From: a virus
Reading direction: 5' to 3' (one strand)
DNA: 47,699 bases
IMG/VR virus record: IMGVR_UViG_3300018411_000031
Span: 1-47,699 of that record
Below are positions 1 to 47,699 of the stretch, in pieces (the first letter of the stretch is position 1; each line of letters begins with the position of its first letter). A program made the translations under genes and the position numbers. The notes under the pieces are model-generated. The model was not told where the DNA came from. It was given only the letters and a program-made list of their open reading frames with translations, and made no database searches.

Positions 1-344
1 GAACCCCGAACCAATTGATTAAAAGTCTAGTGACAGCTAGGTTTCAGTTTAACTTAATCAAGTTTGGCGTTCTGTAGGGTGCTATTTTATGCGGATTTAA
101 ATTTTAAAGTTTGAATAAGTTTGTTGACGTGCGTCGCGGTCAAGTGTTAAACCAGCGTTATCGTAAATATGGAGAAGAGAAGCCCATTCAGTAAATATGA
201 CAACGAACTTGAGGGATTGCCGGATTGTCCGATGATTCGTCGGGCCGATGATTCTGGTAGAGCTCAACGTGTTTTTTTTCTTCTCCACGCCAAATGGCGG
301 GAATCGTCCTTTTTATGAAATGTGGATGAAAGGAAGAGAAGAGA
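1..344. other. Gene-free leader upstream of the integrase
   Basis: No convincing gene lies here on either strand. The first half is AT-rich, with TTTAAATTTTAAAG near 96-109. The second half holds a direct repeat described separately. In temperate phages the stretch next to int commonly holds attP or arm-type integrase sites, but no core site can be identified without the host junction. A purine-rich GGAAGAGAAGAGA precedes the integrase ATG and can serve as its ribosome binding site. The window begins close to the integrase, so the left prophage end could be in this stretch; this is inference. Confidence 0.5.
229..254. repeat. Direct repeat CCGATGATTC, two copies 16 bp apart
   Basis: The decamer CCGATGATTC occurs at 229-238 and again at 245-254, a start-to-start spacing of 16 bp, about 90 bp upstream of the integrase start. 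Short direct repeats next to a tyrosine recombinase gene are often arm-type binding sites for the integrase or excisionase. Nothing else in the sequence tests this role. Confidence 0.4.
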
Positions 345-1595
345 ATGAGCGATCACAAGTTTGTAACGAAAAAGGGTAAAGGAGCTGTTTGCTATCGTGT
401 TCCCAGAAAAGAGAATGGGAAGACCGTCTACGGGAAGAATTATATTCGTCGACTGAAGCGTGGGGGACAGCAGTTCTATTTTAATCTGGGGACTGAGAAG
501 CGCCAAGCTGAACAAATCAGCAACGAGATCGACGATTTCCTTCGTGATCCGCGCAACTCGGTCGAAGATGCCATGCGTCGGTTTAATCCGGACTCGATTT
601 GGAAGAATCGGAATTCTTTGACCATTGAGACGATCATCCGGGCTCATGAAAAGGCTGAAGCTAATCTCGAATTAGGGAAGAAGACTGCAAAGAATTACCG
701 GGGGCGGCTTTTGTGGATCGTGCGTCGGGTGATGTGTTATCGGTCAAAGCGTAAGATGGAGAGCATGAAGTACGAGGATGCCGTAGAATTTGCCAAGGAC
801 TTCTCTGTGAATCAGCTAAATCAGCGATTTATCTCTGACTTGAAGATGTCTGAGATGAAGGATGTTCCGGATTCTGTGATGGAGACCAATAAGGCAAAAC
901 GTCACCTGCAGTCTGTGATCATGGATGCTCGAGCTGTTTTTTCTGGTCCCGCACTTAAGGAGTATGAATTGAATGGAATCAAGGTGCCGGATATCTCTGA
1001 TTTCATGAAGGGGTCTTTGTTCCGGAGGGTGACGAAGAAGATTTACCGGCTGCCTGACCATGAGGTGATCAAGACGATCTTCAAGGATGTCAATGAACTC
1101 CGGGAAGATCTGAATGCATATCGAATCTATTTGCTGGCAATTGGGGCAGGCCTCCGCCGGGAAGAGATCTTCCAACTGCAGCAGGAATGGATTCGGGGAG
1201 GGGACAATCCAACTGTGTTCCTGGGGGTGACTGACGAATGGCAACAGAAGGGCAAAGGCGAGAGTCAGACTGAAATCTGCAAGTGGGCGTACAAAGAACT
1301 CTGTAATGTAATGGAAGACGGCGACCGGGTGTTGACTGGTACGATTACCGATGCGGATAAAGCGGCCCGACGTTTGGCCAACTGGCTAAGAGGTAAGGGA
1401 CTTGATCGTAAGAAGCCGATCCATGAGCTACGAATGCTCTTCGGCAGCTGGGTGGCCAATCGACGCGGCATTTACGCGGCTCAAAAGATTCTCAGACACA
1501 AGACTGTGAATGTGACCAATGAGCACTATGCTGACCTCATTGTCGATGATACGATTTTGAAGCTCTGGGAACCGGCTGTAAAGAAGACGGCATAG
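345..1595 (+). CDS. Tyrosine site-specific recombinase (phage integrase)
   Basis: This 416-aa protein is the phage integrase, which joins attP and attB and, with a directionality factor, reverses the reaction. The C-terminal catalytic domain shows the family signature: Arg271 in GAGLRREEI, the HELR box (His360, Arg363), His385 in LRHKTV and the nucleophile Tyr395 in NEHYADL. The N-terminal part, about 1-100, is basic and fits an arm-binding domain; residues about 100-220 fit the core-binding SAM-like domain. The ATG is preceded by a purine-rich SD region. It is the only rightward gene left of the repressor and converges on the early operon. Its presence indicates a temperate phage. The family is clear; the integration target is not visible. 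Confidence 0.95.
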   Translation: MSDHKFVTKKGKGAVCYRVPRKENGKTVYGKNYIRRLKRGGQQFYFNLGTEKRQAEQISNEIDDFLRDPRNSVEDAMRRFNPDSIWKNRNSLTIETIIRAHEKAEANLELGKKTAKNYRGRLLWIVRRVMCYRSKRKMESMKYEDAVEFAKDFSVNQLNQRFISDLKMSEMKDVPDSVMETNKAKRHLQSVIMDARAVFSGPALKEYELNGIKVPDISDFMKGSLFRRVTKKIYRLPDHEVIKTIFKDVNELREDLNAYRIYLLAIGAGLRREEIFQLQQEWIRGGDNPTVFLGVTDEWQQKGKGESQTEICKWAYKELCNVMEDGDRVLTGTITDADKAARRLANWLRGKGLDRKKPIHELRMLFGSWVANRRGIYAAQKILRHKTVNVTNEHYADLIVDDTILKLWEPAVKKTA

Positions 1596-1749
1596 CTAAA
1601 CGAGGGGTTCTTCACCCGTGCGGCTGTTATCGATGCCGTCCTCCGTCCGCCCTCGCTGGTTTGAGTTTTCTTTCTACACCAGATTAGATGGGAGCCATGA
1701 CCTCCGACTGCGGTAATGAACCTTTAGCAGTAATTGGATATAAGTCGGC
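1596..1749. other. Convergent gap between integrase and early operon end
   Basis: This 154-bp gap separates the integrase stop from the last gene of the leftward operon. No gene, tRNA or strong GC hairpin with a T-tract is evident. A weak GGGGT/ACCC hairpin occurs just after the integrase stop, but it lacks a T-run, so no terminator is called. Confidence 0.4.
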
Positions 1750-2043
1750 TCACTCGAGCCCAAACAGTTTCATAGGTGCTGGAATTTTTCCGATGGACTG
1801 GCCACGCCATCTAAATTCGCAGGATCCATCCGGGTAATTAATTTTCATTGCGAACCGTGATACCTCTTCGTTGCTCGGGACGCGTCCCTCAATGATCTCC
1901 AAATTGGTGATCAGGAACCGCTCTATGTATTTGTGATACGCGAGGTACAAATTTGAGGCGATCTCTTGGGCATTTGGAAATCCGTATGATTCTGGCTCGG
2001 TCATTTTAATATCTAACAGTTGAGGTCTAATTCTTGTTCCCAC
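1750..2043 (-). CDS. Small hypothetical phage protein, last gene of early operon
   Basis: A 97-aa protein of unknown function if it starts at the GTG at 2043; the ATG at 2004 (MTEPESYG) is a good alternative giving 84 aa. The GTG start overlaps the upstream gene by 17 bp, as is normal in this operon. The sequence is mixed alpha/beta, with FRWRGQSIGKIP near the C terminus and no cysteine motif, signal peptide or membrane segment. No family is recognised. It is the promoter-distal gene of the leftward early operon. Confidence 0.6.
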   Translation of the reverse strand: MGTRIRPQLLDIKMTEPESYGFPNAQEIASNLYLAYHKYIERFLITNLEIIEGRVPSNEEVSRFAMKINYPDGSCEFRWRGQSIGKIPAPMKLFGLE

Positions 2044-2590
2044 GACTCGCGCCCTGGCATTCAGGGCATCGAATCATTTTAGCCCTACCAATCTTCGTAG
2101 GACTCCATAAGTTTCCATAGCATCGAGGGCATTCCTGTTTCCACATAAATTCAAAGTATCCATCTGATCTTCTCGTGGCACGGTATCGAATGTCGTCATG
2201 AATTATGGGCTTCTCCCCGGATGATGCGCCTATGGGGTTTTTTACCGGGCATCCGCTTCCGAGGACGGCGTCTGCAGGGACAGATCGCGTCAGGGCGTAT
2301 CCGTCGATGTTAGATGGTATTCCCATCGCGATGCACTTGAGCTTCATGTGGAATTCACAATAATCGAGAGCGCGGTGAGCGTTTCCTTCCGTAGATTCGA
2401 AGGTTGCATGCGTGGGCCTGTGGCATTTCCCATCAGATCCGCAACATGAGAACATCGTTCCCGCTATCGTCGGGTGTAGTGTTCGTATTCGCGTAATCAT
2501 CGTATTGGCGTCTTCTTCATCCATTCTCACGCCTTCCATGCCTGGCACTTCATCCACAGCACTATATCGTTTGGTGTTATTCGCTGTCAT
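2027..2590 (-). CDS. Hypothetical protein with C-terminal zinc-ribbon-like CxxC pairs
   Basis: The product is 187 aa when started at ATG 2590 (MTANNTKRY), overlapping the end of the preceding gene by 14 bp. A longer reading up to 2695 would overlap it far more and is not preferred. The C terminus carries two CxxC knuckles, CPRC and CPEC, about 21 residues apart, consistent with a zinc ribbon. More Cys/His residues in the middle (FSCCGSDGKCH, YCEFHMKLKC) may form a second metal site. A zinc-stabilised nucleic-acid-binding protein is plausible but inferred; no family is recognised. Confidence 0.7.
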   Translation of the reverse strand: MTANNTKRYSAVDEVPGMEGVRMDEEDANTMITRIRTLHPTIAGTMFSCCGSDGKCHRPTHATFESTEGNAHRALDYCEFHMKLKCIAMGIPSNIDGYALTRSVPADAVLGSGCPVKNPIGASSGEKPIIHDDIRYRATRRSDGYFEFMWKQECPRCYGNLWSPTKIGRAKMIRCPECQGASRGNKN

Positions 2591-2864
2591 ACTTCGGATG
2601 CTCCGCACATGGTATTCCTCGAAAGTTATCGCAGCGCGAGCACCACTGATCGTGGGTTGTGCTGCCAACCATGTGTCCCTGATCTTGGTCGTCATACCTA
2701 TGGCCCTTCCATGAGCACCAGAGGTGGCGCAGCAAAACGCGCTTCCCGATTTTCCACCACAGACCTTTTGCGGTCGATTTAATCCAGTGAGTTAGGTTCT
2801 CCCACCAGTAATAGTCTTCGCTATTCCGAATGGGACATTGTGGGTCTATTTTTACTTTTGGCAT
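2577..2864 (-). CDS. Small hypothetical protein with zinc-binding-like Cys/His cluster
   Basis: A 95-aa protein starting at ATG 2864 (MPKVKIDPQ), 16 bp after the exonuclease stop. It is rich in Trp, Lys and His, with a CSWKGH segment and a later CSRC...CAEH cluster that could bind one zinc ion. Such small Cys/His proteins are common in phage early operons, where they often act as nucleic-acid-binding or host-interaction factors; that role is not shown here. An in-frame start at 2930 exists but would overlap the exonuclease end. Confidence 0.65.
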   Translation of the reverse strand: MPKVKIDPQCPIRNSEDYYWWENLTHWIKSTAKGLWWKIGKRVLLRHLWCSWKGHRYDDQDQGHMVGSTTHDQWCSRCDNFRGIPCAEHPKYDSE

Positions 2865-2880
2865 AATGCTAATCAGTGTT

Positions 2881-3660
2881 CTAAAGATTAGATGCTTCGA
2901 TCCACGCTTCTTGCCGTTCGGCACTGACAAAAGTTTCTTCTCGCTCGGGATCGTATGTGCTAATTGCGTCCTTAAGTGCCAGCCGAATTTTCTCCATTTT
3001 ACACATCAGGTCTCCGATCTTTTTTTCTCTTGCGTCTATAATTTCTTCCGCTCGATTGTGATTATCTGTTAGCTGGCTTTTACATTCTGTTAGCTCAGCC
3101 ACTAATTCGATTACGCTCGCCTGTGCATCGGCGAGAGTTCCCATTTTATACTGTTTGCGTTTACTCATAATTGTTGTCTCCACTGTGCCGGAATCGGCAT
3201 TCATCAGTGACAGAAAGTAATACACCTCTCGATTCCATTTGGCATCATCGAGAGCGTTATGCTCGCCGTCTTCTTGCTTCGGAAGATCTGGGTCGCCTAG
3301 ATCGACCGCCCATTGCTTGAGGTCACGACAGAACATTGGCCATCCTTCTGGCAGGTCCATCATCGTTCCCATTAGCCAGCATAGCGCTACCCAGTCGTAG
3401 TCCGCGTAGTAGGCCCAAATTTCAGGAGAATCATGGCCGATAAAATCAACCACTTGTCTTTTAATCTCAGCGCGACTAACTCGGGGACAATCTCCTAGTT
3501 TTGCAATGACGTTTTCTTTTACCCATTCAGAGGCTTTACTTTCGTCAAACTCGGAGCTCACAAGGTAAAGTTCTCGACCATCTTCAGAGACGATGCCGAT
3601 GCTTATTAGGTCAATCGTGCATGGATATTCGATAAATTCAGTATCAAACCAGTATTTCAT
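2881..3660 (-). CDS. DEDDh 3'-5' exonuclease (DnaQ-like / DUF5051-like)
   Basis: The 259-aa protein looks like a 3'-5' exonuclease of the RNase H-like DEDD superfamily. The N terminus YWFDTEFIE gives Asp6 and Glu8 (ExoI). YYADYDWVAL around 84-92 gives the ExoII aspartate, and GEHNALDDA gives His134 and Asp139 (ExoIII, DEDDh). This layout resembles phage proteins annotated as 3'-5' exoribonuclease (DUF5051). Residues about 160-240 form a charged, probably coiled-coil C-terminal extension. It lies 12 bp behind the replicative helicase stop, so it may proofread or trim ends during replication. DNA versus RNA specificity cannot be told. Confidence 0.85.
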   Translation of the reverse strand: MKYWFDTEFIEYPCTIDLISIGIVSEDGRELYLVSSEFDESKASEWVKENVIAKLGDCPRVSRAEIKRQVVDFIGHDSPEIWAYYADYDWVALCWLMGTMMDLPEGWPMFCRDLKQWAVDLGDPDLPKQEDGEHNALDDAKWNREVYYFLSLMNADSGTVETTIMSKRKQYKMGTLADAQASVIELVAELTECKSQLTDNHNRAEEIIDAREKKIGDLMCKMEKIRLALKDAISTYDPEREETFVSAERQEAWIEASNL

Positions 3661-3672
3661 ATTGTATTCTAT

Positions 3673-5442
3673 TTATGGGTTTTCGCGGAGGAAGAATCTT
3701 CCTTGTGGTGTTTTTCCGATGCGACCTTCGCTCTGAAAGTCGTGTAGGCGGCGACGGAATGTCGCTTGTGAAGCGGGGACGGTGGATGTCTCCGAAAACA
3801 TAGTGAACATTTGAAGGATGGATTTCGCTTCGTCGGGAGTCTTTGGAATGCAGACAAGCATGTCTTCCTCCGGGATCTCCATTTTGGAACGTCCGGCTTT
3901 CTTCTTGGTGTCTTCGCTGGGCTCGTCGTCCGGGTGCGATTCTCTGGGCTCCCAGAAAATAAGTGGAATTGGTTTGTCGAAGCCTTCAGGTGTGAATTTT
4001 CGACCTGAGTGTTTGATGGGAATGCGTGTGGTGATCTCGTAGTGCATCCCGGTGGTTTCGCCTTCTTTGTTCTTCATCTCGGTCTTGACGCCGGCACGTT
4101 TGCCACGCTTGGCCAAGTTGAGGATGAATTCTCCTTCGCGATCGGTGGCCTGCAGGATACGAATGGCGCGGACGGCATTAATGATCTCGGCGGACCCTGA
4201 CATATCGTACATGATCTCATTCCAGCGGAGTTGCTTCTTTTGGTCTTTGGACGGCTTGTTGGTGTGGTGAACCAGCATGTAGGCCCATTGGTCTTTGCTG
4301 TTTGCTTTGGCGAGGCCTTCGCGGAGGAAGTTTCCGATGTCGTCGGCTGAACTGATGTCGCCTTTGAAGAATGCGTGAAGTGGATTGATCCAGACTAGAT
4401 CGGGGGAGAATTTCTTTGTGTAACTCCTGAGTGCCAGGATGAATTTGTCACCTCGGGAAATCTTGTCGGAGACGATCATGACGTTTTCGGAGACTGTCTT
4501 GATTTCCTCTTCGTCGAGTTCCATCGCGTGAACGATGGACTGTACGACTTCTCCGATGTCTCCATCGTCATCCTCAGATTGAATGACTAATGATCTTAAT
4601 TTGCCGTTGGGGGCGATTCCCATGAATGGACGGCCCAGAGCGTAGCAAATAGCTTCTTGAAGCGTCAGGGAACTCTTACCCATGCCTGAGGTGGAAACGG
4701 TGGCACAAATGCCGCCTCTGCAGATATATCGACCGTATCCGAGTAGTACGGAGTCGTCTGTTTCGGGGACGACTTCAAAGTCCAGAATTGAACGCATGGG
4801 CGCCGGGAGATCGTTTTTAACGAGTCCATGCAATTCCTCGGAGTCGGCGCGCATATCCTCGATGATCTCAAAGGCATCATCTTGGGCTTCGTAGAGTCGT
4901 TCGATGGTCTCTCTACTTTTTCGGATGGCCAAGCGTGTGAGGTACTTGTCGCGAACGATTTTTGCGAAGTATCGAGCGTGTGCGGGGGTTTGAATCCGGT
5001 TTTGTATCGCGTAGATGGCAGCGATTCCGCCAACGTCTTCTTCGAGTCCATTTTTGCGAAGGTATTCGAGTAGTAGAATCTCGTCGACTGGATCTCCTGA
5101 TTGGTTGAGCTTCAGGATCGCTCGAAAGATTTCCTGATGGGATGTCTTAAAGAAGAACTTGGGGGCGATCCCGGTATCGATGCACTCTTCGATGATGTTC
5201 TCCCCGTCATCGAGTAGGCAGGCGGCGATCAAACCTTCTTCTGCTTCGATATTGTGGGGCTGAATCCGTACTCCTGATGCCTCTGAACCATGAGGTTCTT
5301 TGAAGGGGACTACTGAACCGCTTGAATGAGACTTTTGCTTTGGTTTGCTTGGTGCTGACTGCGCAGGTGGTGGGGCAGGCGGCGACGCTGTAGCAAATAC
5401 GTCATCTAAGTCCAGATCGACTGAGTCTAGCGTTTTGCTCAC
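3673..5442 (-). CDS. Replicative helicase: DnaB N-terminal domain fused to RepA/AAA_25-type ATPase
   Basis: This 589-aa protein is probably the phage replicative DNA helicase. After a Pro/Ala-rich leader (1-55), residues about 60-170 resemble the DnaB N-terminal domain ([16 protein letters not shown]). The ATPase follows, with Walker A in STSGMGKSS (250-258; Lys256) and a Walker B-like DLVWINPL at 348-355, which looks more like hexameric RepA-type (AAA_25) helicases than DnaB-C. The C-terminal region, about 500-589, looks like a winged-helix tail. It starts at a GTG overlapping the SF2 helicase stop (GTGA), so the two helicases are translationally coupled. It acts at the replication fork, perhaps with the downstream exonuclease. 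Confidence 0.85.
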
Positions 5443-7190
5443 TTACGGCCTTTCTTTTTGAATCCTGCGAATTTCTTGCTCATTGCTTTACCGGCATCTT
5501 CCTTACTGTAATTAGAGGCATCTTTGACGCCCATGCGTTCGAGAAAGCTCATTTGTTTGAGGCTGCATAGCCCGAGCTTTTCTCGTGTGATGATCTTCTT
5601 GATCCAGAGTGATGCGAGTCCGCGGTATCGGACACGTTCCGGATCCAATCCGTGTTTAACGAGTACTTGACACTGATCCTGAGTCGGGCGCTGTGCTTCC
5701 CACTGAGTTTTGGGTTTGTAGCTGGCCAGATCTTCGTCGTTGAGTGCGTAGGCCTTTTTGAGTGGATCGAAGGTCTTTCCTTTTTTGTTCCGATACTTTT
5801 CGGCTTCGCGGCGAAGTGACTCGATGAGGTCGCGCTCGGCTTCTTGTTCAGCTTCGATTAAGTCGGTGACTTCTTCGTTGTTGGAGTTCTCGATGACTTT
5901 CTTGACGACCTCTGGATTCCCTGAAACAAGGTGTGCTGGTTTGATCAGGTCGAGACGTTCAGTGATCCAGAGAAAGTCGACAATTTCGAGGTTTGGTTTT
6001 GCGCTGTTCTTGATGGCTTCGATGCGTGCTTCTTTGTCTTCAGGTCCATTGAGGCCATCGATGACACCTGGTAGTATTCGAGTGCCACGACCGACGATCT
6101 GGCAGTAAAGGCTTCTGATCTTGGTCGGGCGGAGGGGAACGATTCGGGAGACTAGGGGATTGTCGTAGCCTTCGGTGAGTAGCATGGCGTTGCACATGAA
6201 CTCAGTCTCTCCGTTCTCGAATTTGGTGAGTCGGGCCTTGCGGTCTGGGCAGCGCTCGCGATCGCCAGCGACGAAGTCGGCAGTATGGCCTTCCATTCTG
6301 ATCGCGTCGGCCATCATTTCGGCGGTATCGATCGAGGGAAGGAAGATCATGGTGCAACGGGGGTCTTCCTTTTGCATGTTGCATAGAATCTTGGCGATCT
6401 CGACGAGGAAGGGTTCGACTCGATTGGCGACTTCCAGTGTGTTGAGGTCACCGCGGCCTGTCATTAATCCGGAAAGGTCGATTTTGAGTGGAATGGTCTT
6501 GGCATATGGTGGGACTAAGTAGCCGTCTCTGCAGGCTTCGAGAATGCCGTATTCGAATGCAACTGAGTTGTAAACGCGTCCGAGTGATTTCTGATCACCC
6601 CGGTCAGCGGTAGCTGTCACTCCCAGTACCTTGGCACCGGTGAAGTGGTCGATGACATTCATGTAGAGTTTGGCGAGTGATCGGTGTGCCTCGTCGATGA
6701 TGATCATCGTAAACTGATTGGGATCCCATTTCTGAAGTCGGCTCTTGCGCCCAATGGTCTGAACACTAGCGACGACGACTTCATCGAAGACACTGGCATG
6801 CTGGTCTGCTTTCTCTCTGGAAGAGCGCAGTCCGGTGGTCTTTTCGAGTTTGTCGGCGGCTTGGTCGAGCAATTCCTCTGTGTGAGCGATTATGAGGACT
6901 TTACCGCTACGATTTTTGACCTCTTCGAGTGTGACTTGAGAAAAGACGACGGTTTTCCCGCAACCGGTGGCGAGTACAAGAATGGTGGATCGGTCGCGCT
7001 CGAGAGCATGCTGAATCGATTGAACTGAGGCCTCTTGGTAATCGCGCAGGCTGAATGCTCCGGCGGGTTTTACCGGTTTGGGGGCGTCGATGACATAATG
7101 ATCATCTTCGCTCAGCTCGATCTCCATGTCGTCGGTGATCTTAGGCGCTTCAAAGTCAAAATCGATTTCTAGGTCGTCTAGCAGTGACAT
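5439..7190 (-). CDS. SF2 DEAD/DEAH-box helicase (ResIII/UvrB-like)
   Basis: The 583-aa protein is an ATP-dependent SF2 helicase or translocase. Visible motifs are a Q-like RDYQ, motif I ATGCGKT (74-80), motif Ia IAHTEEL, motif II DEAH (166-169), motif [11 protein letters not shown] and motif [14 protein letters not shown]. The C-terminal 150 residues are Lys-rich and form an accessory region. A strong SD, GAGGAGAAATT, precedes ATG 7190, even though the start lies 13 bp inside the previous gene. Such helicases serve phage replication, recombination or replication restart. It lies between the methyltransferase block and the DnaB-like helicase. The family is certain; the substrate is unknown. 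Confidence 0.92.
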
Positions 7191-7447
7191 AATTTCTCCT
7201 CTCTCTGGGATGTTGAATTCTGCATGTGGTCTCCGGGTAGGGAATAGGTTGGATTTTTTTTATGTTCGAGTAGCCAGTACCGAAAACGTGGGTGCTGAGA
7301 CGGGTCTAGGCGCTGTCCCATTGCGGTGTGTACCGAGACAATGAGTGGATCATTCGCGGATCCGGTTTCGATATACTCGATCTCGTAGAGTGGGGCGGGT
7401 TTCCCGGGTGCTGAGAATCCTTCGATGATTTCGGTTTTGGTACTCAT
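7178..7447 (-). CDS. Small hypothetical protein coupled to the methyltransferase
   Basis: An 89-aa protein starting at ATG 7447 (MSTKTEIIEGF), overlapping the methyltransferase stop as ATGA. It contains a compact beta-rich segment (YEIEYIETGS, PLIVSVHTAMG) followed by RFRYWLLEHKK and a short tail. No known family is recognised. The tight coupling to the methyltransferase upstream and the helicase downstream suggests co-expression with DNA-processing genes. Confidence 0.7.
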   Translation of the reverse strand: MSTKTEIIEGFSAPGKPAPLYEIEYIETGSANDPLIVSVHTAMGQRLDPSQHPRFRYWLLEHKKNPTYSLPGDHMQNSTSQREEKLCHC

Positions 7448-8997
7448 GTCGCTACCTCCAATTCCTTTGGTGCTTCGATGTTGGCTTTGAGGATGCACTC
7501 GATCATGTCGGGTGGGACGCTGTTTCCACACATGCGGACCTGCGCGACCTTCGTGAATTTCTTCTCTGCGTATCGTCCGGTGTTTTCGTCAATGAAAAGT
7601 CCACGGTCGATGATGTAGTCTTTGGGGAATCCCATAGCTCTGTATAGCTCGTGCGGCTGAAGCATTCTGTAGCCGATGTCACATAGGGCCCATAGTTCGC
7701 CGTGTATCTTGACGACAACGAGCCCAAAGCGATCTTTGGAGGTGATGGTGTGCAGCGGTTCTTTGAGGCTGATGGATCCGTTTCCAGTGCCGTAGTACTT
7801 GGTGAGGAATGCGTAACAGGCGGCATGATGATTACCTCCGGCACTAATGGTGTGCAGTGGCTCGCGCATGTCGTGGCCGATATTGCCGTTTCGCATTTTA
7901 CAGATAAAGGCTGAGACTAGGCCAGTCTTGCCCATGCCTCCGGGCATGACGGTCGGGAATGGCTGCATGACGTCTTGTCCGATGGACTGGCCAAAGTACC
8001 GGGTGAGGAATACTGAGCACCTGGCGAAGTGTCCGCCTTTGACGGACGAGACTTGCGTGCGTAGTGGCTCTTTTGCGGACCAACAGCGGGCGCTCGATGA
8101 ATTGGCATTCTCGGTGATGAAGTCGATCTGAAGATTGCTATTTGGAACGATGAAGGGATCCGGATTGTTGAGCACGAAATCGACAGTGCCTTTGGCTATG
8201 CGATTGTTGGATGCCTCAGCGTATGGCTTTGGACGATCGAAGATGGAAGGGCAGGGGATGCTGAAGTCGATGCACTCCCATGCTTCGCGGTATCGTGCGC
8301 TCTTCGACTTTGCGACTTTGGGGGAGAAGTGTGTTTGCTTTGGCCACTGAATCGGTTTTCCGTCGCGACGGGCTACCAGGAACAAACGTTTCCGGGTTGT
8401 TGGTACACCAAACTCACAAGCTCGGAGTGGTTTCCAGTCGACACTGTAGCCGCGTCGACGGAGTGCACCGACGAAGCATTTGAAGAACCAGCCGGATCGT
8501 GCCGGGTTTGGCCGGTTTATCTTGAGCTTCTTTTTGGGGTAGAGTCGCTGTAGCTTGTTTAAGAATGCTTCGTTTCGGATCAGTGGGCCCCATGTGGTGA
8601 ATTCGACGACGTTCTCAAGTGTAATGATCTCCGGGGCGGTTTCGTCGACCCAGTGGATAACGGACCATGCGAGACCGCGTATTTTCTTATCCTTCGGAGT
8701 GTCCGCGGCCGCATTGCTGAAATGTGTGCAATCGGGGGATGCGTGAAGGTGACGTACTCGTTTTCCTTTGGTCGCTGTCTTGGGATCGATAACAAAGACG
8801 CTCTCGGTATAGTGCTTCGTCTGAGGGTGATTCATACGATGCATCGCGATGGCTTCAGCGTTATGGTTGATCGCAATGTCAACGTTTCGGCCAAAGGCTT
8901 TCTCAGTTCCAGTGGATGCACCGCCACCACCGGCGAAGAGATCGACAAGCAATCCCTCATCCGGATTGAGTTTCAGGTTTAATTGTGGGCTGATCAC
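7444..8997 (-). CDS. DNA (cytosine-5) methyltransferase
   Basis: A 517-aa C5-cytosine methyltransferase when started at GTG 8997, which overlaps the upstream stop (GTGA). Motif I is DLFAGGGG (19-26), and motif VI is LENV with Glu128. The catalytic loop reads SPDCTHFS, with Cys90 as probable nucleophile where most relatives have PPCQ. Motifs IX and X near the C terminus are MGFPKDYII and GNSVPP. The variable target-recognition region contains repeated HTISAGG/HTITSKD-like segments. No cognate restriction enzyme is adjacent, so it is an orphan methylase, typically used by phages to hide their DNA from host restriction. An upstream ATG at 9072 would only add residues lying over the neighbouring gene. 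Confidence 0.93.
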   Translation of the reverse strand: MISPQLNLKLNPDEGLLVDLFAGGGGASTGTEKAFGRNVDIAINHNAEAIAMHRMNHPQTKHYTESVFVIDPKTATKGKRVRHLHASPDCTHFSNAAADTPKDKKIRGLAWSVIHWVDETAPEIITLENVVEFTTWGPLIRNEAFLNKLQRLYPKKKLKINRPNPARSGWFFKCFVGALRRRGYSVDWKPLRACEFGVPTTRKRLFLVARRDGKPIQWPKQTHFSPKVAKSKSARYREAWECIDFSIPCPSIFDRPKPYAEASNNRIAKGTVDFVLNNPDPFIVPNSNLQIDFITENANSSSARCWSAKEPLRTQVSSVKGGHFARCSVFLTRYFGQSIGQDVMQPFPTVMPGGMGKTGLVSAFICKMRNGNIGHDMREPLHTISAGGNHHAACYAFLTKYYGTGNGSISLKEPLHTITSKDRFGLVVVKIHGELWALCDIGYRMLQPHELYRAMGFPKDYIIDRGLFIDENTGRYAEKKFTKVAQVRMCGNSVPPDMIECILKANIEAPKELEVAT

Positions 8998-10076
8998 TTG
9001 GAAACCTCCGGGAATTCGTTGTGAATCTGACCGTCCAGAGTGCGTCCGGCGGCTTTCTTGCCCGATTTCCAAATAACTGATGTTCCTTTTTCCATGCGCT
9101 CTACGAAACAGCCTTCCTCGTTTATGGCTCGCATCTTAGTCACTTCCGAAAGAGGCAAAGGATTGTCTTTTGAGACAGGGCAATATTCCCCCCACTGCTT
9201 GAAGAGGAACGGCACGCGAGCCGCCTGACACTGATCGCGTAGGGACCGTGCCCAATCGGGATGCATCGGGCGTGCGTTATTGCCGGATTCGCCTCCGCAG
9301 ATTACCCAGTGGATATGAGGAGCAAAGACACTGGCCCTGTTGAGTGAATTCATTGTGACAATAGGATCTGACTCGTTATAGCCATGCCCTTGACCTGTCG
9401 GAATTTGCGTTAAATCAACAGGCCCCAGCATCGGCTCGACGCTCAGGAATCGCACACGGGCGGGAATCTTCAGCAACTCGGGTATGCGCTTGTCGGCAGC
9501 ATCCTGATTCTCGCAGGTGGTGCCGATCCAGACGCTATGAGGCGGGTTGCCGTGTATCCAATTATGCAGCCATGACTGCATTTCACCGCGCGGCTGATCA
9601 TTAAAATGTGACCAGTGATCGAAAATATAATCCATTGCTTCACGAAGCATCTCGATTACGTTCTCTGGTCGCTTGGTGAGCAGTAGCCAGTCAAGGTGTG
9701 GGGTTCGACGGATCAGGTCGAAGAGACGTGCGCGGATCGTCGTCAGATCGTCGTACAGCTTGTTTCCTTGGCTATCGCATACGTTACCGCCTTGGTAGTC
9801 CTCAAAGACATCAGCGAGGCTCGCACAGAACACACGCGGACGTTCTGACAGTCCTTCTGCCTGACGATTCCACTTCAGCGGTTCAGCCCACATTGATTCA
9901 CTCGCAACTATGCGCGCCGCGTTCTTGCCCCATGTTTCAATTCCGGATCCACGGGCGACACGGCTCGGGGCGCTGACTTCTGCATAGCAGTGAGCACAAC
10001 CCGGACTGACTTTAAAGCATCCGCGCCATGAGTTAAACGTATGAGTGGTCCATTCGATTTTAGAGTTTTCGGCCAT
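8994..10076 (-). CDS. DUF5131 family protein (phage Gp37/Gp68-like)
   Basis: The 360-aa protein from ATG 10076 (MAENSKIEWTTHTFN) matches the phage Gp37/Gp68 (DUF5131) family. Its hallmarks are the opening KIEWT.HTFN.W.GC, a cysteine cluster C20-x6-C27-x2-C30 (GCFKVSPGCAHCYAE) resembling a radical-SAM or Fe-S cluster loop, TKRPENV, WIGTTCENQ, RFLSVEPMLGPVDL and ICGGESGNNARPMHPDW. The biochemical function of the family is not established; the cysteines imply a metal cluster. It is followed directly by the methyltransferase with a GTGA overlap. An upstream in-frame extension to 10226 would run into the preceding gene and is disfavoured. Confidence 0.9.
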   Translation of the reverse strand: MAENSKIEWTTHTFNSWRGCFKVSPGCAHCYAEVSAPSRVARGSGIETWGKNAARIVASESMWAEPLKWNRQAEGLSERPRVFCASLADVFEDYQGGNVCDSQGNKLYDDLTTIRARLFDLIRRTPHLDWLLLTKRPENVIEMLREAMDYIFDHWSHFNDQPRGEMQSWLHNWIHGNPPHSVWIGTTCENQDAADKRIPELLKIPARVRFLSVEPMLGPVDLTQIPTGQGHGYNESDPIVTMNSLNRASVFAPHIHWVICGGESGNNARPMHPDWARSLRDQCQAARVPFLFKQWGEYCPVSKDNPLPLSEVTKMRAINEEGCFVERMEKGTSVIWKSGKKAAGRTLDGQIHNEFPEVSK

Positions 10077-10104
10077 TGTTTTCTGTCGGTTGGTGGTTGA
10101 TATT

Positions 10105-10524
10105 TTAGGCCCAAGACTTCCAGCACATGAGCGGCTTTTCCCAGACGTTGATCTGGAACGCATTAGGGTCTTTGGATTGACCGCTGATGTAGTATTTCTT
10201 CCCTTCTCGAAACGCTTGTGGATCAATTACCGACCAATTAGGGTAATCCATTTGAATCACGATCGCATGAAAGCCACCGGGAACATTAAGGCTTGGTACG
10301 CTCACTATAAAATCTCCGACTGGCGGAAGATTGTTTGAGTCGAATTGAGCACTTTGGAATCCGTAATCCTGAAGGGCCCTGCGTAGCGTTAGATCCCACA
10401 TACCAGTTCTCTCTTCGCCGTACTTTTCGATGATTTCCCGAACAGGAACGTCGACGATCATCGCTAGACACGCGTGGACGCAGGTGAAATCTGAGGGTTG
10501 TTGTTGGACTCTAATTTGATTCAT
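10105..10524 (-). CDS. C39-like papain-fold cysteine protease domain protein
   Basis: A 139-aa single-domain protein from ATG 10524, coupled to the DUF1643 gene by an ATGA overlap. QQQPSDFTCVHACLAMI resembles the catalytic Cys box of C39/papain-like peptidases (Cys15). GGFHAIVIQ supplies His86 and WSVIDPQ supplies Asp101, completing a possible Cys-His-Asp triad. No signal peptide or ABC-transporter domain is present, so it acts in the cytoplasm, possibly as a protease or deamidase-like modifier of a host or phage protein. The triad is seen; the substrate is unknown. Confidence 0.78.
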   Translation of the reverse strand: MNQIRVQQQPSDFTCVHACLAMIVDVPVREIIEKYGEERTGMWDLTLRRALQDYGFQSAQFDSNNLPPVGDFIVSVPSLNVPGGFHAIVIQMDYPNWSVIDPQAFREGKKYYISGQSKDPNAFQINVWEKPLMCWKSWA

Positions 10525-11030
10525 AGTGCTTGTGGTTTGAGTGTCTTCTTCAGGTAAAGTGGGTGGCGTGGATTGCCGTCTTGAGTGAAAGCGAGTCCGT
10601 GTAGCTGGATATGGTTTGAGAGCATCAGGCTCATCACTTCTTCGTCGCGTCGCAGGTGAGTCCCATGGCTTCCCCATGCGGCCACGACGATCCCAGCTTG
10701 CTTGGCGGTTTTCAGGATATGCCAGTCATTAGAGTCTCCGATTGGATCCGGTTGAGCCTTCATGTCCTTGGGGTCTGTCGCTCTCCATGCAAAGAGGTTG
10801 AGCATGACAAACGCATCATATCCCCAGTCCTTCGCGTAGTTGATGCACCGGCGCACTGTTGGGTCGTCATTCGTCTCGTCCGCCGTACTGGGGTTCAAGC
10901 AAATGAAGGCGCAGTATTTTCCGGGGCCCCAGCGACGCCAGAGCGTGTATCGGTATTTACGGCACTTGGAGAACTCAGCAATCGGAGTGTCGCCCATGTG
11001 GAGCTCGCTCTGGGTATTGTCTTGGCTCAC
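10521..11030 (-). CDS. DUF1643 domain protein
   Basis: This 169-aa protein matches the DUF1643 family found in phages and mobile elements. Recognisable blocks are YRYTLWRRWGP, FICLNPSTADETNDDPT, RRCINYAKDWGYDAFVMLNLFAWRATDP and GIVVAAWGSHG. The start is a GTG at 11030 overlapping the preceding stop (GTGA). The family's molecular role is not known to me with certainty; its alpha/beta pattern suggests a nucleotide- or base-related enzyme fold. It sits inside the accessory block with the ASCH-like and C39-like genes. Confidence 0.9.
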   Translation of the reverse strand: MSQDNTQSELHMGDTPIAEFSKCRKYRYTLWRRWGPGKYCAFICLNPSTADETNDDPTVRRCINYAKDWGYDAFVMLNLFAWRATDPKDMKAQPDPIGDSNDWHILKTAKQAGIVVAAWGSHGTHLRRDEEVMSLMLSNHIQLHGLAFTQDGNPRHPLYLKKTLKPQAL

Positions 11031-11704
11031 GACGACACCTCCAATCTCTCAAGCGAGTATGCCCAGACGTAGGGGTTTGCCTCCCACGCGTATTTGCCTT
11101 TCTCGCGATTAGCGTTGATAGAGTCCCAGAGTTGTCCAAAGCAGTAGCGGACTCCTACATCTGTATTCTCAGAAGGGATTCCTTCGGCCCGACAGTCATT
11201 AGGGCTGATGTCCTGAAGGCGCTCGATGCGAACGTCAGTCACGCGTGCAAACTCACGGGCGAATACCTTGCGCATAAAGCGAGCTGTTGTCGGAGCATAT
11301 GGAGCGCCTTCCCCTTTGCGTGCGAGTAGCTTTTTAACGTCCTCAACCAAGAGGTCGATGTTGCGCTCAACGTTCGGACGGTCGTATCGTTCCCATAAGT
11401 ACTGCACATCGGCCATTCCTCCGTGAGCATCATAGGAAAACGTCTCGATCTGAACCGGCTCGGTCAGATACACGATGTCACCGACTTGGTAACGTGGCTT
11501 TACTGCAGATCCATTAACCCCATAATCTCCATACCAAACAACGGATGTCGAATTACCCCACGTATCTTTGTCGATACAGATCGGATGATCGTTGATAGAC
11601 TCAATGCGTCGCGTCTGCCGCTTCCGGAGTTCCACGAAGGCGCGGTACATTTCCTCTTTGAAGCCAAGAGGCTTGGCTGTTTTTAGTAATTTGGCGCGGT
11701 TCAT
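11027..11704 (-). CDS. ASCH-like phage protein
   Basis: The 225-aa product resembles the phage ASCH-related proteins that begin with a F..EM..A....RKTQTRR block. Here this reads GFKEEMYRAFVELRKRQTRR, followed by YQVGDIVYLTEP. The C-terminal part has VTDVRIERLQDISPNDCRAEGI, FGQLWDSINANR and ANPYVWAYSLERLE. ASCH domains have a PUA-like beta-barrel and are proposed to bind RNA or act on modified nucleosides. It starts at ATG 11704 (ATGA overlap). Phage homologues are often annotated only as morphogenetic or hypothetical; the exact role is open. Confidence 0.82.
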   Translation of the reverse strand: MNRAKLLKTAKPLGFKEEMYRAFVELRKRQTRRIESINDHPICIDKDTWGNSTSVVWYGDYGVNGSAVKPRYQVGDIVYLTEPVQIETFSYDAHGGMADVQYLWERYDRPNVERNIDLLVEDVKKLLARKGEGAPYAPTTARFMRKVFAREFARVTDVRIERLQDISPNDCRAEGIPSENTDVGVRYCFGQLWDSINANREKGKYAWEANPYVWAYSLERLEVSS

Positions 11705-12039
11705 TCGCTGACCTTTCCATCGTTCGGAAGAGGAATCCAGTTGTCCACATGCACACGTTCGTCATTGAATCGCGCAACAGTCATCCCGACTTCCTCGTCT
11801 CTGCGGTGACACCACATTTCAATTTTGGAGTCCCAGTAGATTTCAGACACAAAAGGAGACGACCCGCCTCCAGATTCATCAGCCCATGTTACTCGGCCAC
11901 AGGCCACGTAGCCCTTTCCATCCTTGGGAGGTTCGCCGACGTTCCAACCTCCCGAACCAGTCGAGGCACTCAATGCCGAGGCTGCTGCCTGTTCGTCGCG
12001 TTCCTGTGTCGTTGTATCGTTTTGGGTATCCATAGTCAT
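11701..12039 (-). CDS. Hypothetical phage protein, DUF551-like
   Basis: The 112-aa protein has a Gln/Thr/Ser/Ala-rich N terminus (1-28) and then a small domain: GGWNVGEPPKDGKGYVACG, a middle SEIYWDSKIEMWCHRRD, and a terminal HVDNWIPLPNDG. This W..G.PP..G...W.PLP pattern is typical of short DUF551-like proteins widespread in phages, whose function is unknown. The start is taken as ATG 12039; an internal ATG at 12033 is equally possible. It is coupled to the ASCH-like gene by ATGA. Confidence 0.72.
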   Translation of the reverse strand: MTMDTQNDTTTQERDEQAAASALSASTGSGGWNVGEPPKDGKGYVACGRVTWADESGGGSSPFVSEIYWDSKIEMWCHRRDEEVGMTVARFNDERVHVDNWIPLPNDGKVSE

Positions 12040-12057
12040 TCGCCGTTTCCCTCGGCA

Positions 12058-12273
12058 TTAGTGCTCTTGTTCATTGATTCTGACTGAGATGATGAGTCGC
12101 TGTCCGCTGTACTCGAAATCCACATTTTTTAGGAGCCTCGTGGAAATCGTTCCGTACATAAATCGAACTCGCTCATAAACTCGGGCCGATGCCGCATTCG
12201 CTTCTTCTTCGCAGATGCGCTTGGTTTCCTTCTCAATGGCTTTATTGATAGACTTGATGATGAGGTCATTCAT
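12058..12273 (-). CDS. Small hypothetical protein
   Basis: A 71-aa protein beginning MNDLIIKSINKAIEKE, with an amphipathic, charged N-terminal helix (about 1-30) and a C-terminal beta-rich part (DFEYSGQRLIISVRINEQEH). It starts at ATG 12273 overlapping the upstream stop. No family is recognised. The position in an unbroken chain of overlapping genes supports it being real. Confidence 0.65.
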   Translation of the reverse strand: MNDLIIKSINKAIEKETKRICEEEANAASARVYERVRFMYGTISTRLLKNVDFEYSGQRLIISVRINEQEH

Positions 12274-12482
12274 TTGCGTTTCCCTTCTTTCGACGCCCTC
12301 GCTTTCAAGTGGGCTAGGTAGTAGTTGTTGAATATTTTGAGATGCTTCTGGCGGATATACGTGCCGACAGACTTCAAGTGCGGACGCTCTTTGATTTCAT
12401 CCTTAAGCATGTATGGAACGGGGATCTTCCCGTCGCTGATGTCCCGCTCGAAGTCGGTTTTGTTGTATTTGGCTCTAGGCAT
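12270..12482 (-). CDS. Small basic hypothetical protein
   Basis: A 70-aa, strongly basic protein (PRAKYNKTDFERDISDGK... ending ASKEGKRK). Its start codon shares a base with the stop of the preceding gene (TAATG), showing translational coupling. The central KSVGTYIRQKHLKIFNNYYLAHL is helical. The charge suggests nucleic-acid or ribosome binding, but no motif proves this. Confidence 0.65.
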   Translation of the reverse strand: MPRAKYNKTDFERDISDGKIPVPYMLKDEIKERPHLKSVGTYIRQKHLKIFNNYYLAHLKARASKEGKRK

Positions 12483-12922
12483 TAGAACGGGACGACTTCA
12501 GTTAATTTTGGGCGCTTTGGTAGGCTTTCCAGTTTGGAAAGCTCATGACGACTACTGGAATTTAAGAGCGCTGTGACCGCCTTCATGTACTCGACAGACT
12601 TCTGTTTTTCTTCGTGCAGCTTTTGATACCGAGCAGGTTCAGGCTTTTTATCGAGTTCCCGTTCTATATCTTTCAACGCGTACTCAACCCAACAAAGTTC
12701 TACATCAAGCTTAGACTTGTTCTCCAAGTAGCGACGCTCCTGCATCACTTGGTTTTCACAGTAGAGTTGGCACTTGTTCGCGATGTTTCCCGCATTTGCG
12801 CCTTCCGGAACTTCCGCAGTAATGCTGCAGCTAAACCGATGATTCGCAAAACTTTCGTTGGGATCATTGAACTGATGTGCGTAACTGACTGTTACCTCTT
12901 TAATTTTGATGTCTTCTGTCAT
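12482..12922 (-). CDS. Unknown protein, paralogue of 16176-16625, SSB-like -VVPF terminus
   Basis: This 146-aa protein is a clear paralogue of the one at 16176-16625. Both open with E.TVS..HQFNDP.E.FANHR..ISITA (here EVTVSYAHQFNDPNESFANH), have a charged helical middle, and end in hydrophobic-Pro-Phe (here TEVVPF). The terminal Pro-Phe matches the last residues of SSB, which in bacteria dock partner proteins, although these paralogues lack a strongly acidic run before it. No family is recognised. It is the first gene downstream of the tmRNA and the 309-bp non-coding stretch. A role with the phage SSB/recombination machinery is inference. Confidence 0.75.
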   Translation of the reverse strand: MTEDIKIKEVTVSYAHQFNDPNESFANHRFSCSITAEVPEGANAGNIANKCQLYCENQVMQERRYLENKSKLDVELCWVEYALKDIERELDKKPEPARYQKLHEEKQKSVEYMKAVTALLNSSSRHELSKLESLPKRPKLTEVVPF

Positions 12923-13231
12923 GATGAATATTCTGTTGGTTGATGTATTAGGAAAGTGGCCACCGCCTCGCCGTATATTTCACGGATATGATCAGGGCCT
13001 TACGTAGATCCGATTGGATCCACACCCTTGGCCGGCCATGCGAGGGCAAGCGAGGCAGTGGGAAAAGTGAATTGGAGAGGGCCGGACGCTACCCCGGCTC
13101 AAGCTGCCCAATTGCTTGGGGGAGGCCCATCGTTTCGACTTATCTTATGCGACGACCTGAGTGCCTGACTTCCTACCTGCACGTCTGCGCGACCGGGCAT
13201 CTCCCAGTCCTTTCCGTGCTGCCTCTCCAAA
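12923..13231 (-). other. 309-bp non-coding stretch downstream of the tmRNA
   Basis: No gene is supported on either strand, although the surrounding operon has almost no gaps. It holds several small inverted repeats: GATCC-GATT-GGATC near 13008-13021, CCCAA-TTGC-TTGGG near 13109-13122 nested between GGGCC (13078) and GGCCC (13126), and CCGT-ATATTTC-ACGG near 12970. The GC-rich, hairpin-prone composition suits a structured RNA or a processed leader for the next gene. It does not show the conserved boxes of SRP RNA or RNase P RNA, and no complete tRNA can be folded from it. Confidence 0.45.
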
Positions 13232-13632
13232 TGGTGGACCTGGGGGGAATCGAACCCCCGTCCTCCGCTACTTACTCTCGACCTTCGTTCACATGCTTAG
13301 TCTTTTGATTGATTCTCCTGTAAGTCGAAGAGGATCGGACGATCCCATCACTAGGGCTGTTTGGATACAGCCTCCACCACTCGGGGTAGTGACTCCCGAG
13401 ATACTTATGGTTTGTCCCCTGAACCTGCCCAGAGACTTAGGCGTAGCGGTTACGCTACCAATGCTTCTTCGGCGAGCAGTGCTTCGCCTTCGGCTGCGAG
13501 AGCCTTCATTTCTGCATTGAGGTCAACGAGGTTATCGTTGCCATTTAGTTGTGTTGATCCGTTTCACGTCTGTGAATCATCGACGGCATGCAGGGCGAGC
13601 CTTGGTAACGGAGTCGAATCCGTGTCAGGCCC
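13232..13632 (-). ncRNA. Phage-encoded transfer-messenger RNA (tmRNA)
   Basis: A complete one-piece tmRNA of 401 nt that rescues stalled ribosomes and tags their peptides for proteolysis. The 5' end GGGCCUG pairs with CAGGUCC before the encoded CCA at 13232-13234, forming a 7-bp acceptor stem that includes a G3-U70 wobble, the alanyl-tRNA synthetase identity element. The 5' tmRNA consensus ...GGATTCGACTCCG and a T-arm of GGGGG TTCGATT CCCCC are present. An internal tag reading frame sits where expected after UAAAU. No smpB gene is in the window, so host SmpB would be needed. It lies inside the early operon, between the RyR-domain gene and a small gene, not at a prophage end. tmRNAs are known in few phages. 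Confidence 0.93.
13450..13542 (-). other. tmRNA tag-peptide reading frame (30 codons + UAA)
   Basis: The resume codon is read as GGC at 13542, directly after UAAAU; this is comparable to UAGUC before GCA in E. coli tmRNA. The frame gives a 30-residue tag starting GNDNLVDLNAEM and ending LAEEALVA, then UAA at 13450-13452. The start resembles ANDN/ANDE tags, and the hydrophobic ALVA end fits ClpXP-type degrons. At 30 codons it is much longer than the usual roughly 10-codon tags. The frame one base later reaches a stop after 11 codons and lacks a degron-like end, so it is rejected. Confidence 0.82.
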
Positions 13633-13637
13633 TATAT

Positions 13638-13723
13638 AAAAGAACAAAAAGTGAATGGAGAGACTGGGCGGGACACTGGTTGATCCCTTCAGCTTGGCGC
13701 TTACTGTCCGCGCCCATCTCTCC
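13638..13723 (-). terminator. Long hairpin plus T-tract between the RyR-domain gene and the tmRNA
   Basis: Arms 13657-13675 and 13705-13723 form an imperfect stem of about 18 bp (GGAGAGA, GGGCG and GGACA paired with TGTCC, CGCCC and TCTCTCC). On the minus transcript it is followed after a few bases by CACTTTTTGTTCTTTT. This looks like a rho-independent terminator or an RNA processing stem separating the upstream mRNA from the tmRNA. It could also protect the tmRNA precursor. A TATATA immediately before the tmRNA 5' end is too close to act as its -10 box. Confidence 0.6.
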
Positions 13724-13745
13724 GTGTATTAGTGGGAATGTGGTT

Positions 13746-14786
13746 CTAGTTGGCTGCGTTCATGCCCTTGTCGGAATCCGAATCGGAGGACTCTACACCG
13801 GTTTCTGTTGGCTCGGGCTTCGACGTGTCGTCGGTCTGACTGGCTTTGAGCGCACGAAGCACTTCGAGATAGCCGTGGACGACGTGGATAAAGAGCGTAT
13901 CCTTATTCTTGTGGTCTTGGCTCAATTCAGAGTATGGCACATAGCAAGGATGCTCTTTCTTGGAAGGGTCCTTAACCGGTCCGTACTTCCAGCCATCGGC
14001 TTCTTTGTCCTTCAGCCAGTTCTCGTGGCTTGCAGATGCAGAGGCGCCGGGATTGTCGACGTGGAACTTGACGCCATTGATGGCTGATTCCTTTTGCCAA
14101 TCAGGAGCACCGGACCATGCAGGCTGAGAATCGTCTCCAATGGACTCACAATAGCGCTTGTTCGCTTCATGACACTGCTCTGCAACATGAGCTACGGCAT
14201 TCTCGTAGGTCATGGCTTTGACAGCATCCGTTCCAATGCCAGTCAATGGATGAAACGGATTCGGATCGAACAATTGGCCACTGGACTCGACATCAGCTGC
14301 GTCTGGAATACCGAGAGCAGTCTTGGCGACGGAAACCCAAGCGTCGCTTTGAAGCTTCTTGTCTGGATCTGCGCGGAAGTCTTCCCATACTGGAAGTGGA
14401 TCGCCGTTGAAAGCTTTGCCACCAACGCGCTTGCAGTAGTCTTCGTAGAGAATCCCGGCGAATTGCTCGATGTCGACACTGTCGGATTCTGCACCGACGA
14501 TCAGTGAGTAACCGTCTTCAAATGCGTCGGCAGGTGAGAATGATTTGTATCCGTCCTCATACTCGACGTAGTATCCGCCATTCTGTGGCTTGTGATTGTC
14601 GTAGTACTTCCCGGACAATGTCATTGGTGGGTACTGCTGGCCTTGAAATTCTTCAAAGGCTAGGATGCAGGATGTGCACTTACCTGAGAACATGTGTGGC
14701 TTGACCAGACGAATTTTCAAAGCACGCACGATTTTGTGGCACTTGTATTTTGGCATTTCTGCCAGTACTTCATTTGTATTTCCCAT
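13746..14786 (-). CDS. RyR-domain phage protein
   Basis: A 346-aa protein with two recognisable parts. The N-terminal domain (about 11-95) has PKYKCHKIVRALKIR and the block GGYYVEYEDGYKSFSPADAF, common in phage proteins of this type. Residues about 197-310 form a RyR domain: HEANKRYCESIGDDSQPAW, DWQKESAINGVKFHVDNPG, SHENWLKDKEADGWKYGPVKD and HPCYVPYSEL. The tail after 312 is acidic and Ser-rich. RyR domains, named from ryanodine receptors, are proposed to bind small nucleotide-like ligands and in phages may be linked to host sensing or defence evasion. It is the last gene before the tmRNA. Confidence 0.88.
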   Translation of the reverse strand: MGNTNEVLAEMPKYKCHKIVRALKIRLVKPHMFSGKCTSCILAFEEFQGQQYPPMTLSGKYYDNHKPQNGGYYVEYEDGYKSFSPADAFEDGYSLIVGAESDSVDIEQFAGILYEDYCKRVGGKAFNGDPLPVWEDFRADPDKKLQSDAWVSVAKTALGIPDAADVESSGQLFDPNPFHPLTGIGTDAVKAMTYENAVAHVAEQCHEANKRYCESIGDDSQPAWSGAPDWQKESAINGVKFHVDNPGASASASHENWLKDKEADGWKYGPVKDPSKKEHPCYVPYSELSQDHKNKDTLFIHVVHGYLEVLRALKASQTDDTSKPEPTETGVESSDSDSDKGMNAAN

Positions 14787-14822
14787 GATTGAGTATTGGT
14801 TGATGTTTAGAGAAATTGGTGG

Positions 14823-16163
14823 CTATAGATCGATGTCGTCGTCATCGATGAGGGTCGCTTGACGTTCGGGTGCCGGTTCTTCGGTGGGGGATTGGTCTTG
14901 TTCGACTTCTTTGCCATCGACGTAGGCAATGGTCCCATCGACGATGTGGATGCCTTGCTCTCCTGGTATTTCCTGAAAGCGCTCTACCCAAAGCTGGAAC
15001 CCGGTCTCTTCGGCCATCTCAGCGATGCGCTTGAAAATGGCTGAACCAATGAGTGATGCATCGCGAATGATGAGAAGCTTGAGCTTGGAGGTGTCACGCA
15101 TGGCGATACGTGCACTGATTTCCATGGTTCTGGCTGTGGACTGCTGTTCGAGGGGCTGGCCTTCGAAGATCACACCTTCGTCATTGACGAATAAGTCGGG
15201 TATGCCGAAGTCGGCTTTTTCGAGCATCTTCTTCTTCACTCGAAGGTGGTCATCAATCGCTATCTGCGCTTTTTTGGCAGCTTTGTCTGCGCGATTGAGT
15301 GCATCCATGGATGCGTCGAAGTTGAGCTTGCTGCGGACGTTCTTGTTGAGCTCTTCGATGGAATTGAGCTGTTCCTTCTTCTTCGCGATCTCATCCTCAG
15401 ATGGTGCGTCAGGAAGCTCGTGCTTCTCGATACGTGCAGCGAGTGCCTTCTCTCGGTCGCGCCAGTTTTCCAGCGCTTCTTCGAGTTCTTTGATCTTGGT
15501 CTTTGTTTGCTCGAGATTGGAGATGTCCTCTTCGTGTTCGGTCTGAGCAGTTTGACGGGCCTTACGCTTGTCCTGCATCTTCTGAATCTCTTCGATGAGG
15601 TCGGAAGCAGACGTTTCCTGATTCGGAGTCTCTTTGGGGACGGTGGGAAGCTGTTTGTGTGAGGCCTGACGCTCTTTGAACAGACGATTTGCTTCTGTTC
15701 GGACGTTATAGAGCTCTTTATATCGTGCTTCCCATTGTGTGAGGTCGATGCCGGCGATGCGCAAAAGAGTTTCACGCTGGTCCTTCGGCTTCATGCGTGC
15801 AAAGGCAAGGGGATCGAGGGTCAGTGAGCTGAATAGTCCGTCGAGGATCTTCTGGGGACTGCGAAGCTTCTTGCCGTCTTTGTCTTTGACTGAGATATAG
15901 CTCGCCTTGGTGGTGAAAGTGCGCTCGACGATAATGTCTGTCAGTTCGTCATCGATAGTGATCTCAATGGAGATGGAGGCCTTTTGTTGGCCTTCGCGGA
16001 TTGGTTGGCTGGGAAGCTCGCCTTTGAGAGCCATCCAAATGCAATCGAGAACGGTGGATTTACCGGCTTCGTTATCGCCAGTCAGGATGATGGGCTTTCC
16101 GTCTGGACGGATGTGGACCGCTTCGAGCTTCTTGACGTTCTGTGCGCTTAATTGTGTGATCAT
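14823..16163 (-). CDS. SbcC/RecF-like SMC-family ATPase
   Basis: The 446-aa protein is a phage recombination-type ATPase resembling RecF, RecN and SbcC heads. Walker A is GDNEAGKST (29-37, Lys35). A long coiled coil runs from about 141 to 315 and contains the apical region. The signature-like LEQQSTARTMEISARIA (338-354) is followed by a Walker B-like LKLLIIRD at 361-368. It is shorter than full SbcC, so it is a minimal SMC-like protein. The C terminus is acidic (LIDDDDIDL), reminiscent of SSB tails. It probably works with RecT, the Fe-S nuclease and SSB on DNA ends. No SbcD-type nuclease partner is seen nearby. Confidence 0.88.
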   Translation of the reverse strand: MITQLSAQNVKKLEAVHIRPDGKPIILTGDNEAGKSTVLDCIWMALKGELPSQPIREGQQKASISIEITIDDELTDIIVERTFTTKASYISVKDKDGKKLRSPQKILDGLFSSLTLDPLAFARMKPKDQRETLLRIAGIDLTQWEARYKELYNVRTEANRLFKERQASHKQLPTVPKETPNQETSASDLIEEIQKMQDKRKARQTAQTEHEEDISNLEQTKTKIKELEEALENWRDREKALAARIEKHELPDAPSEDEIAKKKEQLNSIEELNKNVRSKLNFDASMDALNRADKAAKKAQIAIDDHLRVKKKMLEKADFGIPDLFVNDEGVIFEGQPLEQQSTARTMEISARIAMRDTSKLKLLIIRDASLIGSAIFKRIAEMAEETGFQLWVERFQEIPGEQGIHIVDGTIAYVDGKEVEQDQSPTEEPAPERQATLIDDDDIDL

Positions 16164-16175
16164 TTTTCGGATGGA

Positions 16176-16625
16176 TTAGAATGGGAGATAGAGGGCGACT
16201 TTGCGGAACTTCGAATTGTCGGCTTCGGGGGGCATTTCGCCCTTGGTGTAAGCCATGTGTGTTTCGGATTTGAGGACGGCGAGAATAGCCATGTCGTGCT
16301 CCCAGTCGGTAATCTCTGCGTCTTCTGGCCTCTGCTTTTCGTTGGCCATAGCTGAATGGACTTCGTTACGCTTGCATTCAGCAATAGCTTCGTCGATTGA
16401 TTCAGTGAAGCGGAGGCAATGCCGGCGGTTGACGAGTTTATTCCGTTCCCAACGAATCTTTTCGTCCAGGTTCATGCAAAGGGCGCTAATTGCTCCAGAA
16501 GGGCCTTTGGTGTCATCTTCGTCAAGTTGAGCGGTGATGCTGATGCAGATTCGATGATTAGCGAATTGCTCGAGTGGGTCATTGAACTGGTGATGTCTGC
16601 TGACTGTGATCTCTGTGTATTTCAT
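16176..16625 (-). CDS. Unknown protein, paralogue of 12482-12922, ends in -YLPF
   Basis: A 149-aa protein paralogous to the one at 12482-12922: TEITVSRHHQFNDPLEQFAN and the following HRICISITAQ match almost block for block, the helical middle diverges, and the C terminus again ends in hydrophobic-Pro-Phe (VALYLPF). It lies directly between SSB and the SMC-like ATPase, which places it in the recombination module. The shared Pro-Phe end suggests it could compete with or mimic the SSB tail in recruiting partners; this is inference. No known family is recognised. Confidence 0.78.
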   Translation of the reverse strand: MKYTEITVSRHHQFNDPLEQFANHRICISITAQLDEDDTKGPSGAISALCMNLDEKIRWERNKLVNRRHCLRFTESIDEAIAECKRNEVHSAMANEKQRPEDAEITDWEHDMAILAVLKSETHMAYTKGEMPPEADNSKFRKVALYLPF

Positions 16626-16654
16626 GGGTTTCTTCTCTTCTTAATTTTGATTCG

Positions 16655-17164
16655 TTAAAACGGGACGTCTTCATCGAGAACGTCGTCGTTCAGGTTGAAA
16701 TTACCTTGTGAGCGAGTGGTCGACTGGGTGTTGCGGTTCGGTATTTTTTCGAGTGCATTAGACGACGAGGTTGCGCTCGGTGAGGAACTGGTCTGCGTAG
16801 AGGGAGTGGAGCGTTGCTGTTGGCTGTCGCCTCCATTGGAGTCGATGAACTGAAATGAGCGCAGCTTGACGTAGGTCTTCGTCTTTTTCTGTCCGCTGTT
16901 ATCCTCCCATGAATCTTGCGCTAGGCTTCCTTCGATGAAGATCGGTTTTCCTTTCCTCATGTATTTGGCAATGACCTCGGCTTGCTTCCCGTAGGCAACG
17001 ATTCCGACGAATGTGGTTTTCTCCTTTCGCTCGCCATCTCGTGTCAGGTACGACTCGTTGACTGCGATATTGAAGTTTACCAAGGAATCACCGCTGGGGA
17101 GTGATTTGATCTCTGGGTCCCGAGTGAGGTTGCCCAGTAAAAAGGTCCTGTTGAATGATGGCAT
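16655..17164 (-). CDS. ssb: Single-stranded DNA-binding protein
   Basis: A 169-aa SSB. The OB-fold (about 1-108) begins FNRTFLLGNLTRDPEIKSLPSG, followed by ...FNIAVNESY, TTFVGIVAYGKQAEVIAKYM and KGKPIFIEGSL. A Gln/Ser/Thr/Asn-rich disordered linker leads to the acidic tip DEDVPF, the canonical docking peptide for replication and repair partners. The protein coats ssDNA during phage replication and RecT-mediated annealing. It is 29 bp upstream of the paralogue gene. Confidence 0.97.
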   Translation of the reverse strand: MPSFNRTFLLGNLTRDPEIKSLPSGDSLVNFNIAVNESYLTRDGERKEKTTFVGIVAYGKQAEVIAKYMRKGKPIFIEGSLAQDSWEDNSGQKKTKTYVKLRSFQFIDSNGGDSQQQRSTPSTQTSSSPSATSSSNALEKIPNRNTQSTTRSQGNFNLNDDVLDEDVPF

Positions 17165-17183
17165 GGATCGCTGAGGCTCGTGG

Positions 17184-17840
17184 TTAATCAGTCAGGCGGT
17201 ATTTCATGCCCTTTTTCTCAAGGGAGATCGTGCCGTCTGCAGCCAATCCATTGAGCGCCTTATGAAACTCCGGGTTGGTCATATCTTTCAGGGAATTGCT
17301 CACCTCCCGGAAAATATCCATGGTATCGAGTCCTGGCTTCGCTGTGAGTGCGGAGATGATGTGTTCTTGAATCGTGTCGTTGCGATGGATCTCGTCTTGA
17401 ATGGCCTTTAACTCTTCCTGCATCTTCTTCGGATTACGGCGACGAGTGCCTTTAAAAAGGATCGGGCATTTGCCGACTCGAGAGACGGCGCCGGCGGGTA
17501 CATTTCGAGCGACGATCATTTGCGTGCCGTCTTTGTGTGGCTGAGGTGACCGCAAATCCAAGTTTTCAAGAAAAACGGCATCGACCACGGCGAAGGTGTA
17601 GGCGTAGCGATTATCCCATCCTTTTCGAATTTGGACGACGTCACCTTTCTTGATGCGGTGCTCCCAGAAGATACGATTGGAGAGCTTGACGAAACCAGTT
17701 GCCCATTGAATCACGGGACTCCCTTCTTTGTTGAGTCGCGCAATGGCGAATCGCCAGATGCGGAATTTCCATGGAGTTTGTGGTGAGTCTTTGCTCAAGC
17801 CGTTGTGATCAACTGTTTGGGTCTTATTTGATTTTTTCAT
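17184..17840 (-). CDS. Hypothetical protein with possible winged-helix C terminus
   Basis: A 218-aa protein from ATG 17840 (MKKSNKTQTVDHNG), coupled to the preceding zinc-ribbon gene by ATGA; the longer reading upstream is only overlap. The N-terminal half is beta-rich (WKFRIWRFAIARLNKEGSP, KKGDVVQIRKGWDN). After a basic patch (FKGTRRRNPKK), the C-terminal about 80 residues are helical and end GTISLEKKGMKYRLTD, a pattern typical of winged-helix domains. A DNA-binding role beside SSB is plausible. No family is recognised. Confidence 0.7.
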   Translation of the reverse strand: MKKSNKTQTVDHNGLSKDSPQTPWKFRIWRFAIARLNKEGSPVIQWATGFVKLSNRIFWEHRIKKGDVVQIRKGWDNRYAYTFAVVDAVFLENLDLRSPQPHKDGTQMIVARNVPAGAVSRVGKCPILFKGTRRRNPKKMQEELKAIQDEIHRNDTIQEHIISALTAKPGLDTMDIFREVSNSLKDMTNPEFHKALNGLAADGTISLEKKGMKYRLTD

Positions 17841-18028
17841 AGGTCGATTTCTACTAGATTTTGAAGTGAAAGTGTGGGTGTTGGCTGATGAGTGTGTTGT
17901 TGGCAGACAGAGCATAGACCCGGACGTAATGGGACGGACTTCCCATAGCGCCAGCACTCCGGGCAAAGGTCATTCTTCGGCGGGGGAGGGCGCTTGTATG
18001 TGGCTGGTTTTGTCTTGGTGGAGTTCAC
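17837..18028 (-). CDS. Small zinc-ribbon protein
   Basis: A 63-aa protein if it starts at GTG 18028; a TTG at 18112 would extend it to 91 aa but overlap the upstream gene strongly. It carries LCPECWRYG and PGLCSVCQQH, two CxxC knuckles about 15 residues apart that fit a zinc ribbon. Its stop overlaps the next start (ATGA), and its 5' part overlaps the preceding gene by about 59 bp in another frame. The zinc site is clear from the spacing; the target is unknown. Confidence 0.6.
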   Translation of the reverse strand: MNSTKTKPATYKRPPPPKNDLCPECWRYGKSVPLRPGLCSVCQQHTHQPTPTLSLQNLVEIDL

Positions 18029-18173
18029 GGTCTGTATTGACGAATAGCTTTGTGTAGTTGGCTTGAACCATCTCTTCCAAAAGTTCGTGATACTCGCGTT
18101 GAGCGGTCTCAAACTTGACTCTCCGGCGGTTTAATTCCTTGGAGATTGTTTCCGGGGTATTGAGATTAGGCAT
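17970..18173 (-). CDS. Small helical hypothetical protein
   Basis: A 67-aa protein beginning MPNLNTPETISKELNRRRV, predicted helical with a heptad-like run (RVKFETAQREYHELLEEM) that suits a coiled coil. Its ATG at 18173 lies inside the end of the DUF1064 gene (TATGCCTAA context), supporting translational coupling. No family is recognised. Confidence 0.6.
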   Translation of the reverse strand: MPNLNTPETISKELNRRRVKFETAQREYHELLEEMVQANYTKLFVNTDRELHQDKTSHIQAPSPAEE

Positions 18174-18555
18174 ATCGAAGGTTCTCCATGAGGTCGGCGG
18201 CTTCGTTGGGGCTGGTGATGCGCGTGATTAGGATGTCATTGGTGTGCAGCATGAGCTTTTCGTTGATGGCGAAGTCGCGCTTTTCTGCGGTGGCCGCACT
18301 TTTGACGTCGATGACTATGTCGATCCCGTTGCCTTTGATGCGGAAGTCTGCGGTGTAGGTGTGCTTTCTGAGTGTCTTACCTGCGTGTGGGCGCTGGGTG
18401 GGGATGAGCTCGAACTTTGGCTGCAGTTCTAGTTCAAGGTCCAGCAACTTGCATCCGGCCCGGAAGTGTAGGAAACACTCTCCTTCGAGCTTTGAATCAA
18501 ACACGATGCCGTCGACGTGGACTTTTCTCGCGTTGTATTTTGGTTTTCTAGGCAC
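18166..18555 (-). CDS. DUF1064 family protein (putative phage resolvase/nuclease fold)
   Basis: A 129-aa protein when started at GTG 18555, four bases after the stop of the Fe-S nuclease gene; an ATG at 18693 exists but would put 46 residues over the neighbour. The DUF1064 signature is visible: PRKPKYNARKVHVDGIVFDS, KLEGECFLHF, then HTYTADFRIKGNGIDIVIDVKSA. The pattern E...D...(V)DVK matches a PD-(D/E)XK nuclease core (Glu in KLEGE, Asp in TADF, D-x-K in DVKS). Such phage proteins are proposed Holliday-junction resolvases or endonucleases. The context with RecT and SSB supports a recombination role. Confidence 0.85.
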   Translation of the reverse strand: MPRKPKYNARKVHVDGIVFDSKLEGECFLHFRAGCKLLDLELELQPKFELIPTQRPHAGKTLRKHTYTADFRIKGNGIDIVIDVKSAATAEKRDFAINEKLMLHTNDILITRITSPNEAADLMENLRYA

Positions 18556-18559
18556 GGTA

Positions 18560-19750
18560 TTAACGGAATGATACGATTTGAGCGACTGGTTGGTTGAAGA
18601 AGGGCCCGTATTCTTTCTCGACCACGTCTTTGGCTGACTCCTTCTTGCTCGATGTGATTGGGATGTCTCGGACCTTGGCGATGACGCGCTCAAAGTTGCT
18701 GAATTTGATGTCGAAGATCAGTGCTTCCTGTTCTTCTGTGAGGCCTTCGCTTTTGACCTTCTTCAGTAGGTCTACCATCGTTTCCTCATGCCATGAGCGA
18801 CGAGTGTTTCGCTCCTTCAAGTACACAATACGACCGTCTGGAAGTTCTGCTTCCTCGCCCGGAGTTGCGGACAGCTTTTCTTTGAGCATGTCAGCTGCTT
18901 TTTTGAAAGGAGTGTCAAATTTCTTACGTGCGTCTTCGAAGAATACCAGGTCTTCGATTGAGATTTCGCCATCGATCGAGGCGATTTGTTCTTCAGTGAG
19001 TGTGGTCTTCATGTCGTTTACGTCGTGGCGGAAGGCAATGCACTTGAGTGCGGCAGGGCAGTACTTGCATTGGGATCCTCGGTTATCGTCGGAGTTGATG
19101 AAAAAGGGATTCTTGATGACGCTCATCAGTTGGTCTTTGAGGTAGGCAACGAGCTTATCTAGGTTTTCGCGTCCCTCGATGGTGACCTCGGAGATACGCT
19201 CCATGCCATAATCCGGGTTGTTCTTCGGTTGGCAGATCTTCCATGTGATCTTTTCAACGCCGGGATAGTTGAGATAAACCAAGACGATGTATCCCAGCAT
19301 TTGATTGTTCTGGTCCGCTGGATCGACTGGAATGGCACCGGCTTTCAAGTCCCATCCGATGCATTCTTTGCCGTCTGCGGTGAAGCTGGTGACGTCGGCA
19401 TGACCGGTGAGGAAGAAGTCTCCAAAGTCGGCTTCGAGCTCATCTTCAACCATGATGGCCATTCCTGTTGTCTCGTATCGGACATCAGAGATGAGGTAAT
19501 CGACGACAAATTCGGAGAATCCATTCGGTTTGAAGTCTCCGCATTCTGCGGCTTCTTCGGTCTCTGGAAGTCCACCGTCTCCAATGCATGCACCTTCTTC
19601 TTGGACAAGAGTCCATGCGCTTTTCCAGTGGCACCAATTACCCTCATGAGCGGCTCCGGTGCTTTCGTTCGGAAAGCGGGGTGCGAGAATGCGTGATGCG
19701 TGGCAAGTCAGTACGCGGTCGAGCTCGCTGCAACGGAAGGATGGTTTCAC
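18560..19750 (-). CDS. RecB/Cas4-like PD-(D/E)XK Fe-S nuclease (DUF2800)
   Basis: The 396-aa protein is a RecB-family exonuclease of the DUF2800 type, probably the end-resecting partner of RecT. Catalytic signatures are GHADV (Asp119), WDLKAG (Asp134, Lys136) and QMLGY (Gln150, Tyr154). Four cysteines in the Cas4/AddB arrangement, Cys16 near the N terminus and C228-x2-C231-x5-C237 after the nuclease core, suggest a 4Fe-4S cluster. The C-terminal about 130 residues are helical. The start is GTG 19750, overlapping the previous stop (GTGA). It would generate 3' single strands for RecT and SSB. Confidence 0.88.
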   Translation of the reverse strand: MKPSFRCSELDRVLTCHASRILAPRFPNESTGAAHEGNWCHWKSAWTLVQEEGACIGDGGLPETEEAAECGDFKPNGFSEFVVDYLISDVRYETTGMAIMVEDELEADFGDFFLTGHADVTSFTADGKECIGWDLKAGAIPVDPADQNNQMLGYIVLVYLNYPGVEKITWKICQPKNNPDYGMERISEVTIEGRENLDKLVAYLKDQLMSVIKNPFFINSDDNRGSQCKYCPAALKCIAFRHDVNDMKTTLTEEQIASIDGEISIEDLVFFEDARKKFDTPFKKAADMLKEKLSATPGEEAELPDGRIVYLKERNTRRSWHEETMVDLLKKVKSEGLTEEQEALIFDIKFSNFERVIAKVRDIPITSSKKESAKDVVEKEYGPFFNQPVAQIVSFR

Positions 19751-20031
19751 TTTTTACCTCCTTTCGGATGATACTCATGGACATCTCCATCAGTGATCAT
19801 TCTGTGCACTAGCGCTGCTGACATATTCGCCACAACTGCGGCGGGTAAAAGCCCCATGCAGTTGCAGCAATAAACGGATTTTCTACGACTGGCTAAAACC
19901 AAGAGAGCTTCGACTGATTTTAACTTTTTGCCTCGGCGCGCATAGGCCGTTAGATTGACCTTATTCCGGCGAGCAATGGTCTTATCAAGCTCTTCCTTGG
20001 TCTTGCCTTTCGGTGTGGAATAGAAGCTCAT
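19747..20031 (-). CDS. Small basic hypothetical protein with CCNC motif
   Basis: A 94-aa basic protein (MSFYSTPKGKTKEELDKTIA...) with a KSVYCCNCMGLLPAAVVAN segment in the middle and a His/Lys-rich C terminus (HEYHPKGGKK). It is coupled to the nuclease gene by GTGA. The clustered cysteines might bind metal, but the number is too small for a standard zinc finger. No family is recognised. Confidence 0.65.
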   Translation of the reverse strand: MSFYSTPKGKTKEELDKTIARRNKVNLTAYARRGKKLKSVEALLVLASRRKSVYCCNCMGLLPAAVVANMSAALVHRMITDGDVHEYHPKGGKK

Positions 20032-20034
20032 GGT

Positions 20035-20514
20035 CTAGCCCTGTGCTTGCTGCTTGCTGAAGAGATCGAGTTGGCCGGAGAAGTCCTTAAGGTCAGTCTT
20101 CCATAGGCCAAATTTCTGAACGACTGCGCCAAACTCTTCGACATCGTGCTCGATGATGCATGGCGATCCGTCGTCGTTCTCACCACAATGAAGCATCTCA
20201 TGAAACATGAGTGGTTCGCGAATGTCTGGGTTTGCGCCCCAAATCTGTTCGTCGAGGATGATTAGGAAATCATATCCGTGTAGGAAGTTGTCCCGGGCTG
20301 TGCACTTGACCGCTTTGCCCAGCACTCGTTTCGTGCCTTTCTTCATCTCCTTTGAAGTGAAGATCAGACGGACCTTAAAATTGACGAGATGCTTTGTGTG
20401 AGGATCGCTCAGCAGGTCGCTGTAGATTTGATGTGCATCCTCGTTTGCATCACGGAAATCTCCGTCTTGCTTAGAGTCTGGGGCGAAGTCGACGACTTTA
20501 CTATTCTTGCTCAT
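20035..20514 (-). CDS. Putative phage metallopeptidase (HExxH)
   Basis: A 159-aa protein from ATG 20514 (MSKNSKVVDFAPDSK), overlapping the previous gene by 14 bp. It has PLMFHEMLHCGEND, an HExxH zinc site, followed by IIEHDVEEFGAVV, where a third ligand His/Glu could lie. The layout matches the putative phage metallopeptidase family common in early operons. The middle is basic and beta-rich. It is cytoplasmic, without signal peptide. The target is unknown; host-protein processing is a possibility. Confidence 0.8.
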   Translation of the reverse strand: MSKNSKVVDFAPDSKQDGDFRDANEDAHQIYSDLLSDPHTKHLVNFKVRLIFTSKEMKKGTKRVLGKAVKCTARDNFLHGYDFLIILDEQIWGANPDIREPLMFHEMLHCGENDDGSPCIIEHDVEEFGAVVQKFGLWKTDLKDFSGQLDLFSKQQAQG

Positions 20515-20788
20515 GATTATCTGTTTTCGCGTTATAGGTGTCTTCCTTCGCGATATTGAGAAGGAAGGTGCGTAGTTCTGATGGGATGACAGAGGGCCCT
20601 TGTCCCTCGATGTCGTAAACAGGAAGCTTGTGAGTCTTGCCATCGTGACCAGTGACGCCTGAGCGCCATTTATTGAAACTGGTTTGACTGGCCTGAACTT
20701 TGTAAAGGCGACGTAGTGCAATCGGCATGTCTGCAACGACCATGGCGATCAGTGCTTCTTGCCTTTGCTCTGTTTCATTACTGCTCAT
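20501..20788 (-). CDS. Hypothetical early protein
   Basis: A 95-aa protein starting at ATG 20788 inside the end of the upstream gene. It is helical at the N terminus (NETEQRQEALIAMVVADMPI) and then has SFNKWRSGVTGHDGKTHKLP and YDIEGQGPSVIPSELRTFL, which could form a small DNA-binding fold. There is no strict HTH match and no recognised family. Its place between the RecT-side genes and the metallopeptidase is the only functional hint. Confidence 0.65.
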   Translation of the reverse strand: MSSNETEQRQEALIAMVVADMPIALRRLYKVQASQTSFNKWRSGVTGHDGKTHKLPVYDIEGQGPSVIPSELRTFLLNIAKEDTYNAKTDNHEQE

Positions 20789-21002
20789 TGGTGACGATTC
20801 GTGTTCCTGGTATGAAGGGTGTCTTGCCTTGATTCTTCTCGTTGATGATGCGTTCGAGTTCTTGAATGTATTCAGTTGGCAGCTGATCCGGATGCGTGAC
20901 GACGATCCTGACTGTTTGAGTCTTGGGTGGTGTGCCTGCGATGTCCTCGCGACGAAACAGCGAGTGCGCGAAACTCAAACGATCTGCGATGGGCTCGGAC
21001 AT
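20778..21002 (-). CDS. Small protein with IAGTPPK motif
   Basis: A 74-aa protein starting at ATG 21002, sharing a base with the RecT stop (TAATG). Residues 21-27 read IAGTPPK, the same motif as in RecT and the repressor, and its end, PGTRIVTNEQ, resembles PGTRLPTN in the repressor tail. The part between is alpha/beta (TVRIVVTHPDQLPTEYIQEL). No family is recognised; it may be a RecT accessory protein because of the coupling. Confidence 0.68.
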   Translation of the reverse strand: MSEPIADRLSFAHSLFRREDIAGTPPKTQTVRIVVTHPDQLPTEYIQELERIINEKNQGKTPFIPGTRIVTNEQ

Positions 21003-22093
21003 TAGAAGTCGACACGAGCCTCTTCTGCTTTCTCGACAATCGCCTTAACGCCGGATGGAGACTGGTTCCCGACGATTTCCAAGTAAACGAGGCCTTGGCG
21101 CTTCGTGTGCTTGTTCTCCATGTCTTTGGAGAATGCCATACCGTGATATTCATCTCCCTTGATGATCAGCACGCGGACTGGCTCACCGCTTTTCGTAGAC
21201 TTATCAGCAAATTCCTCGATAGCGAAGTTGCCTGAGATCACTTCACCTTCCTCAAGAATGGTGCGAGGCTCGGCCTTCGTTGCCGTTGGCTCCTTGTCTT
21301 CCGCCTTTTCAGCTGATTTCGGTTCCTCAGCTGGTGGTTCTTTGTCTTCGACCTTCTCGACTGGCTTGGGCTCTGGTTTGGCTGCTTCTTTCGGCTCTTC
21401 AACCTTCTCCGCCGGCTTTGGGTCTTCGACTTTTTCCGCTGGTTTCGGCTCCGGCTTGGTTGCAGACATAGCTGCGGCTGCGCCTTTGTTCTTCTTCGGA
21501 ACATTCGGGCGCTTGGGTGGTGTGCCTGCGATACCGTCATCGTCTGTTTGAGCGTCTTCATCGTACTCATCAGGGGTATAAACTCCCATCATTAGCTCGG
21601 GCATGTGACGACGTGCCCAAATACGTGCACCGATATAGCACATTTGCTGCTCCGGCTGCTTCTTCATCTGACCGTTCTTATTGACTTCGCAGGCCTCGTC
21701 GTAAGTCAACTTGATGGTACGTGCTTCGTCCTCGCCTTTGATAGTACCTGATACAGTGAGAACTCGCTTGTTACCTTCGCCTTCAAAGTCGTAGCGCAAG
21801 CGAGACTTGAGATTTCCACGAGCATTGATCACTGCTGAGATGAGCTTGCCCTCATACATCACCTTGCCGTGGATGATACTTGTGCAGTCCGCGACGCCGA
21901 AAAAGTCCATTCCCCACTGTGCTGCTTGTGAGATGACTCGAATACAATTACCCGGTTTGTTCTTCAGGTGATCGGGGAGCAAGTCGCATTTGGCGACGAC
22001 ATTGGCGAACTCAATCGCCTCATTCATGCTGTTCGGCATCATCAAAAGACCGCCGCCTTGATTGTCGGTGTGGGTTGCAAGTTCTGTGTTCAT
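21002..22093 (-). CDS. recT: RecT-family single-strand annealing recombinase with extra C-terminal domain
   Basis: A 363-aa RecT/RedB-type annealing protein. The core (about 1-180) has AIEFANVVAKCDLLPDHLKN, CIRVISQAAQWGMDFFGVAD, YEGKLISAVINARG and GARIWARRHMPE, typical of RecT. An IAGTPPK motif (188-194) is followed by a Lys/Pro/Ala/Glu repeat linker (about 204-280) and then an additional domain (about 281-363: GEVISGNFAIEEFADKSTKS ... VYLEIVG) that is beta-rich and could be an OB-like fold. Standard RecT is shorter, about 270-330 aa, without such a tail. It works with the Fe-S nuclease and SSB in phage recombination. The tail's role is unknown. Confidence 0.9.
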   Translation of the reverse strand: MNTELATHTDNQGGGLLMMPNSMNEAIEFANVVAKCDLLPDHLKNKPGNCIRVISQAAQWGMDFFGVADCTSIIHGKVMYEGKLISAVINARGNLKSRLRYDFEGEGNKRVLTVSGTIKGEDEARTIKLTYDEACEVNKNGQMKKQPEQQMCYIGARIWARRHMPELMMGVYTPDEYDEDAQTDDDGIAGTPPKRPNVPKKNKGAAAAMSATKPEPKPAEKVEDPKPAEKVEEPKEAAKPEPKPVEKVEDKEPPAEEPKSAEKAEDKEPTATKAEPRTILEEGEVISGNFAIEEFADKSTKSGEPVRVLIIKGDEYHGMAFSKDMENKHTKRQGLVYLEIVGNQSPSGVKAIVEKAEEARVDF

Positions 22094-22120
22094 AGGTGTT
22101 TCTTCTCTGTGGGTTAAAAT

Positions 22121-22197
22121 TGGGTGCAGGAACGGGATTCGAACCCGTGACCTTCTGGTTATGAGCCAGACGCGCTACCGGACTGCGCTATCCTGCA
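22121..22197 (-). tRNA. tRNA with anticodon CAU (elongator Met-like)
   Basis: A complete 77-nt cloverleaf with encoded CCA. The acceptor stem is TGCAGGA/TCCTGCA, the D-stem GCGC/GCGC, the anticodon arm TCTGG CTCATAA CCAGA and the T-arm ACGGG TTCGAAT CCCGT. The anticodon is CAT. It lacks the three consecutive G-C pairs of initiator tRNA and has a paired 1-72 position, so it is elongator Met or a lysidine-type Ile. The discriminator is C73 instead of the usual A73. It lies between RecT and the first operon gene, on the same strand. Confidence 0.93.
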
Positions 22198-22202
22198 TTC
22201 TG

Positions 22203-22541
22203 TTATGAATTCTTTTTGTTCGGGGTTGCGGCCATCGGCTCGGCTACTTCTTCGATTGAAGAAATTTCCCCCATCATGACTGATTTCAGTTCCTCGGATG
22301 CGGCGGTCAGACGTGGGTCTTTCCCGATGTCGTCCAAAAGTGTGTAGAGCTTGCGGCGAATCTCTATACGACTTGCGTCACTTGCCCCAAAGTGGGCGAC
22401 AGGTTTCGAAGCGGCTGTACGACGGAATCCTAGAAATTCCTCGATAATCAGTGCCTCGGATGCCTCTGCGGGCGATCCATGTTGGCGACGGTTGCGGACA
22501 ATCCGTCCAACTTGGTCAAGTAAATCAATGCGATGGTTCAT
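22203..22541 (-). CDS. Hypothetical protein, first gene of the left early operon
   Basis: A 112-aa helical, charged protein (MNHRIDLLDQVGRIVRNRRQ...; ISSIEEVAEPMAATPNKKNS at the end). It is divergently arranged with the repressor and ends 5 bp before the tRNA. No family is recognised. First genes of lytic operons facing a repressor are often Cro-like or small anti-host proteins, but no HTH is apparent here. Confidence 0.65.
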   Translation of the reverse strand: MNHRIDLLDQVGRIVRNRRQHGSPAEASEALIIEEFLGFRRTAASKPVAHFGASDASRIEIRRKLYTLLDDIGKDPRLTAASEELKSVMMGEISSIEEVAEPMAATPNKKNS

Positions 22542-22622
22542 AATTACAGAATCAGGTTTAGTAAAAATGAACCTTGCAATGCAAGCAAAAATTCGTTTTT
22601 TCTTAAATCAGATTCAAAAATT
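22542..22622. promoter_or_regulatory. Divergent control region between repressor and early operon
   Basis: This 81-bp AT-rich spacer must hold the promoters for the rightward repressor and the leftward early operon. Its centre carries a perfect palindrome TTGCA-A-TGCAA at 22574-22584, a good candidate repressor operator. On the minus strand TTGCTT and TTTACT at roughly 17-bp spacing could be -35 and -10 boxes over the palindrome, though neither is close to consensus. The 9-mer TTGCAATGC recurs at 26469-26477 in the other large control region. Confidence 0.55.
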
Positions 22623-23207
22623 ATGAATATCTTCGGAGAAACACTCAGCGACTACTTGTCGAGAAATGGCATCACACAGAGAGACTTTGCCTCAAAGGTT
22701 GGAATCTCTGCAGGCTCTATGAGTCAGATTCTATCCAGCGGGGAGGGCGGTTTCCTTCCTAAAGAAAGTCGAGCAAAAGAGATTATTGCCAAGATTGGCG
22801 ATGATGCGACTCGAGCTGCGTTAGGCCGGGCATATATTTTAACAGTCTGGGATAAACTCGGATTGTCTGATAATCCGCTAAGCGGAACGCTTGATCGTCC
22901 TGAGCACCTAAGTCAGTTTGAAAACTTTAGACCTTCACTTCAGCGTTTGCTCATAAGTTTGGGCATTGGTGCGATGGCTGATCCATTGGTTGAACAAATC
23001 CTTATTGACCAAGAGCGTTATGTCGGGAAAGAACAAGGTAGATCTGACTACACGCATAATCATCATGATCGCCTAGTTGCCGAAGATGATATTGCCGGAA
23101 CCCCGCCCCCAAAGTTGCCCCATGCCGAAGAAACAGCGCTCCAACCAGGAACACGACTCCCGACAAATTCTGATACAATGGGAGACGGAAAGGGAGAAAG
23201 CGCTTAA
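22623..23207 (+). CDS. CI-like HTH repressor
   Basis: A 194-aa transcription regulator. The N terminus (about 5-60) is an XRE/lambda-type HTH: LSDYLSRNGITQRDFASKVG then ISAGSMSQILSSGEG. The rest is not a recognisable LexA-type S24 peptidase domain, so it may be a non-cleaved repressor. The C terminus has DDIAGTPPPKLP (157-162 IAGTPP) and PGTRLPTN (175-182), both echoed in the 74-aa gene at 20778. It reads opposite to the early operon over an 81-bp spacer, the classic lysogeny switch arrangement. Binding to the TTGCAATGCAA palindrome is inferred. Confidence 0.85.
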   Translation: MNIFGETLSDYLSRNGITQRDFASKVGISAGSMSQILSSGEGGFLPKESRAKEIIAKIGDDATRAALGRAYILTVWDKLGLSDNPLSGTLDRPEHLSQFENFRPSLQRLLISLGIGAMADPLVEQILIDQERYVGKEQGRSDYTHNHHDRLVAEDDIAGTPPPKLPHAEETALQPGTRLPTNSDTMGDGKGESA

Positions 23208-23301
23208 AATCCAAAAGAATGAAAAGAAGCCAATCGACAGCCGGTTTAGAAGTTGTCCCTACGGTCTAGGTCGATGGTGTTTTGTTCCTGATAGTAAATA
23301 A
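23122..23301 (+). CDS. Possible small ORF overlapping the repressor end
   Basis: A 59-residue reading frame (MPKKQRSNQEHDSRQ... ending GRWCFVPDSK) overlaps the last 86 bp of the repressor in another frame and extends 94 bp beyond it. Its composition is protein-like and highly charged, but no SD precedes the ATG. It could be a small coupled gene or chance. The repressor frame is preferred in the overlap because its C-terminal motifs recur in another protein. Confidence 0.3.
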   Translation: MPKKQRSNQEHDSRQILIQWETEREKALKIQKNEKKPIDSRFRSCPYGLGRWCFVPDSK

Positions 23302-23412
23302 GTGAGGGCTGACTCCCATTACTGAAAGCCAACCCTCGTGCGCCCGGAGACCAATCCAGACAACAATCCGTTCATGCTCGGCGGTCCAATCCGAGTCAAT
23401 GTGAAACTGCTT
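23302..23412. other. Convergent spacer with weak hairpin
   Basis: This is the short non-coding gap between the rightward repressor transcript and the leftward genes ending at 23413. A GAGGG...CCCTC inverted repeat at about 23303-23336 could be a weak bidirectional terminator, but no T-run follows it. No tRNA or further gene is seen. Confidence 0.4.
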
Positions 23413-23688
23413 CTATGGCCAATAGGGATCGATTAACCATTCGATGATGGGCTTCTTTGAATGAATATCAATTGCGGCCAAATCTGTAATGTCGATAGTG
23501 TGTTTATCTCGAGCGCTTCCAAGCCAAATGGAAACCAAGATATTCAGGATGACGACTTCGCCCGATGATAGTTTCCCTATAGCCGCCTCGACTTGATCAA
23601 TATCAAGCTCTTCCTTTTCGGTGTTCCAGTGGTGGGCGAGCGTCGGGTAGTGACTGAGTAGTTTGAAGAATTTCTGTTTGCTGTTCAT
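23413..23688 (-). CDS. Small hypothetical phage protein
   Basis: A 91-aa acidic protein from ATG 23688 (MNSKQKFFKLLSHYP). A helix-rich layout (VEAAIGKLSSGEVVILNILVSIWLG) ends in IEWLIDPYWP. It resembles small phage proteins of unknown function whose C-terminal half carries a SSGEVVILNI-type helix. It is the last gene of the RadC block and is coupled to the preceding 56-aa gene by ATGA. Confidence 0.7.
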   Translation of the reverse strand: MNSKQKFFKLLSHYPTLAHHWNTEKEELDIDQVEAAIGKLSSGEVVILNILVSIWLGSARDKHTIDITDLAAIDIHSKKPIIEWLIDPYWP

Positions 23689-23855
23689 TGTGACAAGTTC
23701 TGTTTGATGATTTTTTGAGCGTCTTTTAAGCGTTGGAGTCTGCCGGCAGTGTTCATGCGTCCTGCTGGGAGCGGAAATATCCGGTTGCGATACTTGCGTG
23801 CAATGATCGCATACAAAGCTGTGTCCTGGACTCGGGTTGGGATCGGGTGGATCAT
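23685..23855 (-). CDS. 56-aa small protein with strong RBS
   Basis: A short gene, MIHPIPTRVQDTALYAIIARK... ending IIKQNLSQ, preceded by AAGGAGGTGCAGC, a near-ideal Shine-Dalgarno. Its ATG overlaps the upstream stop (ATGA), and its TGA overlaps the next ATG. It is basic (RKYRNRIFPLPAGRM) and probably helical at the C terminus. No family is recognised, but the translation signals leave little doubt that it is expressed. Confidence 0.82.
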   Translation of the reverse strand: MIHPIPTRVQDTALYAIIARKYRNRIFPLPAGRMNTAGRLQRLKDAQKIIKQNLSQ

Positions 23856-24073
23856 GCTGCACCTCCTTCCATGCGACGAGCTCGCTCTGTTTTGATCTCT
23901 CCTGAACGCTTGCCGTCGACTTCTAGGATGGCGCCATAGAGGTCTTTCTGATCAGCCTCCGGTATTTCATTGATGAGCTGGGCGGCTTTTGTTTTCCAGC
24001 CAGTAGTGTCTTCGAGTTGTTTGCTCAACGTGCAGTCGCCTGCGAAGTTGAAGAATTTGATATGTATTTTCAT
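23852..24073 (-). CDS. Small hypothetical protein
   Basis: A 73-aa protein (MKIHIKFFNFAGDCTLSKQL...) with a beta-strand start and a helical, charged C terminus (IKTERARRMEGGAA). It follows RadC by 25 bp and is coupled downstream to the 56-aa gene. No family is recognised. Confidence 0.65.
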   Translation of the reverse strand: MKIHIKFFNFAGDCTLSKQLEDTTGWKTKAAQLINEIPEADQKDLYGAILEVDGKRSGEIKTERARRMEGGAA

Positions 24074-24098
24074 GTGTGTTTTGGTCTCCGGTTGGTGT

Positions 24099-24935
24099 TT
24101 AAACTAATCCAGCGTTGTTAAAGCTGTAGAATCCGATGGAAAGAGGGTCGCGGCTTCTCTCGCCAATGACTATGTGGTCGAGGAAATCGATTCCGATAGA
24201 CTTAGACGCCTCCACTAGCGTCTTTGTTACTTGAATGTCTGCCCGGGACGGTGCTGGATCCCCGGAAGGATGATTGTGAACTACCACAATCGCGGTGGCG
24301 CTCGTTTGGATCGCTGGTCGATAGACTTCCCTTGGATGAACAAGCGTTGATGTGGCTGTCCCGCTGGTGATCTCAACTCGACGAATCAATCTGTTTTTCC
24401 GGTCGAGGCAAAACACCCAGAACTTTTCGACTTCAAGGCATCGAGTGATAGGCATAAGGTTGCGGTGAAACTTTTCCGCTCTGTCAAAATGTATTTGATA
24501 GGTTTCCGAGTCGTTCGCTCGTTGATGTATTTGAAACACGGATGCTAAGCGTACTGCTTCCCGCGTCGAAACTTCGATTGATGAGGTGATTTGATCGACG
24601 GTCCATCTAGCCAATCCCATGAAGTTCCCGGCCATGTCTAAAAGCTTGTCAGCTTTATCTACGTCAATGAATAAAGTGAGGATTTCCCGGTCGCTCAGTG
24701 CGTTTAAACCGTAGTTCACTGCTCTGTCTTCGACGCAGAAGCCATTCAGCCCCATCGCTCCGTCAATCATACGTGTGTCCCGGTTTAGCATTTGCGTCTG
24801 CTTTGTCAGACAATCGCTTGAACGTCGGTCTAGCTCGCGTTTGAGTGCCTTCTCTGGGTCTTCCATGTTGGCGGAAGTCAGGGCGAACTCTTCGCTGTCT
24901 AGAAGGTCGTGCTGTTTGTAATAGCATTCAGACAT
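24099..24935 (-). CDS. radC: RadC-family JAB1/MPN domain protein
   Basis: A 278-aa RadC-like protein. Residues about 60-140 form a UPF0758-like N-terminal helical region. The C-terminal JAB/MPN metalloprotease-fold domain has VVVHNHPSGDPAPSRADI with His220, His222 and Asp233 as metal ligands, and HIVIGE near the end. RadC homologues are common on phages and mobile elements; despite the name, a role in DNA repair is not established. The start shares a base with the previous stop (TAATG). Confidence 0.92.
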   Translation of the reverse strand: MSECYYKQHDLLDSEEFALTSANMEDPEKALKRELDRRSSDCLTKQTQMLNRDTRMIDGAMGLNGFCVEDRAVNYGLNALSDREILTLFIDVDKADKLLDMAGNFMGLARWTVDQITSSIEVSTREAVRLASVFQIHQRANDSETYQIHFDRAEKFHRNLMPITRCLEVEKFWVFCLDRKNRLIRRVEITSGTATSTLVHPREVYRPAIQTSATAIVVVHNHPSGDPAPSRADIQVTKTLVEASKSIGIDFLDHIVIGERSRDPLSIGFYSFNNAGLV

Positions 24936-25363
24936 TACTCTGCCCTCCCTTCGGCCTTGGCGATGGCGGCGCGGGCTTTGTGATAGACGTAGCTAACTTT
25001 GCTGTTTCCCTTCTGTAGTTCTGGATGATTAGAAAATTGATGTTCAATATCCTTCAATATCTCCAGTAAATCAGGTGCCGCAGCAATTAAGCATGCATTT
25101 GCCTTTTTCTTTGGCGAATGTCTTTTAGACTCAACATCTCCTAGTCCTGCCACTGGCAAACTCCCATCTCCCCCCATTACTCGGAAGCAGTTGTCATTAT
25201 ATTCCTGAACGTGCCATGGGCCCGGGGTGTGACTTACTTGGTCGCACACAAGACTTCCGTCCGGCTGGGCAACAAATTCCCGTCCGGTTTCGTCTTCGTA
25301 GACTTCGACGCCTAAGACGTCGCGTATTAGCTTCAGCTTTCCTTGTGGTTTAATCGATTTCAT
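24935..25363 (-). CDS. Conserved phage protein (HTPGPW / NACLIAAAPDLLE type)
   Basis: A 142-aa protein with a pattern shared by many phage hypotheticals: SHTPGPWHVQEYNDNCFRVM, then NACLIAAAPDLLEILKDIEH, and the ending ARAAIAKAEGRAE. The N-terminal 45 residues carry a separate small beta region. It is the first gene after the palindromic promoter. Function is unknown. Confidence 0.85.
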   Translation of the reverse strand: MKSIKPQGKLKLIRDVLGVEVYEDETGREFVAQPDGSLVCDQVSHTPGPWHVQEYNDNCFRVMGGDGSLPVAGLGDVESKRHSPKKKANACLIAAAPDLLEILKDIEHQFSNHPELQKGNSKVSYVYHKARAAIAKAEGRAE

Positions 25364-25410
25364 TGGTTTGGTCTCCGGTATAGCGGGCGGAATTGCCTGC
25401 CATGGTCTTA

Positions 25411-25439
25411 ATCAATACGGCAATGCCGTATAATGTCAA
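25411..25439 (-). promoter_or_regulatory. Promoter with perfect palindromic operator for the RadC block
   Basis: On the minus strand a consensus -35 TTGACA (25434-25439) is followed at 16 bp by TATTGA (25412-25417). Between them lies the perfect 17-bp palindrome ATACGGCATTGCCGTAT (25415-25431), centred on the promoter as an operator should be. The XRE regulator encoded just upstream (25484-25708) is the obvious candidate ligand. The promoter would drive the leftward genes from 25363. Confidence 0.7.
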
Positions 25440-25450
25440 GTCATGATTGC

Positions 25451-25482
25451 AAAAAAAATCCCCGACGTGAATCAGGGACTGG
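25451..25482 (-). terminator. Rho-independent terminator after the XRE gene
   Basis: Two bases past the XRE stop, the minus strand reads a stem based on TCCCTGA and TCGGGGA (with one bulged base) followed by eight T residues. This is a good intrinsic terminator separating the two-gene regulatory unit from the downstream promoter. Confidence 0.78.
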
Positions 25483-25483
25483 T

Positions 25484-25708
25484 TTATTTTGAGACTAGCT
25501 CAATCATCTTGAGCGTGGGGCCGCGTGGCGTTCGTCGTTCCTGCTCCCAGTCCTCAACGGTCCGGGCGCTGGCTCCAATCTGCTCGCCAAACTGTGCGGT
25601 ATTCAAATCGCGCTCTTTCCTGATGCGCTTGATTGTCTCCGAAATGCTCAGGCGTTCGCCTCCGGCAGTCAAAAAGGTTGGGGGAGTGGTCTGTGTGTCC
25701 AGTTTCAT
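25484..25708 (-). CDS. XRE-family HTH regulator (antitoxin-like)
   Basis: A 74-aa HTH protein: SISETIKRIRKERDLNTAQF then GEQIGASARTVEDWEQERRT is a good XRE helix-turn-helix, of the subtype with a WE.GRR.P end that is common in MqsA/HigA-type antitoxins. ATG 25708 overlaps the upstream stop (ATGA). It is flanked by the unknown 173-aa gene and the terminator and palindromic promoter, which suggests it represses the following operon or forms a TA-like pair with its neighbour; both are inference. Confidence 0.85.
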   Translation of the reverse strand: MKLDTQTTPPTFLTAGGERLSISETIKRIRKERDLNTAQFGEQIGASARTVEDWEQERRTPRGPTLKMIELVSK

Positions 25709-26226
25709 AGTTCAATGTCCTCCATGCAGTCCAGCTCGGTGGACTCCGGTTTGTTTTTGGCAATCCATTTGTCCAGCCAATCGCGCAGGAGAATTGCATC
25801 GCCAAGGCTTTCGGGGACGAAATACCCGCGTTTATTGGTCCGGGCCCGGTCAATCATGATGCATTCCGGGTACAGTTCCAGCTGTCGATTGAGCGTCGAG
25901 CCTGCGAAACCGGACAGCCGAACCCCTGAAAGTGGTGATCCTCTCAGCATGTTCTTTGTCTGCTTTCGCTTTAACTTGCTCATCGCGCTCTCGTTGTTGA
26001 CTGCGTAGCGCTCTGTGTCGTGCTGTTGCCGGTCATATTCCGCCAGGATGTGACCGGACGATCCTTTGGCCGTCCGAAACCCCATCGATTCCAGTCGTTC
26101 AAACTCTTCCTGCACGTCCCCCAAGATCAATTTACGGTCCGCTTCTGACTCTGCAATCTGTATCCGGTCCGGTGGACCCGGTTCGAGTAGCGAAATTATT
26201 TCTGATAGTTTGATGTACGGTTTCAC
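25705..26226 (-). CDS. Hypothetical protein paired with the XRE regulator
   Basis: A 173-aa protein starting at GTG 26226 (MKPYIKLSEIISLLE), immediately preceded by GAAGGG. It is charged and mostly helical (RKLILGDVQEEFERLESMGF), with PECIMIDRARTNKRGYFVPE in the second half. No family is recognised, and no toxin signature can be named. Co-transcription with an antitoxin-like XRE protein and the position next to the 26.2-26.7 kb control region suggest a regulatory or TA-like function. Confidence 0.65.
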   Translation of the reverse strand: MKPYIKLSEIISLLEPGPPDRIQIAESEADRKLILGDVQEEFERLESMGFRTAKGSSGHILAEYDRQQHDTERYAVNNESAMSKLKRKQTKNMLRGSPLSGVRLSGFAGSTLNRQLELYPECIMIDRARTNKRGYFVPESLGDAILLRDWLDKWIAKNKPESTELDCMEDIEL

Positions 26227-26667
26227 CCCTTCAAAGGTAAGCTAAGTTTTATCCCTGTCAATCCTTAAATTGCACCGCTTAGTTACACTAAAGTGTAAAG
26301 GTGCGCAGTGTTTCAAATTGTTCAAAATACTATTTTGGTAAATTCTAACTTTGTACCAACAATGTAGCGTGAAGGTGCTTTGCAAAACCCCTATGGAAAG
26401 TATATTTTTCCATGTAGGGGTGTTTTGCAAAGCTATACCTTCTTACGCTTCATTCAATTGCCGACATTTTGCAATGCTCCAAATGGTTGCAGCAAAGTGC
26501 AAAGATAGACGGAGGGAGAGAGAGGGCAAAAAATGGAATATAAAACCGTTAGACAACTCAGAGGACAGAAAAAACTTTTAATCTTGATTTAACACCTGAT
26601 TTTCCAGTAAAAGACCTTCATATCGGACAGGCGATCAGGTCGCTCCGAATTGGGTGGGGAATCGTGG
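26227..26667. promoter_or_regulatory. Main intergenic control region between early and late genes
   Basis: This 441-bp AT-rich gap separates the divergent leftward regulatory genes and rightward late operon. It contains the large inverted repeat described separately and several TTTGCAAA-like copies, including CTTTGCAAAAC at 26379-26389, TTTTGCAAAGC at 26423-26433, TTGCAATGC at 26469-26477 and GTGCAAAG at about 26498-26505. Short reading frames here have no RBS. A 19-codon frame at 26533 follows a purine-rich stretch but is not called. Confidence 0.6.
26361..26454. repeat. Large imperfect inverted repeat (about 40-bp arms)
   Basis: The arms 26361-26399 and 26406-26454 are near-perfect reverse complements around a 6-nt loop. 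The left arm reads AATGTAGCGT, GAAGGT, GCTTTGCAAAA, CCCCTA, TGGAAA; the right arm has the same blocks with only small 2-3-bp additions between them. The resulting stem would be very stable for an otherwise AT-rich gap. It could be an operator pair, a replication or packaging signal, or a relic element. Confidence 0.75.
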
Positions 26668-27045
26668 ATGAATACCGGACAGAAACAGATCATAATTACC
26701 GAGGACATCGTCGAGGAAGCTCAGGATGTGCTAAAAGAAGCGCTCCGGGCGAAGAAACGAGTCCGAAAGGGTGACGGAAAGTATGAAGATGTCCCGGACA
26801 ACAAGGCTCGCATCGAAGCCGCGACACTGATCTTTGCTTACAAGTTCGGCCGTCCGGTGTCCCGGAATGAGAATTTAAACCGCACTGTGCCAGCTAAACC
26901 GGGCGAAGGTCAGGGAGATGTGCCTGCAGAGGTCGTCAGGCGCATGGTAGCCGGCGGAGTGGACGTCAATCAGATGCTCAAGGAGGTCGAGATGGAAGAG
27001 TCCGGAGGTAGTTTGAAGGATATGGGCGAAGTTGTTGATATATAA
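26668..27045 (+). CDS. Putative small terminase subunit
   Basis: A 125-aa protein from ATG 26668 with GGGGA 8 bp before it. It is charged and helical (ITEDIVEEAQDVLKEALRAK, EAATLIFAYKFGRPVSRNEN) and ends in acidic MEESGGSLKDMGEVVDI. Position, size and strand immediately before the TerL region fit a small terminase (TerS), which recognises the packaging site and recruits TerL. There is no diagnostic sequence motif, so the call rests on context. Confidence 0.6.
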   Translation: MNTGQKQIIITEDIVEEAQDVLKEALRAKKRVRKGDGKYEDVPDNKARIEAATLIFAYKFGRPVSRNENLNRTVPAKPGEGQGDVPAEVVRRMVAGGVDVNQMLKEVEMEESGGSLKDMGEVVDI

Positions 27046-27069
27046 TGAATTACGTAATCGAAAGACCTA

Positions 27070-27094
27070 AACAGTTGATTTGCTATCAACTGTT
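27070..27094. repeat. Perfect 10-bp inverted repeat
   Basis: AACAGTTGAT-TTGCT-ATCAACTGTT forms a perfect hairpin about 25 bp after the small terminase stop. It is not followed by T residues on the plus strand, so it is more likely an operator, RNA-processing site or weak terminator than a strong one. An AT-rich stretch (AAATATATCGC) follows. Confidence 0.65.
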
Positions 27095-27145
27095 AAATAT
27101 ATCGCAAGATACTGATAATCATTGATATAAGTAAGGATCAGGAAA

Positions 27146-27508
27146 ATGAATAACCTCACTTTAACACCTTGCGCGATCCACATGGCGATGATTGCTGTGG
27201 CCAAGAGAATGATTGGATCAATGAAAAGAAGCAAGAGTGCCCGGAGTGATGGTCGTGCGTACCTGGTATGTCATTGCTTGCCGGTGGTGGGTACCCCCCC
27301 CATGGCCCCTACCCCCGCAATTGTGGAGAAGATTATTTCAGTCCATCCTAAGAAGAGAGTAGGGGTGTCTTACCTTTCTCCTTCCTCTTCCTCTGTTCAC
27401 TACTTTGTCCGGGAATCGACAGAATATTCCCAGAATTATGACCCTACCCCCGCAAAGACACTGTCGTCATCAAACCGATTGGTTCAGGAAGAGCCTCAAG
27501 AAAAATGA
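27146..27508 (+). CDS. Possible small gene coupled to TerL
   Basis: A 120-aa frame with AAGGA 8 bp before its ATG and an ATGA overlap with the TerL start. The protein (MNNLTLTPCAIHMAMIAVAK...) is basic, Ser/Pro-rich and low in order-promoting residues after position 35. The good translational context argues for expression; the composition argues against. No family is recognised. Confidence 0.45.
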   Translation: MNNLTLTPCAIHMAMIAVAKRMIGSMKRSKSARSDGRAYLVCHCLPVVGTPPMAPTPAIVEKIISVHPKKRVGVSYLSPSSSSVHYFVRESTEYSQNYDPTPAKTLSSSNRLVQEEPQEK

Positions 27509-29394
27509 GTGTAAATCGAAAGGCGGAAGCAGAGGCATATTTGTTACGTGCTGCGAAAGAGTTGCCACGTAAGAATGTGAAAGCGCATTTCTCATCGCAT
27601 GCGGTGATTCGTTTGGAAGACGGTACAAAGGTGCATGGTCCGAAGCCGAACATTTTGCAAAATCGTGTGTTTGAGCATTACGAGTTATGTCAGAAAGAAA
27701 ACCGTGGCTGTATGATCATCATTTTGAAGCCTCGTCGAAAGGGAGCGTCAACGGGGAGTCAGGATGTGATGTATTGTCATGCCCAGCGTCACAAGGGTGT
27801 GAATGGTACGATCATGGCGGACAAGGACGGAACGAGTGATGAGATTTACGAGATATTCCGGACGATAGCGGAGGAAGACACCTTTGAGTGGCATCCTGAC
27901 GAAGAGTATTCTGCGTTACCTGCGCGTGGAAAGCCGGGAAACACGGATGAGGATATTGAGTTGCCTTGTGGCTCGAAGTACGGGAAGGAGACAGCGGGAA
28001 GTTCGAATGCTGGTCGTGGTGGTACACGTCAGTATTTGAATTTGACTGAGTGTGCTTGGTACACTGGGAAGGAGAAGGATCCGACGCTTGCGCTTTTGCC
28101 GTCGTGTGAAGTTGCGATGCGTCAGGACACGAATCGTGGAGTGATCATTGCGGATTCGACCCCGAACGGTCCGAAGGGGTGGTTTTACAAGACGTGCATG
28201 TTGGCGAAGAAGGGCCAAGGCGATTGGAAATTGATTTTTGCGGCGTGGTATGAGTTTGAGAACTCGGTTCGGATGTTTTCGAGTCATGAGGAGCGTCAGG
28301 CGTTCATTGATTCGATTGATGATCCAGAAAACGCGTGGCTTGAGGAGCGTCGAGAGTTGCGGTTGTACGGGGGTGGTGAGCACAATTTCGAGAAGATCAC
28401 GCCCGAGCATTTGTATTGGAGGCGTCAGACGATCTTTACTTTTTGTGATGGAAGCGTGACGAAGTTTCGTCAGGAGTATCCGAGTGACCCGGATGAGTGT
28501 TTTCAGGCATCGGCGGAGAAGCGCTTCAATGAATTCCACACGAAGCGTTGCCGGGATATGATGCCATCGAATTTGCCGACGCGGTATTCGATGAATTACA
28601 TGGAGGCTGACCGCATGGTTTCGGTGTATCCGGATCCGAAAGGAGAGGTGTTGGTTTACGAGCAACCGAAATACGGGTGCAAGTATTTGGCGAGTGGCGA
28701 CTTTTGTACTGGGGCAGATCAGCAGGTAGGTGGTCGAGAAAGTGACCCGGACTGGCATTCGTTGAAAATATGGCGCGATGGATATTTCGACCCATCGTCT
28801 CGACGATGGGTGAATGCGAAGATGGTGTGTTCATATCGGAGTCGAGTGGATATTGACCTTGCTGCGCATCAATTGGCCGCGATGTCACAGTATTACGGTC
28901 GATGTTTTGTGCTGACTGAGGTGAACAACTGCGGACTTGAGCCGACTCACATACTTCGAGACCTTGGATTTTCGCTTTATGAGCGTACTGGCCGAGACCC
29001 GACGACGAATCAGAAGAAGCAGGCCTTGGGCTGGAATACGAATGAGGTGACCCGAAAGACGATCGTCGATCATTTTGCAAAGCTTTGGCGCGAGGGTAAG
29101 CTCGACACTTTTGACAAAACGGACTTGGAGGAAATCGACAACTTTGTGACGAACAAGGCAGGTCGCCCGGAGGCACTTGAGGGCAAGCATGACGACACGG
29201 TTTTGAGCAACTGCATGAATGTCTTCAACTTGTCGACGATGGGGACGATTTATCGAGGTCCGAAGCGCAAGGGCTATACGCTTGAGCAGCTGATGAGTGA
29301 TCCGACGCTGATGGTCCCCGATGGCTACCGGCGCGGAGGTCTTGGCGACAACATGAAGCGGTCTCGAAAGGGCCGGCTTCGCTATCGTCGTTGA
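27505..29394 (+). CDS. terL: Terminase large subunit
   Basis: A 629-aa packaging ATPase-nuclease. The ATPase has an LKPRRKGAST Walker A-like box (74-83), a Walker B-like YLNLTECAWY (177-186, Glu182) and coupling motif DSTPNG (217-222). The RNase H-like nuclease contains GDFCTGADQQ (Asp399), TEVNNCG (Glu472) and GKHDDTV (Asp563/564). This is a complete TerL, longer than many relatives. It cuts and pumps the phage DNA into proheads through the portal. The giant gene separates it from the portal gene. Confidence 0.93.
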   Translation: MSVNRKAEAEAYLLRAAKELPRKNVKAHFSSHAVIRLEDGTKVHGPKPNILQNRVFEHYELCQKENRGCMIIILKPRRKGASTGSQDVMYCHAQRHKGVNGTIMADKDGTSDEIYEIFRTIAEEDTFEWHPDEEYSALPARGKPGNTDEDIELPCGSKYGKETAGSSNAGRGGTRQYLNLTECAWYTGKEKDPTLALLPSCEVAMRQDTNRGVIIADSTPNGPKGWFYKTCMLAKKGQGDWKLIFAAWYEFENSVRMFSSHEERQAFIDSIDDPENAWLEERRELRLYGGGEHNFEKITPEHLYWRRQTIFTFCDGSVTKFRQEYPSDPDECFQASAEKRFNEFHTKRCRDMMPSNLPTRYSMNYMEADRMVSVYPDPKGEVLVYEQPKYGCKYLASGDFCTGADQQVGGRESDPDWHSLKIWRDGYFDPSSRRWVNAKMVCSYRSRVDIDLAAHQLAAMSQYYGRCFVLTEVNNCGLEPTHILRDLGFSLYERTGRDPTTNQKKQALGWNTNEVTRKTIVDHFAKLWREGKLDTFDKTDLEEIDNFVTNKAGRPEALEGKHDDTVLSNCMNVFNLSTMGTIYRGPKRKGYTLEQLMSDPTLMVPDGYRRGGLGDNMKRSRKGRLRYRR

Positions 29395-29395
29395 T

Positions 29396-29436
29396 AAATG
29401 CAACCTATGGATTATGCCCGGATAAGCATGCATTTT
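29396..29436 (+). promoter_or_regulatory. Late upstream element, copy 1 (AAATGCAACCTAT ... GCATTTT)
   Basis: AAATGCAACCTAT at 29396-29408 is followed by GGATAA (29420) and GCATTTT (29430-29436), ending 7 bp before ATG 29444. The same three blocks in the same order recur before the portal gene. AAATGC and GCATTT are complementary, so the element can fold. It may be a late promoter, RNA-processing site or translational control element. Confidence 0.55.
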
Positions 29437-29443
29437 GCGAATC

Positions 29444-30271
29444 ATGGCAAATTACGCTGAGCAGTCTAGCGCACGAAATAAGCGTGCAGGCGGAACAGGA
29501 AGTGCATCCGGAGATTCATCTGCACGCGAAAATCGAATTGGTAATCGTGATCGTGTTCCAGGTGAAAGTCAGACGAGTGCTGACACTCGTAATGCTCAAT
29601 CAAAGACTCAACCGAGTCATCGTGTTCCTTTTTCAGTTCGAGAAGCGCAATGGCGTCGTCAAGGTTATGGCGGGGCCTCCAAGCGCATGGCGCAGTTCCA
29701 AGCGAGTTCGATGGGGCAGTCTATGGGAATGGGTGGGACAGCATCGGATCCATACGGAAAAGCAGAGAGCGGTCAGAAGCCCGATCCACTTCCTTCACCA
29801 GAATCCAATGAAGGTGGAAATACCGAAGCTCAACCACAGAGCGGGGTATTGCGTAAGGCTCTGGGTGCGGTCGCCCGCGGTGCGAGTCAACTAATGGCTC
29901 CATTGCTTCCGGATCCGAATAGCCCCCAAGCGAACTTCATGAATCGGTCGATGTCTGGCGGACCACTTTCGAACAAAGAAATCGCAGATGCGCAGGCCTA
30001 CGCAAAAAGCATGGGCACCACTTTCGATCCTCGTACTGGTTATGATCGGTCAAATTTTATGGGTGAGAAATCTCCCGAATTACCATCGGTCAACATGACA
30101 CCGAAACCGAAGAGTACTCGCGTTCGAACCTTTAGCGATCCTGCCGCTGCAATCGCACAAAATAAGCAGGATCCAGCTGGTCCAAAATTACTTAGCGATG
30201 GGGTTGCGCTCCCAGTGCGCAACAAACCCGAAAAACTGAAAATCCCAAGTCTCCCTGACCTGAATTTCTAA
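29444..30271 (+). CDS. Unknown late protein, Gly/Ser/Pro-rich
   Basis: A 275-aa protein from ATG 29444 (MANYAEQSSARNKRAGGTGS). It is low in hydrophobics and rich in Ser, Gly, Pro, Gln and Lys, hence probably disordered, with a more ordered middle (RKALGAVARGASQLMAPLLP). Its stop overlaps the start of the giant gene (TAATG). Its location between TerL and the giant ejection-type gene suggests a virion or scaffold component, but no family is recognised. Confidence 0.7.
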   Translation: MANYAEQSSARNKRAGGTGSASGDSSARENRIGNRDRVPGESQTSADTRNAQSKTQPSHRVPFSVREAQWRRQGYGGASKRMAQFQASSMGQSMGMGGTASDPYGKAESGQKPDPLPSPESNEGGNTEAQPQSGVLRKALGAVARGASQLMAPLLPDPNSPQANFMNRSMSGGPLSNKEIADAQAYAKSMGTTFDPRTGYDRSNFMGEKSPELPSVNMTPKPKSTRVRTFSDPAAAIAQNKQDPAGPKLLSDGVALPVRNKPEKLKIPSLPDLNF

Positions 30272-33200
30272 TGAATTCCAATTTTTTTGATCCATTCACC
30301 CAGCCGTCCAAGCGCGCTCAGAAGAACGCATTCAAGCAAGAAGAAGAAACACGGGAAAATCTCTACCGCTCTACGGGGGTTGACTTCGATAAAGACGTCG
30401 ATGGTCGAGTCTATCCGACAAAAACCGAGAACAACCGGCGTCTCGGGTTGGACGCTCCGGGCATGTTTGAAGACGGACGTGTGGACCTCGATGGCCGACG
30501 AGCCCTTGATTCACGGATTCAAGGGATTCCACAGACTTCTAAAATGATCGACGACGCCAAAAAGCGTCGATCAGAAATCTCCTCGATTTCCAAAGGCTAT
30601 CGGGCTGAACTCGATAACTTCGATCGCTCTCATGGCGTGAAAGTATCTCAGGCCGATGAATGGGATGACGTGGCCGGAGAATTCAAGAAGGTCGAGCGAG
30701 TTGACTTTGATGGCATAGTCGATGATACGCGCAGAGATGCTTTACTTCAGTCTCGCAAGTACATTCAGGAAGAACTGAACCGATCAGATACGGCATTGAA
30801 TGACATTGATGTTGAAATCGGTCGACACAATCTTGCTCGTCAAAAGTACATTCAGAACCAGCGCAGTAAGTTGGGAGCAAAGCCCGGTGACATTGCAGAT
30901 CTGGATGATTCCCCAGAAATGGAGGTCGGAAGTCCCGAATGGTATGATGAGATTGATGCGCATGGTGGTATTGTTCGTGGGGGTAAAAAGCGCGCTGCCG
31001 ATTTGCCTTCTCCATACCAAGGCGAGATTGTCGGTCCGAATGATCCTATTCGCCCAGGAGTTGAGGGCCATCATCGTGTTGTTGAAGGCATGGCTGATAA
31101 TGTGACTGCAAAAGTCACAGATATTCCAAATCAAGCCCCGGTCGAAATGGCCAATGAGTCTGGACCACTTCCAGAGGCGACTGATTCTCAATCGAATCTT
31201 TCAGAGCTGTCTGGATCTTACCGCCGATTCATGGAGACTCGGGATGACCAGAATCGTACCCCGAGTGCATTTGATCAGGCCGTTTGGATGAGCGACCGTA
31301 TCGAACAGCTGCAGTCGCTCCGCGAAAAGGCCAGCGATAAAGGTGCTGAGTCATTTGATTTAGAGGAAGCAGCATTGCTTAAAGAGCAAGAGGCGATCAT
31401 TTCAGAAATGACACCTTACCAGCTCGCTCGATTAGATGACAAAACCCGTGATCCCCGGACGAAAGAGATCATCAAGAACTTTGGCGCACGCTTTGTTGAT
31501 TCAGTAGGTACAGGCCTTACAGACATGGCTGAGTTTGCCAACCGGCAGTATATCCGGTTTCACCCACTTGGATACCTTGGTGCCAAACTCAGAAATGAGA
31601 CGGCTACCGACAACACTGTGTCTCGATTCTTAGGCGCGATGCGTGAAGTTGCCGACGAGTGGGGCCCTGATGTTCCAGAGGAAGTGAGTGAAAAGCTCTT
31701 ATCCGGAAAGGGAACACTCTTTGCTGAAGGCCTTGGATCTGCTGTCTCATTCATGTTGCCAGGAATGGCCGTTTCTAAAATGGGCAAGCTCTCGAAGTTG
31801 AGTCCGAAGGCGATGAAACTTCTGACCTATGGAAGTACTGCTGTTGCTGGTGCCGCGGTGAGTGGTAATGCCCTGCGTCGGGAAGTGGTCCAGAATAATG
31901 AGCCGATTCTGAACTACATGACTGAAATGCTTCAGTCCGGCGAAATCACCCAAGAGGCATACGACAAGGTCACTGAGAACATGCAGAATCAGGCCGCATA
32001 CGCGGAAGCCTTGGGTGCAGCTTTTGGTCTTACTGAAGCGATTCCACTTGGCAATATGCTTAACCGCGCAAATCGACTGGGCGGGACAGCCTTAACAGAA
32101 ACATTGTTGAAGCGACTTCTGTCCGGGACCATGGGCGAAACCTTGGAAGCCGCAGGCCAAAAGACTTTAGGTAAAGGAGTCAAGGCGCTTGCTTCTGGAA
32201 TGGAAGAAGCGACCGAAGAAGCGCTTCAAGAGTATTATCAGACTTTGGCAGAGAATGCTGCAGCATCCGGCTGGGGAATCTTCTCCGACGAAATGGCTTG
32301 GGATAAGCAGCGAGGTCTACTCGATGGTGCGGTCGAAGGCCTTTCGACTGGTGGTGCAGTCGGTTTCACTCTTTCGATGCTGGTTTCAGCAATGCCCGGT
32401 CGCCAGCGTCGTGAGTTCGGTGAGACTCTTCGTAGTGAGCTCGCATTCCAACTGGCTCAGCAAGAAGCCATGAAAACGGCCGGTGAAGATTGGCGACAAA
32501 TGAATGCCGAAGATCGGGCCGCTGCGATCGACCAGCAACTCTCTGAGATGAGCCCGGATGATTTGGCCAGCATGAACGAGCAAGTCGATAAGCTACTTGA
32601 TACGCCATCTCATCCATCTAGCGGAATTCGACCTTTCAACGTCGTCCATGAATCCGATCAATATGAAGATGGTTCGCGCGAAATGACAATCTGGGCAAAG
32701 TCTATGGATGATGCTTTAGACCAGCTCAACGAAATGGGGGTGAACGACAATGTCACTGTTGATTCTGCCGAAGCTGGTGGAGACATTGAGATCGTGAATA
32801 CAACTGTATTCACCGGGAAAGACGGGGATGAAATCACCCTTGAGGGGAATCCAGTAGAAGCACGAAAGAAATTGCCAAATGGATTTGAAGTGAAATCCGT
32901 TCGCCCAGGCGAACCCATTGAAAAGGAGGTGACTACCAATGAAGCCAATACCGATAATCAAGAAGGAGAAGTTCCTTCCGAGACCGGAGGACAACCTTCT
33001 GAAGTTTCAAGTTCCATTGACAATGACTCCCAACGAGATCCGGAGACTGTTCCTGATGCTGGTACTTCAGAAGAAGAGACGGAACTAGATACTCCAAAGA
33101 CTCGAAAGCTGAAAGAGATCAAGGAGACATTCAAGCTCAGTGATCGTGGGACGAAGGCGCTCGATCAGATTGCCGACGCCGTCGAGCGAGTCGTGGGTGA

Positions 33201-36200
33201 GGATGCCTTTGACCGGGTGAAAATCGACATCTTGTCAGCAAATGAGATGCCTGCCGGCTTTGAAGAAACAGCGGGTGCATGGGATCGTCGTAACAGTCGG
33301 TTGATTCTGAATCGTGATGTTGAGGACAATAAAGGCGATGAAGCCATCACAACTATTTTCCACGAGTCTGGACACGTCATCGCGGAAGCAATGGACGACT
33401 TCGTTTATGAGCAATGGTCAGGGCTGACTCCTGAGCAACGCGAAGCGGCCAAACTCGAATACAATCCCGACGATACACGGACCGACTCCGAATTGCTCGC
33501 ATCGAAGAATGCGCGTCAAGAGTGGTTCAATTTTCAACTGTTCCGTGTGGCGAAAGAAGGGCCCAAAGAGTATAAGAAGAGCTCCGATCTCAGTGACACA
33601 TTGAAGGACAAAGTCATTCAAGTTTGGAATGAGATCCGTGAAATCATTACCAAATGGATTGGAGATCCAAGCCTCAGCACTCAACAGCTTGATTCGCGAA
33701 TCCGGGAAATCCTCTTTGGCGAAACCGAACAAGATACGGACACTGCCGATTTGCCCGGTGAAGAAACAAACCTTTCACAACGGGATGCCAGGTCGTCTGG
33801 TTCAGACGTAGGGGTAGCGTCTGTAGATGGGCAACCATCCATCCCGACCAAAATTGAGCCGACTGGGAATTCGTTCAAAGCGAAGACTCCTGAGAATAAT
33901 TCTCGGACAGTCTCCGGACGCTGGGCGATCGTCGATGCTGCGGAGATTAAAACGTCACAGGATGAGGGATATGATCAATCGCTTCAGCCGCGAAATCGCA
34001 ACCGTCGCGCCAGCCAAGACCAAGTGGCAGAGATTGCTCAAGGCCTCGATCCCGAACGAATTGCAGACAGCACTACCACCGACTTAGGTGCGCCCATTGT
34101 CACAACCGATGGAATGGTGATCAGTGGAAACGGACGCACTTCAGCTGTTCGCCAAGCTTACCAGAATCGGGACCGAAAGGCAGGTCAGGCATACCGTGAA
34201 TGGCTCAAGACAGATGCTCAAAAATTTGGAATCGATAGTTCTGTGGCCGATTCCATGGATCAACCGATGCTGGTTCGAGTCATCGAAGACTTTGGCGGCA
34301 TGACTCCAAAGGAATTTGCTCGAGTATCGAATCAAGACCAAACCATGGGAATGAGTATTGCGGAAAAGGCTTCTGTTGATGCTCAAATCATCTTGGAGAG
34401 TCCGGCGCTACGCGAACTGTTCCGGCCAAACGAGTCTGCGGGAGTGATGGCTTCAACCAACCGTGAATTCCTGAATCAGTTCATTGAGTCGACCGGTGAC
34501 CGCGTGAACCTTATTTCTTCCGACGGCTCTGGGTATCCTCCGGAATTGGAACCGCGATTAAAGAGAGCACTGATCGCTGCAGCTGTTGGACCAAACGACA
34601 CTCAGTTGATTACGGCTTTGACCGAAGAAACCGAAGGCATTCGTCGTGTGGCCAATGCGGTCGCAGAAGTGGCTCCTCAGTTGGTCGAGTTTCAAGGCAC
34701 TGAGTTCGATGTTTCCAATGAGCTTGCAGATGCGCTTCGTAACTATGTTTCCATTGTTCGCGAAGGTAGCACTGTGGACCAATTCCTTTCTCAAGTAAGC
34801 TTGTTCGGGGATGAAGTTCGAACCGCTGAGTCAGATGAAATCCTCCGTGTTTTTGGTAAGCATGGAAAGCGATCAGCCCGGAAGATCATCGAGTTTTTCC
34901 AGAGCTATATTGACCAAGCAAGTAACGTCGATACGACAACCCAAGGTCTGAATCTTGGTATTGACGAAACGACAAAGTCAGACATACTTTCCAATAGTGA
35001 GCAATCCGAAGAAAGTCAGCCCGAGCAAACCGATCTCCCGCAAGGAGAATCTGAGTCGTCCGCCCAAAACGCGGAAGGGCAGTCTGTTGCGCCAAGCCGC
35101 CAAGAGCGTGGGCGTCTAAATCGAAAGCCAAAGTCTGCTGAAAAAGAAGCAGCGATTGATCAACTCTCTGATGCCTTCGATGGCCTTGAGGATTTGGCCG
35201 GTACGCCGTCACTTAATAGTAACGAGCTTAATGAATTTGAGAAACTAGCATCTAAAAATGATTCTGGAGAAAAACTAACTGAATCTGAAAATAATCGATT
35301 TTTGGAGTTAGAAGATCGATTAGTAGAGTCTCAAAAAGGTGGTAAACTCGGAAGCAATCAATACAGCTTAGCAGAGGCGGTTGAAGACATTCGTGCAGGC
35401 CGCACAACATCGCCACTAAAGGCAATTAACGAGGCAGTGCGTGATGCTATTAAACATCGAGAAGATGTTAAGCGTAGGGCAGAAGCGAGAAAAAGCGACC
35501 GTCAACGCGGGAAATTGTCAATTCTTGATAACATAACCCGAGCGGCTAAGCAGGGGAAAGTCCCAAAAGATACAGCACAAGCTCTAACCTCTTTTGTGAA
35601 CTCGCTAGAAGACCGATTTATCGACGACGTAGCTATTTCATTGCGAGCCAGAGGGCAGGCTCAGGGGACTTTCGATTTTGCGGAAAGCCTGGTGACGATC
35701 TTCCGTAATTCAAACGACATGACGCACACGGGAATCCATGAGTTTTGGCATGCACTTTCGCGTCTAATTCCAGCATCCGAAGTCACTAAGATAGCGAATG
35801 ACTATGCAAATTCGCTAGTAGAGTATTTGAAACAAGACCCGGAGTTTTACGCTTTTGTTGGTCGCGAAACTCTATCGACAAGGCAATACGAGGAACTTCT
35901 TAAATTTTCATCAAAGGAATCTCTTGAAGATCGATTATCTCCTTTGCGCAATACATCTGGAAACATCGAAGCATATCGAATCCGGTTCAATGCGGAAAAT
36001 TATCGTTATCACTCTCTCGACGAATGGATTGCTGAGAAGCTGACCGATGAAGTTTTGAATCGTGGTGATGGCCTTAAGCCAAACACCATATTTAGCAAGG
36101 TCGTTGTCGCAATTCGAAGGTTCCTACGAATTGTGAAGCGGCACCTTGGGCAAAATCCTTACCACAATGTCGTAGACGCAGTGTTCAACCGTCCAGATAC

Positions 36201-39200
36201 ACTGGGATTTGCTCGATTCGGTCCAGTCGCTCAAGCGACTCCATTGTATGAGCCGAATATGTCACGCCGTTCAACGGTTAGAAATCAATCAACATCCGAT
36301 GAGGGGGAACTCGCCTTAGCGCCTACAGGTGTTTTTTCAAAGACGTTTCCGAAGTCTCAACGAAAAGCATTCCTTGCGGCGGCAGAATCCATGGCAGATG
36401 CGGGGATCAATACTCCTGAAGAACTTGCGGAGATCCTGAGTGATCGATTCGGAGGCAAGTTTAACGGATATGCCCAGTCTCTTTGGAATATGATAGCTTC
36501 CTTTGACGATGTAGCGGCATCGAACTTAACTCCTGACTGGAAGGCGACTTTTGCCGGACTTGACAATTCAAGTGATTCGGCGGATATTGACTCTAATGTA
36601 TCAAATCGAGAGCAGCCTTTGGAACGAGATAGCGATTCAGGAGACGTTGAAGACGCCTCAGATGCAAGTCGCGTTTCAGCTCGACGAGGATCAGATCAAT
36701 CAACTGATGATACAAACTCGGAAGCACCTGGAACAGAAGGGCGTGAGCCCGAGAGTGGCCGGGTCGTATCTGGAAGTGGCTCCACTGCTGATGGAGAACA
36801 AAGCGATTCAGTCGTTTCTACGGAAGACTCAGAAGATGGAACTCGCTCTCGCTCTTCCGGACGTTCCGGATCTTCAAGCCGCCGTGGAACTGATGGCTCG
36901 CGATCGGATGCTAAACAAAGCGGAGAAGGACGAACTGACGCAGTTGCTCGATCCAACAACGAAGCTGGGCAAGTCCGCACTGAGGTCGTGGTCGATCCCG
37001 ACGTTGATCAGCGCTTAGCCTCTCAAAAGCAAGCGGACCAGAAGTCTCACAAGGTAAAGTGGGGTGATTTACAGAGCGTCAAAGACGTTGCGCCGCTACT
37101 TCTCCATGATCAGCACATTGATGTTGCTAATGCCGAGAATCGTTTCTTTGGAAATGCCAAGCCGAGTGAATTTAATCCGAATGGTAAAGGCATGCTCTTC
37201 ACCAATGGTACCGGCACTGGAAAGACATTTGTCGGATTAGGGACTGCCAAGCGCTTTGTTTCGGCAGGTAAGACGGAGATCCTATTTATTGTCCCGACTG
37301 GTAAAGTCACGGATTGGATTGAAGATGCCAAATTGATTGGACTTGAGGCCTCGACAGTGCCCGACACCAAAAGCAGTGGAAAGGGCGTCACAGTCGTCGG
37401 ATTTGAGAACTTCCGTCAGAATCCACATTTGTGGGCCCGTAAGTATGATTTGGTCATTAGTGACGAGGCGCACAAGTTAATGTCGAACAAGGACGGCGAA
37501 GTGAACGCGACACTTCAGGCATTCCGCATTGTCGCTGGCCACAAGAACAATCATCGAGAGTCCGGTGCCTATCGGAATCCTGAGTGGTTCGAGTTGAAGC
37601 TCGAGCACGAGGCAAAGCTGAAACCACTTGAGAAGAAGCTTAAGCTCGCGACTTCGAATAAAGATCAGGCTCGCCAGCAGAAAATCAGAACTCAGATCAA
37701 CCAACTTCAATGGCAATTCAATGAGCGTACAAGCGCAATGAATGCTCAGAACGAGGAAGACGGTAAAGGCATCTATTCAGAGACAAAAACGCTTTTCCTC
37801 AGCGCAACACCTTTCGCCTATCACAAGGCTCTTGAGTGGGCGAATGGATACATCATTGATTGGGACTTCAATCACCAAGGGACTGATCAAGTGATGATTG
37901 GTGATTCTCGTCAGAGTCCTATGGCTGACTTCTTTGTGCGTCATCTTGGTTACCGCATTCGCTACCACAAACTCACTGAACCCGATGCTCAAGTCGATGG
38001 CAGTCTCATGGAGCGCGAACTGTCGAAGAAATTGACCGATGCTGGCGCAATGAGCGGGCGAATGATCAATTTAGACCATGACTATTCCCGGGACTTCGTT
38101 CTGGTCGATTCTAAATTGGGCGCTGAGCTCGATCGTGGAGTCGGTATTCTGCAGGGATACATCGACCGTGATGAAAACGAATTCCATGTGCTGCCAATGA
38201 TGGTTAAGCAGAAGTTTAACTACGTGAAGGCGGCACAGATGCTTGAATCAATCAAAGCAGTCGAAGCTGTGAACCGAGCAAAGAAGCACGTTGCACTTGG
38301 TCGTAAGGTCGTCGTCTTTCATAGCTACTTGGGATCCACGCCGACGCATCCATTTGAATTCAATATGGGTGACATTATGGCTATCCCTGATCCAGAATTG
38401 AGAGGCGCCGCTGAAGCCGAGATCAACAAATTCAATGAGCGATACCCGGAGCTCGTGAATCTCGATTTCAGTGAAGTGGCGAACATCCTTGATATGTTCC
38501 GGAATGAATTCGGGGAATCGGTGACATTCTTCAATGGGCAGTCCAAGAGCACTCGTCAGACAGGGATGGAACTCTTCAATCAAAGTGGATCCGGAGTCGA
38601 CATTATCGTTGCTCAGGTTGATGCCGCTCAGGAGGGATTGAGTCTTCACGATACTGATGGAAAGCATCAACGGGTATTGATCAATGTTGGTATTCCAGTG
38701 AAGCCGGTTACCGTTGCCCAGGAGGAAGGGCGCATCTATCGAGTTGGCCTTAAGAGCGACGCCGCTTACGAGAATCTTGTACTGCACACAAACATGGAAC
38801 GCTCGATGTTCGGTGAGAAGGCATCACAAAGAAGTGGTACAGTCGAGAATCTGGCCATGGGGGATCTGTCTCGAAATCTGAAAGAAGTACTTCGAGAGGG
38901 ATACATGAATGCCCGATTCTTTGAGCCAAATCTGGAACAAGGCAAAGGTGGCGTTGCATCTGATCGACGCATTCAGACCACCTCTGACTTTGATCGCGCA
39001 AAAACTTACTACTATGGCCGACTCAAGCGGAATTCGAAGACGAAAGCCCTCGAAGGCAAAGACTATTTTGCGACTCCTGAACCGATCGGTTACAAGATGG
39101 TAGAATGGGCAGGAGCGAGACCGGGTGAATCCATGCTCGAACCATCCGCCGGCCATGGCGCGATTGGACGCTTCTTCCCTGACACTACGAGCAATACTTT

Positions 39201-42200
39201 TGTCGAGCCGAGTCCATCTTTGTCCACAGAGGCCAAGGTCAATACGTCAGGTCGTTTTGAAGTCATGAACTTCGAAGACCTTGCGATCAACAACAAGTAC
39301 GATGCAGTAGTCATGAATCCGCCATTTGGAGTCGGCGGGAAAACCGCTTATGATCATATCCGAAAGGCAGTGCAGCATTTGCGCGATGGTGGCCGTATCG
39401 TTGCTTTAGTCCCGGATGGACCTGCAGCTGATAAGCAATTCGAGAAGTTCATGACAGAAGACGCTCAGGCGAATGTCTACGTCCCAACTATCTTTCAACT
39501 TCCGTTTTCGACCTTTGAACGAGCCGGGACCAAGATTGCGACTCGTATCCTGATCATCGACAAGATCAATGACCTAAAATTTGCCCAATCTTCTGGATAC
39601 AGTCAGGGCCGTAGTCGGATCGTCAATCTTCGCGACATCGAGGACATCAATGATCTGTTCAATGAATTCGAGGGTATCGGCGTTGATCCTCGGGTGACGC
39701 TTCCAGTTAAGGAGAAACTGAAATCGAAGAAAGCCGCTCAAGCACTTGCTGCGACTGAGGACATTTTCAGTGCCGACCAGTTTAATCATACCAAGACCGG
39801 AGATCCTATATTCGTCGCAAAGATGAATGTTCGACTCCCCGATTGGCAGGAAGTGAAAGCAATCTTCAAAAAGTATGATGGCTATTACTCCAAGTTCAAA
39901 GGCGCAGGCGCGATACCAAGAATCCATTTCAAAACTGCGGAAGCTCGTGATTCATTCATCGAAGAAGCTCAAGGTGCTCTCGGGGGTAGTGACGCTGAAT
40001 TGTTGGCCGGAACTCCACTTCCTGTAATAGAGCAGGTTGAAGAAGGCTGGGCATCTGCACCACGAAACAAAGGTAATGCTGAACAGGAGCGTGTCATTGG
40101 CGAGACCATCGGTGACCTGAAAGATAATCGAACAGTGATCGGCCGTACTCGTGATTTCATGAGTGAACTGCGGTCGGACGACTTCCTTCGTGTTCGTCAG
40201 GGGGTATTTGATAGTTTCGCTTCTATCAGAGAGTATGAGAAGCGTATCTTTGGAAAAGACTCCAAGATCGATGCCGCCTCATCTGCATACAAAATGTCTC
40301 TCATGACGAAGAATCTTCCCTCAGTCATGATGCAAGTCATCAATGAAGGGACACTTGAGTATGTAAATGGGTCCATCCAACTGAAGAAAGACAGTCGTTC
40401 TCTGGCTTCGATTTTGAATATGGTTGGCGATAAGAATCTCAAACTCTGGGAGGGCTATGTCGCTGCAGTCCGTGCCGATCGTTTGTTGAAGGAAGGCAAG
40501 GAGAACAACTTTGCCGATGATCCAGAAGACATGGAAGGAGGCATGACTGCGCGCCAGAAGGTCGACAGTCTCTTATCGCTGAAGAAGGTTTATCCTGAAT
40601 TCGAGAAAGCTCGTGAAGCTTATGCCGAGTGGAACCGTGATTTACTGGATTTCGCGGAAGCCGCTGGAATTATCGATCCATCTGCACGTAAAGTCTGGGA
40701 GAAGAATGACTATGTTCCATTCTATCGTATGGCTGATGCCGCTCAGGATGGCATCAAGGGCCCGATTAAGAAAAAGGGTATATCCGGTCAGGATGCAGGC
40801 ATTCAGACGCTCAAAGGTGGCGAAGGGCGGGTTGCTATCATCGAGAACATCTTCAAGAACGCTGAGAAACTGGTTGATGCCTCTTTCAAGAATATCGCTA
40901 TGCAGCGAATCACCCAGTTGGCTGAAGATTCTGAAGGCATTTTAGAAGCGATTCCTCATAAAGCCGTTCCGTTTAAAGTCCAGGTGAAGGAGGTCAAGTC
41001 GATGCTTGAGAATGAAGGCGTCGACACTTCAGGGATGACCGATGAAGATCTGGCGAAAATGGTAAACTTTTGGCGTATGCGTGCTCCGAAAGGGCCGGAC
41101 GTCGTATCGGTTTCTGAAAACGGAAAGCCGAAGTACTTCAAGGTGAATGATCCGCTATTACTTCAGTCGATTCTCGATTTGGGGCCAGAACAACAGTCTT
41201 GGGTGCTTCAAATGTTCGGCGCGCCTAAGCGTTTACTGACCGCGGCAGTTACATTGGATCCCGTATTCATGATGGCTAACTGGCTCCGTGATTCGATCAA
41301 TGCCTACTTCGTCTCTGATTCTCCGCTCCGTTGGGGGATTGATTCGGTAATGGGAGTCGCTGAGACCATGGCGGAAAGCGATAGCTATAAGCAAATCCTT
41401 GCTTCCGGTGGATCTTCCGGTGCTTATCAGCGAATCAAGGACAAAGACATTCGCAGACAGTTAGCTCGTATGACTCAGGCTGAACGTCGTCGATTCAAGT
41501 CCAGCATCATGGATAGCCCCCACAAGATCGTTCGAGGACTCAAGCGAGTCGGGCGTGCGTCTGAAATGGCAAATCGTGTGGCGGTCTACAATGCAGCTAT
41601 TCGGCAAGGGGCCTCTCCTCAAGAGGCTTCGTTTCAGGCCATGGACCTGACGAACTTCACTATGCATGGCCAGTCGCAGTTTATCCGCACATTCACTGCG
41701 ACAGTGCCGTTCCTGAATGCACGACTGCAAGGCCTCTATAAACTGGGCCGATCCTCTGGACTGGGGCAGGGCGAGACCAAGCTGGAAAAGTTCATTCCGA
41801 CGAAACGCTTTGCGGCCCATGCGGGTATTATGGTGATGGCTTCCTTGGCGCTTCTTCAGCAAAACTGGGACGATGATCGTTACTGGGATTTAGAAGACTG
41901 GGACCGGGATCTTTATTATCATGTTTGGTTTGGCGATGAACATTTCCGGTTCCCCAAGCCATTCGAGGTCGGCGCGATCTTCTCCACACTCCCGGAGCGT
42001 ATGGCTGAAGCGATGTTCAAGCGAAATGATACAGACCTTCTGGGTAAGAGTGTCGGTTCGATGTTCTTGAACACCTTTGCCTTCAATCCGATTCCTCAAG
42101 CAGTGATGCCCGTTGTTGAGCAGTTCGGAAACTACCAATTCTTCGGAGGTCGTCCAATTGTTGGTAAAGGTGATAGCTTCAAGTCACCAGAACAGCAGTA

Positions 42201-42774
42201 TAGTCCGTGGACAAGCGATACATTCCGGGAAATGGCCAAGGCGATGCCAGACAATGCCCCTGAATGGCTACGCTCTCCAAAGCGTTTAGAGCACGTCTGG
42301 CGCGGATATACTGGCACGGTGGGAATGTATGTGATGGATGTCTCTGATATGCTTGTGAGAAAAGCGACTGGTGCACCACCGTCGCCAGACTTCGGAGTCG
42401 ACTCCTTGCCGATTCTCGGAAACTTCAAGCGTCGCTTCAATCCAGATGACAGTCAGCGCTCCAACCGCTATGTCGGCGATTTCTATGAACTGTATAACAA
42501 GCTTTTGACGGTAGAACAGGGTATCCGTGATGCGAAGGCTGAGAACGACAAGGAGGCCGTTGATGCACTTCAGGGAGAGAATTCTGAAATCCTTCAAAAT
42601 TCAGATCAGCTCAAGCGCACTCGTTCGAATCTCGCCAATATTACGAAATCACAGAATCAAGTGTTCTATGATCCGTTTATGGATCCAGATGTGAAGGCAG
42701 AGCAATTGAGAAAGTTGAATCGTCGACGCAACGATATTGCTCGAAAAGGTGCAGCATTGCCTAGTCCTAAGTGA
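30271..42774 (+). CDS. Giant polyvalent phage protein (4167 aa)
   Basis: One uninterrupted 4167-residue frame. Order of visible parts: unknown N terminus; hydrophobic Gly/Ala-rich segment about 487-700; HESGH zinc site (1031-1035); ParB/DdrB-like SGNGR box (1285-1289); second HExxH, HEFWH (1823-1827); acidic/Ser-rich linker about 2100-2250; SF2 helicase with GTGTGKT (2313-2319), DEAH (2398-2401) and QEEGRIYRVG (2817-2826); N6-adenine methylase-like fold with EPSAGHG (2957-2963) and NPPF (3016-3019); a C-terminal LPD38-like region (TNFTMHG at 3794). This matches the polyvalent proteins of phages and conjugative elements, thought to be co-injected with DNA to act against restriction and host defences. 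P1 DarB also couples methylase and helicase domains. The host targets are unknown. Confidence 0.85.
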   Translation: MNSNFFDPFTQPSKRAQKNAFKQEEETRENLYRSTGVDFDKDVDGRVYPTKTENNRRLGLDAPGMFEDGRVDLDGRRALDSRIQGIPQTSKMIDDAKKRRSEISSISKGYRAELDNFDRSHGVKVSQADEWDDVAGEFKKVERVDFDGIVDDTRRDALLQSRKYIQEELNRSDTALNDIDVEIGRHNLARQKYIQNQRSKLGAKPGDIADLDDSPEMEVGSPEWYDEIDAHGGIVRGGKKRAADLPSPYQGEIVGPNDPIRPGVEGHHRVVEGMADNVTAKVTDIPNQAPVEMANESGPLPEATDSQSNLSELSGSYRRFMETRDDQNRTPSAFDQAVWMSDRIEQLQSLREKASDKGAESFDLEEAALLKEQEAIISEMTPYQLARLDDKTRDPRTKEIIKNFGARFVDSVGTGLTDMAEFANRQYIRFHPLGYLGAKLRNETATDNTVSRFLGAMREVADEWGPDVPEEVSEKLLSGKGTLFAEGLGSAVSFMLPGMAVSKMGKLSKLSPKAMKLLTYGSTAVAGAAVSGNALRREVVQNNEPILNYMTEMLQSGEITQEAYDKVTENMQNQAAYAEALGAAFGLTEAIPLGNMLNRANRLGGTALTETLLKRLLSGTMGETLEAAGQKTLGKGVKALASGMEEATEEALQEYYQTLAENAAASGWGIFSDEMAWDKQRGLLDGAVEGLSTGGAVGFTLSMLVSAMPGRQRREFGETLRSELAFQLAQQEAMKTAGEDWRQMNAEDRAAAIDQQLSEMSPDDLASMNEQVDKLLDTPSHPSSGIRPFNVVHESDQYEDGSREMTIWAKSMDDALDQLNEMGVNDNVTVDSAEAGGDIEIVNTTVFTGKDGDEITLEGNPVEARKKLPNGFEVKSVRPGEPIEKEVTTNEANTDNQEGEVPSETGGQPSEVSSSIDNDSQRDPETVPDAGTSEEETELDTPKTRKLKEIKETFKLSDRGTKALDQIADAVERVVGEDAFDRVKIDILSANEMPAGFEETAGAWDRRNSRLILNRDVEDNKGDEAITTIFHESGHVIAEAMDDFVYEQWSGLTPEQREAAKLEYNPDDTRTDSELLASKNARQEWFNFQLFRVAKEGPKEYKKSSDLSDTLKDKVIQVWNEIREIITKWIGDPSLSTQQLDSRIREILFGETEQDTDTADLPGEETNLSQRDARSSGSDVGVASVDGQPSIPTKIEPTGNSFKAKTPENNSRTVSGRWAIVDAAEIKTSQDEGYDQSLQPRNRNRRASQDQVAEIAQGLDPERIADSTTTDLGAPIVTTDGMVISGNGRTSAVRQAYQNRDRKAGQAYREWLKTDAQKFGIDSSVADSMDQPMLVRVIEDFGGMTPKEFARVSNQDQTMGMSIAEKASVDAQIILESPALRELFRPNESAGVMASTNREFLNQFIESTGDRVNLISSDGSGYPPELEPRLKRALIAAAVGPNDTQLITALTEETEGIRRVANAVAEVAPQLVEFQGTEFDVSNELADALRNYVSIVREGSTVDQFLSQVSLFGDEVRTAESDEILRVFGKHGKRSARKIIEFFQSYIDQASNVDTTTQGLNLGIDETTKSDILSNSEQSEESQPEQTDLPQGESESSAQNAEGQSVAPSRQERGRLNRKPKSAEKEAAIDQLSDAFDGLEDLAGTPSLNSNELNEFEKLASKNDSGEKLTESENNRFLELEDRLVESQKGGKLGSNQYSLAEAVEDIRAGRTTSPLKAINEAVRDAIKHREDVKRRAEARKSDRQRGKLSILDNITRAAKQGKVPKDTAQALTSFVNSLEDRFIDDVAISLRARGQAQGTFDFAESLVTIFRNSNDMTHTGIHEFWHALSRLIPASEVTKIANDYANSLVEYLKQDPEFYAFVGRETLSTRQYEELLKFSSKESLEDRLSPLRNTSGNIEAYRIRFNAENYRYHSLDEWIAEKLTDEVLNRGDGLKPNTIFSKVVVAIRRFLRIVKRHLGQNPYHNVVDAVFNRPDTLGFARFGPVAQATPLYEPNMSRRSTVRNQSTSDEGELALAPTGVFSKTFPKSQRKAFLAAAESMADAGINTPEELAEILSDRFGGKFNGYAQSLWNMIASFDDVAASNLTPDWKATFAGLDNSSDSADIDSNVSNREQPLERDSDSGDVEDASDASRVSARRGSDQSTDDTNSEAPGTEGREPESGRVVSGSGSTADGEQSDSVVSTEDSEDGTRSRSSGRSGSSSRRGTDGSRSDAKQSGEGRTDAVARSNNEAGQVRTEVVVDPDVDQRLASQKQADQKSHKVKWGDLQSVKDVAPLLLHDQHIDVANAENRFFGNAKPSEFNPNGKGMLFTNGTGTGKTFVGLGTAKRFVSAGKTEILFIVPTGKVTDWIEDAKLIGLEASTVPDTKSSGKGVTVVGFENFRQNPHLWARKYDLVISDEAHKLMSNKDGEVNATLQAFRIVAGHKNNHRESGAYRNPEWFELKLEHEAKLKPLEKKLKLATSNKDQARQQKIRTQINQLQWQFNERTSAMNAQNEEDGKGIYSETKTLFLSATPFAYHKALEWANGYIIDWDFNHQGTDQVMIGDSRQSPMADFFVRHLGYRIRYHKLTEPDAQVDGSLMERELSKKLTDAGAMSGRMINLDHDYSRDFVLVDSKLGAELDRGVGILQGYIDRDENEFHVLPMMVKQKFNYVKAAQMLESIKAVEAVNRAKKHVALGRKVVVFHSYLGSTPTHPFEFNMGDIMAIPDPELRGAAEAEINKFNERYPELVNLDFSEVANILDMFRNEFGESVTFFNGQSKSTRQTGMELFNQSGSGVDIIVAQVDAAQEGLSLHDTDGKHQRVLINVGIPVKPVTVAQEEGRIYRVGLKSDAAYENLVLHTNMERSMFGEKASQRSGTVENLAMGDLSRNLKEVLREGYMNARFFEPNLEQGKGGVASDRRIQTTSDFDRAKTYYYGRLKRNSKTKALEGKDYFATPEPIGYKMVEWAGARPGESMLEPSAGHGAIGRFFPDTTSNTFVEPSPSLSTEAKVNTSGRFEVMNFEDLAINNKYDAVVMNPPFGVGGKTAYDHIRKAVQHLRDGGRIVALVPDGPAADKQFEKFMTEDAQANVYVPTIFQLPFSTFERAGTKIATRILIIDKINDLKFAQSSGYSQGRSRIVNLRDIEDINDLFNEFEGIGVDPRVTLPVKEKLKSKKAAQALAATEDIFSADQFNHTKTGDPIFVAKMNVRLPDWQEVKAIFKKYDGYYSKFKGAGAIPRIHFKTAEARDSFIEEAQGALGGSDAELLAGTPLPVIEQVEEGWASAPRNKGNAEQERVIGETIGDLKDNRTVIGRTRDFMSELRSDDFLRVRQGVFDSFASIREYEKRIFGKDSKIDAASSAYKMSLMTKNLPSVMMQVINEGTLEYVNGSIQLKKDSRSLASILNMVGDKNLKLWEGYVAAVRADRLLKEGKENNFADDPEDMEGGMTARQKVDSLLSLKKVYPEFEKAREAYAEWNRDLLDFAEAAGIIDPSARKVWEKNDYVPFYRMADAAQDGIKGPIKKKGISGQDAGIQTLKGGEGRVAIIENIFKNAEKLVDASFKNIAMQRITQLAEDSEGILEAIPHKAVPFKVQVKEVKSMLENEGVDTSGMTDEDLAKMVNFWRMRAPKGPDVVSVSENGKPKYFKVNDPLLLQSILDLGPEQQSWVLQMFGAPKRLLTAAVTLDPVFMMANWLRDSINAYFVSDSPLRWGIDSVMGVAETMAESDSYKQILASGGSSGAYQRIKDKDIRRQLARMTQAERRRFKSSIMDSPHKIVRGLKRVGRASEMANRVAVYNAAIRQGASPQEASFQAMDLTNFTMHGQSQFIRTFTATVPFLNARLQGLYKLGRSSGLGQGETKLEKFIPTKRFAAHAGIMVMASLALLQQNWDDDRYWDLEDWDRDLYYHVWFGDEHFRFPKPFEVGAIFSTLPERMAEAMFKRNDTDLLGKSVGSMFLNTFAFNPIPQAVMPVVEQFGNYQFFGGRPIVGKGDSFKSPEQQYSPWTSDTFREMAKAMPDNAPEWLRSPKRLEHVWRGYTGTVGMYVMDVSDMLVRKATGAPPSPDFGVDSLPILGNFKRRFNPDDSQRSNRYVGDFYELYNKLLTVEQGIRDAKAENDKEAVDALQGENSEILQNSDQLKRTRSNLANITKSQNQVFYDPFMDPDVKAEQLRKLNRRRNDIARKGAALPSPK
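36551..37018 (+). other. Alternative-frame open stretch inside the giant gene
   Basis: In the +1 frame relative to the giant gene, 156 codons run open from a TTG at 36551 (ATGs at 36596 and 36662). The translation looks more like an ordered protein than the main frame does here: MQVAFQLDEDQINQLMIQTR, AVELMARDRMLNKAEKDELT and LLDPTTKLGKSAL form good helices, while the giant protein is a Ser/Asp/Arg/Gly-rich low-complexity linker. No SD precedes either ATG. It may be a nested gene, an old frame replaced by two indels, or chance. Confidence 0.35.
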
Positions 42775-43035
42775 TTAGGCTCTGACTGCAGGGATGATCG
42801 ATATAGCGCACGCGAGTATGTAAACCCAGATCACAGTCTTAAAGTAAATGCCGGGGTCAAATCGAAGGTCTCTGTCTTTGCAGTAGCAAAGTCCGACGAG
42901 TAAAGAAATGACGACGCATGTGAAGAAATACGGAAGGCTTCCGACTGCCAGAATGACAATCGTGAATAGCAAAGCAGCAAAGGCTTCACCGACACTGGGG
43001 CGTCTGGTTCCCCGATTTGGTGCGATATGATCCAT
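42775..43035 (-). CDS. Small membrane protein on the opposite strand
   Basis: An 86-aa frame reading against the late operon, between the giant and portal genes, ending directly at the giant gene's stop. It has a charged N terminus and two or three hydrophobic segments: FAALLFTIVILAVGSLPYF, FTCVVISLLVGLC and YIKTVIW-like VIWVYILACAISII. Such a protein could be a holin-like or superinfection-exclusion membrane protein, but the SD is weak and orientation is unusual. No family is recognised. Confidence 0.55.
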   Translation of the reverse strand: MDHIAPNRGTRRPSVGEAFAALLFTIVILAVGSLPYFFTCVVISLLVGLCYCKDRDLRFDPGIYFKTVIWVYILACAISIIPAVRA

Positions 43036-43061
43036 GGCTACATAAAAAGCTATTCTGCGAA

Positions 43062-43103
43062 AAATGCAACCTATCGACGGTAGGGGATAAAGTGACGCAT
43101 TTT
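43062..43103 (+). promoter_or_regulatory. Late upstream element, copy 2
   Basis: A second copy of the element at 29396: AAATGCAACCTAT (43062-43074), GGATAA (43085-43090) and GCATTTT (43097-43103), placed just before the portal start codons at 43108 and 43114. The first block is identical over 13 bp and the spacings differ by only 1-2 bp. Flanking bases differ, suggesting selection on the element itself. Confidence 0.58.
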
Positions 43104-43113
43104 CTGGGTGAAG

Positions 43114-45129
43114 ATGCGAAAATCGAATCTAAAACTCACTTTGAAGCAGATCAGTGATTTGGGCTCATACACGAAGTCCAGGTATAATTCTTTGAAGTCG
43201 GATAACAGCGATCGCATCAAAGCAGACAAGGCGTCGTACCTACAATACGAGCGTGAGCGTAATGATCGAGACCAGCCGGATACGATATTTGAGAAGTCAA
43301 ATGTGTCGATTCCATTGACGACAATGGTCGTTGATTCGTTTGTGGGGCGTGCTGATGACGCCATTACTGGGACCGCTCCTTATTTTTCCTTCAAGCCTCG
43401 TGGTGCGAGCGATGGTCAAACCGCAAGAGACTTTGAAGACTTCTTTCGCTTCAAGCTCGAAAGCAAAGCGGAGACTCGCTCGATTTTTCAGGATGGGTAT
43501 GAGCCTATATTCATCCAACGAGCAGCGATTTTCAAAACGATCTACCACGAGGAAGTGGATGAGTGGATGGATTACGAACGTCGCGTTCTTTGGAATGCCA
43601 TCGATGAAAAGCCGATTACTTTAATCCCTCCCGGCGGCAAAGATCCTGAGTTTATCGTTGAAGGCGAGCATGAGTTTATCGACGTCGTTGATCCCGTCAC
43701 CGGACTGGAACGGAAACAGTCGGCTACGATTCCTTATTTCTATCTCAATCCTGAGATTATGGAGTGGAGACCAAGCCCCAACGGGCTGAAGGTCCAAAGC
43801 GAGATTTTTAAGGGTGCGAAAGTCGTGATGATTGATTACGACGCCATCTTGATCCCAAGTGATGCAACCAGCATCGATGATACCGATATTATCGAGCGGT
43901 ATGACAAGCCAATCGAGTGGGCTGAAGCTATGTGGGTTGAGCGTGAGGGGACCACTTTTGATGAGTTCAAGGCGAAGCTCAGTCAGAAGAATGCGGAGGT
44001 TAAGACCAAGACCGCAAGGCATGAGGACCGCAAAGAGAACCTTTCCTTTGATAAAGATCAGGGGAGAATGAAGGTGTTAGAATGCTGGTTCAAACGAGAC
44101 ATCCTCGGGACCGGTCGACCTCAACGATTTGTTGTTTGGGTCTGTGCAGACACATTCATCCCGATCAGTTGGGAGTACCGGGGTATTGTCAGCCCAAGTG
44201 GTAAAAACCCGTATCGTGCTGTAGCGATTGCCAAAAAGCCAAATCGGTGGTGGGGAAAATCGCTGCCGGAAATGCTGAAAGATCCCCAAGAGTTCATCGA
44301 CAAGCAGTTCAACTCGCAGGCTTATCGTAATGAAATTGGGGCCAATCCATTCGTGGGGACCGATAAGAGCGCCCTTGAAGATGATGAGGACGATGATCCT
44401 GAAATCTTTCCTGGTAAAGACTGGCAACTGAAGCCGGGTAAGAAGATCACCGATTATATTTCATTCGCGGAAATGCCGAACCTTGATGGCAAGACTCAAG
44501 ACCTGATCGAGTTTGTCTTTGAACTGGTTCAGCTCTGGCTAGGTGTGTCGGATCTCACTCAAGGGGATTCTGAGGACATCTCCAAGCATAACACTGCCAC
44601 CGGCATTGAGGCGACACTTCGAGAGGCATCTAAGCTCTCACGAAAGTGGATCCGTCGCATTGTCCGTTGCTATACCAGTCTGTTGAAAGATCTGGTTTAC
44701 CTGACGCTGGACACCATCGACGAGAATGAAGTCTACGAGGTGACAGAGCGGGAAACGACTCATCTGAGACAAATGCCAGCTGAACGCATTCGAAGCATCG
44801 ACTTTGATGTATCGATCATCATGGGGCAAAACGAAGGCGGCAGACAGATTGAGAACGCTCGTGCCGCACTTGAAACGCAAACTCACTACTTTGACGCGCT
44901 CATGCGCAATCCGGACATGGCGAAGGCCTTCCGTCCGTTGTTGGTATCAATCCTCAGAGCTCTTGGGTATCCGGATGCAGATTCGTTGATCCCAGACTAT
45001 GGGAACTCTCCTTCAGCCCCTATAGAGGAGCTGCAGTCCATGCAAATGGCACACCAAGAGAATCAGCTGCGTGAGGCGACACTCGGTGGCCAAGCACAAA
45101 CCGAAATGGAGAAATTGCCAACCCGATGA
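43114..45129 (+). CDS. Portal protein (podovirus type)
   Basis: A 671-aa protein from ATG 43114 (GTG 43108 adds two residues). It has the size and organisation of large podovirus portals: helical N terminus (LKQISDLGSYTKSRYNSLKS), VSIPLTTMVVDSFVGRADDA, a long beta-rich centre, NPYRAVAIAKKPNRWWGKSL, DPQEFIDKQFNSQAYRNEIG and a helical C-terminal part with ASKLSRKWIRRIVRCY. The portal forms the dodecameric DNA channel at the capsid vertex and docks TerL. No short diagnostic motif exists; the call rests on overall pattern and neighbours. Confidence 0.8.
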   Translation: MRKSNLKLTLKQISDLGSYTKSRYNSLKSDNSDRIKADKASYLQYERERNDRDQPDTIFEKSNVSIPLTTMVVDSFVGRADDAITGTAPYFSFKPRGASDGQTARDFEDFFRFKLESKAETRSIFQDGYEPIFIQRAAIFKTIYHEEVDEWMDYERRVLWNAIDEKPITLIPPGGKDPEFIVEGEHEFIDVVDPVTGLERKQSATIPYFYLNPEIMEWRPSPNGLKVQSEIFKGAKVVMIDYDAILIPSDATSIDDTDIIERYDKPIEWAEAMWVEREGTTFDEFKAKLSQKNAEVKTKTARHEDRKENLSFDKDQGRMKVLECWFKRDILGTGRPQRFVVWVCADTFIPISWEYRGIVSPSGKNPYRAVAIAKKPNRWWGKSLPEMLKDPQEFIDKQFNSQAYRNEIGANPFVGTDKSALEDDEDDDPEIFPGKDWQLKPGKKITDYISFAEMPNLDGKTQDLIEFVFELVQLWLGVSDLTQGDSEDISKHNTATGIEATLREASKLSRKWIRRIVRCYTSLLKDLVYLTLDTIDENEVYEVTERETTHLRQMPAERIRSIDFDVSIIMGQNEGGRQIENARAALETQTHYFDALMRNPDMAKAFRPLLVSILRALGYPDADSLIPDYGNSPSAPIEELQSMQMAHQENQLREATLGGQAQTEMEKLPTR

Positions 45130-45407
45130 TGACTGACGACATGATGCCCGAACGCGTGTCTTCATTGATGACTGAATTGATGAAGAACGAGGGATTTCAG
45201 ATCATCTCTGAGTATTTCGAAGAGAAGCGTAAAGCCGTCGAAAGTCAGGTGTTAGATGTCTCTACCAGCGATCAGGAAACACATGACTTGAAGCAGCAAC
45301 TTGCAGTCATGAACACACTCTCTCCCAGCAAATGTGCTGAAACGATTCAAAAGAAATATGGCCGAAGAGCGAACGACTACGTCCGCGGTAGTGCCGCAAC
45401 CAGCTAA
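45126..45407 (+). CDS. Small helical virion-module protein
   Basis: A 93-aa acidic and Met-rich protein (MMTDDMMPERVSSLMTELMK) coupled to the portal by ATGA. It is almost fully helical, with a coiled-coil-like middle (YFEEKRKAVESQVLDVSTS). Small helical proteins right after portals are often scaffold or head-assembly factors. No family is recognised. Confidence 0.7.
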   Translation: MMTDDMMPERVSSLMTELMKNEGFQIISEYFEEKRKAVESQVLDVSTSDQETHDLKQQLAVMNTLSPSKCAETIQKKYGRRANDYVRGSAATS

Positions 45408-45412
45408 TCAAT

Positions 45413-45652
45413 ATGAGCGAAGCAAATGGAGTTATTGAACGGTGGACGACTCCCACCCCAAACGACAATGAAAACATCCCGAAGACAGATGCGATTCATG
45501 TGAATGTTAGCGGAGATTTTCACTTCTTAGACAATTTCGGGAATGATCGAACTATCTACCTTCTGGCCGGAGTTGATTACTTCTACGCCGTAAAGCGAGT
45601 TTTCAACACTGGGACCACTGCCAATGGCATTCATGCAGGCTACTTTGCATAA
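45413..45652 (+). CDS. Spike-base-like small structural protein
   Basis: A 79-aa protein with IHVNVSGDFHFLDNFGNDRT, YLLAGVDYFYAVKRVFNTGT and TANGIHAGYF. The pattern G(D).....G.....L.AGV.(Y/P)..VKRV..TGTTA..I.A.Y is shared by small phage structural proteins annotated as spike base proteins. It starts 5 bp after the previous stop. Such a protein probably sits in the capsid or tail base. Confidence 0.7.
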   Translation: MSEANGVIERWTTPTPNDNENIPKTDAIHVNVSGDFHFLDNFGNDRTIYLLAGVDYFYAVKRVFNTGTTANGIHAGYFA

Positions 45653-45658
45653 AAGATC

Positions 45659-45799
45659 ATGATCTTTATCGGACCACGAATTACACGAAGAGCTCAGTTC
45701 GGCGCAATCGCGGCTGCAGCCTATTCTATGAACCTTCAGACGGAAGATTTAGCGAATCTGACAACCGAAGACGGCGAAGAACTTGAAACTGATTTCTAA
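45659..45799 (+). CDS. 46-aa small protein
   Basis: MIFIGPRITRRAQFGAIAAA followed by AYSMNLQTEDLANLTTEDGE and a short acidic end. An N-terminal amphipathic or hydrophobic stretch precedes a Thr/Glu/Asp repeat. It lacks a clear SD but sits in a tidy series of genes. LQTE recurs in the next small frame, suggesting a short repeated motif family typical of phage appendage-module proteins. Confidence 0.55.
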   Translation: MIFIGPRITRRAQFGAIAAAAYSMNLQTEDLANLTTEDGEELETDF

Positions 45800-45805
45800 C
45801 ACACC

Positions 45806-45880
45806 ATGAAAAACAAAACACTCTATCTACTTATCAGCCTGCAAACCGAGGGCGGCGTGTCGCTCGAATCCGAATCTTAA
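45806..45880 (+). CDS. Possible 24-aa small ORF
   Basis: MKNKTLYLLISLQTEGGVSL, ending ESES, follows the 46-aa gene by 6 bp and precedes the next gene by 15 bp. It shares LQTE with that neighbour. There is no clear SD, so it may be a minimal gene or non-coding spacer. Confidence 0.35.
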   Translation: MKNKTLYLLISLQTEGGVSLESES

Positions 45881-45895
45881 CCAAAATTAAAAGTC

Positions 45896-47143
45896 ATGCC
45901 TAAAATTTCAGAACTTACAACTATCACCGATGAGCAACTGACAGACAAGGACGTGCTGCCTATCGTGGATAAGAACGAGGCGGGTGATATTATCTTCGAT
46001 ACCAAAAGTGTCCGGATCGATCAACTGAGAAAGATTAAAGCCCTCGACGTTACCCTAGCCAACATCGCCAGCAACTCGGTATCGGTAGCTGGCCCGACGT
46101 TTGCTGTTACAACAGACGGAAAGATAGTATTCTTGCCTAGCGGTAGCACGGCTCCCGCTGATAATGCAAATTGGGATACACAATGGCTTGATCCTGCAAC
46201 TGGTAAGATTAAAGAAGATCTGTTCCCCGATCTTGTGATCCTAGGATTACGTCAAGGCACACGCGCCGAATTGGATGCCGCTGATCCTGCACTTGAAGTA
46301 AACGAGCCAGCATGGGAAACCGATACACAGGTGTTCCGTGTCGGTAGTGTTCGTTTTGTTCCTCCTGCTGGACTTGACACAGTGGCAACCAATAAGGCCA
46401 AGCTTGCACTTACAGATGTATCCTACGGCGCGGAGTATTTGATCACGGGCGAGGCTAATCGACTTGAGAAATACTTGGGCGATCTAGGTGATGCAAATGC
46501 TGGGTTTACAGTTAGTGGCTCCCCAGAAGGAGACTACCCTTTGAATGGTAACTATTCTCCAACAGAGAAGTTTAATAATGGCAAAAGGCGTTACTTAATA
46601 ACCAACTCCGTATACCACCGCCTTGTTTACTACTCAGCAGGAGGATGGGTTATGCAGGGCGATCTATCTAACTACTATTCTGCGGCTGGTAACGAAGATT
46701 ACCCGTGGGAGGCTGACTGGTCTGGGACTCCGATTACGGTCACAAAGAACCCCATCGCAGGTGATAAGAACTGGGAAATCTTAGGCCCTAATACGTATGA
46801 GTTGTTGGCTTATACGTATGAAATGTATGCAGACGACGAAATTAATGGAGTATCTGGGTTTGGGTCTGGAACGGTTACTTCACTGGGTTGGGTTAAAGAG
46901 TCCCAGTTAATACCAGCACTCTCGCCAACGGCGGGCACTATACTCTTCCAGCCGTCAAACAGCAATAATAAGGTCTCAACAAATGGTGTTGATTTTGAAT
47001 CTTTTAATACAAGTTTCATGTCATTGATATTATCAGTTTCCGCATACAATCAATATAACATTGCTGGAGAATACTTTCTCGCTCCTTCTTTCGCTCCAAG
47101 TCGGGGTGCTTTGCAGTTAGCATTTACTGGAATGAATATCTAA
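45896..47143 (+). CDS. Tail appendage / receptor-binding-like protein
   Basis: A 415-aa protein. The N terminus MPKISELTTITDEQLTDKDV, followed by LPIVDKNEAGDIIFDTKSVR, is the type of start found on many phage tail-fibre and appendage proteins (ISEL....D.LP.V). Residues about 115-140 have a LRQGTRAELDAADPALE motif typical of fibre shafts. The rest is beta-rich with many Gly, Tyr and Asn residues (YLITNSVYHRLVYYSAGGWV). It likely belongs to the host-recognition apparatus. No enzymatic domain is seen. Confidence 0.65.
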   Translation: MPKISELTTITDEQLTDKDVLPIVDKNEAGDIIFDTKSVRIDQLRKIKALDVTLANIASNSVSVAGPTFAVTTDGKIVFLPSGSTAPADNANWDTQWLDPATGKIKEDLFPDLVILGLRQGTRAELDAADPALEVNEPAWETDTQVFRVGSVRFVPPAGLDTVATNKAKLALTDVSYGAEYLITGEANRLEKYLGDLGDANAGFTVSGSPEGDYPLNGNYSPTEKFNNGKRRYLITNSVYHRLVYYSAGGWVMQGDLSNYYSAAGNEDYPWEADWSGTPITVTKNPIAGDKNWEILGPNTYELLAYTYEMYADDEINGVSGFGSGTVTSLGWVKESQLIPALSPTAGTILFQPSNSNNKVSTNGVDFESFNTSFMSLILSVSAYNQYNIAGEYFLAPSFAPSRGALQLAFTGMNI

Positions 47144-47699
47144 TGGCTAAACAAATTTCAGGGGGCGCAGCTTATCAACCTGATGCACCAATTATCGAAG
47201 CTGGGTATGGTCGGAATGACGGATGGTTCGACATGTCATTTGGACCTACTATCGACCGTGCCGTAACTGAAAATTCGTCAACTGTCGAATTAGTCAACGG
47301 ATGGCTGGAACTAACTGAGGTGTCTGGTGAGATTGCTAAAGACCAAGTTGTAAACGTATCCAACTTCAGCCGACCTAACTGGGACGGCGTAGGCCCAACA
47401 CTGCAAGTCATAAGCGGTCCCGCTATGATAGACGGTGTAGTTCTCAAGCCGACAGGTAGCGGTGATGTTGTTTTGCGTGCCACAGGGTCTAACGGCATAG
47501 TTAAAGATTACGGTGTTTATGTGACATACATCACTGCATCAAATATCGTCTCGTCTGTTAAGCAGGGCCGAGCGGCTGGAGCATTAGCCACGCACTGCGA
47601 AGATTCCGTAAATACCCGCATCGGCGGCGCAAACGCATCCATGCTCCCTATCTTCACTGATTATTCAGCGTCCAACATATCGGGTAGCTACACACGTAA
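47143..47699 (+). CDS. Beta-rich structural protein, truncated by the window edge
   Basis: Starts by TAATG overlap with the previous gene (MAKQISGGAAYQPDAPIIEA) and remains open to the last base, so the C terminus is missing; 185 complete codons are visible. It has Ig-like beta segments (VSNFSRPNWDGVGPTLQVIS, GSGDVVLRATGSNGIVKDYG). It is probably another appendage or fibre-associated protein. The last two bases do not complete a stop codon in this frame. Confidence 0.6.
   Translation, partial: MAKQISGGAAYQPDAPIIEAGYGRNDGWFDMSFGPTIDRAVTENSSTVELVNGWLELTEVSGEIAKDQVVNVSNFSRPNWDGVGPTLQVISGPAMIDGVVLKPTGSGDVVLRATGSNGIVKDYGVYVTYITASNIVSSVKQGRAAGALATHCEDSVNTRIGGANASMLPIFTDYSASNISGSYTR

Follow-up and report, generated by a model that had tools for sequence, protein, structure and literature searches.

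The window analysed here, a 47,699-base IMG/VR record classed as virus, carries a tmRNA-like sequence between positions 13,232 and 13,632. The locus raises the question of whether this phage has a tmRNA of its own and, if so, what it would do with a tag of 30 residues. We find a real, complete and phage-borne tmRNA whose tag is long but has precedent; both features are known from other phages.

A complete tmRNA on the minus strand

A search of the window against Rfam RF00023 (cmscan) returns a single tmRNA at 119.2 bits (gathering cut-off, 47 bits) and E 4e-46, aligned over positions 1–374 of the 374-position model. ARAGORN places both ends of the gene at the same bases and reads a tag, GNDNLVDLNAEMKALAAEGEALLAEEALVA, of 30 codons followed by a stop. 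The first-pass annotation had described a complete tmRNA with these ends and had named a covariance model as the check to run; the strand, minus, was absent from its account. The acceptor stem that it had described, with G3-U70 and an encoded CCA, is borne out as seven pairs (GC, GC, GU, CG, CG, UA and GC) followed by encoded ACCA, and the tRNA-like domain contains both the alanine identity pair G3-U70 and the CCA end. The body is divergent, with a mean posterior accuracy of only 0.65 in the covariance alignment. The features of the locus are as follows.

13632..13232, minus: one-piece tmRNA gene (ssrA), 401 nt including encoded CCA (Rfam RF00023 and ARAGORN)
13555..13585, minus: pseudoknot 1 (PK1), RNA 48-51/63-66 and 54-59/73-78 (stem enumeration)
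13450..13542, minus: tag reading frame from the resume codon GGC through the stop codon TAA, RNA 91-183 (ARAGORN)
13453..13512, minus: three tandem tag units, EMKALAA / EGEALLA / EEALVA (sequence)
13443..13458, minus: helix 5 hairpin GUAGCG-UAAC-CGCUAC, whose loop contains the tag stop codon, RNA 175-190
13414..13442, minus: candidate pseudoknot 2 (PK2), RNA 191-194/207-210 and 197-202/214-219 (stem enumeration)
13374..13400, minus: candidate pseudoknot 3 (PK3), RNA 233-238/248-253 and 241-246/254-259 (stem enumeration)
13657..13723, minus: strong hairpin with a U-rich tract after it, in the gap from the upstream RyR-domain gene to the tmRNA (folding energy −36.5 kcal/mol, z −4.4)

Starting from the 5′ side, PK1 is clear, with stems CGUC/GACG and UGAUUC/GGAUCA. 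The helix 5 hairpin is also present in the minimum-energy fold. PK2 and PK3 have matching complementary stems and PK4 has no confident assignment, all by stem enumeration on this one sequence.

The tag frame and its ending

An open frame of 30 codons is by itself weak evidence, expected by chance about one time in four (an estimate, at 61/64 per codon). We accept the tag frame because of its resume site, the stop codon in helix 5 and the ALVA end. The resume site reads UA-AAU-GGC, keeping U at −5 and A at −4, the equivalents of U85 and A86 of Escherichia coli, where mutating A86 leaves little or no function and where the −1 triplet AAU, the one present here, retains 90% activity (PMC2481249).

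The tag thus delimited, 30 residues with a hydrophobic C terminus ending in ALVA, is the internal frame noted from the letters alone and recovered independently by ARAGORN. Its description as unusually long holds against the commonest length of 10 residues (PMC11915505); it is not exceptional within the recorded range of 8–35 (PMC8012679; PMC2862035) or beside named phages with 25, 26 and 29. The last 20 residues can be read as three tandem units resembling E-x-[KE]-A-L-x-A. When the terminal ALxA is held fixed, 0.19% of composition-preserving shuffles contain three such motifs, a figure for a motif picked after the sequence had been viewed. The tag region also folds better than its shuffles (z −2.4).

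In our reading, the tag frame was lengthened in this lineage and a standard degron was retained at the C terminus of the long tag. The further suggestion that proteases might read such a tag differently is unsupported: of the ssrA variants that were tried in Salmonella, the one ending in LVA was degraded fastest, and in E. coli the efficiency of degradation falls in the order LVA > AAV > ASV (PMC11003136). A more ambitious reading, which we regard as speculative and rather unlikely, is that phages repeatedly evolve long Ala/Glu-rich tags lacking in host tmRNAs, here through a tandem degron-like unit ending in ALxA, and that this gives the tag a phage-specific role, be it stronger or adaptor-free delivery to proteases or a safeguard should the tag frame be truncated.

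A phage gene within the early block

The window has a tyrosine integrase gene at 345-1595 on the plus strand, and with it the phage is probably temperate. From 2 to 25 kb, minus-strand genes encode replication and recombination functions (RNase H, a DnaB-like helicase, a second DNA helicase, a DNA methyltransferase, SSB, an exonuclease, RecT and RadC); the plus strand encodes the terminase, a 4167-residue polyvalent protein and the portal. The tmRNA lies inside the minus-strand early block, between an RyR-domain gene (13746-14786) and an open reading frame without assignment (12482-12922), both on the minus strand. Same-strand phage genes nearby encode RyR-domain and SbcC-like proteins (13746-16163) and members of PHROG families (8994-11704). 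The RyR domain of the adjoining protein matches PF02026 at 42.9 bits. The hairpin at 13657-13723 possibly terminates the preceding gene or serves as a processing signal, and we found no sigma-70-like promoter between 12900 and 13800.

Other genes of the window merit mention. A complete tRNA-Met(CAU) gene (22121-22197, minus) adjoins the RecT gene, and a transcriptional regulator (22533-23207, plus) amid the minus-strand early genes is placed like a lysogeny repressor. The 4167-residue frame (30271-42774, plus) has LPD38, ddrB-ParB, helicase-like and methyltransferase-like domains; this giant polyvalent phage protein may act against restriction.

This setting bears on whether the gene was recently acquired from a host, or is left over from an integration site, and has no role for the phage. 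ssrA is commonly an integration site, most viral contigs picked out by a general tmRNA pattern have the match near a contig end, like a prophage flank, and a tyrosine integrase is present; but here the tmRNA is mid-block, with the integrase about 12 kb away, and neither a 16-base copy of its 3′ end nor another att-like repeat occurs elsewhere in the window. Furthermore, the tmRNA is complete, with acceptor stem, pseudoknot and tag intact, and the tag is unlike those in contig-end flanks. We therefore consider capture without a role improbable. Its position among phage genes, with no second copy of the 3′ end in the window, makes it a phage gene as opposed to host flank; the first-pass annotation, which had called it phage-encoded and refutable if a host gene, stands on this point, as the flanking genes are phage genes and the locus is not at a prophage boundary.

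Searches with phrog_2045, the portal and the SNF2-type helicase found no close relative covering the early region. Early-gene relatives through phrog_2045 (31–39% identity) have no full tmRNA, yet share almost no other early gene with this phage. The closest portal relative (71%) is a 39-kb piece with the early region outside it, and three more distant ones (44%; 67–71 kb) have no tmRNA, but their early regions are unrelated and hence they are not a fair test of tmRNA conservation. The SNF2-type helicase scan gave no relative. Pattern scans with the resume region gave only chance matches (22 viral contigs without tmRNA and one genome contig with its own ssrA on another contig) and so no host lead. 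Matches to the terminase, portal and methyltransferase in named phages and plasmids were too distant or scattered to name a host.

Proposed function

We propose, with a probability of about 0.85, that this is a functional one-piece phage tmRNA in the early/replication block that carries out ordinary trans-translation, topping up rescue during infection. Because the tag closes with ALVA, an ending that has tested as a strong degron, we hold ordinary trans-translation relying on host SmpB to be likelier than any other function. Once expressed, the RNA would be charged with alanine by the host alanyl-tRNA synthetase and, together with host SmpB, would enter ribosomes stalled on mRNA that is broken or lacks a stop codon. 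There it would add A-GNDNLVDLNAEMKALAAEGEALLAEEALVA to the stalled protein and free the ribosome at UAA, after which the ALVA end would direct the tagged protein to ClpXP-type proteases. The phage may benefit through the added capacity for ribosome rescue; the first-pass suggestion that host tmRNA is degraded or in short supply is a conjectural reason for such a need.

The same test found no SmpB gene in the window or in nine further tmRNA phages, which fits the use of the host protein. One relative (portal 71%, terminase 73% and integrase 68% identical) has about 16 kb of extra DNA separating the integrase from the last structural gene that the two have in common, which indicates that the record is incomplete, and the absence of SmpB from the window is therefore no proof of its absence from the phage.

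Instead of topping up rescue, the phage tmRNA might compete with the host tmRNA and alter the fate of tagged proteins, which would be spared or redirected. The tag is far longer than the usual 10 residues, and phage DS6A has a tRNA-like-domain-only RNA resembling a tmRNA-inhibiting molecule (PMC4131195; PMC11915505); as opposed to such a decoy, the tmRNA here is complete and the C-terminal LVA of its tag has tested as a strong degron ending, and we judge competition very improbable. The divergent body might speak for a pseudogene or a chance resemblance to tmRNA, but either is hardly credible with an intact acceptor stem and an encoded CCA, and chance origin is already refuted by the match over the full covariance model.

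Comparison with known tmRNAs

With bacterial one-piece tmRNAs (RF00023), the phage tmRNA has in common the full-length model match, the G3-U70 acceptor stem, CCA, PK1, the resume site and helix 5 with its stop; it differs in its tag of 30 codons as opposed to the most frequent 10 (PMC11915505). The first-pass view of tmRNAs as confined to a few phages is outdated. Ten tmRNA phages were listed in 2014 (PMC4131195), and a 2021 survey of 18,146 genomes counted 402, with 133 unique structures (PMC9004378); huge phages with tmRNA and SmpB (PMC7162821) and Bradyrhizobium phages with tmRNA (PMC12656738) are also on record. Methylophage Melnitz likewise carries a phage-borne ssrA, in an isolate and with no host flank needed as explanation, but its tmRNA is two-piece (permuted) with a glutamine riboswitch, whereas the one here is one-piece and of RF00023 type (PMC9004378).

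Similar observations come from other viral contigs. Four contigs of 62–206 kb (L003, L038, L039 and L045) have a one-piece tmRNA and share the 9-residue tag GRPAVKLAA. ARAGORN makes permuted two-piece calls in many viral contigs, among them L251, L253, L262, L263, L273, L274 and L291, several with the identical predicted tag ANDNSYRMVA, and permuted calls in L254, L259 and L272 are candidates with predicted tags of 27–31 residues.

Tags of named phages have 10 residues in Enterococcus phage 113, 13 in Faust and phage G, 25 in Nappy and Tonenili, 26 in Phabba and 29 in Orchid and RobinSparkles, a series that the 30 residues here slightly extend. The long-tag actinophage tmRNAs (Tonenili/Nappy, Phabba and Orchid/RobinSparkles) are likewise one-piece, 397–434 nt long and similar in tag length, with no SmpB in those phages searched. 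However, they lie beside or among tRNA genes, as opposed to early genes, and their bodies are of CUACGCCCGUAGA or CUACGCACGUAGA type, whereas the body here is of GCAUGC/GACUAAGCAUGU type and less than 50% identical to theirs overall, no closer than to other tmRNAs. A tblastn search of phages with the tag gave no match. The C-terminal half of the tag agrees with that of Tonenili at 8 of 11 residues (AEGEALLAEEA / AEIEAFFAEEA; p 0.006, uncorrected for eight comparisons). Common ancestry with the long-tag actinophage tmRNAs is unproven, as the body type differs and only this one of the eight tag comparisons has a clearly low p, borderline after correction; given the different body types and the identity below 50%, convergence or chance is likelier than descent for the Tonenili resemblance.

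The known set thus gains a phage with a divergent one-piece tmRNA and a tag at the long end. Should long tags turn out to recur among phages, setting phage tags beside those of their hosts would be a simple means of asking what a phage gains by bringing its own ribosome rescue.
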